A stretch of 64,000 bases of DNA. Origin: Rodentibacter caecimuris. GTDB taxonomy: Bacteria > Pseudomonadota > Gammaproteobacteria > Enterobacterales > Pasteurellaceae. The stretch covers positions 992,001-1,056,000 of the forward strand of contig NZ_BBXJ01000001.1 in NCBI RefSeq assembly GCF_001019715.1, read 5' to 3'. The notes under the pieces were generated by a model that was not told the origin of the DNA, made no database searches, and saw nothing but the letters and a program-made list of their open reading frames with translations. Of the stretch, positions 1 through 64,000 are shown in pieces; position 1 is the first letter of the stretch, and the number at the start of each line of letters is the position of its first letter. The translations under genes and the position numbers were made by a program.

Positions 1-430
1 ATTCTTCCAGAAGTTCCAATGATTCGGTATTGGGTAAAAAACCGCAGGCTAAAATTTGGTTTCTCATTGTAGGATTATTCAGTAATTCTTTCTTTACAAT
101 ACAATTCAGTTCGGGGGCTTTAGAGAGAATCAATACTACATCGAGTAGCGACGGGTGGTTTACCAACACTAATTGTCCTTGGCGTCCCAAACGTTCAAAA
201 CCTTGATATTTCACCTCGAGAACACCCGAAATAGTTAAATATCGGATAAAATATGCCCAAATTTTACTAACTAGACGACGAATCTTAAATTGGGTAGCCA
301 AACTATTTTTTTTATGATTTTTAGCATAAGGATAAAGATAGAGCTGAAATAAGCTACCTGCCACGCCCCAAAAAAGGAAACCTAATGCAGTGGCAATAAA
401 ACGTCCGATCCAATCTAGTTTTTTCTCCAT
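1..430 (-). CDS. Lysophospholipid acyltransferase family protein (3' part beyond window)
   Basis: Partial gene whose start codon is at 430 and which runs off the left edge. The visible 143 residues begin MEKKLDWIGRF, have a hydrophobic N-terminal segment and then the acyltransferase motif NHPSLLD (the HX4D box of PlsC-type enzymes). Such enzymes transfer an acyl chain from acyl-ACP or acyl-CoA to a lipid acceptor at the inner membrane. Its ATG overlaps the end of the upstream ketosynthase-like gene by 16 bases, so the two are translationally coupled. That pairing is typical of aryl-polyene-like gene clusters, where the acyltransferase is thought to anchor the polyene to a lipid. The specific substrate is inference. 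Confidence 0.75.
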   Translation of the reverse strand, partial: MEKKLDWIGRFIATALGFLFWGVAGSLFQLYLYPYAKNHKKNSLATQFKIRRLVSKIWAYFIRYLTISGVLEVKYQGFERLGRQGQLVLVNHPSLLDVVLILSKAPELNCIVKKELLNNPTMRNQILACGFLPNTESLELLEE

Positions 431-1149
431 TGCCAAGTTCCTTTTGCGCTACTTTTCGTTTTCCATTCTTTAATGCTCAAGTACTGATGTTTTACCCAAG
501 TTAATGCATTATCGGAGCCTGAAGGATCCCCCTCGCTCTCGCCTAACTCCAATGTGTAATCACCACCTTTTTCGACTAACAAACTTAACGCATAAGAAAA
601 AGGCTGGCGATCAACGGGTGAAACATTGTATGAATCTCCTAAAGGCGATTCTGCCACAACAACCAACACTTGCTTTATTCCTTCGTTCAATAATAAATAG
701 GCTTCTAACAAGGCGATCTCTAAATTATCTTGTTGAGCGGTTAATGCGGTGGTTTCCGCCTTTACACCATTAAGTTCTGACCATTGCCCTACCAAAGCAT
801 TATGCACGGAAAGGCTAAAGGAAGTGGGGGAAACATCTCCCTCTGTCAATAAACTATGCCAAAGATCAAAATTACGATTAATTTCCCCATTTGAAGAGGC
901 ATACACTACCGGAATATTTTTATTTTCGCCTAATAAATCCCACGCTGATTCAAAAAACAAACGAGCGGATGGGCTTAATCGGCGACGTTTTAACGGAGGT
1001 AAAAAAGCTAACTTAGGAGAAACATCTTCAAAATTAACCGCATTTTCTTGCCAAAAGGTTTCTCCTTTTTTCCAATCGTCTGACTCTAGTTTTTTAGAAC
1101 AAACCATTGCCCAGTTTTTAATATTGAATGAAAAGCGGCAGATTGACAT
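415..1149 (-). CDS. Beta-ketoacyl synthase-like chain-length factor (aryl-polyene-type cluster)
   Basis: A 244-residue protein resembling the short N-terminal-type ketosynthase domain (ketoacyl-synt_2 family) found in aryl-polyene clusters. The segment SFSLSVHNALVGQWS matches the region that carries the active-site loop in full ketosynthases, but there is no normal Cys-containing nucleophile elbow and no C-terminal His pair. It is therefore probably a non-catalytic chain-length partner of a ketosynthase outside the window. It is coupled to the acyltransferase downstream and lies 2 bases after the lipoprotein gene upstream. The family call is good; the product of the cluster cannot be told from this fragment. 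Confidence 0.65.
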   Translation of the reverse strand: MSICRFSFNIKNWAMVCSKKLESDDWKKGETFWQENAVNFEDVSPKLAFLPPLKRRRLSPSARLFFESAWDLLGENKNIPVVYASSNGEINRNFDLWHSLLTEGDVSPTSFSLSVHNALVGQWSELNGVKAETTALTAQQDNLEIALLEAYLLLNEGIKQVLVVVAESPLGDSYNVSPVDRQPFSYALSLLVEKGGDYTLELGESEGDPSGSDNALTWVKHQYLSIKEWKTKSSAKGTWQWRKN

Positions 1150-1151
1150 AA

Positions 1152-1583
1152 TTAATAATCTTTGAATAATTGACCAATCATAGTATCAGTTTGACCTTGC
1201 AAACCTACTTCGGCAACACGATCTTTTTCATCACCTTTGCGAGCATAAAGAACAAAGCCAACTTCACTTTGATTTTTAACTTCCATTAAACGTAGTTTTG
1301 CTTTTGCCACAATGTTACGGTTACCTTTTACGCCAAAGGCTAAAATATAATCACACTTCGCATCACTGGAGCTAGCGATTGATTCAGAGGTAATATTTTT
1401 CTTTTTCAGGCTTGTTTTTAAACTGGCTACAAATTGATCCGGTGCACCACGCGTACTACCTTTTACACAAACATGCTTTACATTCAAAGCACGATTCACA
1501 GGTTTTAAGCTGCCTTCATCAACCCCACCCGCAGAACATGCGGCTAAACCAAATGCCATTAACCCTAAAATAATGTTTTTCAT
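1152..1583 (-). CDS. Sbal_3080-type lipoprotein
   Basis: A 143-residue predicted lipoprotein. The signal peptide MKNIILGLMAFGLAAC ends in a lipobox (LAAC), so Cys16 would be lipidated. The rest is a small soluble domain with two further cysteines. It resembles the short uncharacterised lipoproteins annotated as the Sbal_3080 family. The start is supported by an AGGAGAGGGG ribosome-binding site just before the ATG. It sits 2 bases upstream of the ketosynthase-like gene on the same strand, so it may be co-transcribed with the cluster, though a structural role in it is not shown. Function unknown. Confidence 0.6.
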   Translation of the reverse strand: MKNIILGLMAFGLAACSAGGVDEGSLKPVNRALNVKHVCVKGSTRGAPDQFVASLKTSLKKKNITSESIASSSDAKCDYILAFGVKGNRNIVAKAKLRLMEVKNQSEVGFVLYARKGDEKDRVAEVGLQGQTDTMIGQLFKDY

Positions 1584-1746
1584 CCCCTCTCCTGTTCAAA
1601 TTAAAATCTTTAAAACTAGCTAATTCTACCTAGCTAATTCATTGAAAGCAATGTAGATAATTTTAAATCAGAATAAAAATGTTATACTTAATTTCGATCT
1701 GAAATAAAGATCCCGTTTCAACTCATTTACCTTGGAGAATTCCCCT

Positions 1747-2172
1747 ATGAAACTAAGTGCAAAACTCGGCATTATTGTATCAACTTTAGCAATCGCAGCC
1801 TGCGCTCCACGTGATACAACCCATCATTTATCTATTAGTCAAGCATTAAAATCACCGGAAGCTGCAGAGGTACTTAATCCAAATATCAAACTTTATTTTG
1901 GTACACCAGCACCGGGAAAAGTACTTATCGCAAACGCAGTAACAAATAAGAAAACTAATGCGGCAAATAAAAGTGATGAGAAAGCATGCCAGTGGGTATT
2001 TTTATCTGCTGTAAAACAGTTGCAAGATAAAGCCGCATCAAAAGGTGCGACAAAGGTTGGAAATATTGTGAGTTACTATAAAAAGAATACCTTTAAAAGT
2101 CGTACGGAATACGAATGCCATGCAGGAAATATTATTAGCGGCGTAGCACTTAAAGGAGATATTGTTAAATAA
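1747..2172 (+). CDS. Small lipoprotein of unknown function
   Basis: A 141-residue predicted lipoprotein. MKLSAKLGIIVSTLAIAAC is a signal peptide with lipobox IAAC. The remainder has a pair of cysteines and a Ser/Lys-rich centre. Homologues in Haemophilus are often mislabelled as excinuclease subunits; nothing here supports DNA repair. The start at 1747 is preferred because TTGGAG lies about 10 bases upstream. It is divergent from the lipoprotein at 1583, with a promoter-like AT-rich stretch between them, and is followed by an uptake-signal terminator. Function unknown. Confidence 0.6.
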   Translation: MKLSAKLGIIVSTLAIAACAPRDTTHHLSISQALKSPEAAEVLNPNIKLYFGTPAPGKVLIANAVTNKKTNAANKSDEKACQWVFLSAVKQLQDKAASKGATKVGNIVSYYKKNTFKSRTEYECHAGNIISGVALKGDIVK

Positions 2173-2202
2173 GGTGAGATAAACGAGTCTCTTTCCTATC
2201 AA

Positions 2203-2243
2203 AAAGTGCGGTTAAAAATCTATTTATTTTTCAACCGCACTTT
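2203..2243. terminator. Inverted uptake-signal pair acting as bidirectional terminator
   Basis: AAAGTGCGGTT at 2203 and its exact inverse AACCGCACTTT at 2233 form an 11-bp stem followed by a T-run. It lies between two convergent genes (lipoprotein and lysA). The core is the Haemophilus-type DNA uptake sequence, so the element can serve both DNA uptake and termination. Confidence 0.8.
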
Positions 2244-2259
2244 CTTTTTTAAGAGAATA

Positions 2260-3507
2260 TTAAATGACGGATTCCAACGCCCAAAGTTCTTGAAAACTTT
2301 CACGTCGGCGGATTAAATGCGCTTTGTCGCCATCCACTAACACTTCGGCAGTACGCGGGCGGGAATTGTAGTTGGAAGACATACTCGCCCCATAAGCGCC
2401 GGCAGAACATTGTGCGATATAATCCCCCTCGGCAATGGCAAGTTCTCGCTGTTTGCCTAAAAAATCCGAGGTTTCGCACACCGGCCCGACCACATCGTAA
2501 ACCGCTTTCTCACGTACTAAAGTGCGGTCAATTTCCACAATATTCATATAAGCCTCATACAATGCAGGACGAATCATATCGTTCATACCGGTATCTGTGA
2601 TGGCAAAATTGCGGCTTTCGTTACTTTTCAAATACTGGACTTTTGCCACCAAAATGCCTGCATTGGCGGTGATTGCCCGTCCCGGTTCAAGAATAATTTC
2701 AAGATCCTGATAATCTTTTAATTTTTCCAATAAGGCTTTGGCATACTCGCTGGGATGAGGTGGGGTTTCATTGGTATAAGTCACCCCTAAACCGCCGCCT
2801 AAGTCTAAATGTTTCAAAGCAATGCCATCTTGTTTGAGTTGTTCCATTAACACAATTAGACGATCTGTCGCGTCCAAAAACGGTTGCAATTCGGTAAGTT
2901 GAGAACCGATATGACAATCCATTCCGCTAATTTTGACATTCGGCAAACTTGCCGCCAATCGATACACTTCGCGTGCTTCATCGACGCCTATCCCAAATTT
3001 GTTTTCTTTTAATCCGGTGGAAATATAAGGGTGAGTATGGGCATCCACATCCGGATTCACACGCAAGGAAATAGGGGCAATTTTACCCATTTCTCCGGCA
3101 ATGAGGTTGATGTGGTTAAGTTCGGAAACCGACTCAACATTAAAGCAACGGATGCCGACTTCTAATGCACGCATAATTTCTTCACGGGATTTTGCCACAC
3201 CGGAAAAGACGACTTTCGATGCCTCACCACCGACAGCCAGCACACGTTCCAATTCGCCTTGCGAGACAATATCAAAACCTGAACCTAATTTCGCCATTAC
3301 ACTTAGTACACCAATATTGGAACAGGATTTCACCGCAAAACAAATTAAATGGGGATGTGAACCTAACGCCTCATTAAACGCATGCCAATGACGTTCCAAT
3401 GTCGCACGGGAATAGATATAAAGCGGCGTACCAAACTGTTCGGCAAGTTGTTGTACCGGCACTTGCTCGGCGTAGAGTCGATTATTTTGATATTGGAAAA
3501 AATTCAT
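2260..3507 (-). CDS. lysA: Diaminopimelate decarboxylase LysA
   Basis: A 415-residue fold-III PLP decarboxylase that converts meso-diaminopimelate to L-lysine, the last step of lysine synthesis. Visible signatures are FAVKSCSN (PLP lysine), HIGSQL, LDLGGGLGV, EPGRAI and the C-terminal GPVCETSD and GAYGASMSSNYN. The length is normal for the family. The start at 3507 is chosen over a longer one because GGTGAGA lies about 7 bases before it, directly after the lptM stop. It forms an operon with lptM, as in other Pasteurellaceae. Confidence 0.95.
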   Translation of the reverse strand: MNFFQYQNNRLYAEQVPVQQLAEQFGTPLYIYSRATLERHWHAFNEALGSHPHLICFAVKSCSNIGVLSVMAKLGSGFDIVSQGELERVLAVGGEASKVVFSGVAKSREEIMRALEVGIRCFNVESVSELNHINLIAGEMGKIAPISLRVNPDVDAHTHPYISTGLKENKFGIGVDEAREVYRLAASLPNVKISGMDCHIGSQLTELQPFLDATDRLIVLMEQLKQDGIALKHLDLGGGLGVTYTNETPPHPSEYAKALLEKLKDYQDLEIILEPGRAITANAGILVAKVQYLKSNESRNFAITDTGMNDMIRPALYEAYMNIVEIDRTLVREKAVYDVVGPVCETSDFLGKQRELAIAEGDYIAQCSAGAYGASMSSNYNSRPRTAEVLVDGDKAHLIRRRESFQELWALESVI

Positions 3508-3522
3508 ATTATATCTCACCAA

Positions 3523-3639
3523 TTATTGATGTTGTTGGGTTTGCTCTTTTTCCGGAAAATACAATGGGCCTTTCACGCCACAACCGGTTGCTAACACACA
3601 AACTGCACTTAATACTAAAATTGACAGTAATTTTTTCAT
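3523..3639 (-). CDS. lptM: LptM (YifL-like) small lipoprotein
   Basis: A 38-residue lipoprotein: MKKLLSILVLSAVCVLATGC is a signal peptide with lipobox ATGC, followed by GVKGPLYFP, the hallmark of LptM/YifL. In E. coli LptM binds the LptD-LptE translocon and helps its assembly in the outer membrane. The gene ends 15 bases before the lysA start, and this lptM-lysA order matches relatives. A purine-rich AGAGAGAAAAA stretch precedes the ATG. Confidence 0.85.
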   Translation of the reverse strand: MKKLLSILVLSAVCVLATGCGVKGPLYFPEKEQTQQHQ

Positions 3640-3735
3640 TTTTTCTCTCTCACTAATCGTTAAATCCGCCTTTTATAAGGGGGAAAAAGGCTTTATAATC
3701 TGCCGCATTCTATCAGATTTGCAGAGAAAAACTTT

Positions 3736-4041
3736 ATGAATGTTGCAGAATTTCATCAAAACATTGAACAAATTTGGCAAAAGATTGAGGAAAAATTAGA
3801 ACAACAAGATGCGGATATCGATTGCGAAACGCAAGGTGCCGTATTCACCATGACATTTGATAATCGCACACAAATTGTCATCAATAAACAAGAACCATTG
3901 CTTGAACTTTGGCTTGCCAGTAAATTAGGCGGCTTTCATTTTGCCTTCAAAAATGGCGAGTGGATTTCCAATGACGGACAACGATTCTGGGATAGTTTAA
4001 CGGAAGCCTGTGCGGCTCATGGTGAAACGATTCAATTCTAA
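3736..4041 (+). CDS. cyaY: Frataxin-like iron protein CyaY
   Basis: A 101-residue cytosolic frataxin homologue that binds iron and modulates Fe-S cluster assembly by the Isc machinery. Family marks are the acidic first helix (EFHQNIEQIWQKIEEKLE), the motif FTMTFDNRTQIVINKQEP and the WLASKLGGFHF strand. The length is typical. It is divergent from lptM and ends 2 bases before the recQ start, so the two are probably co-transcribed. Confidence 0.93.
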   Translation: MNVAEFHQNIEQIWQKIEEKLEQQDADIDCETQGAVFTMTFDNRTQIVINKQEPLLELWLASKLGGFHFAFKNGEWISNDGQRFWDSLTEACAAHGETIQF

Positions 4042-4042
4042 A

Positions 4043-5890
4043 ATGAGCACGCCGTCTCTTTCACCGAAAACCGTTGAAAAACCAACCGCACTTTCCGTGC
4101 TGAACTCGGTATTCGGCTACCAATCTTTTCGTAAAGGGCAGGAAGAAGTAATTAATGCCGCACTAAATGGGCAAGATACGCTGGTCGTGATGGCAACGGG
4201 AAACGGTAAATCACTTTGTTATCAAATTCCTGCTCTCTGTTTCGATGGGCTTACGCTGGTGATCTCCCCTCTCATTTCCTTGATGAAGGATCAGGTGGAT
4301 CAATTACAGGCTAACGGTATTGAAGCGGCGTTCCTTAACTCCAGTCAAACACTTGAACAGCAACAGCTGGTACAAAATAAGTTAATTTCCGGAAACCTCA
4401 AACTCCTTTATATTTCACCGGAAAAGGTGATGACGAACAGCTTTTTTCAGCTGATTTCCTATTGCCAAGTCAGTTTTATCGCCATTGATGAGGCACATTG
4501 TATTTCTCAATGGGGGCATGATTTTCGCCCTGAATATACTCAACTCGGCGGGTTAAAATCCAGCTTTCCGAATGCCCCTATTATGGCGCTAACCGCAACG
4601 GCAGATTACACAACACGGCAAGATATCCTCACCCACCTTAAACTGCACAATCCATATAAATATGTGGGTAGTTTTGATCGCCCAAATATTCGCTATACAC
4701 TGGAAGAAAAATTCAAACCGACAGAACAATTGACCCGTTTTGTATTGGCTCAGAAAGGCAAAAGCGGCATTGTTTATTGTAACAGCCGCAATAAGGTCGA
4801 ACGGATAGCGGAAAGTTTACGTAATAAAGGGATATCCGCTGCGGCTTACCACGCAGGAATGGAAACGGCACAACGTGAACGTGTACAGCAGGATTTTCAA
4901 CGCGACAATGTGCAAGTGGTAGTCGCAACCATAGCTTTTGGTATGGGGATTAATAAATCCAATGTCCGTTTCGTCGCACATTTTGATTTACCGCGCAGCA
5001 TCGAATCTTACTATCAAGAAACCGGCCGTGCGGGGCGGGATGACTTACCCGCTGAAGCCGTATTATTTTATGAAGCGGCAGATTATGCGTGGTTACAAAA
5101 AATTTTGCTTGAAAAACCGGAAACGCCCCAACGGCAAATTGAACAACATAAATTAGAAGCCATCGGCGAATTTGCCGAAAGTCAAACTTGCCGTCGTTTG
5201 GTGTTACTCAATTATTTCGGCGAACATCGTCAAACACCTTGCAATAACTGCGATATTTGTTTGGATCCGCCGAAAAAATATGACGGTTTAGTGGATGCAC
5301 AAAAAGTGATGTCGGCTATTTACCGTGTGGGACAATGTTTCGGGGCACAATATGTGATTGGGGTATTACGAGGAATGCAAAATCAGAAAATCCTCGAACG
5401 TCAACACGATAAACTTAGCGTTTATGGTATTGGGAAAGATAAAAGTAAGGAACATTGGCAATCGGTGATTCGCCAATTGATTCACTTAGGCTTTATACAG
5501 CAGGTGATCGGAGAGTTTAACACCACCTTACAACTCACAGAAAATGCCAAACCCGTGCTAAAAGGAGAAGTGCCTTTGGAGCTTGCAATGCCGCGTATTT
5601 CCGCGATTAGCAAAATGGCTCATAACCCACAACGAAATGCGGTGCTCAATTATGATAAAGATCTGTTTGCCCGCCTGCGCTTTTTACGTAAACAAATTGC
5701 CGATAAAGAAAATATCCCGCCCTATATCGTGTTCAATGACGCAACATTGCAGGAAATGGCACAGTACATGCCAACATCTAATATTGAAATGTTACAAATT
5801 AACGGCGTGGGCACAATAAAATTAGAACGATTTGCCCAACCCTTTATCATGTTGATTAAAGAACATAAAGCAATTTTGGCGAAAGCTTAA
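4043..5890 (+). CDS. recQ: ATP-dependent DNA helicase RecQ
   Basis: A 615-residue 3'-5' helicase acting in recombination and fork repair. Seen in order: motif 0 and Walker A (GNGKSLCYQ), Walker B DEAHCISQWGHDFRPEY, motif III ALTATAD, motifs V-VI ATIAFGMGI and ETGRAGRD, the zinc-binding Cys set in RQC (CRRLVLLNYFGE through CNNCDICLDPP) and a C-terminal HRDC domain. The start MSTPSLSPK at 4043 is chosen because it follows the cyaY stop directly. The Walker A has Asn where most RecQ proteins have Gly-Gly or similar (TGNGKS), a conservative change. Confidence 0.95.
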   Translation: MSTPSLSPKTVEKPTALSVLNSVFGYQSFRKGQEEVINAALNGQDTLVVMATGNGKSLCYQIPALCFDGLTLVISPLISLMKDQVDQLQANGIEAAFLNSSQTLEQQQLVQNKLISGNLKLLYISPEKVMTNSFFQLISYCQVSFIAIDEAHCISQWGHDFRPEYTQLGGLKSSFPNAPIMALTATADYTTRQDILTHLKLHNPYKYVGSFDRPNIRYTLEEKFKPTEQLTRFVLAQKGKSGIVYCNSRNKVERIAESLRNKGISAAAYHAGMETAQRERVQQDFQRDNVQVVVATIAFGMGINKSNVRFVAHFDLPRSIESYYQETGRAGRDDLPAEAVLFYEAADYAWLQKILLEKPETPQRQIEQHKLEAIGEFAESQTCRRLVLLNYFGEHRQTPCNNCDICLDPPKKYDGLVDAQKVMSAIYRVGQCFGAQYVIGVLRGMQNQKILERQHDKLSVYGIGKDKSKEHWQSVIRQLIHLGFIQQVIGEFNTTLQLTENAKPVLKGEVPLELAMPRISAISKMAHNPQRNAVLNYDKDLFARLRFLRKQIADKENIPPYIVFNDATLQEMAQYMPTSNIEMLQINGVGTIKLERFAQPFIMLIKEHKAILAKA

Positions 5891-5900
5891 GATCAAAGTA

Positions 5901-5930
5901 AAAAGTGCGGTCAAAATTGACCGCACTTTT
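5901..5930. terminator. Inverted uptake-signal terminator
   Basis: AAAAGTGCGGTCA (5901) and TGACCGCACTTTT (5918) form a 13-bp stem with a 4-base loop and a T-run, between convergent recQ and glpC. Confidence 0.85.
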
Positions 5931-5937
5931 TTGTATC

Positions 5938-7218
5938 CTACGCCTCCATCGACATACAGAGTAAAGTCAAGGGGTGAATACAGGTAATATTGGAAGACAT
6001 ATCAATTTGCCATTTACAGGTTTGACATTCGGAAATGACATAATCAAATCCACCCTCATTGATATTGTCAAACAAGGTTTTGCCGATAGATTGGGCGGTG
6101 TCGTAATTTTCCGCTTTAAAGCCGTAAGTACCGGCAATGCCACAACATTGTGATGGTAACATTATGATTTCCAAACCCGGAATTTGTTTCAACACGTCCA
6201 AGGTGTAAGGCGCCCAACCGGCTTTCTCCACATGGCAAGCCGTATGGTACGCCACCCGCAATTTAAGCGGCTTAAGAGGTAAAGTGTTACCCTCTTTAAA
6301 AAGCCGATATAGGAAAGGGGTTACCATGTGGATATGCGGGCGTACTTTGGCATTGTCGATGCCTAAAATATGATGATATTCATCCCGTAAATTTAACGCA
6401 CAACTTGAGGCTTCGCTAATCACCTCTAACCCCTTTTCATCCACCATTTTGCCAATGTGGTCGGTATTGAATCGGGCAATGCTACGGGCTCGTTCAGGAA
6501 ATCCGTTCACAGTTAAAGGCAAACCGCAGCATTTTTCTTTTTCCAACAACATCACGCCGATCCCCATTGCATTGAACACTTTAAGAAATTCCTTGCCCAG
6601 TTGGGGATTGTTATAGTTCACATAACAGCCGTGAAAATACGCCACTTTGCGTTCAAACTTTTTCTGTTCTTCCAAGGCATTTTTCATATACCAACTGCGG
6701 AACGTGCCAAAAGCATATTTTGGTAAGGTTCTTTTTTTGCTGATATTAAGGGTTTTCTCAAGGACAAATTTTGTGGCGCTTAATCCGGTGATCGTATTCA
6801 CAATAGGCGCAAGAGGCGTATTGAGCTTGCCCATGATGTCGGTATTACTCAAAATGGCGTCACGCAACTTGTTCGTTAACGTTTTTTTCTGTTGTGCCAG
6901 ATGATTATTGCGCGCCCGAACAATAAGATCACCAATTTTTACATCGGACGGACAAGCCACCTCGCAACGTTTACAGTTGGTGCAATATTTGAGGGCTTCA
7001 TCATAAAGTTCGGCAGATTTTAAACGTAAACGCTCACCGTCAGGCCCCGACTGTTTCGGGCCGGGATAAAGCGGGTTATTACGCGAAACCGGACAAACGG
7101 CAGTACAGGCGGTACATTTAATACAGCTTTCAAAACTTTCATCAATATATTGATGGCTTGCCGGCGAATTAAGGGACTGTTTCGCACTATCAATTAATCG
7201 TTGAATATTCATACTCAT
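5938..7218 (-). CDS. glpC: Anaerobic glycerol-3-phosphate dehydrogenase subunit C
   Basis: A 426-residue iron-sulfur subunit that passes electrons from GlpAB to menaquinone and anchors the complex at the membrane. Two 4Fe-4S motifs are visible near the N-terminus (CIKCTACTAVCPV at about residues 32-44 and CTNCKRCEVACP at about 80-91), plus two CCG-type cysteine domains (KCCGLPLT, QCCGIAGTYG). The start at 7218 has GGAGGCGAT immediately upstream. It is the last gene of glpABC, 9 bases after glpB. Confidence 0.95.
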   Translation of the reverse strand: MSMNIQRLIDSAKQSLNSPASHQYIDESFESCIKCTACTAVCPVSRNNPLYPGPKQSGPDGERLRLKSAELYDEALKYCTNCKRCEVACPSDVKIGDLIVRARNNHLAQQKKTLTNKLRDAILSNTDIMGKLNTPLAPIVNTITGLSATKFVLEKTLNISKKRTLPKYAFGTFRSWYMKNALEEQKKFERKVAYFHGCYVNYNNPQLGKEFLKVFNAMGIGVMLLEKEKCCGLPLTVNGFPERARSIARFNTDHIGKMVDEKGLEVISEASSCALNLRDEYHHILGIDNAKVRPHIHMVTPFLYRLFKEGNTLPLKPLKLRVAYHTACHVEKAGWAPYTLDVLKQIPGLEIIMLPSQCCGIAGTYGFKAENYDTAQSIGKTLFDNINEGGFDYVISECQTCKWQIDMSSNITCIHPLTLLCMSMEA

Positions 7219-7227
7219 ATCGCCTCC

Positions 7228-8511
7228 TTATTTCGCCAGAATTTCTTCCGCCACCGCCAAGGCAGTTACCACCGCCACACCGGAACCACAACCAAGCGCT
7301 AAAGCATTAAAGCCGCCAATCACATTCCCTACGGCATATAAATTCGTTAAAAATTGACCGCTCTTTTGCACTTGGCAATGTTCGTTAATCACCACGCCGG
7401 CAGATTGATAAGGTTGGGGGTTAGCAAAGCGACGATCCGTCCAGCTAAAGCGGTCATTAGCCTCAAATCCTTTTACTCCCGTAATATCCGAATAAAATAC
7501 CGGTTCAAAAATTTTATCGAATTCCGCCACTAACCCCTTACTGAAGAAACTACCTGACGCAAGTACGAAATTATCGGCAATCATTTCTTCGTCATTGTGT
7601 AAACGGGTCATCACACAACGCACTCGGTTACCGTCAAAATGTGCTTTTACAGCACTATCGCCATTCATCATCAAGCCCCCGAGGGATTCAAATTTACGAC
7701 GTAATTGAATACGTTGCCGCATACCCAGGAGTGAAGGCGGAAGGGTCGGTAATTCAAATAAGGCAAGCTTTGTTGCCTTGCGAAGTGCGGTCATAAACTC
7801 TTGATTTTCTAGACCAAAACAAGCCGGTAAAAATACGGCGTCCGCGCCTTGTGCAGATTCCACAATTTCTGTTACTAAATCATCAAAAGCCAATTTGTGT
7901 TCTAAAAGTTGTGCGATATTCACACTGCGGAACTCCCGTGAATTTTCACGCAGTTCGTCTAATTGCGGGATATTCAAGAAACCACTACTCACCTCGCAAT
8001 GGGCAAACTGTGGGTTAAGCACTAAATTCGCCGACAAAAGCTGGGGTTGAAAATCGTGATAGCCTTCAATACCAAGCACCGCAATACGTTTATGTGGAAA
8101 AGGTTCATGACCCTCGACGGTTGGAACACTATTCGGGGAAAGCCATGTGCCACGCAAACTGCCAAGCCCGGTTACCCGCCGGTGATTTTTTTCGCCAAAG
8201 CCAATTAAATCAAGATTGAGGGATTGTGCCAAAGCTTCAAATTCCCGTGCCTTGCTCATCACTTTTTCTGTACCCAATAAGCTATATGGGTGCGATGGTA
8301 AGGTTGAGCAAAGTGCGGTTAAATTTTCTTGCAAATTTTCCACCTCACTGCCTGATGGCATACGGCTTAATAGATCAAAGGAACCGGAGGCGAAATCCAT
8401 CGCCGCTTGACCGTTATTGATAATCACACATTGCTTACCGTTTTGTTGAAGGGCGATACCACAGGTTAAGCCCGCCAAACCACCGCCAATAATCACTACG
8501 TCAAAATTCAT
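7228..8511 (-). CDS. glpB: Anaerobic glycerol-3-phosphate dehydrogenase subunit B
   Basis: A 427-residue flavoprotein subunit. The N-terminal FAD-binding fold shows [17 protein letters not shown], and the C-terminus has the second FAD contact [20 protein letters not shown]. It works with GlpA and GlpC to oxidise glycerol-3-phosphate to dihydroxyacetone phosphate under anaerobic conditions. The start MNFDVVI at 8511 is chosen because it overlaps the end of glpA by 11 bases and places the Rossmann motif at the usual distance from the N-terminus. Confidence 0.94.
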
Positions 8512-10192
8512 TGCTATCCGTCCCTTGTTGTGCTTGTTCCTCAAGCGGTTTCACATCATTCAAACCCAATACGCTACCATACATCCAAGAGGTAAATTCG
8601 GCTTCCCGAATGGCTTCCCCCCAAGCGATGGGTTCAATACCACGCCAACGCTCTTCCATAAAGGCATTGAGTTGGGTGGTCGATTGGCGCGGAGTGGCGA
8701 CCTCAAAACGGCTCATTAGTCCCGCGGCACGACAGGCGCAAAGTTCCGCTTGACATGTCCCCATCCCCACTCGGGTACGACGGCGCAAATCCACCAGATT
8801 GTGAACGTCTAGTTCATCTACCGCATAACGTACTTCACCGGCAGTGACCGCTTCACATTCACATACCATAGAACGGTCTAAACGGGCTTTGTCTAGCAAA
8901 CGGGTGGCGCGGGAACCGTGGCGGTACACGGCGGAATAACGAATAGTACTCGGCAATGAAATGACTTTTTGATTGGTTTCTTGACGGCTTTCCGTTGAAC
9001 CCGGCAGCGGTTGTTCTGCCGTCACACAACGGGCGGTTTTATTAAGTTTTTTGCAAACTAAATCCGTTGTCCATTCCGCCATTAAACGATAAGTCATTAA
9101 TTTACCGCCGGTGATAGTAATAAAACCGTCTAAACCGTCACGTTCTGCATGATCTAGCAAAACAATACCACGGCTGACGTTTCGACCGGAAGGATCATCA
9201 TCCGTTGCCACCAATGGGCGCACCCCGGCATAGGCACGCAGCACACGGGTATGCCGTAAACTTGGTGCGAGTTTTTCCCCTTCACGGAAAAGAATATCCA
9301 CTTCTTCGGGGGTCACTTGCATATTATCGATTTGATCATAAGGAATTCGGCTAGAAGTCGTGCCAATCACACAAATGGTATCACCCGGCACGAGAATATC
9401 GGCGTCAGCAGGTTTACGACAGCGGTTAATCACCATTTTATTGATACGATGCCCCATAACGAGTAACGCTCCCTTTGCCGGAAACATTTTAATGTTGAGA
9501 TCAGCATATTCTGCTATCCCTTGCCCCCAGATCCCACTGGCATTGACAACGAGCGGCGCAAAAAATTGGCGTTTAATTTTGTTTTTATGATCATAAACGT
9601 CCACACCAATGACTCTCCCGCCTTCCCGAATAAGATTTTTCACTTCGCAGTAGGTGAATATTTTGGCGCCGTTTTCTGCTGCGTCCATCATGTTAGAGGC
9701 GGTTAAACGAAAAGGATCAATAGAACCGTCCGGCACCACAACTGCCCCCACTAAATCAGGATTAACGGAAGGTTCCATAATTCTTGCAAGTTTAGGATCA
9801 ATAGCAACCGCCTCAATACCGGATTTTGTACAACTTTCAATGAAGTTTTTTTGATAGTCGAGAGAATCTTCAGGTAACGTAATAAATAACCCTTCCGTTT
9901 CATCCACACAATGACGTGCGATGTTGCGTAAGATACGATTTTCTTTAATACATTCTTCCGCCGATTCCCGATCGTTCACCGCATAGCGCGCACCGCTATG
10001 TAAAAGACCATGATTACGACCCGTTGCGCCGGTCGCAATATCACGACGCTCCAGCAAAATACAATTAATACCGCGCAACGCACAATCACGTGCAATACCC
10101 GCACCGGTCGCCCCACCACCGATTATAATTACATCCGTGGATAAGGAAGAAAAGCTTCCGACATCTTGATATAAATTAGGTGATAATCCCAT
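8501..10192 (-). CDS. glpA: Anaerobic glycerol-3-phosphate dehydrogenase subunit A
   Basis: The 563-residue catalytic subunit. [21 protein letters not shown] is the FAD motif, [16 protein letters not shown] is the DAO-family signature, and the C-terminal [15 protein letters not shown] with [10 protein letters not shown] is the BFD-like 2Fe-2S domain. The start [10 protein letters not shown] at 10192 follows a strong GGAGGTAAAC site. It is the first gene of glpABC and divergent from glpT; the shared intergenic region carries two CRP sites. Confidence 0.95.
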
Positions 10193-10297
10193 GTTTACCT
10201 CCAGATCCCACAATAAATAATAAAAAATAAACCCACTTCGTTTGATTGTAGAGAATAATGCCTAAATTAACAACATATTGAGCGAAAAAGAAAATAT

Positions 10298-10319
10298 ATT
10301 TGTGAGCAAGATCACTATA
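10298..10319. promoter_or_regulatory. CRP-cAMP binding site, glpA-glpT intergenic
   Basis: TGTGA-GCAAGA-TCACT (10301-10316) matches the CRP consensus at nine of ten half-site positions. It lies 106 bases from the glpA ATG and would allow cAMP control of one or both divergent operons. Confidence 0.8.
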
Positions 10320-10348
10320 TTTTCGTACTCGCTCATGCAGACATGATT

Positions 10349-10370
10349 TTTTGTGAACAACTTCACATTT
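10349..10370. promoter_or_regulatory. CRP-cAMP binding site, glpT-proximal
   Basis: TGTGA-ACAACT-TCACA (10352-10367) is a perfect match to both CRP half-sites, about 110 bases upstream of the glpT start. With the site at 10301 it suggests joint catabolite control of glpABC and glpT. A nearby CTCGAAAACTTTC may be a weak GlpR site, which is not certain. Confidence 0.85.
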
Positions 10371-10477
10371 TTTAACTCGAAAACTTTCTTATTTTTTATT
10401 TTTCATTATTATGCACGCTGTCCCTTTCTTTTTTGTTCAGAAGGGAAAATCATAATTATAAATGTTGGAGAAAAATT

Positions 10478-11920
10478 ATGTTTGGACCATTTAAACCCGC
10501 ACCGCATATTGCGGAACTTCCTGCGGAAAAAATTGATTCTACCTATAAACGCTTACGTTGGCAGGTATTCGCAGGGATATTCTTTGGTTATGCCGCTTAT
10601 TATTTTGTGCGTGCAAACTTTGACTTGGCTCAAAAAGGTTTAATTGAAGCCGGTATGTATAACAAGGCGGAATTGGGTCTTGTCGGTACGGCTGCCGGTT
10701 TAGCTTACGGTTTGTCAAAATTCTTTATGGCAATGCTTTCGGATCGTTCTAACCCGAAAGTATTTTTACCATTCGGTTTATTATTATCCGGTTTATGTAT
10801 GACCATGATGGGTTTATTCCCGTGGGCAACATCCGGTATCGTGATCATGTGGATTATGATCTTTTTAAACGGTTGGTTTCAAGGAATGGGCTGGCCTCCA
10901 TGCGGACGAACGATGGTTCACTGGTGGTCTAAATCCGAACGTGGAACCATTGTTTCTATTTGGAATACCGCACACAACCTCGGAGGTATGGTGCCGGGGG
11001 CGATGGTACTTCTAGCCGGAGCAATTTATTTCAGCACACACGGCGTTGAAGCAACCGCAAAAGATGTATGGCAACAAGCGCTTTACTATCCAGGTATCGC
11101 TGCGATGATCATCGCTATTCCAATTTATCTTGTAATGAAAGATACCCCACAATCTTGTGGCTTACCGCCGGTTGAAAAATGGCGTAATGACTATCCGGAC
11201 GACTATAACGAAAAAACTTACGAGCATGAGCTTTCTACCAAAGAAATCTTTATGACTTATGTCTTGAAAAACAAATTATTATGGTACATCGCCATTGCTA
11301 ACGTGTTCGTTTACTTAATCCGCTACGGTGTGTTGAAATGGTCTCCGGTTTACTTAGGTGAAGTAAAACACTTCAACATTAAAGGTACGGCATGGGCATA
11401 CACCATTTATGAATTGGCCGCTATTCCGGGTACATTATTATGCGGTTGGGTATCTGACCACGTATTCAAGGGTAAACGGGGATTAACCGGTTTTATCTTC
11501 ATGATCTTAACTACCATTGCTGTTGTGGCATTATGGAAAAACCCGGCTACGCCTGAAGCAGAGATTGCCAGCTACAGTGCATGGTATGAAAACCCATATC
11601 AATTAACCGACTTCATTTTAATGACGACTATCGGCTTCTTAATTTATGGCCCGGTGATGTTAATCGGCTTACATGCCCTTGAACTTGCGCCGAAAAAAGC
11701 TGCGGGTACGGCAGCCGGTTTCACCGGATTATTCGGTTATTTAGGCGGTACCGTATCAGCCTCTGCCGTTGTCGGCTGGGCGGCAGAATACTACGGCTGG
11801 GATGGCGGTTTCTACGTCATGATCGCCGGCGGTATCTTAGCAGTGTTATTACTTCTCAATGTAATGATTGAAGAAGGCAAACACAAAGCAAAATTAGGTG
11901 ATACCTACGGTACGAAATAA
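10478..11920 (+). CDS. glpT: Glycerol-3-phosphate/phosphate antiporter GlpT
   Basis: A 480-residue major facilitator superfamily permease that takes up glycerol-3-phosphate in exchange for phosphate. It has 12 predicted membrane segments. Family residues include [22 protein letters not shown] near the N-terminus, [19 protein letters not shown] and [22 protein letters not shown]. The start [10 protein letters not shown] at 10478 follows TTGGAGAAAAATT. It has its own terminator and is followed by glpQ, which makes its substrate. Confidence 0.95.
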
Positions 11921-11928
11921 TCCGTGTC

Positions 11929-11964
11929 AAAAAGGCGACAAGCAAGTGCTGAAGTCGCCTTTTT
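11929..11964 (+). terminator. Rho-independent terminator after glpT
   Basis: AAAAAGGCGAC (11929) pairs with GTCGCCTTTTT (11954), ending in a T-run, 8 bases after the glpT stop. Confidence 0.85.
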
Positions 11965-12066
11965 CATTTAATAAATCCTTAATATTAATGGATTATATTG
12001 ATTCAACATTATTCATTCACGAAAACAGTCTTAAAATTAACCGCACTTCTTCAAGGAGAAATATTA

Positions 12067-13158
12067 ATGAAACTTAAAACATTAGCCTTTTCTTTACTGG
12101 CCACTAGCGTATTAGTCGGCTGTAGCAGTCAATCTTCAATGATGGCAAGTAATATGAAATCAGAAAAACTTATTATCGCTCACCGTGGTGCAAGCGGCTA
12201 CTTACCGGAGCATACACTGGAATCCAAAGCGCTTGCCTTTGGTCAACAAGCGGATTATTTAGAACAAGATTTAGCCATGACAAAAGATGGTCGTCTCATT
12301 GTCATTCATGATCACTTTTTAGACGGTTTAACCGATGTGGCAAAAAAATTCCCAAACCGTCATCGTAAAGACGGTCGTTATTATGTGATTGACTTCACCT
12401 TAAAAGAAATTCAAAGTTTGAATATGACGGAAAACTTTGAAACCAAAGACGGTAAGCAAGTTGCCGTTTATCCGAAACGTTTCCCACTTTGGAAATCCCA
12501 TTTCAAAATCCATACCTTTGAAGATGAAATTGAATTTATTCAAGGTTTAGAAAAATCCACCGGTAAAAAAGTGGGCATTTACCCTGAAATTAAAGCACCT
12601 TGGTTCCATCATCAAAATGGTAAAGATATTGCCGCCGAAACACTCAAAGTATTGAAAAAATACGGTTATGACAAAAAAACCGATAGAGTTTATTTGCAAA
12701 CCTTTGATTTCAACGAGTTAAAACGTATCAAAACCGAATTACTACCGAAAATGGGAATGGATTTGAAATTAGTGCAATTAGTGGCATACACCGATTGGCA
12801 CGAAACCGAGGAAAAAAATGCGCAAGGCAAATGGGTGAACTATGATTATGATTGGATGTTCAAACCGGGTGCAATGGCTGAAGTAGTGAAATATGCGGAT
12901 GGCGTAGGGCCGGGTTGGTATATGTTAGTTGATAAAGAAAAATCAAAAGTCGGTAATATTCAATACACCCCATTAGTGAAAGAGTTAGCACAATATAATG
13001 TGGAGTTACATCCTTATACCGTTCGTAAAGATGCTTTACCGGAATTTTTTACCAATGTAAATCAAATGTATGATACCTTGCTAAATAAAGCCGGGGCAAC
13101 AGGGGTGTTTACGGATTTCCCTGATACCGGAGTTGAATTTTTGAAAGGTAAAAAATAA
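12067..13158 (+). CDS. glpQ: Glycerophosphodiester phosphodiesterase GlpQ (protein D-like lipoprotein)
   Basis: A 363-residue lipoprotein; MKLKTLAFSLLATSVLVGC gives lipobox LVGC. The GDPD catalytic start IIAHRGASGYLPEHT and the metal/His site LEQDLAMTKDGRLIVIHDH are clear. It hydrolyses glycerophosphodiesters to glycerol-3-phosphate plus an alcohol at the cell surface or in the periplasm. In H. influenzae the orthologue is protein D, which supplies host-derived choline for lipo-oligosaccharide. CAAGGAGAAATATTA precedes the start, and the upstream leader contains an inverted uptake core (ACCGCACTT). Confidence 0.95.
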   Translation: MKLKTLAFSLLATSVLVGCSSQSSMMASNMKSEKLIIAHRGASGYLPEHTLESKALAFGQQADYLEQDLAMTKDGRLIVIHDHFLDGLTDVAKKFPNRHRKDGRYYVIDFTLKEIQSLNMTENFETKDGKQVAVYPKRFPLWKSHFKIHTFEDEIEFIQGLEKSTGKKVGIYPEIKAPWFHHQNGKDIAAETLKVLKKYGYDKKTDRVYLQTFDFNELKRIKTELLPKMGMDLKLVQLVAYTDWHETEEKNAQGKWVNYDYDWMFKPGAMAEVVKYADGVGPGWYMLVDKEKSKVGNIQYTPLVKELAQYNVELHPYTVRKDALPEFFTNVNQMYDTLLNKAGATGVFTDFPDTGVEFLKGKK

Positions 13159-13174
13159 TTTTTCTGTGTACAAC

Positions 13175-13211
13175 AAAAGAACCCAATCTATAAAAGACTG
13201 GGTTCTTTTTT
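13175..13211 (+). terminator. Rho-independent terminator after glpQ
   Basis: AAAAGAACCCA (13175) pairs with TGGGTTCTTTT (13199) followed by Ts. An uptake core AAGTGCGGT follows at about 13226. Confidence 0.85.
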
Positions 13212-13259
13212 GTATGTTTGAAAAAGTGCGGTTGATTTTCAACCTGTTTTCCACTTTAG

Positions 13260-14003
13260 TTACATCACCACCGCATAAGCTGCCGCTGCCAATAATGATC
13301 CGATGATTGGCCCCACAATCGGCACCCAGCTATATCCCCAATCCGGTTTAGTATTTAATTGACGACTGAGGAAAAGTCCTAAGGTTAAACGCGGCCCAAA
13401 ATCCCGAGCCGGATTGATGGCATAGCCGGTTGTTCCCCCCAAACTTAAACCGATTGCCCAAACAAGAATAGCCACCGGTAACGCACCGATAGAACCTAAA
13501 CCGATAGGCGTTACTTCCGTTGTTCCCGGCAAGGTAATATCCGCACCGACCAGATAAAAAATCACAAATACCAAGACAAACGTACCGATCATTTCACTAA
13601 TAAGGTTGCTTGGATAATGACGAATTGCAGGTTCCGTGCAGAAACAAGCACGTTTTAAACCTTCATTTTCTGTGGCTAAGAAATGGTTGCGGTACATTAT
13701 ATAAACCAACAACGCTCCCACCATACCGCCAAAAACTTGAGCGATAACATACCCTGCGACTAATCCCCAGTCGAATGCACCTTTTGCGGCAAGCCCTAAG
13801 GTAACGGCTGGATTCAAATGTGCACCGCTGTAAGGTCCGACAACAACAACTGCCACATACACGGCAAACGCCCATGCGGTGGTAATCACAATCCAGCCGG
13901 AACTTTGCCCTTTTGTTTTATCCAAACAAACATTGGCAACCACGCCATTCCCTAACAAAATCATAAGCGCGGTGCCGAAAAACTCTGCAAAATAAGCATT
14001 CAT
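13260..14003 (-). CDS. glpF: Glycerol facilitator GlpF
   Basis: A 247-residue aquaglyceroporin with six membrane spans and two half-helices. The two NPA boxes are visible (GAHLNPAVTLG and GYAINPARDFGPR); Asp after the second NPA is the mark of glycerol-permeable channels. It is divergent from glpK across a 387-base regulatory region. In enteric bacteria glpF and glpK form one operon; here they are split and face away from each other, the usual Pasteurellaceae layout. Confidence 0.93.
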   Translation of the reverse strand: MNAYFAEFFGTALMILLGNGVVANVCLDKTKGQSSGWIVITTAWAFAVYVAVVVVGPYSGAHLNPAVTLGLAAKGAFDWGLVAGYVIAQVFGGMVGALLVYIMYRNHFLATENEGLKRACFCTEPAIRHYPSNLISEMIGTFVLVFVIFYLVGADITLPGTTEVTPIGLGSIGALPVAILVWAIGLSLGGTTGYAINPARDFGPRLTLGLFLSRQLNTKPDWGYSWVPIVGPIIGSLLAAAAYAVVM

Positions 14004-14103
14004 AAGAGAATCTCCATCGAATAGTTGAAGAAAGCATTTCTAAATAGGGTCTCTAGCCACTTTTGCCGACAACGCTAAAAAAACCCGCTAAGAAGTACAA
14101 GTA

Positions 14104-14358
14104 AGCAATTATGTTCGTATTTTTTCAAACTTGAGAAACTCAATGTGAGCGCACTTATTATCTTCTAAAAACCCTACTCTTCAAGTAGGTATTCCAAGTA
14201 AATTTTAGAAATGCGAACTTGATCACATAATCTATCGAAAAAGAACATTTTTTTGTGATCATTGTCATAAAATTGCAAAATGGGTATTTAAATTCAGTGA
14301 TAATTCAATTAGCTTACGAGCGCAATTTGTTCGTTTTTAGTTCAAAACATTCGTTTAC
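14104..14358. promoter_or_regulatory. glpF-glpK intergenic control region: CRP and GlpR-like sites
   Basis: The 387-base gap holds several CRP-like sites: TGTGA-TCATTG-TCATA (14254-14269), TGCGA-ACTTGA-TCACA (14212-14227) and a weaker TGTGAGCGCAC (14144). GlpR-like boxes containing GTTCGT or ATTCGTTT appear at about 14111, 14326 and 14347, the last two just upstream of glpK. This fits cAMP activation with glycerol-3-phosphate-relieved repression of both genes. The GlpR boxes are judged by resemblance only. Confidence 0.6.
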
Positions 14359-14390
14359 AATAAAAAACGTACTATCAAGGAGTTTTTATC

Positions 14391-15902
14391 ATGACTGACA
14401 AAAAATACATTATTGCTCTAGATCAGGGGACTACCAGCTCTCGAGCCGTACTATTGGATCATAACGCTAACATTGTTGAAATTGCGCAACGCGAATTTAC
14501 TCAAATTTACCCGCGTGCAGGTTGGGTAGAACACAACCCAATGGAAATTTGGGCAACGCAAAGCTCCACCCTCAATGAAGTCGTTGCCAAAGCTGGTATC
14601 ACTTCTGATGAAATCGCCGCAATTGGTATCACCAACCAACGTGAAACCACGATTGTGTGGGAAAAATCAACAGGTGTACCTGTTTATAACGCCATTGTTT
14701 GGCAATGTCGCCGTACCGCTGACATTACCGATAAACTGAAAGCAGACGGTTACGAGGATTATATTCGCCATACCACAGGATTAGTAGTCGATCCTTATTT
14801 CTCCGGTACTAAAGTAAAATGGATTTTGGACAATGTAGAAGGTGCGCGTGAAAAAGCAGAACGTGGTGAATTATTATTCGGTACTGTGGATACGTGGCTT
14901 GTGTGGAAACTAACTCAAGGCCGTGTACACGTAACCGATTACACGAATGCCTCACGCACTATGTTATTTAATATTCACACCAAACAGTGGGATGACAAGA
15001 TGCTTGAAATCTTGAATATCCCACGCTCCATGTTGCCTGAAGTGCGTAATTCTTCTGAAATTTACGGTCAAACCAACATTGGCGGTAAGGGCGGTGTACG
15101 TATTCCGGTTGCGGGTATTGCCGGAGACCAACAGGCTGCGCTTTACGGTCATTTATGTGTGCATGCCGGACAAGCCAAAAACACTTACGGCACAGGTTGT
15201 TTTATGTTGCTCCACACCGGTGATAAAGCGATCACCTCAAAAAACGGCTTGCTTACCACCATCGCCTGTAATGCGAAAGGCGAACCGGAATACGCATTAG
15301 AAGGCTCGGTATTTATTGCCGGTGCCTCTATTCAATGGTTACGGGATGAACTCAAAATTGTTCACGATAGTTTCGATTCCGAATACTTTGCCCAAAAAGT
15401 ACAGGACAGCAACGGTGTTTATGTCGTACCCGCGTTCACCGGTTTAGGCGCACCTTATTGGGATCCTTATGCTCGCGGCGCTATTTTCGGGCTTTCCCGT
15501 GGCGCAAATCGTAACCACATTGTTCGCGCTACTCTTGAGTCTATCGCCTATCAAACCCGTGACGTATTAGAAGCCATGCAATCCGATTCGGGTGAACGCT
15601 TACAATACCTCCGTGTCGATGGCGGTGCTACAAATAACAATTTCTTAATGCAATTCCAAGCGGATATTCTAGATGTGAATGTGGAACGCCCCGTAGTGAA
15701 AGAAGTGACCGCATTAGGTGCAGCCTATCTGGCAGGTCTTGCCACCGGTTTTTGGAAAGACTTAGACGAACTTCGCGATAAAGCACGGGTAGAGCGTACT
15801 TTCACACCGGATAACGACAATGAAAAACGCGAACGCCGCTATAAAGGCTGGAAAAAAGCGGTAAAACGTTCACTGGAATGGGCGAAGGAAGATGCGGAAT
15901 AA
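14391..15902 (+). CDS. glpK: Glycerol kinase GlpK
   Basis: A 503-residue FGGY-family kinase that phosphorylates glycerol to glycerol-3-phosphate. Marks are [13 protein letters not shown] (phosphate-binding loop 1), [32 protein letters not shown] and the C-terminal [17 protein letters not shown]. The length is exactly that of the family. CAAGGAGTTTTTATC precedes the start. An uptake-signal terminator follows. Confidence 0.97.
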
Positions 15903-15932
15903 GAGGAAATAATCCTTAAAGAAGGTAAAAGC

Positions 15933-15963
15933 AAAAGTGCGGTCAAATTTCACCGCACTTTTT
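15933..15963. terminator. Inverted uptake-signal terminator
   Basis: AAAAGTGCGGT (15933) and ACCGCACTTTTT (15952) form a stem between convergent glpK and the DUF535 gene. Confidence 0.8.
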
Positions 15964-15968
15964 CATTC

Positions 15969-16835
15969 TTAAAGTCCTAATTTTTCCGTCATGGATTTTG
16001 CCAAGTCATTCAACATAGCATAACGTTTCCGATACATAGAACGTTTTTTACTTGGCACATCATCAAGATTTCTATTCTCTTCCAAAGGCAAAACCCAATA
16101 ATCTTTTCGTTGTCCGCCTGATTCCGAAAAAATGGCATCATAATCCACGGTATAGCTTTTCGATTGAATAAAGCGAGATTTATTTTGATATTTTTGAGGA
16201 ATGCCAAGTAATGTTTTAAAACCTAAAATCTTAGTGAGGGCCTTCATCGTTTCTACCATCAAGTAAGCCGGACGTAAACCATGGCAAGATTTAGTCAGGT
16301 GTTTCACCATTTCTTTTGAGCCTTCAAAATTCGGCCCTTGCACAACGGCAATAAGCAAGGCATTTTCAAGTTTGGCGAAGGTGAGCAAATACACCAATTC
16401 ATTTTTAGGTTTGTGCCACAGCTCGAGCACCCAATAGCCCTCCATCGGTTGATGCGTCGTCATACTTAATGTGATTTCAAAATCGGGGATAACCTCACCA
16501 AAACTTAATGATTGTTCCCATAATGGTTTGGAAAGTGCAGTTAATTTTTCAGGTAAAAACAGAAGGTTATCACACATATATTGAAAGCGTTTAGATGCGC
16601 TAAAGCGTTTATCTAAAAAACGCGACACCAATGGATAGGCATAATTTACACGCTCATTAAATATCGGAATAAGGGCAGGGTGTCGGTTAATAAAGCCCTC
16701 AAACCGTTTGATCCAATGCCAATGCAAAAGGCTGCGCAAATTGTAACGAAAACGTTTTAAATAATCATAACGACCGGGGCGGTCGGGATGAATAACATTC
16801 GCTTTTACCCAAGTATATTGCTGTTTTGTTGTCAT
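15969..16835 (-). CDS. VirK/YbjX (DUF535) family protein
   Basis: A 288-residue protein of the DUF535 family, related to Shigella VirK and E. coli YbjX. It starts at ATG 16835 and the family core is recognisable in the segments GYWVLELWHKPKNELVYLLTFAK, VVQGPNFEGSKEMVKHLTK, LRPAYLMVETMKALTKILGF and SGGQRKDYWVLP. There is no signal peptide or membrane segment. Members have been linked to envelope stress and virulence but the biochemical activity is unknown. It is divergent from engB. Confidence 0.75.
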   Translation of the reverse strand: MTTKQQYTWVKANVIHPDRPGRYDYLKRFRYNLRSLLHWHWIKRFEGFINRHPALIPIFNERVNYAYPLVSRFLDKRFSASKRFQYMCDNLLFLPEKLTALSKPLWEQSLSFGEVIPDFEITLSMTTHQPMEGYWVLELWHKPKNELVYLLTFAKLENALLIAVVQGPNFEGSKEMVKHLTKSCHGLRPAYLMVETMKALTKILGFKTLLGIPQKYQNKSRFIQSKSYTVDYDAIFSESGGQRKDYWVLPLEENRNLDDVPSKKRSMYRKRYAMLNDLAKSMTEKLGL

Positions 16836-16939
16836 TTTTCTTGTTATATGAATAGATTCTTAAGCGAAACTATTTTACACAATTTCAGCAAAATTACGAT
16901 CTATGATATGCTTAGCGCCGCAATATCAGAGGAAAAATT

Positions 16940-17557
16940 ATGTCTGAAATTAAACTGAATTATCACAAAACCCACTTTCTTACGAGCGCGCCCAATATTC
17001 GTGCTATTCCGGAAGATAGCGGTATTGAAATTGCCTTTGCCGGTCGATCAAATGCGGGAAAATCTACCGCACTCAACGCATTAACAAATCAAAAAAATCT
17101 GGCTCGCACCTCTAAAACCCCGGGGCGAACTCAGCTTATCAACTTATTTGAAGTCGAACCGAATTGTAAACTTGTGGATTTACCGGGCTACGGTTACGCC
17201 GCAGTACCGGAACAAATGAAAATCCAGTGGCAAAAATCCTTAGGGGAATATTTGCAAAAACGGGAATGTCTGGCAGGTTTAGTCGTATTGATGGATATTC
17301 GTCACCCCTTAAAAGATCTCGATCAACAAATGATTGAATGGGCAGTGTCAGCAAATTTGCCGGTTTTACTCCTGCTAACCAAAGCGGATAAATTAAGCCA
17401 AAGTGCACGTAGCAAACAAGTAAAAATGGTGCGGGAAGCCATTCTTCCCTTCCAAGGTGATATACAAGTGGAAGCCTTTTCAGCACAACATAAAATTGGT
17501 ATTGATAAACTTGCGACAAAATTAGACTACTGGTTTTCTCCGGTTTTTGCGGAATAA
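16940..17557 (+). CDS. engB: Ribosome-biogenesis GTPase EngB (YihA/YsxC)
   Basis: A 205-residue TRAFAC GTPase needed for 50S subunit assembly. G-motifs are clear: G1 [10 protein letters not shown]2 region TPGRTQ, G3 DLPGYG, G4 TKAD. The length is standard. CAGAGGAAAAATT precedes the start. Confidence 0.95.
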
Positions 17558-17583
17558 AATGTAAATATTGCGATCTTGCTCGC

Positions 17584-17625
17584 AAAAAAAGCGTGTAATG
17601 AATGATTTCATCACACGCTTTTTTT
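17584..17625. terminator. Terminator between engB and comM
   Basis: AAAAAAAGCGTGT (17584) and ACACGCTTTTTTT (17613) form a strong stem with A- and T-tracts, allowing termination in both directions. An inverted uptake core ACCGCACTT follows at about 17652. Confidence 0.85.
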
Positions 17626-17671
17626 ATAGTGTGAAAACTTCTTCAATTTTAACCGCACTTTTAGGATCTCC

Positions 17672-18541
17672 ATGTCCCTTGCCATCGTTTATAGTCGAGC
17701 CTCCATGGGCGTACAAGCCCCGCTTGTTACGATTGAAGTCCATTTAAGTAACGGGAAACCCGGATTTACACTCGTGGGATTACCTGAAAAAACAGTCAAG
17801 GAAGCGCAAGACCGCGTGCGTAGCGCGTTAATCAACGCACAATTTAAATATCCGGCAAAACGTATCACTGTAAATCTCGCCCCGGCGGATTTACCCAAGG
17901 AAGGCGGGCGATTTGATTTACCCATTGCTATTGGAATTCTTGTGGCATCCGATCAATTAGACGGTAGCCGTTTAAAACAACTTGAGTTTGTCGGAGAATT
18001 GGCTCTAACAGGCCATCTGAGAGGGATTCACGGCGTCATTCCTGCTATTCTCGCCGCACAAAAATCCAAACGTGAACTGGTTATTGCTCAGCAAAATGCG
18101 AACGAAGCCTCATTAGTTTCGGAGCAAAATACCTATTTTGCTCAAACTTTACTTGATGTTGTGCAATTTCTTAATAATCAGAAAACACTGCCTCTTGCAA
18201 CTGAATTAAGTCATGCAAGTGCGGTTAATTTCCATCATAATCACGTCGATTTAACCGATATTATCGGACAACAACATGCTAAACGGGCTCTTACTATTGC
18301 CGCTGCCGGACAACACAATTTGCTTTTTCTTGGCCCTCCGGGAACCGGTAAAACGATGCTGGCAAGCCGTTTAACAACACTGTTGCCGGAAATGAGTACT
18401 CAGGAAGCCATTGAAACCGCCTCTGTAACAAGCCTCGTACACAATGAATTAAATCTCCATAATTGGAAACAACGCCCATTTCGGGCACCACATCATAGTG
18501 CCTCTCTGCCGGCATTAGTCGGTGGAGGCTGTGAAAACTAG
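17672..18541 (+). pseudogene. comM: comM, 5' fragment interrupted by the transposon
   Basis: ComM (YifB) is a hexameric AAA+ helicase that promotes branch migration of incoming DNA during natural transformation; the family length is about 505 residues. Here residues 1-286 are native, ending VGGG at 18529. The last three codons before the stop (CEN) are transposon sequence. The N-terminal Lon-protease-like domain and Walker A (GPPGTGKT, about residues 220-227) remain. Walker B (normally LFLDELPEF), the sensor motifs and the C-terminal domain are lost. The 3' half is not present anywhere in this window. The fragment itself contains a typical uptake core (GCAAGTGCGGTTAAT, about 18218). Loss of function is nearly certain. 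Confidence 0.93.
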
Positions 18542-18578
18542 AAATAAATGTCAAAAACAAGAAATAAATGTCGCAAAT
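18530..18578 (+). repeat. Transposon left end with two TnsB-type sites
   Basis: Terminal TGTGAAAACT, then AGAAATAAATGTC at 18540-18552 and again at 18560-18572, exactly 20 bp apart; the second continues GCAAA. No further clear copy lies inside. Confidence 0.8.
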
Positions 18579-18594
18579 CTCTCTCTAGTTTCGC

Positions 18595-18600
18595 TATAAT
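18595..18600 (+). promoter_or_regulatory. Probable promoter for the tnsE-like operon
   Basis: A perfect TATAAT lies 33 bases upstream of the tnsE-like start. The -35 position (about 18572-18577, CGCAAA) is weak and falls on the second TnsB site, so TnsB binding could repress this promoter. The repression is inference. Confidence 0.45.
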
Positions 18601-18632
18601 CCGATCATCAAAGCTTCAAGGGGAAATCAGTT

Positions 18633-20450
18633 ATGTTCCATCTCAATGACACTAATTTCAAACGAGAACCCTATCGTGGATATTGCCCTAAGCACCTTAA
18701 AGATCTCTTTACCAAACCACGTCTTGATATTAAAGGTAACGGCCACTATTTTTCCCAAAATGAATATGTTGTTGCTTGGTATGAATCCGATTTCATTTTT
18801 GAGAATAGAAAAGCCCAAGTTCGCGCCAAAGTGAAACTCGTCAATTTAACAAATCCAATATACATTGGTAAAGATAATGCCGAATATTTGAGTGTTTTGT
18901 ACATTTCAGTTCCCCTCAATTATTTGCATTATTTCACTATTGGTAGTATTTGGAAAAATGGTGTAGCCAAAGAGCAGTTTGCTTTCGAAGAATTTTACAT
19001 TATGGTTAAGCCAGAAAATCAAGACAGTGAACGTGAAAATCTCTCAATGGTTTCATTCAATGAGAGTAGTAATAGTTCAGATAAACCATTTGATTATACG
19101 ACATATACCATTCCTACAGAACATTACAAGTACCGTGATGACCAAAATAAATTACTTTCCATTTCTTACCAAAATCAAAAATTCATTATCCATCCGCTAC
19201 ATATTTTTATGATGCACTATGGGTACTCTACGGACATCAAGCGTATTTTGGCAACATACTCGTTTGACGAGGTAAAAGAACGCCTATTTATAGATAAGGT
19301 CGTTAACAATTTTGATGTAGAGCGCTATGTCGTTTTACCGAAATACTTTGTGAAAAAAGATGCGATTTTCCTCTACCATTTCAAGTATGACGAAGATACT
19401 ACGGGACTAAGAGTAAAAAATCTTGTAAGTCAGTTTAGGTTAAATGTTCGTAATCAAAAACATCCAATAGAAATAGGGTTTTGGCACACACAAAAGGTTG
19501 AATTAAAAATCCGTGGTATTCGACTTGGAAATGCCGTGTTATGCGCAGAAATTATCGGTCTTAATCAGCCTGAGGGTGAAGATATTACGCTAGTGCAATA
19601 TCAATCGAAAGGACAGAAATCGGATAGTAAAACAGAGGAACAGAATAGAGATATAAATAACGTTCCGATTACCAGAATTTATACTCGAGAACCTGAATTG
19701 GATGAGTTACCACTAACCGATAACTCTCCAGATAATCGAACAGTCGAATACAACAAGCGACAATTTGAACTCTTAGGTCGCCAACGCCAAATCAGAGCGC
19801 TCAAGAAAGCACGAGAAGAGCATAATCAGAGAATGAAAATTCTGACTCCAGATGAGATTGGCTCATTGGGTGTAGGTGAATCAGACGGCCGAAATGGTTC
19901 GGTTGGACTAGCTTTCTGTTTCCTTGATGATACACCTGTTGGTAAAAGCTCTAAACTATACAAATTATGGCAACATGCGAAAGCTGTTGCAGAATGGAAT
20001 TATGGCGAAGCTCACTGGTACACACCAAATCTCGGTTTTAGAAATGATGATGAACTCGTTCCTGTTTCCTTAGAAACCAACCGAAGTTTCGATTACCCTG
20101 AAATCGCGATAATTATCCGCCTAGAAATACATGGTGAAACATTTTTCCTGATTGATTTCTCAATGAAACACAGAGATATAAGCATGCGTGGTTTAGGCTA
20201 CAAACCCGATCCAGACGAAGATTTTCTGTACGAAACCGACATGAAAAAGAGTGGGCTATCTGAATTATTGTCTGCGGTTCATTGCTATGAGCATTTACCA
20301 AAAGAATACTTAGAAGACAAGAATAAAGGGAAAACCAAACTCACCACATTTAACCATAGTGAAGCTGACAGCAGTAACTGGGCTTATAACGCAGTACAGA
20401 AATTAACTTCAAAGGCAATTACTAAGCCAATATATTTTAATATTTTATGA
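18633..20450 (+). CDS. TnsE-like transposition target-selection protein
   Basis: A 605-residue protein judged TnsE-like by layout and C-terminal motifs rather than by a search. The C-terminal third contains PEIAIIIRLEIHGETFFLIDFS, which parallels the VLLEVDAS strand of Tn7 TnsE, and ends in a helix with SSNWAYNAVQKLT, parallel to the GWAERVV helix of TnsE. Residues about 240-270 (PLHIFMMHYG) and the KIRGIRLGNAVL block also fit. In Tn7, TnsE binds the sliding clamp and 3'-recessed ends and sends transposition to replicating conjugative DNA. The start has GGGGAAAT upstream. Its ATGA overlap with the helicase gene shows coupling. Its place at the end opposite tnsABC is unlike Tn7. If not TnsE, it is an unknown element-borne protein. 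Confidence 0.6.
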   Translation: MFHLNDTNFKREPYRGYCPKHLKDLFTKPRLDIKGNGHYFSQNEYVVAWYESDFIFENRKAQVRAKVKLVNLTNPIYIGKDNAEYLSVLYISVPLNYLHYFTIGSIWKNGVAKEQFAFEEFYIMVKPENQDSERENLSMVSFNESSNSSDKPFDYTTYTIPTEHYKYRDDQNKLLSISYQNQKFIIHPLHIFMMHYGYSTDIKRILATYSFDEVKERLFIDKVVNNFDVERYVVLPKYFVKKDAIFLYHFKYDEDTTGLRVKNLVSQFRLNVRNQKHPIEIGFWHTQKVELKIRGIRLGNAVLCAEIIGLNQPEGEDITLVQYQSKGQKSDSKTEEQNRDINNVPITRIYTREPELDELPLTDNSPDNRTVEYNKRQFELLGRQRQIRALKKAREEHNQRMKILTPDEIGSLGVGESDGRNGSVGLAFCFLDDTPVGKSSKLYKLWQHAKAVAEWNYGEAHWYTPNLGFRNDDELVPVSLETNRSFDYPEIAIIIRLEIHGETFFLIDFSMKHRDISMRGLGYKPDPDEDFLYETDMKKSGLSELLSAVHCYEHLPKEYLEDKNKGKTKLTTFNHSEADSSNWAYNAVQKLTSKAITKPIYFNIL

Positions 20451-23128
20451 ATAAAAAACAACGTGTGATTGTTACCCCGACATTTTGGGGTAAACTTTTT
20501 GGAAGAATAAAAAGTGTTGAATTTCAGCAAAACAAAGTTATTGTTACTGGCAAAAAGAATAATATTGCTGAATACAATCTAGGGAAAACTCTCGAATTTC
20601 CGATTTTAGAAAATGCTTTCTTTGGTAATAAATTATCTTTTAAAGATGATAATAAAGAGGTTGTGTTATCAAAACTTGCTAAAAAACAAACTAATAGCCT
20701 ATTACTTGAAATCGAAAAAGCAGTAGCCTCCAATATTCAAGTAAAAGTAAAAGAGGCTTTTCAACAATTTACTAATTTAGCCGAAAACCAATATCTCAGA
20801 GATTCCGATATACCTACTTTGAATGATCATGTAAGGTGGTCTGTTGTTTCCTATGGGAATAACAAAGAACATTTCCAAAAATACTTTGATGAGAGTTTCG
20901 TTAAGAAAATCAAATATATATCTTCACTATTTCCTATAGATATTAAAAATGCTCAAACAATCAGAAAAAAATATGAGCAATATATTTTAAATCATCGTAA
21001 ACATTTCTTTGATGTAATTGAATCTAATCCGCTTACCGAACAACAAAGATTGTCAGTCATTCGAAGCAATGACATCAATATGGTTCTTGCAGCCGCAGGA
21101 ACAGGTAAAACATCTGTGATGGTAGCGAAAGCATTAGATCTAATTGATTCTGGGGCTTGTAGAAGTGAAGATATTCTTATCCTCGCATATAACCGAGATG
21201 CAGCAACCGAGTTATCCGAACGCTTACAAGAACGTGCGCGAGAAGCAAATTTAGATCTAGAAAATAGCCCTAGTATCTCTACATTCCATGCTCTTGGTCG
21301 AAGAATTATTAAAGAATGTGGTAAATCAGTCCACTTGTCAAAATTTGCCGAAGATCCAATGAAGTTAGATAGATAGTTCAACAAATGGTTAGAGAACTAC
21401 ATCAAAGAAGATCCTGATAATCTAGCAAAATTCATTCAGCTCGCATACCAACCTATCGATCCATTCCAATTCAAAACAAAAAAGGAATACGATAGATATG
21501 TAAATGACAATGACTATCGAACCTTACAAGGAGAACGCGTTCGTGGTTATCAAGAGTTATTGATTGCGAACTGGCTTTTTAGTCATAGCGTAAAATATGA
21601 GTATGAGCCAAGGTATGTATCAAAACGCCGTATCGAGGTTGGTTTTGACTACAAACCTGATTTCTCTTTGGGTGATGGTGTTTACCTTGAACATTTCGGC
21701 ATTGACCGACAAGGTAGAACTCGCGCAGATATTAACGCGCAGGAATATAATGCCAATATCCAAAGAAAACGTGAGTTACACGCCGAACATAATACAACAT
21801 TACTGGAGACATACCACTATAACTGGGTGGAAAATACGTTATATAAACGACTAGAGCAATTGATGAATGAACAGTTCATTCCTCTGAAGCCAAAATCACA
21901 ACAAGAGATTTTAGATGCACTCAATGAATCAGGAATCTTCAAAGAAAACAAAAATCGCTATTTGAAGTGCCTTCAAGCTATTCGTACAGAGCGATTAGAC
22001 TATCAACAAATCTTAAAACGTCTAACTGATGCGAAAATTGTCTATGCTAAAGAATATGCGACATTGCTCATGCGTATTCATGATGCCTACGTTAAAGAAC
22101 TACGTAGCGTAAATGAAATCGACTTTGACGATATGATTTTGTTGGCTACTCAACTGGTGAAAACAGCTGAGTTTAAACCTAAATGGAAACACATTTTAGT
22201 AGATGAATTTCAAGATATTTCTATGGCTCGATTGGAGTTATTGAAAGAGATTTATACTAAAGGGCCTCGACCAATTTGGACTGTTGTTGGAGATGACTGG
22301 CAATCAATCTATCGTTTCTCTGGCGGTAAACTAGAAGTTACTACGCGATTTAATGATATGGTCGGCTCACATACGCTAAGTAAACTAGAAAAAACCTACC
22401 GCTATAACAATAGTATTGCTGACACCGCAGGTCAATTCATTATGCAAAACCCTGAGCAGTATCAGAAAAATGTTGTAACGCATACAAAAGTTGCTGATTC
22501 GTGTGTTCATCTGTACGACTCTCATGTCGTAAAGGATGAAAAATCAGAACCCAATATCAGTTTAAAAGCCTCTGCAATATTAAAGCTGATACGTCAAAAA
22601 GCACCTGAAGCTACTGTCGCGATTTTGGCTAGATACCGTTACCTTTTAGAAGATGCGAAAAGTGTAATCAAAGATAAGAATGTTAAATTTTGGACATTCC
22701 ACGGCTCAAAAGGGTTGGAAGCAGATTACTGCATTTTACTTGGTTTCTTCCAAGGAAAAGTCGGATTTCCCAACCAAAATAAAGAAGAAGCCGTTGTAGA
22801 AGCATTGCTTCCTATGCTAGATAGTTTTCCACACTCAGAAGAACGTAGGTTATTTTATGTGGCATTAACGCGTGCGAAAAAAGAAAGTTATTTGATCGCA
22901 GATGCGAACGCGCCATCAGAATTTATCAATGAATTATTATCACCGAAATACAAGATAGATATTGTGTCAAAACGATTCCAAGAACGTTATCGGACAATCT
23001 TTAAATGTAATGAATGTAGCACTGGCTATTTCGTGATGAAACAAGGTAAATTTGGTCAGTTTTGGGGATGCTCAGGATATGGAATCAAAGGCGATCAATG
23101 TACGAATACTCGTAAGTATTTTATGTAA
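20447..23128 (+). pseudogene. Helicase IV (HelD/UvrD-type) with zinc finger, cut by one in-frame TAG
   Basis: An 893-codon superfamily 1 helicase gene overlapping the tnsE-like stop (ATGA). Domain order matches E. coli helicase IV: an N-terminal specific domain (about residues 1-205), LTEQQRLSVI and Walker A AAAGTGKTS (about 219-227), WKHILVDEFQDIS (Walker B), VGDDWQSIYRFSGG, LARYRYL, TFHGSKGLEADY and RRLFYVALTRAK. The C-terminus adds a topoisomerase-type C4 zinc ribbon (CNEC, CSGYG..CT). A TAG at 21374-21376 splits it after codon 309, but the same frame stays open before and after (NKWLENYIKED follows). Everything else is intact, so this is a recent nonsense change, a sequencing error or a suppressed stop. 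A downstream ATG (21560) could yield a product lacking Walker A, which would be inactive. Confidence 0.85.
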
Positions 23129-23339
23129 TATGCTATTTAGGGTTATTCAGGAAAGAACATATTTTTAATTTCAGATTCCCTGAAAGAAATAAAAATGTCA
23201 ACTAATATTGCAGGATTTTTTCCTTTGATACAACACAATTTTATTAAACTACTTATTAACGTTATTTCATTACAGAGTAACGGATAACTTTGACATCGAT
23301 CTAAATTCCTTACTTATCTTTTATTGAGATTTTCGGGAT

Positions 23340-23470
23340 TATTTACTAGTAAAAAATTTATCTTCAGAACGAGCCACCAATACAAGATTACCGCCTTTCT
23401 GTGCATGGATTTTTGCCAGTTATAAACCGATACCGTTTGATGCGCCTGTAATTAATGCTGTTTGTGTCAT
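23340..23470 (-). pseudogene. Short-chain dehydrogenase (SDR) relic
   Basis: Starting at ATG 23470 the reading is MTQTALITGASNGIGL, stop, then LAKIHAQKGGNLVLVARSEDKF, which is the NAD-binding N-terminus of an SDR (GASNGIG motif) with an in-frame TAA at codon 17 and no remainder beyond about 43 codons. It lies beside the TetR gene and has a TetR-like dyad upstream, so it was probably the regulated target. The remaining bases 23129-23339 show no gene. Confidence 0.7.
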
Positions 23471-23490
23471 ATGCAATCCCTATAAATAAA

Positions 23491-23504
23491 TGATTAGTCA
23501 ATCA
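23491..23504. promoter_or_regulatory. TetR-type operator-like dyad upstream of the SDR relic
   Basis: TGATTAGTCAATCA is a dyad (TGATT/AATCA) 20 bases upstream of the relic's ATG. It resembles the dyad in front of the TetR gene at 24134 (TGATTAATTAGTCA), which suggests a common regulator. Confidence 0.4.
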
Positions 23505-23550
23505 ATTAAATTTGTAAAAAATAAGCGGAATCTAACCGCTTGTTTGTCTG

Positions 23551-24117
23551 TTAGTGATGAGAAATCGCTTTCCACATCATCGTAAAACCGAGCATTTTAT
23601 AAATATCACGCTTGGTCGGTTCTTGTAAAATCTGTTGAATCGTCGCTTCAACCATCGCTTCCATCATTTTGATCGCAAACTCCAGTGGCGGAAAAAAGAG
23701 CTTATCCGCTTCCGCTGCGCTGAACATCCGTTGCATCGGTAAAAAGATCTGCTTCGCTTCTTGTCGGGTTTCTTCCGTAAGAATGGTTGAAACCTCTAAC
23801 TGTTGCAAGGTTTGGCGCGCTTCTCGATGTTCAATACCCCAATCGATATAGTGATTCCATAAATGCAACAACTGCGATGCAAATTCCGCTTGCGGAAAAT
23901 TCGGCATTACCGCTTGCGCAATGTGGCGTTTAATCTCCAAATAAGTGGCATTGAGCAACGTTTCTTTACTCTCAAAATAGGTAAATAATGATCCTGTTGC
24001 CACGCCGGCATTTTTTGCAATCAACGCCGTGGTTGCCGATAACCCTTGCGTTGCAATCGTCTGAATGGTTGCTTGAATTAAGGTGTTACGTTTATCCGAA
24101 CTTAACGGACGAGCCAT
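23551..24117 (-). CDS. TetR/AcrR family transcriptional regulator
   Basis: A 188-residue regulator with an N-terminal TetR helix-turn-helix: TLIQATIQTIATQGLSATTALIAKNAGVATGSLFTYFESKETLL (about residues 12-55). The C-terminal ligand domain is generic. It is divergent from the DUF411/multicopper oxidase pair and next to an SDR relic. Because a CueR-like promoter serves the copper pair, the TetR protein more likely governs itself and the SDR. The ligand is unknown. A short hairpin AAGCGG/CCGCTT (23523-23541) follows the stop. Confidence 0.85.
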   Translation of the reverse strand: MARPLSSDKRNTLIQATIQTIATQGLSATTALIAKNAGVATGSLFTYFESKETLLNATYLEIKRHIAQAVMPNFPQAEFASQLLHLWNHYIDWGIEHREARQTLQQLEVSTILTEETRQEAKQIFLPMQRMFSAAEADKLFFPPLEFAIKMMEAMVEATIQQILQEPTKRDIYKMLGFTMMWKAISHH

Positions 24118-24129
24118 ATCGATCCTTAT

Positions 24130-24151
24130 TAAATGATTAATTAGTCATTTA
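24130..24151. promoter_or_regulatory. TetR operator-like palindrome
   Basis: TAAATGA, 8 bases, TCATTTA: a 7-bp-armed palindrome 12 bases upstream of the TetR start codon, in the position of an autoregulatory operator. Confidence 0.55.
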
Positions 24152-24207
24152 TTATAAAGAGGAAAAAAGAAAAATCAACCTATTTTGTAAAAATTGCAAC
24201 ATCGCCC

Positions 24208-24238
24208 TTGACCTTAACCCTAGGTCAAGCTTTAACAT
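24208..24238 (+). promoter_or_regulatory. CueR/MerR-type copper promoter for DUF411-multicopper oxidase
   Basis: TTGACCT, 7 bases, AGGTCAA forms a perfect 7-bp-armed dyad (24208-24228) overlapping a TTGACC -35 box. The -10 candidate TAACAT lies 19 bases after the -35, the overlong spacing that MerR-family activators correct. This is what a CueR-controlled copper promoter looks like. No cueR gene lies next to it, so the regulator would act from elsewhere. Confidence 0.6.
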
Positions 24239-24274
24239 TGCGCCATTCAATCTCAATCAAAATAAGGACATCGT

Positions 24275-24730
24275 ATGAAATTACATAAACTCACCCGCTC
24301 ATTGTTGCTGTTAAGTTTAGGTCTCACGGCATTTGCCCAAGCGCAAACACTTTCAATGGAAGTGTGGAAAAGTCCAACTTGTGGCTGTTGTAATGAATGG
24401 ATCAGCTATATGCAAAAAAACGGTTTTGAGGTTAAAGTCAACGAAACAGGCAATTATGATGCCCATAAGCGCTTTAACATTAAAGATGAACACGCTTCTT
24501 GCCACACGGCAGTGATTGATGGCTATGTGATTGAAGGACATGTACCTGTAGAGGATATCAAACGTTTACTCGCAGAAAAACCTGATGCCGTTGGTTTGTC
24601 CGCTCCTGGCATGCCGATTGGCTCACCCGGCATGGACGGTGAAGCCTACGGCGGACGTAAAGATCCTTATGATGTTGTTTTAATTAAGAAAAACGGTGAA
24701 AGTGAAGTGTTCAAATCCTATAACCAATAA
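24275..24730 (+). CDS. DUF411 periplasmic metal-binding protein
   Basis: A 151-residue exported protein; a signal peptide ends near ALAQAQ (residues about 1-24). The mature part has the DUF411 marks: WKSPTCGCCNEW (CxCC), HASCHTAVIDGYVIEGHVP and the C-terminal GMPIGSPGM. The Cys, His and Met ligands point to copper(I). The family is found in copper resistance loci. An AAGGAC ribosome site lies about 9 bases upstream. The multicopper oxidase starts 11 bases after its stop, so the two form an operon, probably to bind and oxidise periplasmic copper. Confidence 0.85.
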   Translation: MKLHKLTRSLLLLSLGLTAFAQAQTLSMEVWKSPTCGCCNEWISYMQKNGFEVKVNETGNYDAHKRFNIKDEHASCHTAVIDGYVIEGHVPVEDIKRLLAEKPDAVGLSAPGMPIGSPGMDGEAYGGRKDPYDVVLIKKNGESEVFKSYNQ

Positions 24731-24741
24731 GAGGCGAAAAA

Positions 24742-26289
24742 ATGAAACGTCGAGATTTTTTACGTTATGGCATTGGGCTTAGCTTAGCCAGTAGCTCGCT
24801 TTATAGCCTTGCGAATATGATGAACCACGCACAACACGGCAATATGGCGATGATGCATTCAGCCCCTACTAGCTTAATGCCTGTCGAAGCGATGCCCTCA
24901 GGCTTATCACTCAATGGTATATTACCAAAGCTTGCTAACCAATCCACTCAAGCTGGACTATTCAAAGCCACTTTAAAAGCAGAGCCCATTAAAATTCGCC
25001 TCGCAGACAATAAAGAAACGGAATTTTGGGCTTATAACGGACAGCTACCTGGGCCACAAATTGAAGTATTTGAAGGCGATACCGTAGAAATTGAATTTAT
25101 CAATCACCTACCACAACCCACAACGGTGCATTGGCACGGTTTAGATGTGCCAAATGAAGCGGATGGTAACCCTATGGATATGATTGAACCACAAGGGAAA
25201 AAAATCTATCGCTTTACTCTACCCGAAGGCAGTGCAGGTACATATTGGTACCATCCTCATCCACATCATTATGTTTCCGAGCAAGTCTATAAAGGCTTAG
25301 CAGGTACTTTCGTTGTGAAAGCAAAAAATGATCCGCTTGCACACCTTCCTGAACAACATTGGGTTATTTCTGATCTGCGTTTAAATGCCGATGGTACCAT
25401 TCCACCAAACACGATGTTAGATTGGATGAACGGACGTGAAGGGGAATTTGTGTTAATCAACGGCCAATATCAGCCCCAAATTCAAGTGACAACGAATGAA
25501 CGCCTCCGTATTTGGAATGCAACGAGCGCCCGTTATTTTCGTTTAAACATTCCAGGGGTGAAATGGATTGTGGTGGGGACAGAGGGCGGTTTACTTGAAA
25601 AACCACGCACGCCTGTTGATGAACTGCTACTCACACCTGCAGAACGCGTTGAAGTGATTATGGTGGGTGAAACGCAAGGCAAGGCCAATTTACAAAGTAG
25701 CTATTATGATCGCCGTAAAATGATGGTGCAGGAACAGCCTAAAGATCTCACTTTAGCGACAATTCAGGTGAAACCAGAACCTGTTCAGTTACCTGAAAGC
25801 TTAAGAAGTTTGCCTAATTGGGACGAACCAAAACAGATTCGCCAAATTCACTTTAGTGAAAAAATGATGAACCACACCAATATGCCAATGATGGATCATA
25901 CCAAACATAGCTCCGCTATGATTACGACAGACAATCCTCTTCCGCCCATGATGGACGGTATGTTCCTAATCAATGGACAAACTTTTGATATGAACCGCAT
26001 TGATTTTGTTACGAAAGTCAATGACGTAGAACAATGGGAAATTTTCAATGAAAGCCATATGGATCATCCGTTCCATTTACACGGCACTCAATTTGAAGTG
26101 ATTCAACATACATTAAACGGCAAAACCTTTAAACCAGAAGGCAGAGCGTTAAAAGATGTGGTCAATTTACGCCCTTATGAAAAAGTGATTATTCGCTTTA
26201 AGCAAGGACACTCGGGGTTGAAAATGTACCATTGCCATATTTTAGAACATGAAAATCTCGGCATGATGGGAATGTTTAAAGTGGAATAA
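24742..26289 (+). CDS. Multicopper oxidase (CueO/CopA-like) with Tat signal
   Basis: A 515-residue cupredoxin-type oxidase. The N-terminus MKRRDFLRYGIGLSLASSS is a Tat signal, so it is folded before export to the periplasm. All four copper-binding boxes are present: HWHGLD, YWYHPHPHH, HPFHLHGTQ and HCHILEHENLGMM. A Met/His-rich stretch (about residues 373-396, with MMNHTNMPMMDHTKHSS) resembles the copper-binding loop of CueO. It probably oxidises Cu(I) to Cu(II). It forms an operon with the DUF411 gene and ends at a bidirectional terminator. Confidence 0.9.
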   Translation: MKRRDFLRYGIGLSLASSSLYSLANMMNHAQHGNMAMMHSAPTSLMPVEAMPSGLSLNGILPKLANQSTQAGLFKATLKAEPIKIRLADNKETEFWAYNGQLPGPQIEVFEGDTVEIEFINHLPQPTTVHWHGLDVPNEADGNPMDMIEPQGKKIYRFTLPEGSAGTYWYHPHPHHYVSEQVYKGLAGTFVVKAKNDPLAHLPEQHWVISDLRLNADGTIPPNTMLDWMNGREGEFVLINGQYQPQIQVTTNERLRIWNATSARYFRLNIPGVKWIVVGTEGGLLEKPRTPVDELLLTPAERVEVIMVGETQGKANLQSSYYDRRKMMVQEQPKDLTLATIQVKPEPVQLPESLRSLPNWDEPKQIRQIHFSEKMMNHTNMPMMDHTKHSSAMITTDNPLPPMMDGMFLINGQTFDMNRIDFVTKVNDVEQWEIFNESHMDHPFHLHGTQFEVIQHTLNGKTFKPEGRALKDVVNLRPYEKVIIRFKQGHSGLKMYHCHILEHENLGMMGMFKVE

Positions 26290-26301
26290 TCCACTAATGT
26301 G

Positions 26302-26364
26302 CAAGCGGTCAGATACTTGTGAAAATTTGCAAATTGCAAAATTCAGGCAAGATCTGACCGCTTG
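26302..26364. terminator. Bidirectional terminator built from Actinobacillus-type uptake signals
   Basis: CAAGCGGTCAGAT (26302) pairs with ATCTGACCGCTTG (26352) between the convergent oxidase and OYE genes. The right arm contains ACAAGCGGTC, the core of the Actinobacillus pleuropneumoniae-type uptake sequence, and the loop has TTTGCAAATTGCAAAA, which resembles its downstream part. Confidence 0.75.
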
Positions 26365-26369
26365 TTACA

Positions 26370-27509
26370 TTAAATATCGCGCGGTGACCATGCCTGCCCG
26401 ATAACTGGCGGAAGCCATGCGCCACCTTTCACACAGAAACTCCACAATAAATCTGGAATGCCGTAATGATCAGCTTTTTCAGGATCTAATTCAGCCACAA
26501 TTTCGCTCTCCTTGCCTGTCGCAATGAGTGTCGCAATAGTCGGATTGATCATCACCGTTTTGCCTAGCGCAATAAATTCCGCCCAGCCGGTTTGATAAGC
26601 CTTTAAAATTTGCTCTGCAGTAAAGAGATTGCCGACACCAATCAGCGGTAATTTTCCACCAATTCGCTCGTGTACCAATTGCATACGAGTGAGAGACGTA
26701 TCTGCGCCACGGCGCGCTTGCTTGTAAAAATCCCATAGCGAGATATGTAAATATTGCAACGGTTTTTCCACCAAGGCATCAATCAGCGCGAAAGTATCCG
26801 CCATGGTTAAACCGTTGTCGCCTGGTTCTTCCGGTGAAAAACGGTAGCCGATAATAAAATCAGGGCGTTGATGTTTTGCGCGCACGCCGACAACCGCCTC
26901 CACCACTGCCAGTGGAAACGCTAGACGTTTTTCAAGGCTACCACCCCACGCATCCGTGCGGCGATTGGTCTGTGCTGAATAAAACTGTTGGATCAAATAA
27001 TTATTGGCACCATGAATTTCCACACCGTCAAAGTCTGCTCGAATCGCTAAATCTGTCGCATTACCAAAGGCTTGAATCAGAGAATGAATTTCCGCCTCGG
27101 TTAAAGCGCGTGCGCCTACTTCTGCGTTATCGCTTGGTGCTACTACATCTTTCCCGTGTAACAAATCCGGAATTGACTTATCGCCACCGTGGTGAATTTG
27201 CAAAATCGCTTTCGCGCCTTGCGCTTTAATCAGCGCAGCAGTACGCGTTAAGCTGTCTAAATGTTGTTCGGAAATCGCCTCAGGCTGTCCGTGAAAGGCT
27301 TTTCCGTTTTCAGCGACCAACGTTGCGGCAGTAATAAATAAGCCGATATTTTCTGCTCGGTTACTTAAAAAACGCTGTTCTTGCTCGCCTAAAGTACCAT
27401 CTGCATTAGAGGCGAAATGCGTCATCGGCGCAACGGCTAAGCGGTTACGGATTTCAATGCCGTTATTTAAGATATAAGGTTGAAAAAGTGGGGTAAATGC
27501 TGGGTTCAT
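26370..27509 (-). CDS. Old yellow enzyme family NADH:flavin oxidoreductase
   Basis: A 379-residue FMN-dependent TIM-barrel oxidoreductase. Landmarks are NRLAVAPMTHFASN, LQIHHGGDKS (the usual catalytic HxxH/N region), FDGVEIHGANNYLIQQF, DAWGGSLEKRLAFPL and IGVGNLFTAEQ. These enzymes reduce activated C=C bonds or nitro groups; the substrate here is unknown. Its neighbour on the same strand is a LysR regulator 122 bases upstream, the likely controller. No frameshift or missing motif. Confidence 0.88.
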   Translation of the reverse strand: MNPAFTPLFQPYILNNGIEIRNRLAVAPMTHFASNADGTLGEQEQRFLSNRAENIGLFITAATLVAENGKAFHGQPEAISEQHLDSLTRTAALIKAQGAKAILQIHHGGDKSIPDLLHGKDVVAPSDNAEVGARALTEAEIHSLIQAFGNATDLAIRADFDGVEIHGANNYLIQQFYSAQTNRRTDAWGGSLEKRLAFPLAVVEAVVGVRAKHQRPDFIIGYRFSPEEPGDNGLTMADTFALIDALVEKPLQYLHISLWDFYKQARRGADTSLTRMQLVHERIGGKLPLIGVGNLFTAEQILKAYQTGWAEFIALGKTVMINPTIATLIATGKESEIVAELDPEKADHYGIPDLLWSFCVKGGAWLPPVIGQAWSPRDI

Positions 27510-27631
27510 ATTGCTTTCCTTTATTCAATAAAACACGAAATTATTTACTCATTATAACGCACTATGCATTGAGCTATGGTAACTATTCTCTCTTATATTG
27601 ATAGCTATAAACATACAAGCCAGCCTGTAGC

Positions 27632-28528
27632 CTAACCATATCTTTTTTTCAAAATTTCTGTTAAACAATCGAATACAAATAATACTCGAGGTGATGTAAT
27701 AGTTTGATAGGGACGATACAAATACAGTTGCCATTTATCAATGGGGATTTCGGGGAACAGTTTAACCAACTCACCGCAGTCAAAATGCGGTTTGCAGAAC
27801 AGTTCGCTGATAAAGCCGACCATGTTGCCCCGTAGCACCGCTTTTAGCTCACATTCAGGGTCGGAGCTGTAAAAAAGCACTTCTCTCGGTAGCAATTTTT
27901 GCTCGTCATTCATCGCTAAATCCCACGGACGACCTGTTTCCACGTTAATCGGCAAGGAAAATGGGAAATTGCGCTGCAAATCGTCTAAATCTTTTGGCAT
28001 TCCCAATCGTTCCAGCAATTTCGGCGAAGCGACAATCCAATCTTGCAAATCGGCAATTTTGCGGATAATAAAATTCGGGTTCGGTTCAGGTCCGATACGT
28101 AAGCCGATATCAATGCGATGTGCCACCGCATCAAATTTGGTCATATCTTCACGCCAATCAATGACCAGTTGCGGATACGGTTCAAGTGCTTGCAATAATT
28201 CATCTAAAATCAAATCATTGTCTCGCCAGCGGGGAAAAGTAATCCGCACCACGCCTGCCATGTCGTCCGTTTGCTGTTTGCCCAATTTAAACAGATTGTC
28301 GGTGTCCGCCAGCAGTTGTTTCGCCTTAATCAAAAACTGCTCACCAAAACTAGTGAGCCGAATTTGGCGCGTATTCCGCTTAAACAGTTGCTCGCCTAAC
28401 TCCTGTTCCAATTCCGCAATCACACGGGTCACCACCGACGGCGAAACCGCTAGCTGCATTGCCGTTTCCCGAAAACTCAACGTTTCGCTGGCAAGGCAAA
28501 AATATTTAATCGCATCGAGTTTGTTCAT
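27632..28528 (-). CDS. LysR family transcriptional regulator
   Basis: A 298-residue LysR-type regulator. The N-terminal winged HTH is typical (LDAIKYFCLASETLSFRETAMQLAVSPSVVTRVIAELEQELGEQLF, about residues 3-48), followed by the effector domain. It precedes the OYE gene on the same strand, so it probably controls it in response to an unknown electrophile. Position 150 onward shows an uncharged binding-domain pattern without special features. Confidence 0.87.
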   Translation of the reverse strand: MNKLDAIKYFCLASETLSFRETAMQLAVSPSVVTRVIAELEQELGEQLFKRNTRQIRLTSFGEQFLIKAKQLLADTDNLFKLGKQQTDDMAGVVRITFPRWRDNDLILDELLQALEPYPQLVIDWREDMTKFDAVAHRIDIGLRIGPEPNPNFIIRKIADLQDWIVASPKLLERLGMPKDLDDLQRNFPFSLPINVETGRPWDLAMNDEQKLLPREVLFYSSDPECELKAVLRGNMVGFISELFCKPHFDCGELVKLFPEIPIDKWQLYLYRPYQTITSPRVLFVFDCLTEILKKRYG

Positions 28529-28547
28529 TGGATTGCTCCTTCTTCAA

Positions 28548-28613
28548 AAAGAGCGGTCAGATTTTTGATCACTTTGGCTATTGCAAAATCTTGTCAAAAT
28601 CCGACCGCTCTTT
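28548..28613. terminator. Inverted-repeat terminator between GNAT and LysR genes
   Basis: AAAGAGCGGTC (28548) and GACCGCTCTTT (28603) form an 11-bp stem with AAAATC-type inner pairing. The GAGCGGTC form is a variant uptake-like repeat. Confidence 0.65.
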
Positions 28614-28615
28614 CG

Positions 28616-29083
28616 TTATAGTTTCTGTTCCATCAAGGTCTTAAGTGGCTCAAGCCCTAAACGTTCATAGAAACGAAATGCCCCTTGATTGTCGTTCCAA
28701 ACGTGCAACGTTACGCTATCGCAACCGTTCTCTTTGGCGTATGCCACCACGTGTTGATACAATTTCTCGCCAATTTTTTTACCCCGTTGCGAAGCGTCCA
28801 CACAAAGGTCGTCAATGTACAACACTTTGCGATCAAATAACGCCGGAACGCCTTGTGTAATTTGATAAATGCAGAACGCATAGCCTTGCACCGTGCCGTT
28901 TTCATCTTCATACACAAAGATCGGTTTTTGTTCGTCTGCCATTAAAGCTAAAATTTCTTCATCATTGTATTTGCGTTTACCCGCTTGGAAAATATCAGGG
29001 CGAGCTTCAACGTGAACAGCGTGAACTTGGTATAACAACTCGGCAATACGAGCGACATCATCGGCTTTTGCAAGTCTAATCAT
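28616..29083 (-). CDS. GNAT family N-acetyltransferase
   Basis: A 155-residue single-domain acetyltransferase. The acetyl-CoA loop is visible as LCVDASQRGKKIGEKLYQHV (R/QxxGxG/A, about residues 92-111), followed by CDSVTLHVWNDNQGAFRFYERLG. The substrate cannot be deduced. It follows the MarR gene by 8 bases on the same strand, so it is likely part of the PACE-MarR-GNAT operon. Confidence 0.85.
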   Translation of the reverse strand: MIRLAKADDVARIAELLYQVHAVHVEARPDIFQAGKRKYNDEEILALMADEQKPIFVYEDENGTVQGYAFCIYQITQGVPALFDRKVLYIDDLCVDASQRGKKIGEKLYQHVVAYAKENGCDSVTLHVWNDNQGAFRFYERLGLEPLKTLMEQKL

Positions 29084-29091
29084 GCTTTCTC

Positions 29092-29517
29092 CTAAATCGT
29101 GTTTAGCTGTGTAGCAAGTTGATTTAATACCAGTTCGGTATCATCAAGCAACTGCTCAAATTTCTCCATACCGAACTGCTGGCTTACTTGCAATTCTGCT
29201 TCGGTTAGCCGAGCAATAATCGGGTCGATAAAAATTTTACCGCTTGCACTTAAAGCAATCAACTTACTGCGTTTGTCGTTCTCATCAGGCAGAAAAACCA
29301 AAAAACCTTTTTGGTCTAGTTGTTTACAAACAGAGGTTACCGTTTGTTTCGGCAAACTCCATTTATCGCCAATAGCAGTAGGCGAAGTCGCACCATAGCG
29401 ACCGATGGAATACAAAAAATGCAATTCATTTAAGGTGAGCTGGTGTTGCTTCGCTACACTAGCATAAATGCTCGACAGCTGCGCTGCCAGCTCCACCAAT
29501 TTATCAAAGGGGTTCAT
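29092..29517 (-). CDS. MarR family transcriptional regulator
   Basis: A 141-residue winged-helix regulator. The HTH region is LNELHFLYSIGRYGATSPTAIGDKWSLPKQTVTSVCKQLDQKGFL, followed by the wing LPDENDKRSKLIALSASGK. The start MNPFDKLVEL at 29517 is chosen because a longer reading would run deep into the upstream PACE gene; the remaining overlap is 14 bases, which implies coupling. It probably represses the PACE pump through the palindrome at 29938. The ligand is unknown. Confidence 0.85.
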   Translation of the reverse strand: MNPFDKLVELAAQLSSIYASVAKQHQLTLNELHFLYSIGRYGATSPTAIGDKWSLPKQTVTSVCKQLDQKGFLVFLPDENDKRSKLIALSASGKIFIDPIIARLTEAELQVSQQFGMEKFEQLLDDTELVLNQLATQLNTI

Positions 29518-29929
29518 TTTTACGCTCCAAAAATTTGACACGAGTAATGTCATAAAGCCAGTTAAACACCAAGGCATACAGCATAATCAGCAAACTCAAA
29601 CCAATATCCGCTAAAAAGGCGTGCCACAGGCTTAAATCTAATAAATATGCAACTACGGGAATGGTAAACAGCAATAAGGTACACTCAAAGCAGACGGTAT
29701 GCAAAATGCGTAATTTTAGGCTACGTTCTTCCCGTTTGCTGGTAAAAATTTTATCAAACACATAGTTAAAGAAGAAGTTAAGTATCATTGCTATTACAGA
29801 CATGGCAATACCTGTTCCTGTGGCGGCTTCAAGGCTGAAATCTCCCACCAATAATACTGCAACCGCACCGATTGCCATTGCCCCAATTTCAAATAATACC
29901 GAGTGAAAAATACGTTCGTAAAAAGTCAC
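29504..29929 (-). CDS. PACE family efflux transporter
   Basis: A 141-residue inner-membrane protein with four predicted membrane helices arranged as two tandem bacterial transmembrane-pair units. Typical PACE residues are the start ERIFHSVLFEIGAMAI, NFFFNYVFDKIF in the first unit and RILHTVCFECTLLLFTIPVVAYLL in the second, ending YALVFNWLYDITR. The founding member, AceI of Acinetobacter, exports chlorhexidine and short diamines. It heads an operon with MarR and GNAT genes behind an operator palindrome. Confidence 0.88.
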   Translation of the reverse strand: MTFYERIFHSVLFEIGAMAIGAVAVLLVGDFSLEAATGTGIAMSVIAMILNFFFNYVFDKIFTSKREERSLKLRILHTVCFECTLLLFTIPVVAYLLDLSLWHAFLADIGLSLLIMLYALVFNWLYDITRVKFLERKNEPL

Positions 29930-29937
29930 AAAATAAT

Positions 29938-29978
29938 CCTATATCGTACTAAATAAATGCATTATAGTACGATATAGG
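29938..29978. promoter_or_regulatory. MarR-type operator upstream of the PACE operon
   Basis: CCTATATCGTACTA (29938-29951) and its exact inverse TAGTACGATATAGG (29965-29978) are 14-bp perfect arms around a 13-bp spacer, starting 9 bases upstream of the PACE ATG. The position over the promoter suggests repression by the neighbouring MarR protein. Confidence 0.65.
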
Positions 29979-30026
29979 AGTAAATGCAACGCTATTTGCA
30001 AATTTCTAAGTAGATTTCACCGCTTT

Positions 30027-30428
30027 CTAATCTAACGCTTTAATCCCTTGAATAATTTGGCAATGGTCAATGTCTTCCGCCTGACAGTCAATTAATGGCT
30101 CAAGCAATGCTTTAATTTGATTGAGCTGATCGATTTGATGCTCAATTTGGATTAAATGCTGTTTCGTTAATTTATCCACCAGTTCGCAACGATTATGTGG
30201 ATTAGTTTGCAACATGATTAGTTGCTTAATTTCCTCTAAGCGAAAGCCGATCATTCGACAGCTTTTAATAAAATGGAGCTGGTTGAGCTGTTTTTCACTA
30301 AACAAGCGATAGCCGTTTGGTTGCCTTGTTGCCGTATCAATTAGCCCCAGTTTTTCATAGTAACGAATGGTTTCCAAATTCACGCCACTTTCTCGGCTTA
30401 ATTCACGGATTTTAAAAAATTTTGTCAT
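30027..30428 (-). CDS. MerR family metal-responsive regulator
   Basis: A 133-residue MerR-family activator with HTH FKIRELSRESGVNLETIRYYEKLGLI and a dimerisation helix. Metal ligands are suggested by Cys in NPHNRCELVDK (about residue 79) and a C-terminal CQAEDIDHC pair, the pattern of CadR/ZntR/PbrR-type sensors. It is divergent from the CDF transporter across a classical MerR promoter and so probably activates it in the presence of zinc, cadmium or lead. Which metal cannot be decided. Confidence 0.88.
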   Translation of the reverse strand: MTKFFKIRELSRESGVNLETIRYYEKLGLIDTATRQPNGYRLFSEKQLNQLHFIKSCRMIGFRLEEIKQLIMLQTNPHNRCELVDKLTKQHLIQIEHQIDQLNQIKALLEPLIDCQAEDIDHCQIIQGIKALD

Positions 30429-30434
30429 GGATGC

Positions 30435-30465
30435 TTGACCCTGTAATTGCTACGGAGTTTATAGT
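30435..30465 (+). promoter_or_regulatory. MerR-type promoter for the CDF transporter
   Basis: TTGACC (30435) and TATAGT (30460) are separated by 19 bases, and the spacer holds the imperfect dyad ACCCTGTA-N5-TACGGAGT (30438-30458). Overlong spacing with a centred dyad is the mark of MerR-activated promoters. Confidence 0.8.
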
Positions 30466-30500
30466 TTACGCCAAGTTAAACTAAAACACACGGAGAGACT

Positions 30501-31112
30501 ATGGCTTGTACGACTTCTTGCTGTACTTCATACAGTACACACCTTTCCCCTAAATATCGCAAAGCATTATGGATTGCTCTTGGACTAAATATCACTCTGT
30601 TTTTCATTGAAATCGTGATGGGCGTAAAATCGGGTTCTGTTTCTTTACTTTCGGATAGCTTAGATTTTTTTGGCGATAGCGCCAATTATGTGATTAGCTT
30701 GATCGTGTTGCCCATGGCGTTAAGTTATCGTGCCAAAGCCTCTTTATTAAAAGGAGCAACCATGGGTGGATTTGGCTTATTTATTTTAATCACAACCCTC
30801 TATCGTTGGGCTTATGGCGAACTGCCAAACCATAGTGAAATGAGTGTAGTCGGTGTGCTTGCCTTATTCGCCAACTTAACAGCCTTGTGGGTGCTTTATC
30901 ATTTTCGTGATGGCGATAGCAATATGAAGAGTGTTTGGATCTGCTCCCGCAATGATGCGATAGGGAATATAGCTGTCATTTTGGCGGGGATTGCGGTCTA
31001 TTTTACCCAGTCGAAATATCCCGATTTGATCGTTGCTTTCGTTTTGGCTTTATTAGCTCTGCAAGGTGCGAAAGAGATTATTACTAAGGCATTAATGGAA
31101 TTGAAAGGATAA
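30501..31112 (+). CDS. Short CDF-type cation transporter
   Basis: A 203-residue membrane protein with about six helices, related to the cation diffusion facilitator family but lacking the usual C-terminal cytoplasmic domain. SLLSDSLDFFGDSANY in helix 2 carries the D-x3-D metal site and WICSRNDAIGNIAVIL in helix 5 the second site. The N-terminal CTTSCCTSY is a cysteine cluster that may bind metal. It is driven by the MerR-type promoter and is probably a proton-coupled exporter of a divalent metal. AACACACGGAGAGACT precedes the ATG. Confidence 0.82.
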   Translation: MACTTSCCTSYSTHLSPKYRKALWIALGLNITLFFIEIVMGVKSGSVSLLSDSLDFFGDSANYVISLIVLPMALSYRAKASLLKGATMGGFGLFILITTLYRWAYGELPNHSEMSVVGVLALFANLTALWVLYHFRDGDSNMKSVWICSRNDAIGNIAVILAGIAVYFTQSKYPDLIVAFVLALLALQGAKEIITKALMELKG

Positions 31113-31118
31113 GAAAAT

Positions 31119-31170
31119 AGCGGTGAGTTCCAGTAAAAAATTTACAAATTTTTAAGTGGATCTCACCGCT
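31119..31170. terminator. Bidirectional terminator between CDF and NudF genes
   Basis: AGCGGTGAG (31119) pairs with CTCACCGCT (31162) between convergent genes. The right arm extends to ACCGCTTGT, the inverse of an Actinobacillus-type uptake core. Confidence 0.65.
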
Positions 31171-31177
31171 TGTATAG

Positions 31178-31792
31178 TTATTTCTGATATTTTTGATAAT
31201 TCAACTGCAACCACTGTAAGCCCACAACAGCAATCACATTATCAATTTTCCCTTCAACAACCCATTGATACGCTTGCTCACGGCTCACAACGTGGACGAG
31301 AATATCCTCGCCTTCTTCTTCCAAGCCATAAACGCCGCCAACTTGGGTGCTATCGACTAAGCCTAAAAAGAGATGTAAACGCTCAACCGCACCACCTGGG
31401 CTGTCCCAAATGCTTAAGGCGCGTTCCACATTGCTGACGGTTAAACCTGCTTCTTCGTAGCTTTCACGGATAGCGACATTTTCTGGTGTTTCCCCTTCAT
31501 CTACCATGCCTGCAATCAGTTCCACTAGCCAAGGGGATTGGTTGCTGGTTGGATCGTAAGCACCAATGCGAACTTGTTCGACTAACACTACGGCGTCTTT
31601 GACAGGATCATAGGCGATTAATGCAGCTGCGGCACCTTTAATCATTAATTCACGCACAATTTCACCGCTTACTCCACCATTAAATAACTTGTGGCGGAAA
31701 TACATTTTTTTCATGGTGAAATGACCTTGATAAACCACTTCTTCTTTTAAAATCTCTAAATCTTTTTGTTGAAATTGATGAATTTTAGTCAT
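31178..31792 (-). CDS. nudF: ADP-ribose pyrophosphatase NudF
   Basis: A 204-residue Nudix hydrolase that splits ADP-ribose to AMP and ribose-5-phosphate. The Nudix box is complete: GMVDEGETPENVAIRESYEEAGL (G-x5-E-x7-REx2EEx-G/A). Other NudF marks are VVLVEQVRIGAYDPTSNQSPWLVELIAG and ESPG-like WDSPGGAVERLHLFLG. The start MTKIHQFQQKD at 31792 is chosen for the AAGGAGAGAGTC site directly before it. A housekeeping-type gene carried on the element; the host presumably has its own copy. Confidence 0.88.
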   Translation of the reverse strand: MTKIHQFQQKDLEILKEEVVYQGHFTMKKMYFRHKLFNGGVSGEIVRELMIKGAAAALIAYDPVKDAVVLVEQVRIGAYDPTSNQSPWLVELIAGMVDEGETPENVAIRESYEEAGLTVSNVERALSIWDSPGGAVERLHLFLGLVDSTQVGGVYGLEEEGEDILVHVVSREQAYQWVVEGKIDNVIAVVGLQWLQLNYQKYQK

Positions 31793-31802
31793 GACTCTCT
31801 CC

Positions 31803-32129
31803 TTAGCTTTTACGTAAACGGTCGGTATGAACGACATAGAGTGCAACAACCATCACTAAAATGGCAAGAGCAAAAAGTAGCGTATAACGTGGACGTTTTT
31901 TGTAGATCTGATGACGAACTTTGTGCTTGTGGTAAGTTTCACTATTAAGTTGCAATACAGCATCATCCTGCGATTGCATAATTTCAAGTGCAGAGTGTAA
32001 GGTACTAAGACGTTCGTCTAAAAGTGTAAGATGTTCTACAACACGCTTACGTTCTCGTTGTAATTCTTCAATCTTAGTTGAAATCTGAGAAAAATAAATT
32101 GGTACTCGGCAAGTATTGTGAAACTTCAT
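31803..32129 (-). CDS. Hypothetical protein with coiled coil and C-terminal membrane segment
   Basis: A 108-residue protein I do not recognise. Residues about 18-55 (ISTKIEELQRERKRVVEHLTLLDERLSTL) are likely a coiled coil; residues about 82-101 (YTLLFALAILVMVVALYVV) form one transmembrane helix, with basic residues on both sides. It stops 10 bases upstream of nudF on the same strand. The start is uncertain because no clear ribosome site is seen. Confidence 0.5.
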   Translation of the reverse strand: MKFHNTCRVPIYFSQISTKIEELQRERKRVVEHLTLLDERLSTLHSALEIMQSQDDAVLQLNSETYHKHKVRHQIYKKRPRYTLLFALAILVMVVALYVVHTDRLRKS

Positions 32130-32170
32130 TCAAAATCACGGTTATAATATCAAACTTGAAATTGAATAAA

Positions 32171-32218
32171 ATTGTCGCAAATTCACAATGGTTTGTAATT
32201 GTTCATTTGCGACATAAT
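32171..32218. repeat. Internal inverted copies of the transposon-end motif
   Basis: ATTGTCGCAAAT (32171-32182) and ATTTGCGACATAAT (32205-32218) face each other. ATTTGCGACAT is the exact inverse of ATGTCGCAAAT at 18568-18578, part of the second left-end TnsB site. It may be a relic end of an older or nested element. The surrounding 32130-32290 has no gene I can support. Confidence 0.45.
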
Positions 32219-32306
32219 GGCGTCGATTACGTTCAGGTAAATTAAGAGCAGCCTCTTCAGAAGAAATAGAAAATATTAGAAAATATATTAAATGAGGGAA
32301 ATTTAT

Positions 32307-32618
32307 ATGACTGAAGACTTAGATAATACAGGGTTAAAGGAAGTTTTATTTTATTCCATAGTGGATGAGTTTTTGATTTATAAGCATTCTAAAAAGTTTA
32401 TTTCTACCTTATTTAGTCATCCTCCAGGAGAGTGGAGTGATGTTAATAAGATATTTAGAGATAATGGTTTTATATTTGGTTCTGAAGATTTAAATGTTAA
32501 TGTAAGCTGGTTAAAGGATATTGATGGCTCTGATTCTCCTTATAGAATGCTCGTGTTTTTTGAGTCAGAAAATATGTTTTCTCAGGTCGTTGTTTTTAAT
32601 GTAAATACTCTAGATTAA
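32307..32618 (+). CDS. Hypothetical AT-rich small protein (possibly 5' half of a frameshifted gene)
   Basis: A 103-residue acidic protein without recognisable family. The start MTEDLDNTG at 32307 has GAGGGA about 8 bases upstream. The codon use is far more AT-rich than the neighbours. It ends VFNVNTLD, and the next frame continues at once as NVEDVYFCENI, so the two readings may be one gene of about 195 residues with a one-base change. Small AT-rich acidic genes of this kind are often immunity proteins, but nothing here proves it. Confidence 0.5.
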   Translation: MTEDLDNTGLKEVLFYSIVDEFLIYKHSKKFISTLFSHPPGEWSDVNKIFRDNGFIFGSEDLNVNVSWLKDIDGSDSPYRMLVFFESENMFSQVVVFNVNTLD

Positions 32619-32619
32619 T

Positions 32620-32892
32620 GTGGAGGATGTTTATTTTTGTGAGAATATAAATATTAATTTATTTTATGATCTTGTATTAAGTGGTAAGTTAGAAAGTAAA
32701 AATAATTTTGCTTTAGAAGAAACTTTTGATGATTTTATGAAAAGATGTATTAGAGGTAGAGAAAATCTATATTTCTATTTTAGATTATATAAAGATCATT
32801 ATTTTAATTATGAAAATATACCTATTATAAAAACTATAAGCATAGAAAGATTTAATTCATTTTTGAGAGATCTTAAACTCTATTTAACTTAA
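32620..32892 (+). CDS. Hypothetical small protein, second half of the pair
   Basis: A 90-residue reading from a GTG at 32620, one base after the preceding stop and in the next frame; the frame itself opens only at 32614. Poor ribosome site and an immediate abutment make it more likely to be the C-terminal part of a frameshifted gene than a separate protein. No family recognised. The stretch 32893-33091 holds an ACAAGCGGT uptake-type core at 33011 and nothing else I can support. Confidence 0.4.
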   Translation: MEDVYFCENININLFYDLVLSGKLESKNNFALEETFDDFMKRCIRGRENLYFYFRLYKDHYFNYENIPIIKTISIERFNSFLRDLKLYLT

Positions 32893-33091
32893 ATGGCGTT
32901 ATTCCACAAAGTATGCTATTTATAATTTAATATTGTTAGAAGCCTTGAAAATAAATGTTTCTTTATCATAAAAATTATTTACAGCATACAATGTAGAACA
33001 CAGGGGTAATACAAGCGGTTATTTATGATTAAATCTTTGCAAATTCTAGCGATAAATTTACCACTTATATTTGATACAAGTGGCTTTTCGA

Positions 33092-33307
33092 TTACCCGAA
33101 AATATCCCTATCTATACGAAATAGCTTACGCCATTCACTAAGGTAATATTTTTCGAATCGATTTCCTTTAATGATAGCTAATCGCTTATCAAAGCGTCTT
33201 AATATATGTGGAATAGTGCCGATAACAATCATTTCATCGTTTTTCTGTTCCTCTTCAAGCCATTGTTTAAATTGAGCTTTTAAGGTTAAATTTTTTGTAC
33301 TGTTCAT
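33092..33307 (-). CDS. Hypothetical small protein downstream of the transposition genes
   Basis: A 71-residue basic, charged protein (MNSTKNLTLKAQFKQWLEEEQKN ending LFRIDRDIFG) that I do not recognise. The start at 33307 is supported by TTGGAGAGAAGC immediately upstream. It lies 120 bases beyond the zinc-finger gene on the same strand, so it may be the last gene of the tns unit or the first cargo gene. Confidence 0.5.
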   Translation of the reverse strand: MNSTKNLTLKAQFKQWLEEEQKNDEMIVIGTIPHILRRFDKRLAIIKGNRFEKYYLSEWRKLFRIDRDIFG

Positions 33308-33427
33308 GCTTCTCTCCAACTAGTTGATAGGTTAATAACTGGACGGCACTTTAACAGTTAAGCGATTTCTGTCGAGAAATGCGTTTCATTTTTTCGAGCA
33401 AGATCGCAAAAATAACATTTTTTCTCG

Positions 33428-34846
33428 TCAAAACTGCGGTTTTATGCGCAGATAGATGTCTTGTGGAAGGAAATAATCCTTCGTCTTATCACGGTAATAA
33501 GCCACACCATCTAGCAATACAATGGCATCAAGTTTTGGCTTTTTGATTTCGATACCGTGCAAGCTGTATAGTACCACTGATACCAATTCCATTTGTTCCG
33601 CTGCTGTTAATTCAGATTGTTTGTAGAGTTCGACTAAACGTTGAGAATAACGTTTTTTGAGCAGTTTAGCTTTCATCTGCTGAATTAGGTTACGGTCAAT
33701 CACTAAATCACATTGATATTCGGATTTGAGGTGATTGATAAAGCCTGTAATGGCTGCCGTTTGCCCTGCTTTCTCAACGAGATAGCCGTTTAATTGTTCT
33801 TGCGTTGGGTAGTCCTTGATTGCTTGAGAACTGATTAAGTCAATCGCCGGTTGCAAAGCTAAACGCACCGATTTAAGTGATGTTTTTCCGCTATCAAATC
33901 GTTGCTGTAACATTTGGTAGTAGGTGGCGATACAAGGCACGGATTCTTTTAACTTTTTGAATAAGGCTTGTATGCGCTCCAGTTCAGCTAAATCATCTTT
34001 CAACGTTTCATCTACAACTACTTGATTGGTATCAAGTAACCAACGTAATACGGTTAAATTTGCACGCAAACCATTTGGCTTGAAGTGCATAACTAATGCC
34101 GCATAATCAGGGATTTTCTGCCACTTATCATCGCAGTCAATAAAAAACTGCATAAAGTCTGTTCCCTTATGCAAGGCGACGCTAATACTACATTTTCGCA
34201 TATACCAAAAAATGAATTTTTTGTAGGCGGTTTTAATCGCCTTACTGCGAAAGAGATGCACGTTCAATCGAATGAGATTAAAGAGCAAGGTTCGTCTTGC
34301 ACAATCAGGGCAAACATTGCCATAGCCTGACGGCATTTCACTTTTGCATTTAGGGCAAGTCGAGATAAGCTGTTCATCGCATTTCTTGCATAATTGCTTT
34401 TCTTGGTTGTGTACTTTGCGATAGCGATTACAATTTTTGCACGTTGCGAAAGTGTATCGCCGATAGCAAGATAAGCAAACAGATTGATTCGTAACAGGCG
34501 AACGGTATCTATCACGGGTCATTTTACCACATTCTGAACATTCTTTTTCTTCTCGGAAGTAACGAACGCACGAACTGCATACAGTACCGTAGCGGCTTAT
34601 CATACCAATTTCAAATGTACCGGCGGTTTTACCACAACGCACACAATCGCTATACTTTTCACATTCAAGACAAAATTCGCCTTTACGGTGAATACGTTTA
34701 AGCTGACCGCACCCTTTGCACGTTTTCTTTCTAAACCATTGGGCGTAACAGTTCGCACAATAATATTCCTCTTTGAATTTGCGTGTTACTTGGTTTTTGC
34801 CACAAATAGAGCAACTGTTTTTAGCGTAAATTCGGGTAATATTCAT
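33428..34846 (-). CDS. Zinc-finger-rich transposition accessory protein (TniE-like)
   Basis: A 472-residue protein. Its first 190 residues are a string of zinc-ribbon-type CxxC pairs (CSIC, CANC, CKGC, CLEC, CVRC, CSSC, CSEC, CLSC, CKNC, CKKC, CPKC, CPDC), followed by a helical domain with YTYKKFIF-like basic segments and no known catalytic motif. The ATG at 34846 overlaps the TniQ stop (ATGA), so it is the fifth gene of the tnsA-B-C-tniQ operon. By position it corresponds to tniE of the Tn6022/AbaR elements, proposed there to take part in recognition of comM. The many fingers suggest DNA binding. The role is inference from order. Confidence 0.65.
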   Translation of the reverse strand: MNITRIYAKNSCSICGKNQVTRKFKEEYYCANCYAQWFRKKTCKGCGQLKRIHRKGEFCLECEKYSDCVRCGKTAGTFEIGMISRYGTVCSSCVRYFREEKECSECGKMTRDRYRSPVTNQSVCLSCYRRYTFATCKNCNRYRKVHNQEKQLCKKCDEQLISTCPKCKSEMPSGYGNVCPDCARRTLLFNLIRLNVHLFRSKAIKTAYKKFIFWYMRKCSISVALHKGTDFMQFFIDCDDKWQKIPDYAALVMHFKPNGLRANLTVLRWLLDTNQVVVDETLKDDLAELERIQALFKKLKESVPCIATYYQMLQQRFDSGKTSLKSVRLALQPAIDLISSQAIKDYPTQEQLNGYLVEKAGQTAAITGFINHLKSEYQCDLVIDRNLIQQMKAKLLKKRYSQRLVELYKQSELTAAEQMELVSVVLYSLHGIEIKKPKLDAIVLLDGVAYYRDKTKDYFLPQDIYLRIKPQF

Positions 34847-35961
34847 ATTGCAATTTGTAATTGGCGTTTTAATCGTTCCCATTGACGGTTGAGCGTTAAA
34901 ATAGAATCGGTTTTAGGCTTAGATTTAGCGATTTTGCATGTAACGGTTTTGCCCTCTAAAGCGTATTTAAAGAGAGGGGTAAGCTGTGTAGGATAAACCT
35001 CAAAGGAGAATGCGTTTTGTGTAATGCCACTTTGTTTGATGGCTTGAATAAGCACCTCACGGGATAATTGAAGTATTTTAACCACATTCACAACAAAATT
35101 CTTACGTTCTTCAACGGGAAGTTGCTCAAAGGCAAGGGCGGTTTTCGTTTGGCATAATTCTGCTTGGGGAATCCCTAACTGTTCAATAAATCTTGCGAGT
35201 GCGTGAGAGGGTTTCATCACGGCGGCACGTCTGATTAAATTGATAAAGTAACGCAATATCGCAAAATAAGTTTGAGCATTTACCGGTTGCTGAAAACAAT
35301 ATCCGGAATTAGTCTTTAACACATCATCAAGCAAAGCAAGCATATCAATTTCAAGTTGAGTGAGCTTACTTTCTGATACCGTTAATGTTTCACCGCAACA
35401 GTGGCAATGATTCAATTGTCGTTTGTCGGCGGAAAGCAAGTGGGGCTGATAAGGCTCACCGCAATCAGGGCATTTCTTTTCAAGTAGTGTTTGATGTTCC
35501 AAACACCCAAAATTCCACGCTAAACGCCATTCATTGCGCAAGTAAGGCGATTGCCCTAGACAGCAAGCACAATAGGGCTGACCGTTGCGATAAGTGCGAT
35601 TGCGAGAGCTTCTTGAAATCACCCACTTAGCTTGACCTTTTATCAACGTCTTTTCACCGTTTATCGGCTGTAAAATTGAAGAAAGCGAATGGGGAGTTAA
35701 ATCGACCTGACGATTTAACGATAACTCCGCAATATCTTCGTAAATATGTGGTGCGATAAGCTCAAACCCTCTATCTAAATCGAACGTCCATAAACGCCAT
35801 TTTTCCCAATAAAAGCCAGTGAAAACGATTGGCTCCGTACCGCAATCTAATGCAGCACGAATAAGCCACGAACTGATGCTTTCGTTCGGGTAAAGTGGTG
35901 TGCGAATTACGCCTGATTTTATCCGATAATTTTTCGGAAACCCTGTGTCGGTTGTACCCAC
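34843..35961 (-). CDS. TniQ/TnsD family target-selection protein
   Basis: A 372-residue TniQ-domain protein. The N-terminal hallmark RTPLYPNESISSWLIRAALD is present, followed by a zinc module CACCLG through CLEHQTLLEKKCPDCG and CHCCGET (about residues 130-200). TnsD/TniQ proteins bind the attachment site and recruit TnsC. The GTG start at 35961 overlaps the end of tnsC by 43 bases. It is shorter than TnsD of Tn7 (508 residues), so part of the target recognition may lie in the zinc-finger partner encoded next. Confidence 0.85.
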   Translation of the reverse strand: MGTTDTGFPKNYRIKSGVIRTPLYPNESISSWLIRAALDCGTEPIVFTGFYWEKWRLWTFDLDRGFELIAPHIYEDIAELSLNRQVDLTPHSLSSILQPINGEKTLIKGQAKWVISRSSRNRTYRNGQPYCACCLGQSPYLRNEWRLAWNFGCLEHQTLLEKKCPDCGEPYQPHLLSADKRQLNHCHCCGETLTVSESKLTQLEIDMLALLDDVLKTNSGYCFQQPVNAQTYFAILRYFINLIRRAAVMKPSHALARFIEQLGIPQAELCQTKTALAFEQLPVEERKNFVVNVVKILQLSREVLIQAIKQSGITQNAFSFEVYPTQLTPLFKYALEGKTVTCKIAKSKPKTDSILTLNRQWERLKRQLQIAI

Positions 35962-36806
35962 GAATTTTTCTCAATAATCTCTAATGTGACTTGCTCTGTT
36001 CCTGATGTAATCGCTTCTATTGTGCACGCAGTCAGTAAGCGATGTACATTCCCTAAATTACCGCCTGAAATGGTGTGTATTTTGGTTGCCAATTCCGGCG
36101 ATTGTAGGTTTGAACATTTCTTTAAAGGCAAAATACCTTGAAACTGGAATAACAGCTTTTGAAATTCCTTATCCAACTTCCACGTTGGCAATTCCGCAAC
36201 ATCAAAACGGCTTGCATGTTGTGGATCCGTATGTAATACACGAATCGCATCGCGCGTACCGACTCCAACAATTGGGATTTGCAACTCGTTACAAAGCATC
36301 TTGATCGCGTTCATCACTTGGCGTTGTAAGCGAGGTGTTCCAACAAGCAAAGAGTGAAATTCATCAATAATTAACATTTTTACCCTGAACTCTCGGAATA
36401 GATGGATAGTTTGATAGCGAAGTTTCACCACACTATCTGTCGATTTATATGGCACATAGAACCGCTCCAATAATGAGATGTATAATTCTTTTTCATTGGC
36501 GCTTGGTGGAGCTTCCGCAAGAAGAATCGGGTAAATCGCATTAGAATCGCTATCAATATAAGATTGACCGTACAAATCAACAAATCGGCGAATCAATGTT
36601 GTCTTCCCATTATTCGAATCCCCTACAATTAACAAATTCAACATCCGCGGTCTTTTAGGTTTATTCATTAAAGAAACCAAAGTATCCATAATATCTTTGG
36701 CAACACCATAACCTAACCATCGTGGTTCATCTAAGAATGCAATCCTATCTTCATTGCTTGCCTGCACGAGATGACGGAATTTTTCATGAATGTGTTCGTA
36801 CTGCAT
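35919..36806 (-). CDS. tnsC: Transposition regulator TnsC/TniB ATPase
   Basis: A 295-residue AAA+ ATPase that links target selectors to the transposase. Walker A is GDSNNGKT (residues 62-69), Walker B LIIDEF (about 145-150), and sensor-like VGVGTRDAIRVL follows. It belongs to the short TniB-type group, about half the length of Tn7 TnsC. Its ATG shares the A of the tnsB stop (TAATG). Confidence 0.9.
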   Translation of the reverse strand: MQYEHIHEKFRHLVQASNEDRIAFLDEPRWLGYGVAKDIMDTLVSLMNKPKRPRMLNLLIVGDSNNGKTTLIRRFVDLYGQSYIDSDSNAIYPILLAEAPPSANEKELYISLLERFYVPYKSTDSVVKLRYQTIHLFREFRVKMLIIDEFHSLLVGTPRLQRQVMNAIKMLCNELQIPIVGVGTRDAIRVLHTDPQHASRFDVAELPTWKLDKEFQKLLFQFQGILPLKKCSNLQSPELATKIHTISGGNLGNVHRLLTACTIEAITSGTEQVTLEIIEKNSWVQPTQGFRKIIG

Positions 36807-38731
36807 TAGTCCACCTCCCCAAAAGATAAGCTCTCATCATCTAAAGCAAGCAAATTCGATGTCACAACAATTGGTGCTACAACCTTAGTTTCCACTTTCG
36901 TTTCAATAATCGGCTTACTTGCTTTGTGCGTTTTTTGTCGTTCAGCCTGACGGCGTGCTTTTTTCGTCCGTTGAGCCGATTCAGCAACCATTTCACGCAT
37001 CTCGGTTAAACCGTCTAAAACTTGTTGCTCGTTGATATATTTATCACCTTTATTCGCAATTCGGCTACGAACCTCTCTATATTCCCAAATGCTCATTTCG
37101 GGCATTGCCTGATTTGCAAATGGAATTGGGAAGTAACGTTTTAATTTCGGATCATAAAACCAAATTTTGCTGATATTTCGCGGGTCTCGGCGGAACAGAA
37201 ATTCCTTAGATTTACCGCTTTCATCTGAATCACTGATATACATATTTAGTGCAACATCGTAATAACGAAGTCCGTCAATTGTTACACCATTATGCTGAAT
37301 GGTACGAGTGATACTTGGCAAGAAATCAAGTAGTAGTGTTTGTTCATCAACAGGAAGTTGCGGATAACCACATCCCACCTCATTTTCATCTCCAAAAATA
37401 CCAATCTTCCATTTTTGTTCAGGAGAAATGCCTAAAGCAGAATGCACGCGTTTGTGGTAAACATTCACAATGTAATGCACCAACCATTTTTCAAACTCAT
37501 CGAGAGTCATAATGGCTTCTTTTTCCGAATCGTAAGAGTCGCGCTCTTTGATGTTGGAGAATGTTGTTCCAGCTAAACTGTGAACTTCTTTCATAAATGT
37601 ACCGATGACACGCTCAATATGTCCGCCATATTCAGGTCTCCCCATCGGTCTAAATTCAAGATGGATCCCGTGTGCAGAACAAGATTTGGATAAATCCAAG
37701 GCCTGAAAATCGGGGCCATTATCCACATGCACTTTCACTGGGTAGCCAAAAGCATTCCATTCTGAACCCTGCAAACCTAAATCAAGCAGTAGGCGTTCTT
37801 TCGGCAAAATGCCACGTGCAATACACATTGCCACCGAAGTTACAGATGGCGCATCAAGTGAAAGGTAATAACCAACAATCATTCTGCTGTATATATCTAT
37901 CGCAACCGTCAAAAACGGTCGGCCAATCGGTTTGCGATACTTACTATCCACAATAATTAGGTCAACTGGTGTATGGTCAATTTGTACCACACTCAATGGA
38001 TAATCCGCATCAGGAAAGCTATTTGGCTTCGGCTTAAATTTGTTGCGTGCCTTTTCTCGTTGCCCGCGTTTCCGTAATCGCTCTTCCTCTGAAATATGCA
38101 AAATACGCATACGGATGGTTTCTTTGCTTGGGCTTTCCACTTTTTCAATTTTGCATCGGCGGCGAATTTCTCTAATGGTTTGCTCAGTAGTTGGGCGTTG
38201 TTTATGTAGGTAAAATTCATTGATTACCTGCACGATCAGCTTGTCTTGCTCTGGCGTTAAACGGGAATTTCCTTGTTGCCATCCACGTTTTTGATCGACT
38301 AAACCTGCGATAGATCCTATGGAATTATAGGCTTGTAACCAACGGTATAATGTACGAGGGTTCACCCCAACATCTTCTGCACGAGCCTTAACTGCGTAAG
38401 GCCGATGTTGATCCATCCCTAATAACGGTTTAATTGCCTCATATTTTTGTTGGGCTTTCTCCCAATATTCATTGCTAATAGCAGTTAAATCCACAGACAG
38501 ATCCGTTCGCTCGTTCATTTTGAAATTTTCAAGCTGATGAATACTGACGACTTTGGTTGTCCGAGTGTTGAGATTACGAACAAGCATTTGAGATGGCTCA
38601 TCCATATAATCAACTAATTCATACTGTTCCCCATCTTCTCTATTTAGATACACGTTTCCTTTTTGCAAAATAATACGACCGCGATCTAATCGGTGATGAT
38701 AGCGCTTTTCCGTAAATCCAGAGTTACTCAT
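36806..38731 (-). CDS. tnsB: Transposase TnsB/TniA (DDE integrase)
   Basis: A 641-residue transposase that cuts the 3' ends and joins them to target DNA. There is an N-terminal HTH region (RAEDVGVNPRTLYRWLQAY) and an rve catalytic core with Asp in QIDHTPVD (about residue 252), Asp in VHVDNGPDF (about 335) and Glu in HIERVIGTF (about 371). The D-to-E gap is about 35, as expected. A C-terminal beta-barrel and basic tail follow. The start MSNSGFTEK at 38731 overlaps tnsA by 8 bases. Confidence 0.93.
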   Translation of the reverse strand: MSNSGFTEKRYHHRLDRGRIILQKGNVYLNREDGEQYELVDYMDEPSQMLVRNLNTRTTKVVSIHQLENFKMNERTDLSVDLTAISNEYWEKAQQKYEAIKPLLGMDQHRPYAVKARAEDVGVNPRTLYRWLQAYNSIGSIAGLVDQKRGWQQGNSRLTPEQDKLIVQVINEFYLHKQRPTTEQTIREIRRRCKIEKVESPSKETIRMRILHISEEERLRKRGQREKARNKFKPKPNSFPDADYPLSVVQIDHTPVDLIIVDSKYRKPIGRPFLTVAIDIYSRMIVGYYLSLDAPSVTSVAMCIARGILPKERLLLDLGLQGSEWNAFGYPVKVHVDNGPDFQALDLSKSCSAHGIHLEFRPMGRPEYGGHIERVIGTFMKEVHSLAGTTFSNIKERDSYDSEKEAIMTLDEFEKWLVHYIVNVYHKRVHSALGISPEQKWKIGIFGDENEVGCGYPQLPVDEQTLLLDFLPSITRTIQHNGVTIDGLRYYDVALNMYISDSDESGKSKEFLFRRDPRNISKIWFYDPKLKRYFPIPFANQAMPEMSIWEYREVRSRIANKGDKYINEQQVLDGLTEMREMVAESAQRTKKARRQAERQKTHKASKPIIETKVETKVVAPIVVTSNLLALDDESLSFGEVD

Positions 38732-39386
38732 CGTTATTCCCCCATACCTCTGTAAATTCATTAAGTGGTAAAAACCAGTTACAATGCAGTTGCTTCGTTG
38801 CCAATAAATGATAGATGATTTGTAATCCTCTCATGCGATATAGAGAGCCAGCAAAAAATCGAGAGAGCAAATAATCAATAGTGGTATTTCCCATCAATTT
38901 TACTTGAGCTAAAATTGCATCTATATCTTCTTGTTCACAAAGTGTCCTCTTATAACGTTGAACATGATTGATATTAAATAGTGCAAGATGCCTAATTCGA
39001 TCTTCATCGTACACATGGAATACATAGCCATTTTCTTGACAAAAACGTATTGCAGCTTTCCATTTTTGTTTCCATTCTTTCCAGTGTTTTTGCCATTTTG
39101 TTTTTGGTTTAACCTCGATTAACAGTGGTTTTCGCCCATCTGTAAATGACAAGAAAAAGTCTGGTGTATAGTTATAAGTGATCCCATTCTTTACGAAAGG
39201 TAGAGTAATAGGCTGTGGGATGATTTCATCTACTGATGGCAGATAAGTGAAATACATCAAAAAATCACGTTCCAAAGTCGATTCATAAGGGATACTCGTT
39301 CCGTTTTTAAAAGGAATATGACCCGATACACTCATCCAAGTGGGCTTAATTTTTCTAACCTGTTGAAAATTATGTGTTTTTCCCAT
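38724..39386 (-). CDS. tnsA: Transposition endonuclease TnsA
   Basis: A 220-residue endonuclease-like protein that would cut the 5' ends, allowing cut-and-paste movement. The catalytic pattern is visible: E39 in STLERDF, D76 in YTPDFFLS and the E91-V-K93 pair in LLIEVKPK. The C-terminal half is the TnsA winged-helix domain. It is the first gene after the right end, as in Tn7 and in Tn6022 (there called tniC). The promoter and TnsB sites overlap, which suggests self-control. Confidence 0.9.
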   Translation of the reverse strand: MGKTHNFQQVRKIKPTWMSVSGHIPFKNGTSIPYESTLERDFLMYFTYLPSVDEIIPQPITLPFVKNGITYNYTPDFFLSFTDGRKPLLIEVKPKTKWQKHWKEWKQKWKAAIRFCQENGYVFHVYDEDRIRHLALFNINHVQRYKRTLCEQEDIDAILAQVKLMGNTTIDYLLSRFFAGSLYRMRGLQIIYHLLATKQLHCNWFLPLNEFTEVWGNNDE

Positions 39387-39394
39387 AATAATTT

Positions 39395-39545
39395 GACACC
39401 TATTTCATGTTTTTTAAAAAATTTGACAGCTATTTCTAGTTTTTGCGACATTTATTTCTAGTTTTTATACCGTAAAAAATAGGATAAAACCTTATCCTTT
39501 CGTTGAATGTATAGCTAATTATGACATTTATTTCTAGTTTTGACA
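39395..39545 (-). repeat. Transposon right end with four TnsB-type sites
   Basis: Read on the minus strand the end is TGTCAAAACT. AGAAATAAATGTC occurs at 39523-39535 and 39447-39459; weaker forms AGAAATAGCTGTC (39425-39437) and TGAAATAGGTGTC (39395-39407) follow toward tnsA. More sites at the tnsA end than at the other end mirrors the asymmetry of Tn7. Confidence 0.8.
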
Positions 39546-40240
39546 GCTAGACTGTTGCCGAAGCTGATCCGCTGTTTTTGCTGCTCGTCCACCACACGCC
39601 ACGGGGTAAAACGTTCCAAATTAGCGGTCAGCGAACCCATTTTCGTTTCCGTGCCATCGCTAATCACAAGAATTTGGTTATAAATAAACAGATCGGCGAT
39701 CTCATCTTTGTAGGTTTGTAACTGGTTAAAGGCTTGGGTAAGGTTGGCGCTCTCTTTCAGCGGATTTTTCAGCTCGATCACCACCAACGGTAAACCATTG
39801 ATATAACCGATCACATCGGGGCGGCGATTGCCCCTCGTGCTTTTAATGGTAAGTTGATTGACGACATCAAAGCGGTTGGCATTCGGCTGCTGAAAATCCA
39901 CCAAGCGGGCATAGTCCACTTTGGTTTCGTCCGCCTGCCGATATTCCACCCGCACACCCGAACGCAAATAACGGTAAAACGCCTGATTACGCTCGGCTAA
40001 ATTTGCCCCCGAAATACTGCATACCTGTTGAACGACTTCCAATACCGCCGAGTCGGGCAGTTGCGGATTGAGACGCTGAACCGCTTCGGACAGCAATGGA
40101 CGGAAAACCACCTCGTTCGAGCGCTCCCGCCACGGATTTTCCCCGTCTGCCAAAATGGTTCGCCCGTCCGTATAATCCCAACCTTGCGCCTGAAAATCCG
40201 CCAAACAGGCTTGTTCTATGGTGTTTTCATTGATGTGCAT
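39546..40240 (-). pseudogene. hsdR: hsdR, 5' fragment cut by the transposon
   Basis: The N-terminal about 230 residues of a type I restriction subunit (full proteins are about 1000). The nuclease domain is present: RRPDVIGYINGLPLVVIELKNP is the PD-ExK motif (D...E-L-K). The frame enters the transposon after ISFGNSLA and ends in SVKTRN-type element-derived residues at 39515. All helicase motor domains needed for translocation and cutting are missing. It is the last gene of hsdM-hsdS-HEPN-hsdR. The 3' part is not in the window. Confidence 0.9.
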
Positions 40241-40321
40241 TGTGTGTCCTTATTTTTGTGATCCTGATCGAAGCATGAAAATAAATGCCTATCATATTTG
40301 ATATGAATGTTTTATTTTATT

Positions 40322-40461
40322 CGGACGCCAGCGTGGCGTCCCTACGCTCGAGCATTAGTTTATATTTTGATAAATAAAACGTTTTGAATATTTAGAACAT
40401 ACTTTATTTATTTCCATTGTATTATTTTCCTTTGTATGTAGGGACGCCATGCTGGCGTCCG
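40322..40461. repeat. REP doublet upstream of the RAYT gene
   Basis: Two inverted 24-base REP hairpins. The first (40322-40345) reads CGGACGCC to GGCGTCCCTAC; the second (40438-40461) reads GTAGGGACGCC to GGCGTCCG. They bracket 92 AT-rich bases. The whole unit is 140 bp, as is the doublet on the far side of the RAYT gene. Confidence 0.8.
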
Positions 40462-40492
40462 TTATCCCAAATTTTATTATCTGTTTTGTTTA

Positions 40493-40995
40493 ATGGAACA
40501 CATTATGAATTTATATCCTCAGCGTAAAACCATTCGTGCAGGGTGGAATAATTATCAAAACGGTGCATATTTCATTACCATTTGTACTAAACATAAACAG
40601 CATTTTTTCGGTGAAATTCGTAACGAAAAAATGTACTTATCACTAATTGGCAAAAAATTAAATAACTTAATGCAACAAACGATTGAACTACGCAAACCCC
40701 AATTTATTGATATTCCGATTTATACGATAATGCCTAATCATTTACATTTTATTATTGTTATTCATACCGATTTTGATATTTCACAACATTATTTTCGCAA
40801 TCAATCGCAAAATGTTTCTTCCATTGTTCGTGGGATAAAATCTGCCTTAACCAGTTATACAATTAAAATAATATGCCATTTGAATGGCAATCCCGATTTC
40901 ACGATAGAATTATCCGTAATGAACGGGAATTTATGCGTATTTATCAATATATCGAAAATAATGTGATAAATTGGGATAAAGATTGTTTTTATTAA
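40493..40995 (+). pseudogene. REP-associated tyrosine transposase (RAYT), one-base frameshift
   Basis: An IS200-like Y1/HUH nuclease domain: NYQNGAYFITICTKHKQHFFG at the N-terminus and MPNHLHFIIV with the HLH (HUH) metal motif. The intact frame runs to the residues SALTSYTIK. It then shifts: the expected continuation MPFEWQSRFHDRIIRNEREF, with IYQYIENNVINWDKDCFY, is in the next frame and ends at 40995. One A missing in the run AAAATAATATG (about 40866) explains it. The C-terminal helix carrying the catalytic Tyr lies after the shift, so the unshifted product is probably inactive. RAYTs recognise and spread the REP hairpins that flank them, as here. Confidence 0.85.
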
Positions 40996-41035
40996 ATATT
41001 TGTCTAAATATTTTATTTTTACGAATTATTTTTTG

Positions 41036-41175
41036 CGGACGCCAGCGTGGCGTCCCTACATATCAGCGTTATTTTCTATTTTCACAAATAAAACATTCAA
41101 TAAAATATTTAAAATAATTTCATTCCCCACCATTATATCTTTTCCCTTCGTGTAGGGACGCCATGCTGGCGTCCG
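41036..41175. repeat. REP doublet downstream of the RAYT gene
   Basis: Same layout and same 140-bp length as the doublet at 40322: hairpins at 41036-41059 and 41152-41175 with matching stems. The AT-rich spacer is diverged but alignable (AATAAAAC, AATATTTA, CATT, TTTTCCCTT). Confidence 0.8.
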
Positions 41176-41267
41176 CTATACAAATATATGTTTTTTTGTA
41201 AGTCAATATTTCAATGACAATTTTATTATAACTATATTTTGGGGCAGAGTCTCATACCTGATATTAC

Positions 41268-42203
41268 TTAATCATTTTTCTGCATCAAATATTTCATCCT
41301 TTGTATACTTTCATAGTCTATTTCACATCCTGTATCAGGATCTATTATTAATTCTCTTGTATAGGAACAATCTAAACAAACTCCATAAAGATAATCTCCT
41401 CCGCATTCTTCACATTCACTAATAGTTGGACTACCACCTCTCTTAATATCATTATGAGATAGATATAGTACATCATCAAAGTTTTGATGAGTTTTACAAA
41501 TATCACATACCAGTGTCAAATCTGGGTATTCTCCTGAGTAATATTCTATTAATGAAGAATGACAGTTTCTGCATTCAGCCATTTCTAACATCATATCTAA
41601 GATTTCTATTCCAGGGAAAGTTTTTAAAACTAAATTATAACTTTCCCTACATAGCTTTTTTCTTTCTTCTAACACTTTCTTATTTTGGACTAAAATAGTG
41701 TAATTACTTTCACCGATAAAATTAGATAAATTGTTTTGTTCTGGTAAATTATTTCTAATAAAATCTTCTAAAAGAATAAAGCAATCATTTATGCTTTCTA
41801 TTATATCTTCATTGGAATAAAGGTGTTCTATTTCATTTCTACGTTTATTTATCTTATCTAATTTTTTATTTGATTCTCCACTCATAGAAATACCTTGCGA
41901 TTTAAATATTTCTTTTATTTCAGAAAGTGTAATGGTTTTTTTAGGTATAAGTGAAACTTCTTTATATCTAGGGCTAACATCAATTAATTTAAATGGATCA
42001 TCCTTAGAGCCAATTGTTACTAGCTTATATTTATATAGTAATAATAGCCCTGCATAGATATTTCTAATTGATGATATTTTTCTTTTATTATCTGATTCTG
42101 ACAATTTGAAATCTTCTATACCTAGTTGTATTGATAATTTTGCGTTTTCTAATAAGTTGTTTTTTGCTTTTTCAAGGTTTTCGCACATTTTAAAAGTTTC
42201 CAT
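41268..42203 (-). CDS. HEPN-motif protein with C-terminal zinc ribbons, in the type I R-M operon
   Basis: A 311-residue protein I cannot assign to a named family. RNEIEH at about residues 122-127 fits the HEPN ribonuclease motif R-N-x3-H, within a helical segment. The C-terminal part has CxxC pairs (CRNC, CDIC, CEECGG, CLDC, about residues 213-280) that would bind two zinc ions. It directly follows hsdS: the first ATG overlaps hsdS by 14 bases and a second ATG (42188) lies just after it. Placement inside hsdMSR suggests a defence accessory, perhaps an RNase activated when the R-M system fails. That role is inference. Confidence 0.55.
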   Translation of the reverse strand: METFKMCENLEKAKNNLLENAKLSIQLGIEDFKLSESDNKRKISSIRNIYAGLLLLYKYKLVTIGSKDDPFKLIDVSPRYKEVSLIPKKTITLSEIKEIFKSQGISMSGESNKKLDKINKRRNEIEHLYSNEDIIESINDCFILLEDFIRNNLPEQNNLSNFIGESNYTILVQNKKVLEERKKLCRESYNLVLKTFPGIEILDMMLEMAECRNCHSSLIEYYSGEYPDLTLVCDICKTHQNFDDVLYLSHNDIKRGGSPTISECEECGGDYLYGVCLDCSYTRELIIDPDTGCEIDYESIQRMKYLMQKND

Positions 42204-43500
42204 TTAATAATTTAGGTAACAAATAATCTCTTAATTCAATAAGGGCATTATTCTCTTTTTTGACTTCTAAATGCTTATCTATATAAAAACTTATCATATT
42301 TTCAAAGCAAATTAAGATGTCTTCGCTTGGTAGTATTACCTCCATTCCTGTAAATGTAGTTGAGTTTAAAGAATTTCTTGTTGATGCCATTGATGATGAA
42401 GCTAAATATTCTTTAATTTTATGCTGTGAGAAATATTGTCTTAAAAACTCCCGCATATTATTAAATATGGGTTGAATTTTTGCTAAAGCAACATTATATG
42501 CTCCATTAAGACCAAAATATATATTTCCTGTTCCTACTCCATATTTACAAATTAAAATATCTTTTGCATTGCATAATTTGTTCCGTTTGGATATGGGAAT
42601 ATAGGTTTTATGGTTATCATTGGCATAGTCTCTATTTTGGATAAATCGTTCGTAGCCCTCTTTTAATTCATAAATATGTTCAGATTTGGGTGGTTGAGAT
42701 CCGCCGATAAAATCAAATAATGTATCTACATTTATTGCTCCCCACCCCCTCGGCACTTCACCAAATCCTTCAACTTCCTCAAATTCACTTGGAAATGCTT
42801 GGGCGAGTTGTTGAAGTTGTTGGTATTGGTCGGGGTTTTCGGTTTGCAAGCGGTCGAGTTCGGCAGGATTTTTGCCGGAAATCACGCTCATAGCGGCACG
42901 TTCTGCTTGTGCGGCTGTTAAGCCGTCCGCAAGGGCGGTAGCTTTCGCTCGTACAGGGTCGAAATCAATAAACCAACTTTTAAATATCGCTTGGGCGATA
43001 TTTTCTAGGGTTTGGTTGGTTTGGGTATTGAGTTCGATTTTTTCATCTAAAGAAGATAAAATATCAACAATTTGATGACGTATATCCTTATTTTCAAAAT
43101 AACTAATTTCTATAGAATTTAATGCCTTTTGTGAAATTTTCTTTTGAACAGCCCCTGTAATAAATGGTGCAACTTTAATAATCTGCAAAGCATAATATAA
43201 ATATTTAGTTTCATAATCATCTTTTCCTTTTAAAACGTGCGTATGATTATTAACCCAATATTTTCCATTAGCTAATTGAACAATAGGAAAACCTTTTTCA
43301 TTTTCTACAGAGCCATCTTCAGCGATTAAAACACTCAATCCTTGATGAGTAAAATCATTAACATAATCAATAACTTTTGCTGCTCCATAGTAAGGTATAT
43401 TACCTTTTCTTTTTTCTCTCTCATTTGATGCTAGTGGCACTCGAAATCTGTCTAGATTTTCTGCAAAATCAGAAATAGATATTTTATTTAAATTACTCAT
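42190..43500 (-). CDS. hsdS: Type I specificity subunit HsdS
   Basis: A 436-residue subunit with two target-recognition domains separated by conserved helices. The central helix and the C-terminal conserved stretch (HQIVDILSSLDEKIELNTQTNQTLENIAQAIFKSWFIDFDP; and ELRDYLLPKLLNGNF) are typical. It sets the DNA sequence methylated by HsdM. The start MSNLNKIS at 43500 overlaps the preceding stop (ATGAGTAA). Apparently intact. Confidence 0.9.
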   Translation of the reverse strand: MSNLNKISISDFAENLDRFRVPLASNEREKRKGNIPYYGAAKVIDYVNDFTHQGLSVLIAEDGSVENEKGFPIVQLANGKYWVNNHTHVLKGKDDYETKYLYYALQIIKVAPFITGAVQKKISQKALNSIEISYFENKDIRHQIVDILSSLDEKIELNTQTNQTLENIAQAIFKSWFIDFDPVRAKATALADGLTAAQAERAAMSVISGKNPAELDRLQTENPDQYQQLQQLAQAFPSEFEEVEGFGEVPRGWGAINVDTLFDFIGGSQPPKSEHIYELKEGYERFIQNRDYANDNHKTYIPISKRNKLCNAKDILICKYGVGTGNIYFGLNGAYNVALAKIQPIFNNMREFLRQYFSQHKIKEYLASSSMASTRNSLNSTTFTGMEVILPSEDILICFENMISFYIDKHLEVKKENNALIELRDYLLPKLLNGNF

Positions 43501-43837
43501 AGCATCCCTCATAGAAATCATTTAAAAACGATATTTTATAGTTACTAACTATAATTCTATTTCCGTTACTATCTATAGATGAAAAGTAATATTTAGATAA
43601 GTTTTCATTAAAAATAAAATCATAAATTTTATGTAAATAATCTGATGGAAAATCATTTCTCTCCATAAAATTTAATATATTATTATGATAATCACGTATC
43701 CTATTTAATAAATTCCCGTCTAAGATCCCATCTGATAACGATAAAAGTTCACCATTTGAGTTGTTAGCCATACTAACAGATTTCATATTTGGCTCTGAAA
43801 ATTGATTATGTTGGTTAACTTTATAAATATAAAACAT
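43493..43837 (-). CDS. Hypothetical protein between hsdM and hsdS
   Basis: A 114-residue protein with no recognised family. It lies 14 bases after hsdM and overlaps hsdS by 8 bases, so it is translated with them. It is AT-rich and mostly polar, with no membrane segment or cysteine cluster. Its position and coupling suggest a role in the R-M complex, such as an inhibitor or assembly factor. That is inference. Confidence 0.55.
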   Translation of the reverse strand: MFYIYKVNQHNQFSEPNMKSVSMANNSNGELLSLSDGILDGNLLNRIRDYHNNILNFMERNDFPSDYLHKIYDFIFNENLSKYYFSSIDSNGNRIIVSNYKISFLNDFYEGCYE

Positions 43838-43851
43838 AAAGAAACTCCTAT

Positions 43852-45535
43852 TTAAAATCCTAGTGTTGATAAATTCGCCTTAATCTTCACTTCCAATTCT
43901 GCACTTTGCTTAAATTGTTCATTTAAAAGAGCGGTCAGTTGTTGCATTTTTTCTGCAAAAGGAATTCCGTCATCTTCTTGTTCGGCGGTGCCGACATAGC
44001 GTCCGGGAGTGAGGACGTAATCGTTTTTGGCGATGTCGTCCAAAGTTGCCGAGTAGCAGTATGCTGCTTGATCTTGGTAGCCGTCCGCTTTTTGCCAACT
44101 GTGGTAGGTTTGGGCGATTTTGGCAATATCGTCAGGAGTGAAATCCCGCAATACACGGTCTTTCATATAGCCGATTTGGCGAGCATCAATAAACAGTACC
44201 TCGCCTTTGCGGGCTTTGGCTTTGTTTAAAATCCAGATACACGCGGGGATTTGGGTGTTGGTAAACAATTGAGAGGGTAGGGCAACCATTGCTTCGACCA
44301 AATCCGCCCGCAGAATATTTTTGCGGATTTCGCCCTCGTTATTGGTGTTACTCGACATTGAGCCGTTAGCAAGCAATAGTGCCATTCTGCCTTTCGGCGA
44401 GAGGTGGTAGATCATATGTTGCAGCCACGCAAAGTTAGCATTGCCCGCCGGTGGTGTGCCGTATTGCCAACGGGGATCTTGGGCGAGGCTTTCGCTCCAC
44501 CATTCTTTCATATTAAACGGTGGGTTTGCCATTATAAAATCCATTTTTTTGTCGAGATGTTGCGGGTTGGTGAAGGTGTCGGCGTTTTGGTTGCCGAAGT
44601 CAAACTCAATTCCACGGATCGCCATATTCATTGCCGCAAGCTGCCAAGTGGTCGGATTGTATTCTTGCCCGTAGATAGCAATATTTTTATTACGGCTAGC
44701 GTGCGGGGTTTTGCCTTGGTGGCTTTCGATAAAACGTTCCGTTTGCACAAAGAAGCCGCCCGACCCCATTGCAGGGTCGTAAATTCTGCCCTCGTAAGGT
44801 TCAAGCATTTCGACAATCAGGGTAACGATGGATTTTGGGGTGAAGTATTGCCCGCCTTTCTTGCCTTCGGCGAGAGCAAATTGCCCAAGAAAATATTCGT
44901 AAACGTGGCCAAGAATATCTTTGGCAGCGAGATGCACGGGTTTGCCGTCAAAGGTCGGTTGGCTAAAGTGAGTATCGGAAAAGAGATCGACCAAGCCGAT
45001 TAGGGTGTCTGCTTGGACTTTATAGCCGGCGATACGTTGAATTTTGCCTTTGAGTTTTGGGTTATCTTGCTCAATCGCTTCAAAGGCAGCATCAATCAAA
45101 TTGGCGACACCGCCAAATTTTGCACCCCACGGCAGTTCATCGCCGATATTGTATTGTGCAACGGCTTTGATGTTATCCCAGCGTGCTGCTTCGGGTACCC
45201 AGAAGATGTTATCTTGGGCGTAGTAATCCCGTTCTTCCAGTTCATTTTTGAGATCGTCCTCGCTATAAATGGCTGGGTCGAGATAGAGTTCTGATTGCGG
45301 ATCGGCAAATAGGGAGGCGAGTTTTTGGCGTTGTTCGAGGAAACTGTCGGAAACGTATTTAAGGAAGATAAAGCCTAAAACGATATGTTTGTAGTTGGCT
45401 GCGTCCAGTTGCTGACGGAGGCGGTCTGCAGCAGACCAAAGTTTTTGATCTAAATTATTAAGAAAGGCTTGCTGTGTTAGCGCATTATTGTCACAATCTT
45501 GGTGACTTCTGACTTCTGACTTCTGACTTCTGCAT
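43852..45535 (-). CDS. hsdM: Type I modification subunit HsdM, phase-variable, start out of frame here
   Basis: An N6-adenine methyltransferase of about 560 residues. The N-terminal helical domain (FLNNLDQKLWSAADRLRQQLDAANYKHIVLGFIFLKYVS), motif I DPAMGSGGFF and motif IV NPPFNMKEWW are intact. The ATG with a good AAGGACA ribosome site is at 45535, directly before four CAGAAGT repeats. With four copies this ATG reads 14 codons and stops at TGA; three copies would join it to the hsdM frame. The only upstream start in the hsdM frame is a TTG at 45618 with no ribosome site. The gene is thus probably OFF in this sequence. It methylates DNA with HsdS when ON. Confidence 0.88.
45503..45532. repeat. 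Heptanucleotide repeat tract (4 x CAGAAGT) at the start of hsdM
   Basis: On the plus strand ACTTCTG occurs four times in tandem at 45505-45532 with a partial unit before it. Seven-base units shift the frame with each gain or loss, as in Haemophilus contingency loci. Confidence 0.9.
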
Positions 45536-45825
45536 AAAATTTGTCCTTTGTAAAGTGGATATATGAATATTTTTGAAAAAAGTGCGGTTATTTTATATAA
45601 AAGTTGAAGCGCGAACAATTTGATTTTAAAGGTTTCAATGGGCTTTTTTTGATTTTACATTTCATTGCACATCAGTCCTTTTCCTCGTAGAATACACGGG
45701 TTTTTTCAATATTATGTCGTAAATACACAAACATTGATTTATGAGTGTAGGGGCTTGTAGAGTGTCCTACGGAATAAATGAAGTTAAGATTGTGCAGTAG
45801 CGACATAATACCGCTTATATCTTCA

Positions 45826-45856
45826 AAGTGCGGTTGATTTTGACCGCACTTTTTTA
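45826..45856. terminator. Inverted uptake-signal pair upstream of pyrD
   Basis: AAAGTGCGGT (45826) and ACCGCACTTTTTT (45844) form a stem in the 267-base gap between divergent hsdM and pyrD. The rest of this gap (45619-45825) shows only AT-rich sequence and no supported gene. Confidence 0.7.
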
Positions 45857-45885
45857 CAGTCAACTATCCTGAGAGATAAACGAGT

Positions 45886-46905
45886 ATGTATAAATTATTC
45901 CGTCAGTGCATTTTCCAAATGGATGCGGAGAATGCCCATAATTTCACCCTTCAATGTTTAAAACTTGCCGGTCATCCGTTGTTGCAACCGATATTGAAAT
46001 CTATCATTAGTACGCCGAAAGGCACGGAGAAAACCGTCATGGGCGTGCGTTTTCCAAATCCCATCGGCTTGGCAGCCGGAGCGGATAAAAATGGCGAGGC
46101 GATGGATGGTTTTGGCGCATTAGGATTCGGCTTTGTGGAAGTGGGAACGGTTACCCCCCTTGCGCAAGATGGCAATGCTAAGCCACGTCAGTTTCGTTTG
46201 GTTGAAGCGGAAGGCATTATTAATCGCAATGGTTTTAACAATAACGGCATTGATTATTTGATCGAAAATGTTAAGCAGACGCGTTATCGCGGTGTGATTG
46301 GCATTAATATTGGTAAAAATAAACAAACTCCATTGGAACACGGTAAAGATGATTATATTTTTTGTTTGAACAAAGCCTATAACTATGCCGGTTATATTAC
46401 GGTGAATATTTCATCACCGAATACGCCAGATTTGCGCCAATTGCAATATGGCGATTATTTTGATGATTTGTTGCAAAGCATTAAGGCGCGTCAGGCGGTT
46501 TTGGCGGAGCAATATAATAAATATGTGCCGATAGCAGTAAAAATTGCACCGGATTTATCGGAGGCGGAGTTGGTTCAAATAGCCGATACTTTGCTTCGTC
46601 ATAAAATGGATGGTGTGATTGCCACTAATACCACTATTTCCCGTGATAATGTCGTTGGCTTGAAAAATGCCGATCAGCAGGGGGGATTAAGTGGAAAGCC
46701 GTTGCAACAAAAAAGTACGGCGATGATTAAGCGATTACACCAAGAATTGAAAGGGCAGATCCCTATTATTGGCAGCGGCGGCATTGACGGCGTGCCAAAT
46801 GCGCAAGAAAAAATGGAGGCGGGCGCAGAATTGTTGCAAGTGTATTCGGGGCTGATTTATCACGGTCCGAAATTGGTAAAAGCATTGGTTGAAGCAATAA
46901 AATAA
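45886..46905 (+). CDS. pyrD: Dihydroorotate dehydrogenase (quinone), class 2
   Basis: A 339-residue FMN enzyme of pyrimidine synthesis, bound to the inner membrane by its N-terminal helices ([20 protein letters not shown]). Signatures are [53 protein letters not shown] (catalytic Ser) and GSGGIDG. Its stop shares bases with the next start (TAATG). Confidence 0.96.
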
Positions 46906-47729
46906 TGGCAAAGATATATGATTTACACTGTCACAGCACGGCATCAGACGGTGTATTAAGTCCGACCGAAGTGGTGCAACGGGCGGCGGAACAAGGTGTG
47001 AATGTTCTTGCATTGTGTGATCATGATACAGTTGATGGTATTGATGAGGCCAAAATCGCAGCAGAGACGGTGGACATTGAATTAATTAACGGGGTGGAGA
47101 TTTCGACAAATTGGCAAGGGCGAGGTATTCATATTGTTGGGCTTAATTTTGATAAAACTCATCCCAAAATGACCGCACTTTTAGCAGAGCAAAAAAATTT
47201 ACGTGAAAAAAGAGCGGTCAGTATTGGCGAGAAATTGGGAAAAGCAGGAATTCCTAATGCCTATGAGGGTGCAAAAGCCTTAGCAAATGGGGAAGTAACC
47301 CGCGCCCATTATGCCCGTTATTTGGTACAAATCGGCAAAGTATCAAACGATGGGCAAGCTTTCAAACGCTATCTGGGGCAAGGCAAATCCGCTTTTGTTA
47401 AAGCAGAATGGGTTGATATTCCTACCGCCATTGAAACGATTCATGCCGCTGGTGGTGTTGCGGTGATTGCTCACCCTTTACGTTATAACTTGACGGGCAA
47501 ATGGATTCGAAAATTAATGGCAGATTTCAAAGTGTGGAGTGGTGATGCAATGGAAATTTCCGGCTACGGACAAACCAAAGATCAACGCCAAATGCTTGCA
47601 TGTTGGGCGAATGAGTTTGGCTTGCTCGGTTCGGTGGGATCGGATTTCCATTTTCCTTGTGGCTGGGTGGAACTAGGGAGAAATTTGGATTTGCCGGATG
47701 GCGTGAGTACGGTTTGGGAACGGTTTTAG
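46905..47729 (+). CDS. rnm: PHP-domain 5'-3' exoribonuclease (RNase AM/YciV type)
   Basis: A 274-residue PHP phosphoesterase. Metal motifs are YDLHCHSTASDG (HxH), LCDHDTVDG, GVEIS, HVVAH-like AVIAHPLRY and the late GSDFH. E. coli RNase AM trims 5' ends of 23S and 5S rRNA precursors; older annotations call the family TrpH. It is coupled to pyrD by a TAATG overlap. One internal uptake core (ACCGCACTTTT, about 47171) is part of the coding sequence. Confidence 0.85.
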   Translation: MAKIYDLHCHSTASDGVLSPTEVVQRAAEQGVNVLALCDHDTVDGIDEAKIAAETVDIELINGVEISTNWQGRGIHIVGLNFDKTHPKMTALLAEQKNLREKRAVSIGEKLGKAGIPNAYEGAKALANGEVTRAHYARYLVQIGKVSNDGQAFKRYLGQGKSAFVKAEWVDIPTAIETIHAAGGVAVIAHPLRYNLTGKWIRKLMADFKVWSGDAMEISGYGQTKDQRQMLACWANEFGLLGSVGSDFHFPCGWVELGRNLDLPDGVSTVWERF

Positions 47730-47754
47730 TTTTTAGACATTATGCCGAAAACTT

Positions 47755-47783
47755 GGAGGGACGCCACGCTGGCGTCCTTTTTT
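47755..47783 (+). terminator. Solitary REP hairpin serving as terminator
   Basis: GGAGGGACGCC and GGCGTCCTTTTTT form a stem 26 bases after the PHP gene stop. The arms match the REP family of the RAYT locus, but with a T-run, so a REP copy seems to do terminator duty. Confidence 0.65.
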
Positions 47784-47826
47784 AATATATTGAATAGAGA
47801 AAATAAGGTGAAAATTGACCGCTCTT

Positions 47827-48462
47827 TTATCCCAAATGCTCCGTATCATTCACTTTTTCAACGGTAAAGCCTTTTTCGCTATCATAATGCACGATACTGA
47901 TCGCTGTGTTGAGTAAAGAAACGGATTGTCCTGCTTGACGGTGATTTTGCCAAGTCGCACCGCCAAGTAGAGCGATGAGTAAGCGTAGTGTATGGCCGTG
48001 AGAAACGACTAAAATATTGCCTTTATCATGGATTTGAATGATGTCTTGTATCGCTTTCATTGCCCGCTCCGCGAGTTGTTGGTAGGTTTCGCCGCCGTTT
48101 GTTTCGGCTTTGTAATTTGCCGGATCGCTGATCATTTGTTTAAATTCGGTCTGCTCACGCAAAGGTTCAACCGATTGCCCTTCCCATTTTCCAAAATATT
48201 GCTCGTTTAAACCTTTATGTTGGAAAAGCGGAATATTGCGTTTGCCAATAATCTGTTCTGCCGTGTCAATCGTGCGTTTTAGCATGCTGGAATAAGCCGC
48301 TGCAAAAGGAATCTGTTGTAATGCGGCGCCGGCTTGTTGTGCGCCTAAAATGCCTTGTTCTGTGAGGGGGGAATCGCCATGTCCTTGCATTAAACCCTGT
48401 TCGTTCCAAACAGTTCTGCCGTGGCGGATGAAGTAAAAAGTCAGTTGTTTTTTCATATTCAT
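47827..48462 (-). CDS. Histidine phosphatase family protein
   Basis: A 211-residue phosphoglycerate-mutase-like phosphatase. The catalytic FIRHGRTVWNEQGLMQGHGDSPLT near the N-terminus and VVSHGHTLR (second His) are complete. Family members dephosphorylate small metabolites; the substrate is unresolved (GpmB, CobC and other types look alike). There is no signal peptide. It is monocistronic, behind the efflux operon terminator. Confidence 0.85.
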   Translation of the reverse strand: MNMKKQLTFYFIRHGRTVWNEQGLMQGHGDSPLTEQGILGAQQAGAALQQIPFAAAYSSMLKRTIDTAEQIIGKRNIPLFQHKGLNEQYFGKWEGQSVEPLREQTEFKQMISDPANYKAETNGGETYQQLAERAMKAIQDIIQIHDKGNILVVSHGHTLRLLIALLGGATWQNHRQAGQSVSLLNTAISIVHYDSEKGFTVEKVNDTEHLG

Positions 48463-48474
48463 TAAACCGAGTTA

Positions 48475-48500
48475 AAAAATAAGGAAGCCGAAACTTCCTT
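48475..48500 (-). terminator. Terminator of the macA-macB-OMF operon
   Basis: AAGGAAG (48481) and CTTCCTT (48494) pair; on the minus strand the stem is followed by ATTTTTTAAC, just beyond the outer-membrane factor gene. Confidence 0.7.
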
Positions 48501-48511
48501 ATGGAGAATAA

Positions 48512-49879
48512 TTAACGGGAGTAATAACCCGCCATTGAGCTATATACGGCATTTTCTGCCTGAATTACGTTATATTTCGCTTGTAAAATGGAAAGTTGTG
48601 ATGCTTTTTCAGTGTTTGCTGCGTTCAACCATTCACGTAATTCCGATACGCCGGCATTATAACGATTGCGATAGTATTGGGTGATACGTTTATTGTAATT
48701 GAATGTTTTTTGTTGGTTCGCAAAAGCACTTTGTGCTTGTGTAAAGGCAAAGTAGTTGGTATCTACATCGTTTAACGCGGTTGTAATGCTTTGCTCGTAA
48801 TTTAAACGCGCGGTTTCATAATCGGCTTCAGAGATTTTCACATTCCATTTTACGGTATTCCAGCTTAGGAAAGGTAAACTGATGCCGATAGTACCTCCGG
48901 CAATCGGGCTGTGAAGAGCATTGCCTACTTTGTTACCGGTTGAGGTTAAACTTCCTCCCAAAGTAATTTCAGGAAACCACCCTTTTTCTGTCGCTTTGGC
49001 ATTTTTAAATGCGCTGCTTAAGCGATATTGATTGCCCTTGATATCAGGACGATTAGCGATCACAGAAACCGACACATTCAAATTCACCCCCACATTTTTC
49101 ACATTAAGAATATGTGGGAAATTGATATTTAAAGCCTCTTCCGGTTTTAAATTAAGCAAATTGCGTAAAGTTCGCTCTGCCGTTTTACGTTGGGTTTGGT
49201 AAGTAATCAAATTATTACGTGCGGTTAAAACCGATTGTTGGGCTTGATCGACACTTGCGGCATCGGCAACACCTTGGTTTAGACGACGCTGCATAATGTT
49301 GCTAATGTCATTGTAATATTTGATGCTTTCTTCTGTGGTCGTGATGGCATCGTTTAAATAGGCAATTTGATAATAGGTTGTTACAACAGAGTTGATTAAA
49401 GACAATTTTGTTGCTTCTAGATCTTGTGCCGTGGCTTTATGCGTCCATTCTGCGGCGTCGGCGGAATCTGCTAAACGACGCCATAAATCGAGGGTATAAG
49501 CCACGTTTAATGATCCGCGGTGTGAAATGGTTGAGCTTGCGGAGGTATCAATTCGGCGTTGCGCGCCTGATGAGGTCGAGCCGCTAAATGTTGGCACTAA
49601 ATTCGCACCAACCAAATTCGCATTATAAAGCGCACGATTAACCGCAACGGCTGCTTTGGCAAGATCTTTATTATTTAATAGCGCTTGTTCTACTACTCGG
49701 TTAAGTTGGGCATCATTGTAAAGTGCCCACCAATTTTCTTTGACATTAAACTGTTTGGTAATTTCTTCGTATTTTTGATAGTCAGCTTGGCTGGCTTGAT
49801 AAGAATCGCCAATATTGGCACAACCGCTAAGCGTTGCTGCCATCACGATGGCAAGTGTGAGTTTTTTCATTTTTAACAT
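48512..49879 (-). CDS. Outer-membrane efflux lipoprotein (NodT/CusC type)
   Basis: A 455-residue TolC-like outer-membrane factor with lipobox LSGC (signal MLKMKKLTLAIVMAATLSGC). It has the two repeated coiled-coil regions of the family (EQALLNNKDLAKAAVAVNRA and YNVIQAENAVYSSMAGYY). It would form the exit duct for the MacAB pump encoded just upstream on the same strand. AAGGAAAAACA precedes the start. Confidence 0.88.
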   Translation of the reverse strand: MLKMKKLTLAIVMAATLSGCANIGDSYQASQADYQKYEEITKQFNVKENWWALYNDAQLNRVVEQALLNNKDLAKAAVAVNRALYNANLVGANLVPTFSGSTSSGAQRRIDTSASSTISHRGSLNVAYTLDLWRRLADSADAAEWTHKATAQDLEATKLSLINSVVTTYYQIAYLNDAITTTEESIKYYNDISNIMQRRLNQGVADAASVDQAQQSVLTARNNLITYQTQRKTAERTLRNLLNLKPEEALNINFPHILNVKNVGVNLNVSVSVIANRPDIKGNQYRLSSAFKNAKATEKGWFPEITLGGSLTSTGNKVGNALHSPIAGGTIGISLPFLSWNTVKWNVKISEADYETARLNYEQSITTALNDVDTNYFAFTQAQSAFANQQKTFNYNKRITQYYRNRYNAGVSELREWLNAANTEKASQLSILQAKYNVIQAENAVYSSMAGYYSR

Positions 49880-49906
49880 TGTTTTTCCTTGATTAAAATC
49901 GTTAAA

Positions 49907-49934
49907 AAAGTGCGGTTGATTTTAACCGCATTTT
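49907..49934. other. Inverted uptake-signal pair between OMF and macB
   Basis: AAAAGTGCGGTT (about 49906) pairs with AACCGCATTTT (49924), where one arm lacks the CACTT form. It may attenuate transcription between macB and the outer-membrane gene. Confidence 0.55.
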
Positions 49935-49949
49935 AGAGTTTTACAAAAT

Positions 49950-51881
49950 CTATTCGCGGGCGAGGGCAGTAATAGGATTTAGCTGTGCCGCCCGTTTTGC
50001 CGGCATATAACCAAACACTACGCCAATCAGAGATGAAAACAAGACGGCTGTAATGATTGAAGCGCTTGAAAATGCCATAGTAAAGTCATTCATAAATAAA
50101 TTGAATAGCAAACCAATTAAACCGGAGAGCAAAATACCAGTTAGTCCGCCTATTAAACAAATGAGTACGGCTTCAATTAAGAATTGTTGCAAAATATTGT
50201 GCTGACGGGCGCCAATTGCCATACGCACACCGATTTCTTTGGTGCGTTCAGTAACTGAAACCAACATGATATTCATCACCCCTATGCCACCTACAATGAG
50301 GGAAATAAAAGCAATGGAGGAGATCAATAATTTCATTGTGCCGGTTGTGCTTTCAATAGTTTGTTTAATGGTATCGCTATTCATCACAAAAAAATCTTTT
50401 TTACCGTGGCGTATGGTCAGTAGCTCGGTGATACTTTTTTCTGCTACCGTGGAATTGATATCATCGGCAATTTTCACGGTGATAGAACCGATTTTTTTAC
50501 TGCCAGAAATTTTATTCATCACTGTGCTGTAAGGTGCGTAAATAGTCAGAGAACTACTTGCGCCACCCATTTGTCTGTCGGAAACCACTCCAATGATGCA
50601 CAGTGGGCGTTTATTAAACATCACCACTTTGCCTAGTGGCGATTCATTCGGAAAAATGGATTTTTTTGCACTTTCGTCAATTAAGGCGACCTGATTATTT
50701 TCCTTCACATCTTCAATGGAAAATAAACTACCTTGCTTCAGGGTTAATCCCTCCACATCAAAATATTGTTCTCCGACACCTCTTAGACTAGTAGAGGAGA
50801 AGGTTTGATTGCCATATACCAATATCCCGCTAGATGAACTATTGGGGGTGACGCTTTGCACATAGCTTTGTTTACTCAGGGCATCGGCATCGTTAATGGT
50901 GAGGTTTTGCATTTGTTCCGCACGGCGATCGCCAAAGCCTGTTCCATTGAAAATCGTCATGGTGCTAGTGCCGATACCTTTAATGTTTTCAAGAATTTTT
51001 TGTTGTGAACCGTTTCCCAGTGCCACTACGGAAACCACGGAGGTAATGCCGATGATGATCCCTAGCATGGTGAGTAAAGAACGCATTTTATGTGCCACAA
51101 TCGCACTGACGGACATCCTAAAAGCCTCAATGAGCTGATCTTTGCTAAAGCCAAAGTGCGGTTTCATTTTGCTTTGATTTTTAACCGCACTTTTAATCGG
51201 TTCTTTTTGTGAATCGGCAATAATTTCGCCGTCTTTCAGTTCAATGATTCGGTTTGCACTGGCGGCGATATCTCGGTCGTGAGTGACCATAATAATGGTA
51301 TGCCCTTCGTGATGAAGCTGACGCAGGATTTCCATCACATTCTGTCCACTGTGGGAATCCAGTGCTCCGGTGGGTTCATCGGCAAGAATAATTTCACCAC
51401 CATTCATCAAGGCACGGGCAATACTCACGCGTTGTTGCTGACCGCCGGAAAGTTGGTTGGGGTTATTTTGCCATTTATCGCCTAAACCGAGTTTTTCCAA
51501 TAATTGTTTGGCTCGTTCAAGCCGCTGTTCTTGCGGCATTCCGGCATAAATTGCGGGCAAGGCGACATTTTCCGCCGCTGTGAGTGTGGAAAGTAAATTG
51601 TAACGTTGGAAAATGAAACCAAATTTTTGACTGCGTAAATCGGAGAGCTGATCCGCTGAAAGCTGATTGGTTTCTTTACCGTCAATTTTATAAGAACCGC
51701 CAGTTGCCGTATCCAAGCAACCAATGATATTCATTAGTGTGGATTTTCCCGAACCGGATTGCCCGATAATCGCAACAAAATCACCTTTTTCGATGTTAAG
51801 TGAAATATTTTTTAAAATATGAACGCGATTTTCAGCTTCACCGAAATAGCGGTTAAGTTGATTAATTTCAATAATATTCAT
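49950..51881 (-). CDS. macB: Macrolide export ATP-binding/permease protein MacB
   Basis: A 643-residue ABC transporter half-dimer. Walker A GQSGSGKST, signature LSGGQQQR, Walker B IILADEPTGALD and H-loop VTHD lie in the first 230 residues. Four membrane helices and a large periplasmic domain (about residues 300-520) follow, the MacB pattern. It exports macrolides, toxins or porphyrins with MacA and an outer-membrane factor. The ATG at 51881 follows a TTG codon. A full uptake core sits in the linker coding region (about 51156-51195). Confidence 0.93.
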   Translation of the reverse strand: MNIIEINQLNRYFGEAENRVHILKNISLNIEKGDFVAIIGQSGSGKSTLMNIIGCLDTATGGSYKIDGKETNQLSADQLSDLRSQKFGFIFQRYNLLSTLTAAENVALPAIYAGMPQEQRLERAKQLLEKLGLGDKWQNNPNQLSGGQQQRVSIARALMNGGEIILADEPTGALDSHSGQNVMEILRQLHHEGHTIIMVTHDRDIAASANRIIELKDGEIIADSQKEPIKSAVKNQSKMKPHFGFSKDQLIEAFRMSVSAIVAHKMRSLLTMLGIIIGITSVVSVVALGNGSQQKILENIKGIGTSTMTIFNGTGFGDRRAEQMQNLTINDADALSKQSYVQSVTPNSSSSGILVYGNQTFSSTSLRGVGEQYFDVEGLTLKQGSLFSIEDVKENNQVALIDESAKKSIFPNESPLGKVVMFNKRPLCIIGVVSDRQMGGASSSLTIYAPYSTVMNKISGSKKIGSITVKIADDINSTVAEKSITELLTIRHGKKDFFVMNSDTIKQTIESTTGTMKLLISSIAFISLIVGGIGVMNIMLVSVTERTKEIGVRMAIGARQHNILQQFLIEAVLICLIGGLTGILLSGLIGLLFNLFMNDFTMAFSSASIITAVLFSSLIGVVFGYMPAKRAAQLNPITALARE

Positions 51882-51898
51882 CAAATTTCTACCGCACT

Positions 51899-53074
51899 TT
51901 AGAACATTTTTGGCCCGCGACTACTATTGCCAACCTGTTCGCCGGCTGCCACTTGTGACACGATCACATTTTCACCTTCCGCCAAACCGGATTTAATTTC
52001 CGTTTGGAAATCATTTTGTACGCCTATTTCCACTTCTCGCATTTCAGGCTGATTTTTTTCATTCAAAATATTGACGAAGGTTTTTCCTTCTTTCCTTTGA
52101 ATCGCCATATTAGAGACCAATAACACATTTTGTGCATCGGCAATTTTAATATTGTTTTCCGTGGTCATGCCAATGCGTAAAGTGCGGTCAGGATTATCTA
52201 CGATTAAATTAGCGTAATAATAAACTGCGGTTGTCGTACTTGATGAAGTCGAACTGCTTGACGAAGTTGAGGCATTATCACTTTTTGTTGTGGTTGCCGG
52301 ATCAACAGAGGAAATCACGCCATGGTAATAGGTGTTGGGAGCAGACAAAATCGTAAAACTTACTTTTTGTCCGGCTTTGACTTTGGTAATGTCGCCTTCT
52401 GAAATTTCAGGTTTCACCAACATTCTGCTGAGATCGGCGACCGTGACGATGGTTGGGGTGGTTTGTGCGGAATTGACGGTTTGTCCTTCGGAAATTGGCG
52501 TAGAAATGATCGTCCCATCAATAGGTGAAGTGATCTGTGTATAGCCCACATTGGTTTCCGCTGTATCCACTTCAATTTCTGCTTGTTTAATGGACTCTTT
52601 TAATGCTTCCACTTCGGATTTTGCCGCATCAAACGTATTTTTAGCATTATTGACATCATCAAGGGAAGCCGCTTTTTGTCCGTATAGTTTTGAATAACGG
52701 GAATAAGCGGATTGTGCAACGGTAAGTGCGGTTTCTTTTGCTTTTAATTGTGCCTGATAGCTGGCAAGTGCAGCTTTTTTGGTATTAAGATTATTAATTT
52801 GTGTAGTGGAATCAATATCTGCAATCAAGTCGCCTTTTTTCACTTCTTGTCCGAGAGTGACGTAAAGTTTAGTGATTTTACCGGAAACTTGGGCACCCAC
52901 ATCTACTTCATTGATACTACTGATAGATCCTGATGCAACAACAGTTTTTTCAACGTTACCACGAATGACTTTTTCGGTGAGGTAGGCGGCTTGTTGATGA
53001 TGGCTATACGAAAAAAAGTAATAGGCAAATCCGCCTAAAATTAATAAACCGAGTACAACTAAAATTTTCTTCAT
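51899..53074 (-). CDS. macA: Macrolide efflux adaptor MacA
   Basis: A 391-residue periplasmic adaptor with an N-terminal membrane anchor (ILVVLGLLILGGFAYYFFSY). The lipoyl halves GSISSINEVDVGAQVSGKI and GYTQITSPIDGTIIS bracket a coiled-coil hairpin. A Ser/Thr tract (TTTKSDNASTSS with following SSTSSSTTT, about residues 260-285) expands a loop and is unusual. It is the first gene of the macA-macB-OMF operon, 17 bases before macB. Confidence 0.92.
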   Translation of the reverse strand: MKKILVVLGLLILGGFAYYFFSYSHHQQAAYLTEKVIRGNVEKTVVASGSISSINEVDVGAQVSGKITKLYVTLGQEVKKGDLIADIDSTTQINNLNTKKAALASYQAQLKAKETALTVAQSAYSRYSKLYGQKAASLDDVNNAKNTFDAAKSEVEALKESIKQAEIEVDTAETNVGYTQITSPIDGTIISTPISEGQTVNSAQTTPTIVTVADLSRMLVKPEISEGDITKVKAGQKVSFTILSAPNTYYHGVISSVDPATTTKSDNASTSSSSSTSSSTTTAVYYYANLIVDNPDRTLRIGMTTENNIKIADAQNVLLVSNMAIQRKEGKTFVNILNEKNQPEMREVEIGVQNDFQTEIKSGLAEGENVIVSQVAAGEQVGNSSRGPKMF

Positions 53075-53318
53075 TGATCGTAAATTCCAAATAATGAACG
53101 TTTGTTCAGCTTACGCATTTTAATGATAAATCTCGTGTTTTGCACGAAAAATTTGGGTGATGAGACAAAGTCTCTTTCAAAAAGTTTGTCTTGGTGGTGA
53201 ATTTTTACATGACAAAATTAGCTGAAAATTAGGAAGCAAACGCTTAATTTCTCATATCTCGCTTTTTTCTTATAAAACATATAGAATAGCCGATTATTTT
53301 TTCTATTACGAGAAAGCT

Positions 53319-54992
53319 ATGAGTAATACAGAACATACCTTAGAAAATTCGGAAGATACACGTCCGCATAACTTCATTACCCAAATTATTGATGAAGATT
53401 TGGCAAGCGGTAAACATAACGAGGTTTACACTCGTTTTCCACCGGAACCAAACGGTTATTTACATATCGGGCATGCGAAATCGATTTGCTTAAATTTTGG
53501 CATTGCGAAAGATTATAACGGTTTATGCAATTTACGCTTTGATGATACCAACCCTTTGAAGGAAGATGTTGAATATGTGGACTCCATCAAAGAAGACGTA
53601 GAATGGCTAGGTTTCAAATGGGCGGGAGAAGTGCATTATGCCTCGGATTATTTTGATGCGCTCTATGGCTATGCGATTGAATTAATCAAAAAAGGCTTGG
53701 CTTATGTCGATGAGCTATCACCGGAAGAAATGCGTGAATATCGCGGCACATTAACGGAGCCGGGGAAAAACAGCCCTTATCGTGATCGCAGTGTAGAAGA
53801 AAATTTAGCCTTATTTGAAAAAATGAAAAACGGCGAATTTGCCGAAGGTAAAGCCTGTTTACGGGCGAAAATAGATATGGCTTCACCGTTTATGGTGATG
53901 CGTGATCCGGTGCTTTACCGTATTAAATTTGCCAAACATCACCAAACCGGCGATAAATGGTGTATTTATCCAATGTATGATTTTACCCATTGTATTTCCG
54001 ATGCGATTGAGCGTATTACACATTCATTATGTACATTAGAGTTCCAAGATAACCGCCGTTTGTACGACTGGGTGTTGGATAATATTTCTATTGAGCGTCC
54101 ATTACCGCACCAATACGAATTTTCACGTTTAAATTTAGAAGGCACATTAACTTCTAAGCGTAAATTGTTGAAATTGGTAACGGACGGCATTGTTGACGGT
54201 TGGAATGATCCGCGTATGCCAACTATTTCAGGTTTACGTCGCCGTGGTTATACGCCGGCATCAATTCGTGAATTTTGTCGCCGTATTGGGGTCACCAAAC
54301 AAGATAATGTGGTGGAATATAGTGCATTAGAAGCCTGCATTCGTGATGATCTCAACCAAAATGCTTGCCGTGCAATGGCAGTGATTGATCCGGTGAAAAT
54401 AGTCATTGAAAATTTTGAAGGTGAAGAAATGTTGACGGCACCAAATCACCCAAATCGTCCGGAACTAGGCGAACGTCAATTACCTTTCACCAAAGAAATC
54501 TATATTGATCGTGCGGATTTTCGTGAAGAAGCCAATAAGCAATACAAACGTCTCGTACTTGGCAAAGAAGTGCGTTTGCGTAATGCTTATGTGATTAAAG
54601 CTGAACGTGTGGAAAAAGACGCAAATGGTGAAATTACCACAATTTTTTGTAGCTATGATCCGAATACATTAGGCAAAAATCCGGCAGATGGTCGTAAGGT
54701 GAAAGGGGTGATTCATTGGGTCTCGGCAGTGCATAACCATCCGGCAGAATTCCGTCTTTATGACAAACTCTTTACGGTTTCAAATCCGGGAGCCGAGGAA
54801 GATATTTGTTCAGTCGTCAATCCAAATTCCCTTGTGGTAAAACATGGCGTGGTAGAACAAAGTCTTGGTAATGCACAAGCGGAAAAAGGGTATCAATTTG
54901 AACGTGAAGGCTATTTCTGTGCAGACAGCAAAGACAATCGCCCTGAACATTTGGTGTTTAACCTCACGGTTAGCTTAAAAGAAAGTTTTTAG
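53319..54992 (+). CDS. glnS: Glutaminyl-tRNA synthetase
   Basis: A 557-residue class I synthetase that charges tRNA-Gln. The HIGH-type motif is [20 protein letters not shown] (about residues 41-60) and the KMSKS-type loop is TLTSKRKL. It has the C-terminal anticodon-binding barrels. Normal length. It is divergent from macA; the 244-base gap between them (53075-53318) holds AT-rich promoter-like sequence and nothing else I can support. Confidence 0.97.
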
Positions 54993-55067
54993 TTTTCATC
55001 AACAAAAGTGCGGTCAAAATTAACGGTATTATGTAGCAGTTGCAAAAATCTATTTTTTTGTGAACTT

Positions 55068-55149
55068 GTAGGGACACACTGCGTGTGTCCGTTATAAAAT
55101 CAAATCATTTCAATATATTAAAATTCGGACACACGCAGTGTGTCCCTAC
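55068..55149. repeat. Large inverted repeat, REP variant doublet
   Basis: GTAGGGACACACTGC...GTGTCCG (55068-55091) and its exact inverse ending GTGTCCCTAC (55126-55149) form 24-bp arms around 34 AT-rich bases. The outer GTAGGGAC and GTCCG match the RAYT-linked REPs, but the stem interior is ACAC/GTGT instead of GCC/GGC, a compensated variant. It lies in the 270-base gap after glnS; the rest of that gap contains uptake-core remnants. Confidence 0.7.
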
Positions 55150-55262
55150 GTATCGTTGAAATTTCTATTTTTGTGCATTTGCAACATAATACCAAAAGTT
55201 AAGATGGTTTTGACCGCATTTTTTCTTTAATTCCCCCCTGAGAGATCATGTTTAATGAGCTT

Positions 55263-56450
55263 CTAAGCCAATAAATTACCGATATATTTCACAAGCGTTA
55301 TCATGCTTAATATTGCCATGGAAATAACAACGATAGCACCTGAAATCGTCATCCAAATAGGGTGTTTATAATCACCAATAATTTTACTGTTGTAGGCGGC
55401 GAGCAAAATGAGACCGAGAGAAATCGGTAAAATTAAACCGTTTAATGTGCCGACAAAGACTAATACTTGGGCAGGACGACCAATAGTTGCAAGCACCGCA
55501 GTCGAGATAACAATAAAAGCCACTATCCAACAATTCTTATGTTTTTCTATTTTAGGTGAAAAACTGGTAATGAAAGAAACGGAAGTGTAAGCTGCACCGA
55601 TAACGGAGGTAATTGAAGCCGCCCAGATGACAATACCGAAAATCATTAATCCGATATTACCGGCTGCGTATGAAAATGGGCTCGCGGCAGGGTTTTTAGG
55701 ATCGAGAGTAATGCCTTGTGAGACGACGCCTAAAACGGCTAAAAACAATACAATTCTCATTATTGAAGAAATGAGAATTGCTGATACTGAGCTTTTGCTG
55801 ACCTCTTTTAGAGAGCTTTTGCCTTTAATACCGGCATCTAATAAACGGTGAGCCCCCGCAAAAGTGATATAACCGCCCACAGTTCCGCCTACAAGGGTAA
55901 CAATAGCGATGACATCTAATTTCTCCGGTACGAAAGTTCTGAATACGGCTTCTCCAAGAGGAGGGTTGGTTTGGGCGGCGACATAAATAGTTAAGGCAAT
56001 CATTACGAATCCCATTATTTGAGCAAAACGATCCATTGCTTTACCGGCTTCTTTTACAAGAAATATGCATACGGCAATTGATCCGCTGATTATCGCCCCT
56101 ATTTCAGGTGACACACCTGTGAGAATATTTAAGCCCAATCCTGCGCCTCCAACATTTCCGATGTTGAAAGCCAATCCTCCCATAACAATAAGTAATGAAA
56201 GAAAATATCCTGTGCCGGGTAAAATAGCATTCGCAATATCTTGGGCTTTTTTTTCTGAAACGGTGATAATTCTCCAAATGTTTAATTGAGCTCCAATATC
56301 AAGCAAGATAGAGAGTAAAATCACAAAGCCAAAGCTGGCGAGTAAAGATTGGGTAAAGGTTGCGGTTTGGGTGAGAAAACCCGGGCCGATAGCTGATGTT
56401 GCCATTAAAAATGCCGCTCCGAGTAGGGCGCTACGGTTATTATTTGCCAT
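55263..56450 (-). CDS. NRAMP-like transporter linked to the 5-oxoprolinase operon
   Basis: A 395-residue membrane protein with about 11 helices of the NRAMP/LeuT fold. The helix-1 region TSAIGPGFLTQTATFTQS differs from the true manganese/iron NRAMP motif DPGN, so metal transport is doubtful. The start MANNNRSALL at 56450 is chosen for GGAGATCAAT just upstream. It is the last gene after pxpB-pxpC-pxpA, 37 bases downstream, so it may carry 5-oxoproline or a related compound rather than metal. That substrate is inference from context. Confidence 0.75.
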   Translation of the reverse strand: MANNNRSALLGAAFLMATSAIGPGFLTQTATFTQSLLASFGFVILLSILLDIGAQLNIWRIITVSEKKAQDIANAILPGTGYFLSLLIVMGGLAFNIGNVGGAGLGLNILTGVSPEIGAIISGSIAVCIFLVKEAGKAMDRFAQIMGFVMIALTIYVAAQTNPPLGEAVFRTFVPEKLDVIAIVTLVGGTVGGYITFAGAHRLLDAGIKGKSSLKEVSKSSVSAILISSIMRIVLFLAVLGVVSQGITLDPKNPAASPFSYAAGNIGLMIFGIVIWAASITSVIGAAYTSVSFITSFSPKIEKHKNCWIVAFIVISTAVLATIGRPAQVLVFVGTLNGLILPISLGLILLAAYNSKIIGDYKHPIWMTISGAIVVISMAILSMITLVKYIGNLLA

Positions 56451-56487
56451 ATTGATCTCCGATAGGTTGTTATGCAACTTGAGGCTA

Positions 56488-57231
56488 TTAATATTTTGCC
56501 GAAATGATGATTTGTTCTGCTTGTAATGCTGCACGAATTTTTTTCGCAAATTCAATCGCATGGTTACCGTCGCCGTGTAAGCAAATGCTGTCGGCTTGAA
56601 TAGGTATATTGAAACCTTCGACAGTAGGAACGGTTCCCTTAATCACCATTTGTAGAACCTGTGCAACCGCTTCTTGATCATTTTCTAGCAAGGCATTATT
56701 ACAACTGCGCGGTACTAATGAACCATCGGCTTGATAGTGTCGATCGGCAAATACTTCCGAAATGGTTCTGAGTCCGATTTCTTGTGCGGCAGAGAGCATC
56801 GCACTTCCGGATAATCCCACTAGGGCTAAATCGGGATCAAATTTTTTAATGGTTTGTACGATTAAACGGGCGAGAGCCGGATCTTTTGCTGCTTGGTTAT
56901 ATAGTGCGCCATGCGGTTTGACGTAATTTAATACAACACCTTCAGCCTCACATAAGGCTTTAATTGCACCAAGCTGATAAAGTAAACTGGCTTGAAGTTC
57001 TGCATCGGTTAAATCCATATTAAGGCGACCAAAATTTTCTCGGTCGGGATAGCCCGGATGTGCCCCGATTGTCACATTATTTTCTTTCGCCCATAAAATA
57101 GCTTTACGCATTTCATTATAACTACCGGCGTGCAAGCCACAGGCAATATTTGCAGAGCTGACTAACTGCAACAATTTTTCATCATTCGCATAGCCTTCGG
57201 CTAGATCAACATTTAAATCAACGCGTTTCAT
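56488..57231 (-). CDS. pxpA: 5-oxoprolinase subunit PxpA (LamB/YcsF family)
   Basis: A 247-residue subunit of the three-part ATP-dependent 5-oxoprolinase, which opens 5-oxoproline to glutamate. Family signs are [46 protein letters not shown] and [12 protein letters not shown]. The start overlaps the pxpC stop by 14 bases. Intact. Confidence 0.92.
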
Positions 57232-58150
57232 TTACTTTTCTCCTTATGTAGGTCAAATAATCTTGATCTTGTCGGTACAATTCTCGCGCTTGTTGATGGG
57301 TAACCTGTTTAAAATAAACGGTTTCTCCAAAAGGTATTTGTGCTAATTTGCCAATATCCGCTTGAATAATACAGGCAATTTTTGGGTAACCGCCCGTTGT
57401 TTGAGCATCTGCTATTAATACAATCGGCTGACCGTCCGGAGGAACTTGAACTGTGCCGATTGGTACGGCATAAGAAAGCATTTCAAGATGGGAATTAAGC
57501 ATTAATTTTTGAGAACCGGAAAAGCGATAGCCTATACGGTTGCTATTTCGTTGTAATATCCAACCCTGTTGCCAAAATAATGTTTGGGTTTCTTGGTTGA
57601 ATGCCTCGTATTCTGATGAAACGGTTGCATGAATAGTTTTTGTATAAGAAATGGGTTCAATCCCTAATGGGCTAAGCACCGTATCTCTTAACCCTGTCGC
57701 AATATGATCGCCGGATTTGAGTAAACGTCCTTGAAACCCACCAAAACCTGCTTGTAAATTGGTGCTATAAGATCCTAATACTTTAGGTACTTTAAAGCCT
57801 CCGGCAACACAAAGATAGGTGTAGTTGCCTTGGGTAATTCGTTTGATTTTGAGGGTTTGGCGCGCTTTTGCCGTGTAACGGCAGTAAGGTGAAATCGGGC
57901 TATCATCAAGTTCCGCCTCACATAATGCGCCGGTTAAACAAAATGGTGTGTCACAGTCAAAGGTTATTGTCAGGCTTCCTAAAGCTATTTCAAGTGCGGG
58001 TAAATTATTGGCATTTTTCAATAATAAATTTCCCGCTTGCAATGCAAGGCAATCCATAGCACCGGAATGTCCGATACCAAATCCGCGTAAGCCAAAGCGG
58101 CCTAAATCCTGTAGATGAGCAAAGCCTTGAAGATGTTGAATATAAATCAT
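57218..58150 (-). CDS. pxpC: 5-oxoprolinase subunit PxpC (biotin-dependent carboxyltransferase-like)
   Basis: A 310-residue subunit with [25 protein letters not shown] at the N-terminus and [19 protein letters not shown] near the C-terminus, both typical. It works with PxpB and PxpA. The gene overlaps pxpB by 4 bases. Confidence 0.92.
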
Positions 58151-58797
58151 AGGGTCATATCCTCCACAACAAAACGTACTTGATCGCCTGCTTTTAATAA
58201 AATGGGCTGGCTTTGATTCACATCAAAAAGTTGAATTTCAGTTCTACCTAATAGTTGCCACCCGCCGGGGGAAGTAAACGGATAAATTCCAGTTTGGCTT
58301 CCTCCGATTCCGACAGAACCCGCAGGAACTCTTGTTCTTGGTGCATCGCGGCGTGGGGTATGAAGTGATTCTGGCAATCCGCCTAAATAAGGGAAACCGG
58401 GTTGGAAGCCCATCATAAAAACCGTGTAAGTAGGGGCGGTGTGACGATGAATAATTTCTTGTGCGGTGGTGTGGTGGAATTTCGCTACATCATATAAATC
58501 TTCGCCAAATTCCCCACCGTAATGAACGGGAATCTCAACTAATTTTCCTTGAAAATGCGTTTTCTGTGTTTGAACATTTTCCCAAAGTTGATGTACTTCA
58601 TTGATAAGTGCTAGGGGATCGGTATGAAGATGATAAAAGAGCGTGAGATTATTCATTCCGACGACCGTTTCAACTACGCCGGGGAGATCTTGTGCCAATT
58701 CTGATAATTGCCAAATAGACTGCTGTTTTGACAGCTCGGCAGGGGGAGGAAGTGAGCAAATCAAGGAATATTCACTAGTGTGATGAATGGTTAGCAT
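58147..58797 (-). CDS. pxpB: 5-oxoprolinase subunit PxpB
   Basis: A 216-residue KipI-like subunit. VHYGGEFGEDLYDVA, FMMGFQPGFPYLGGLPESL, PRTRVPAGSVGIGGSQTGIYPFTSPGGWQLLGRT are the conserved blocks. It is the first gene of the pxpBCA-NRAMP operon; the 284-base gap upstream (58798-59081) is AT-rich with no gene I can support. Confidence 0.92.
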   Translation of the reverse strand: MLTIHHTSEYSLICSLPPPAELSKQQSIWQLSELAQDLPGVVETVVGMNNLTLFYHLHTDPLALINEVHQLWENVQTQKTHFQGKLVEIPVHYGGEFGEDLYDVAKFHHTTAQEIIHRHTAPTYTVFMMGFQPGFPYLGGLPESLHTPRRDAPRTRVPAGSVGIGGSQTGIYPFTSPGGWQLLGRTEIQLFDVNQSQPILLKAGDQVRFVVEDMTL

Positions 58798-59081
58798 ATG
58801 TTGTCCTTACGTTGCTTTTTTGTTAAAAATTTTTACTCCTATTTTTTTGTCTAGTCAATAAAAAGGCTTATAAAAATTATGAATATTTTCAAAATTGTGA
58901 GCGATATCAAGATTTTAATTAGGCTATGTGGGAATAATCTTGCATTGTTTGGTTTTTTTGAGGGATATAATGGTAAGATTATTCGATTTGAGATCGTTGA
59001 ATATAATTGAGCAGTTCTCGGTGGATGGCGCCTAGTTTACGTCATCTGAAGTTATGTGTTTTTATACTTAAAATTTCCAAA

Positions 59082-59525
59082 ATGATGAATTTATCCCCTA
59101 ATTTTTGGCAAACCAAATCTCTACTTGAAATGACCGACTCCGAATGGGAAGCGTTGTGTGATGGTTGCGGAAAATGCTGTTATCGCAAATATATTCAAGG
59201 TCGCGGAAAACGACAAAAACTCTATTACACCCGTATTGCCTGTAATTTATTGGATATAGAAAGTGGAAAGTGCGGTAATTATTCGGAACGTTTTAGCATC
59301 GAAAAAGATTGTACAAAACTCACCAAAAAGAATTTACCTGATTTTCATTGGTTACCGGATACCTGTGCTTATCGGCTGCTTTACGAAGGTAAACCTTTGC
59401 CTGATTGGCATCCATTGATTTCTGGTGATGAACGGAGTGTAAAAAATGCCGGCATTTTAATTATAAACGGCGTGCATGAAAATGAAGTGATAGATTGGTT
59501 TGAATTTGTTCTTGATGAGGAATAA
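59082..59525 (+). CDS. YcgN family cysteine-cluster protein (UPF0260)
   Basis: A 147-residue protein with the family cluster CDGCGKCCYRKYIQ near the N-terminus and later CNLLDIESGKCGNY, CTKL and WLPDTCAYRLL, all conserved cysteines likely to bind a metal or Fe-S cluster. Function unknown. The start MMNLSPNFW (59082) is taken from alignment with relatives; no clear ribosome site is seen and the next ATG (59085) is equally possible. A uptake core (ACCGCACTTAG) follows the stop. Confidence 0.8.
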   Translation: MMNLSPNFWQTKSLLEMTDSEWEALCDGCGKCCYRKYIQGRGKRQKLYYTRIACNLLDIESGKCGNYSERFSIEKDCTKLTKKNLPDFHWLPDTCAYRLLYEGKPLPDWHPLISGDERSVKNAGILIINGVHENEVIDWFEFVLDEE

Positions 59526-59595
59526 AACTTATACAAAAATGACCGCACTTAGTTTTGGCACAGACAAGATAAATGCTGATAGGCGGTAATTTTTA

Positions 59596-59604
59596 TGCTA
59601 GAAT
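59596..59604 (+). promoter_or_regulatory. Extended -10 promoter for ribH-nusB
   Basis: TGCTAGAAT carries an extended -10 (TGN before TAGAAT) 40 bases upstream of the ribH ATG. No riboflavin (FMN) riboswitch fold is visible before it. Confidence 0.4.
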
Positions 59605-59644
59605 CTGCCACCAATTTATTAGGACGAATAACATAGGAAAAAGT

Positions 59645-60118
59645 ATGAAAGTTTTAGAAGGCGTAGTCGCGGCACCTAACGCAAAAGTGGCAGTAGTTAT
59701 TGCCCGTTTTAACAGTTTTATCAATGAAAGCTTATTAGAAGGTGCGGTAGATACATTAAAGCGTATCGGCCAAGTAAAAGACGAAAATATTACTCTTGTG
59801 CGTGCACCGGGTGCCTATGAACTTCCACTTGTTGCCCGTCGTTTGGCGGAAAGCAAAAAGTTTGATGCGATTGTTGCCTTGGGGACGGTGATCCGTGGTG
59901 GTACGGCGCATTTTGAATATGTTGCGGGCGAAGCAAGCAGTGGTTTAGGCAAAGTAGCGATGGAAGCCGAAATTCCTGTAGCATTTGGTGTCTTAACCAC
60001 GGAGAATATTGATCAGGCTATTGAACGTGCCGGTACAAAAGCGGGCAACAAAGGATCGGAAGCGGCATTAACCGCACTTGAAATGATTAATCTTCTTCAA
60101 CAAATTGATGTGGCATAA
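59645..60118 (+). CDS. ribH: 6,7-dimethyl-8-ribityllumazine synthase
   Basis: A 157-residue subunit that joins the ribityl pyrimidine and butanone phosphate in riboflavin synthesis and forms icosahedral shells. Marks are [53 protein letters not shown] and [21 protein letters not shown]. The start MKVLEGVV at 59645 follows AGGAAAAAGT. It is 3 bases before nusB, a classical ribH-nusB pair. Confidence 0.96.
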
Positions 60119-60121
60119 ACA

Positions 60122-60556
60122 ATGGCGGAACAAAAACAAGTGAAAAAACCGTCGGCTCGTCGTCGGGCTCGTGAATGTAGCGTGCAAGCATTGTATTCTT
60201 GGGCAGTTTCCGGCAATACGGCAGAACAGGTGGAGTTGGCATTCTTTCTTGATCAAGATATGGAGGGGGTGGACAAACCTTATTTCCGCAAATTATTTCG
60301 TCAAGCCGTAGATAATATTGAAGAGGTGGATTTTTCTATTGCTCCTTATATTGACCGTGCGTTTGAAGAACTTGATCCTATTGAAAAAGCCATTTTACGT
60401 TTAGCGGTGTATGAATTGCGTTTTGAGCTTGATGTTCCATACAAAGTCGTGATTAACGAAGCGATTGAGGTGGCAAAAGTGTTTGGTTCGGACGACAGTC
60501 ATAAATATATTAATGGCGTATTGGATAAAATCGCACCGGCATTAGGGCGTAAATAA
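60122..60556 (+). CDS. nusB: Transcription antitermination factor NusB
   Basis: A 144-residue all-helical protein that binds boxA RNA with NusE in rRNA antitermination. [15 protein letters not shown] at the N-terminus, [16 protein letters not shown] and [30 protein letters not shown] are the family blocks. It follows ribH by 3 bases. Confidence 0.96.
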
Positions 60557-60576
60557 ATTTAGATGATCTATAAATG

Positions 60577-60605
60577 GCGCGCGTGTTTACGCGTGCTTTT
60601 TATTT
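60577..60605 (+). terminator. Hairpin with T-run between nusB and thiL
   Basis: GCGCGCGT (60577) pairs with ACGCGTGC (60589), with one G-U pair and a 4-base loop, followed by TTTTTATTTT. It is a terminator or attenuator; thiL starts 13 bases on, so read-through must occur or a second promoter exists. Confidence 0.6.
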
Positions 60606-60617
60606 TGGAGGGTAACA

Positions 60618-61616
60618 ATGGCAATGGGTGAATTTGATTTAATTAAACATTATTTTGAGCAGCCACAGGGACAAGCGGATGACTTTGTTGCCTTATCTAT
60701 TGGCGATGATTGTGCCTTAGTTTCTGTGCCAGAAAATAGCCGGCTTGCGATCACCACCGACACGATGGTAGAAAATACCCACTTTTTGCCCTCCATTTCA
60801 GCGGAAGATCTAGCCTATAAAGCGGTTGCCACTAATTTAAGTGATTTAGCCTCAATGGGGGCACAACCTAAATGGGTTTCTCTTGCATTAACTTTACCAA
60901 ACGTTGATGAAAATTGGCTTACCCGCTTTAGTCAAAGTTTGTTACGCACGTTAAAACACCACAATGTCACATTAATTGGCGGCGATACGACAAAAGGCCC
61001 GTTATCCATTACGATTACTGCACAAGGTTTTGTTGAAAAAGGAAGAGCATTGTGCCGACATCAAGCCAAAGTAGGGGATTTAATTTATGTCTCAGGTACA
61101 TTGGGCGATAGTGCCGCCGGTTTGCAACAAATTTTATCGGACAAAAGAGCGGTCGGTTTTGACGAAGAATTTTTACAGCAACGCCATCTTCGCCCAACGC
61201 CACGGATTACACTTGGACGGGCATTAGCCGATATTGCCCATGCAGCTATTGATCTTTCCGATGGGTTAAATTCCGATCTCAGACATATTCTTAAACGTAG
61301 TCAATGTGCGGCGGAAATTAATCTTTCCGACTTGCCACTTTCATCATCATTATTAAATCGTTATGATCGCACTCAAGCAGAGCAATTTGCCTTAAGTGGT
61401 GGAGAAGACTATGAATTGTGTTTTACCGTTCCACCCGAAAATCAAGCCTTACTTGAGTCTCGCCTAAAAAATCTTGATGTGCCTTGTACCTGTATTGGGC
61501 ATGTTGTGTCGGCATTTGAGCAGAAAAAGTGCGGTCCGTTTTCCATCCGTTTTTTGCGTGATGGGCAGCCGATTGACTATTCACCAAATGTTGGCTTCGA
61601 TCATTTCAAGGAATAA
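60618..61616 (+). CDS. thiL: Thiamine-monophosphate kinase
   Basis: A 332-residue kinase that makes thiamine diphosphate from the monophosphate. GEFDLIKHYF, LSIGDDCALV, TTDTMVENTHF, VATNLSDLASMGAQPKW and DLSDGLNSDLRHIL are typical. The GGAGGGTAAC site precedes the ATG. It is followed by pgpA, a common neighbour. Confidence 0.95.
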   Translation: MAMGEFDLIKHYFEQPQGQADDFVALSIGDDCALVSVPENSRLAITTDTMVENTHFLPSISAEDLAYKAVATNLSDLASMGAQPKWVSLALTLPNVDENWLTRFSQSLLRTLKHHNVTLIGGDTTKGPLSITITAQGFVEKGRALCRHQAKVGDLIYVSGTLGDSAAGLQQILSDKRAVGFDEEFLQQRHLRPTPRITLGRALADIAHAAIDLSDGLNSDLRHILKRSQCAAEINLSDLPLSSSLLNRYDRTQAEQFALSGGEDYELCFTVPPENQALLESRLKNLDVPCTCIGHVVSAFEQKKCGPFSIRFLRDGQPIDYSPNVGFDHFKE

Positions 61617-61620
61617 AAAT

Positions 61621-62109
61621 ATGAGAGAAGAGAATCCGTTAAAACGAATTTCTTTAAAAAATCCTATCCATTTGCTTGCAGTGGGGTTGGGTTCCGGTTT
61701 GCTTCATCCCGCACCGGGAAGCTGGGGCAGCGCGCTTGGTACTTTGTTAGGCGTGATTTTACTCATTCTTTTAGGAACAAAAACCTTCTTAATTTTGACC
61801 GCACTTTGTTTTGTTTTAGGCTGTTATTTATGTCAAAAAACCGCTGATGATATGGGTGTACACGATCATGGTTCTATTGTGTGGGATGAGTTTGTCGGCA
61901 TGTTTATCGTCCTTGCTGCCGTGCCGAGCTTGTCTTGGCAATGGATTTTTACAGCCTTTGTGTTGTTTCGGTTGTTTGATATTCTCAAGCCTTTTCCGAT
62001 TCGTTATTTTGATGAAAAACTGGAAAGTGGTTTCGGTATTATGGTGGATGATGTCATTGCCGCTATTTATGCAGTAATGGTGATTTTTTTGTTAAATATA
62101 GAGTGGTAA
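61621..62109 (+). CDS. pgpA: Phosphatidylglycerophosphatase A
   Basis: A 162-residue membrane enzyme that removes the phosphate from phosphatidylglycerophosphate. The catalytic-type residues are LASGLGSGLLHPAPGSWGSALG-like (here GLGSGLLHPAPGSWGS), DHGSIVWDEFVGMF and RLFDILKPFPIRYFDEK. Three or four membrane helices. The start at 61621 follows AAGGAATAAAA, 4 bases after the thiL stop. An uptake core (ACCGCACTTTG, about 61798) lies in the coding sequence. Confidence 0.94.
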   Translation: MREENPLKRISLKNPIHLLAVGLGSGLLHPAPGSWGSALGTLLGVILLILLGTKTFLILTALCFVLGCYLCQKTADDMGVHDHGSIVWDEFVGMFIVLAAVPSLSWQWIFTAFVLFRLFDILKPFPIRYFDEKLESGFGIMVDDVIAAIYAVMVIFLLNIEW

Positions 62110-62112
62110 AAG

Positions 62113-62742
62113 ATGCTAAATTTACTGATCGTTCATTTGTTTGGTTTGATGACGCCGGGACCTGATTTTTTCTATGTTACCCGAATGGCGGCTAGTAATT
62201 CTCGTCGAAATACCTTTTATGGGGTTATCGGCATCACGTTAGGGGTGTCATTTTGGGCTGCACTTTCAATGCTGGGATTAACGGTGTTATTCGCTATGAT
62301 GCCGGCTTTACATGGGCTTATTATGGTTTTGGGCGGTAGTTATTTGAGTTATCTCGGTTTTTTATTGATTCGTAGCAGACAAAATGCAGAATTTGTACCG
62401 ATTTCAGCGAAAGAATTAAATGAACAAACCAATGCAAAAAAAGAAATTTTGAAAGGTTTGCTTGTGAATTTATCCAATGCCAAAGCCGTCGTTTATTTTT
62501 CCAGCGTAATGTCTTTGGTTTTAGCGAAAATGACGGAAATATGGGAAATGGGGTTGGCGTTCGGTTTAATTGTCATTGTAACATTCTTGTATTTTTACCT
62601 GATTTCATTTATTTTTTCACGGAATGTGGCAAAACAGTTTTATCGCCAATATAGCCGTTATATTGATAATGTAGCAGGCGTGGTATTTTTATTTTTTGGT
62701 TGTGTACTGATCTATAGTGGTATCACTGAGATGATTAATTAA
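62113..62742 (+). CDS. LysE/RhtB family amino-acid exporter
   Basis: A 209-residue membrane protein with six predicted helices. FGLMTPGPDFFYVTR near the N-terminus and NLSNAKAVVYFSSVMSL carry the family motifs. It probably exports an amino acid such as threonine or homoserine; the substrate is not fixed. It is 3 bases after pgpA and 15 before dapB, so it is probably transcribed with them. Confidence 0.88.
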   Translation: MLNLLIVHLFGLMTPGPDFFYVTRMAASNSRRNTFYGVIGITLGVSFWAALSMLGLTVLFAMMPALHGLIMVLGGSYLSYLGFLLIRSRQNAEFVPISAKELNEQTNAKKEILKGLLVNLSNAKAVVYFSSVMSLVLAKMTEIWEMGLAFGLIVIVTFLYFYLISFIFSRNVAKQFYRQYSRYIDNVAGVVFLFFGCVLIYSGITEMIN

Positions 62743-63813
<1,071 letters not shown>

Positions 63814-63936
63814 ATGCTGCATAATGTTCGGTTTGTTGCCCAATTATATAGGAAAAAGTGAAAACTCTGTTAAAATTCACCAAAATTTTGATGAGATATA
63901 AGTTCATTTCAAGGATTATTTCCTGTTGGAGGCATT

Positions 63937-64000
63937 GTGAAATTAGCCGTAAAAATTCCTGTAATTTTGACCGCACTTGGTTTAACCGCTTGTAGCTCGA
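63937..64000 (+). CDS. Predicted lipoprotein, start only
   Basis: A GTG start at 63937, preceded by TTGGAGGCATT, reads MKLAVKIPVILTALGLTACSS to the window edge, a clear lipoprotein signal with lipobox LTAC. The codons for ILTALG contain an inverted uptake core (GACCGCACTT), so the uptake sequence is built into the signal peptide. The protein's function is beyond the window. Confidence 0.7.
   Translation, partial: MKLAVKIPVILTALGLTACSS

Follow-up and report, generated by a model that had tools for sequence, protein, structure and literature searches.

A distant TnsE as probable second target selector of a Tn6022-type element in Rodentibacter caecimuris, with an interrupted cargo helicase beside it

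The element and its two copies

The window, i.e., the whole stretch of 64,000 nucleotides that was analysed, corresponds to C1:992001-1056000 of the 2.7 Mb source genome. It contains a Tn7-like element of the Tn6022 type at 18530..39545, which was delimited by comparing both ends with a second, near-identical copy. Its left end, TGTGAAAACTAG..., begins at 18530, and its termini in the window read TGTGAAAACTAGAAATAAATGTC... on the left and ...TGACATTTATTTCTAGTTTTGACA on the right. The 5′ half of comM was found at 17672..18541 on the plus strand, based on Pfam ChlI and Mg_chelatase matches and on the junction; comM proper stops at 18529, and its reading frame continues a few codons into the element.

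The core operon runs on the minus strand from 39386 down to 33428 and consists of tnsA (38724..39386; Pfam TnsA N and C), tnsB (36806..38761; Pfam Mu-transpos_C and a weak rve match), tnsC (35919..36806; Pfam TniB), tniQ (34843..35961; Pfam TniQ) and tnsF, also named tniE (33428..34882, 484 aa). The last gene is a comM target selector by homology: its position and size are as given in the excerpts of PMC10293859 used here, its homologues occupy the same operon position, and Pfam gave a DZR_2 zinc-ribbon hint. TnsA, TnsB, TnsC, TniQ, a TnsF-like fifth gene and comM insertion with a 5-bp duplication, on which assignment to the Tn6022 type is based, were all found. The comM duplication reads GAGGC on both gene halves, which now lie on two different element copies. 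The cargo includes genes for TetR, DUF411, multicopper oxidase, FMN oxidoreductase, LysR, GNAT, MarR, cation efflux and NUDIX proteins.

A small conserved ORF of 75 aa with a TTG start lies directly 3′ of tnsF (33092..33319, minus strand). Same-strand ORFs of 70-80 aa were observed at this place in eight loci (the window, L024, L025, L029, L031, L034, L035 and L095), and none was found at E 1e-4 in L037, L038 or the plasmid relatives L052, L053, L055 and L056; tnsF is frameshifted in L037 and a remnant in L038. The L029 ORF has no match in Pfam. This ORF could be a sixth core gene.

The second 21-kb copy (L022/L023) lies 1.65 Mb away along the contig (~1 Mb on a circular contig) and is 100% identical to the window over 18542-23200. 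The right flank of the window element is not comM; it is the N-terminal part of hsdR, a type I restriction gene, cut by the right end of the element (39515..40240, minus strand, Pfam HSDR_N; gene part from 39546). The 3′ half of comM adjoins the second copy, beside which a C-terminal hsdR fragment was found (L022 14244-15365, Pfam T1RH-like_C). Neither a target duplication nor the middle part of hsdR was found at either hsdR junction. Inversion or misassembly between the two 21-kb copies explains the exchange of comM and hsdR halves; the rest of the flank pattern is most simply read as a second insertion, into hsdR. The contig ends overlap by ~9.8 kb within copy 2. GC skew, calculated from 19 stretches of this genome and the window, changes sign several times and places neither the origin nor the terminus.

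Insertion sites and the 605-residue protein

The first gene inside the left end encodes an intact protein of 605 aa (18633..20450, plus strand), which is identified as TnsE below. Matches to this TnsE were obtained in 17 of 140 Pasteurellaceae genomes. After exclusion of G097 and G084, which contain weak fragments, 15 loci were retained, including that of G109 (L024), whose truncated TnsE was counted and left unaligned. The left-end flank is the comM 5′ half at ten loci, a contig edge at one and other DNA at four; at two of the ten (L024 and L036) the comM break point differs from the rest. In the four genomes whose left-end flank is DNA other than comM, comM is a single open frame of 517-547 aa, compared with 303 in the genome studied here. 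As a check of the method, the Aggregatibacter kilianii element was found in comM with GCGGC on both sides. The copy in Mannheimia sp. USDA-ARS-USMARC-1261 lies outside comM, which is open, and has GGTAT on both sides as a 5-bp duplication. Its target appears by eye to be a Sel1-repeat gene, and its tnsF and tnsA appear frameshifted. The Gallibacterium copy adjoins genes that resemble those of P2-type phages by eye, on a contig that stops before the right end. No tns genes were seen in the fetched stretches of L030 and L032. With its 5-bp duplication at another site and comM open, the Mannheimia copy supports the use of sites other than comM by elements of this group.

We infer that TnsE directs these non-comM insertions. 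Mis-targeting by TniQ/TnsF, or recombination between element copies, could have produced them instead, and we give this explanation somewhat under an even chance. It agrees with the hsdR copy, given the junctions described above, with the exchanged flanks of the two copies in this genome and with L030 and L032. However, the duplication and the open comM in Mannheimia mean that at least one non-comM copy is a direct insertion. Mis-targeting is further opposed by the excerpted results of PMC10293859, in which 96.7% of AjTn6022 insertions were at the E. coli comM in an experiment with no pTarget and a helper plasmid lacking tnsE. The sequence-only reading had proposed a second, replication-directed target route; such a route is plausible and has appeared in print (PMC10293859, PMC11406308). 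Landings outside comM are supported here, and that TnsE or replication drives them is what we infer.

That reading had also placed the 605-residue gene at the opposite end from tnsABC and recognized it as TnsE-like from its C-terminal part, and both statements held. Single-sequence scans with the protein gave no match in Pfam, NCBIfam, PADLOC or PDB sequences, and the Pfam TnsE_C profile found nothing for it on six genomes; over 369 genomes of the class, this profile found one canonical TnsE. No relative was found by scanning genome contigs with the single protein or viral contigs with the A1 profile. Alignments of its relatives were then used (14, 12 and 11 rows for A1, A2 and A4, respectively). 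In hhalign, A4, the family of the 605-residue protein, scored 40.9 against A3, a set of eight canonical TnsE proteins, which is above all 150 of 150 shuffles; the comparison with A1 alone was weak. The C-terminal part of the profile scored above 100 of 100 shuffles, and the N-terminal half, where TnsE is expected to have tandem SSB/PriB-like domains, did not score above shuffles. The top three PDB entries matching the AF2 model are all TnsE C-terminal domains, at 9-12% identity in the fold alignment. The identification of 18633-20450 as TnsE is therefore supported by profile, fold and its locus inside a tnsABC element, a setting shared by the relatives whose fetched stretch extends to the operon.

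A different identity for the protein, as an accessory or defence protein encoded at the left end and unrelated to TnsE, is very improbable. The missing database matches and the behaviour of the N-terminal half would suit such a protein, but the full-length and C-terminal profile scores above all shuffles, the top fold match and the usual place of the gene within TnsF-bearing elements speak against it. In addition, the part of PMC10293859 consulted reaches the TnsE conclusion for Tn6022 and likewise calls the TnsE of comM elements remote and weakly detected.

Between the window TnsE and the truncated L024 relative, dN/dS is 0.16 over 385 codons. The family set for dN/dS comprised 13 sequences, leaving out L024 and also L037 and L050, which have a short end. 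As judged from codon substitutions, purifying selection on TnsE in this family is shown. Among L025, L029 and the window, TnsE is 34-49% identical, and TnsC, TniQ and TnsF are 68-92% identical. The divergence of TnsE relative to TnsC, TniQ and TnsF suggests that the selector may have been exchanged or may evolve fast.

The interrupted helicase

The second gene inside the left end starts at 20447 with an ATGA overlap with the TnsE gene, which ends at 20450, as had been read from the sequence. Its 5′ piece (20447..21376, plus strand, 309 aa) is a HelD-like helicase of the UvrD family that carries the Walker A motif (AAGTGKT) and ends at an in-frame TAG (21374..21376, plus strand), which is identical in the second element copy. 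The 3′ piece (21377..23128, plus strand, 583 codons) continues in the same frame with the remaining UvrD motor, a weak endonuclease-I-like stretch and one C4 zinc-ribbon match. The UvrD N- and C-terminal domains (PF00580 and PF13361) were found in the window pieces and in the intact relative L025. DNA helicase IV (NCBIfam PRK11054) was the best model for both pieces, searched apart, with 109 and 270 bits against a curated cut-off of 543, and the zinc ribbon scored 21.8 bits (E 1.7e-4) against a Pfam cut-off of 32. A PD-(D/E)XK-like insert was hinted at by Pfam Phage_endo_I, below its cut-off (E 0.0056 and 0.0021), and by PDB endonuclease I (E 0.28). The description of this gene as a HelD-type helicase with a zinc ribbon thus stands for the family match, at scores below the cut-offs, and not for one open gene: the in-frame TAG makes the window helicase a pseudogene.

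The PADLOC models GajB and RTasHel also match the helicase. Its neighbours in the window are TnsE and the TetR regulator, followed by DUF411 and the multicopper oxidase. Because a GajA OLD/TOPRIM partner is lacking beside it in the window, the Gabija assignment was rejected.

The helicase occurs in three of the 140 Pasteurellaceae genomes, always beside or just after TnsE, and is intact in two of these. This adjacency is the positive part of the co-occurrence survey; on the negative side, other genes take this place in the fetched stretch at 12 of the 15 TnsE loci. In both intact relatives an ORF of ~120 aa separates TnsE and helicase by ~0.42 kb. Because the window lacks this spacer ORF and the window TnsE extends further at its C terminus, to a stop inside the helicase start, the ATGA overlap looks like a deletion product. 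Between the two intact relatives, helicase identity is 88% in the N part and 97% in the C part, and TnsE identity is 34%, with TnsC, TnsF and TniQ at 92%, 85% and 72%, respectively; their helicases differ by a dN of 0.027 and a dS of 0.358 (ratio 0.075).

An ORF of ~120 aa directly after tnsE was observed in L025 (10774-11133), L029 (5076-5438) and L028 (10574-10921), and in part in L026; its start is signal-peptide-like by eye. The DNA 3′ of tnsE in L031, L036, L033 and L028 is varied and multi-gene, in some cases defence-operon-like by eye, and a gene that looks QueC-like by eye is present there in L031 and L036.

Outside the family, the helicase matched 107 plasmid records and, with two candidates scored per genome, 6 of 369 genomes, the sixth being the source genome itself. 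At E 1e-3, no TnsE or other Tns match was found in the fetched stretch around any of the ten relatives examined, five on plasmids and five in genomes. Conversely, no close match to the window helicase was found near the five plasmid-record TnsE relatives examined (of seven found); L054, a plasmid TnsE relative, has a distant UvrD match ~10 kb away (28% over 316 residues). No report of a TnsE-helicase pair was found in the literature searched, which reached few subscription journals. Because it is patchy, independent of TnsE and without Tns genes around the examined relatives outside the family, the helicase is an interchangeable cargo gene, swapped and inherited independently of TnsE, with a probable role in DNA maintenance or defence.

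We consider it extremely unlikely that, in the elements with an intact helicase, TnsE and this protein work together as a pair, with the helicase making or holding the 3′-recessed DNA that TnsE recognizes: the constant adjacency and the low dN/dS ratio of the intact genes would suit such a pair, but the intervening ORF, the many TnsE loci without a helicase, the discordant identities, the unaccompanied relatives outside the family and the broken window gene argue against it. The same findings tell against the earlier proposal that the helicase prepares the DNA form for TnsE.

Interpretation and comparison with known systems

We have high confidence in the overall reading of a Tn6022-type element with TnsE as second selector and a broken cargo helicase outside the machinery. 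Targeting of comM would most likely fall to TniQ and TnsF. TnsE, whose gene lies at the left end and faces the tnsABC-tniQ-tnsF operon, would act as second target selector and most likely recruit TnsC/TnsAB to other DNA. By family membership, its targets would probably be replication-associated structures, and by analogy with Tn7 it may sense replication. A distant left-end TnsE in comM-type elements has already been described. A wider view, to which we give close to an even chance while leaning slightly towards doubt, is that the TnsE of Pasteurellaceae comM elements may be an exchangeable, fast-diverging module with a possible clamp-binding region that differs from that of Tn7 TnsE, providing a live second route to a Sel1-repeat-like gene, hsdR and phage-flanked DNA by which comM can stay intact. 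In Pasteurellaceae, selection maintains a probable second target selector in comM-type Tn7-like elements, and the natural copies outside an open comM make the proposal that a comM-type TnsE works directly testable. Recognition of the helicase as cargo, broken here, removes a false lead.

As shown in the excerpts of Faure et al. (2023; PMC10293859), Tn6022/AbaR-type comM elements share the tnsA-tnsB-tnsC-tniQ-tnsF operon and comM insertion, with TnsF and TniQ targeting comM, and a distant TnsE that is encoded close to the left end, on the other strand and far from the core genes. Unlike these, the present elements have Pasteurellaceae hosts and other cargo, and the window TnsE is 20% identical to its A. 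baumannii plasmid relative (L053). The same excerpts describe two TnsE branches that are <10% identical and similar in predicted structure. According to the sections of PMC11406308 used, nearly all glmS- and comM-targeting elements carry a TnsE homologue, and mechanistic information on TnsE is confined to prototypic Tn7, in which, according to a partial text of PMC5371812, TnsE directs insertion to replicating or conjugating DNA via the beta-clamp and 3′-recessed ends.

The window helicase resembles helicase IV (HelD) in its best NCBIfam model, but its pieces score far below the model cut-off, and the intact relatives have 955 aa, compared with 684 in the model, and zinc-ribbon matches. Like GajB of Gabija and other UvrD helicases that Tn7-like elements carry as cargo, it has a UvrD-family motor (PMC8649781, whose UvrD mention, in the part seen, concerns Gabija); unlike Gabija, it has no adjoining GajA-type partner gene.

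The window TnsE is like Tn7 TnsE (PDB 5d16 and 5d17; relative 9d5l) in its C-terminal domain fold, its colinear profile and its likely role as second target selector, and unlike it in being encoded outside the tns operon. At a place that looks equivalent by eye, the conserved IPQLELARVLF of Tn7-type TnsE, which we take to be the clamp-binding region, reads IIHPLHIFMMHYG in the window protein. Because this motif is not recognisably kept, clamp binding as in Tn7 should not be assumed for the window TnsE.
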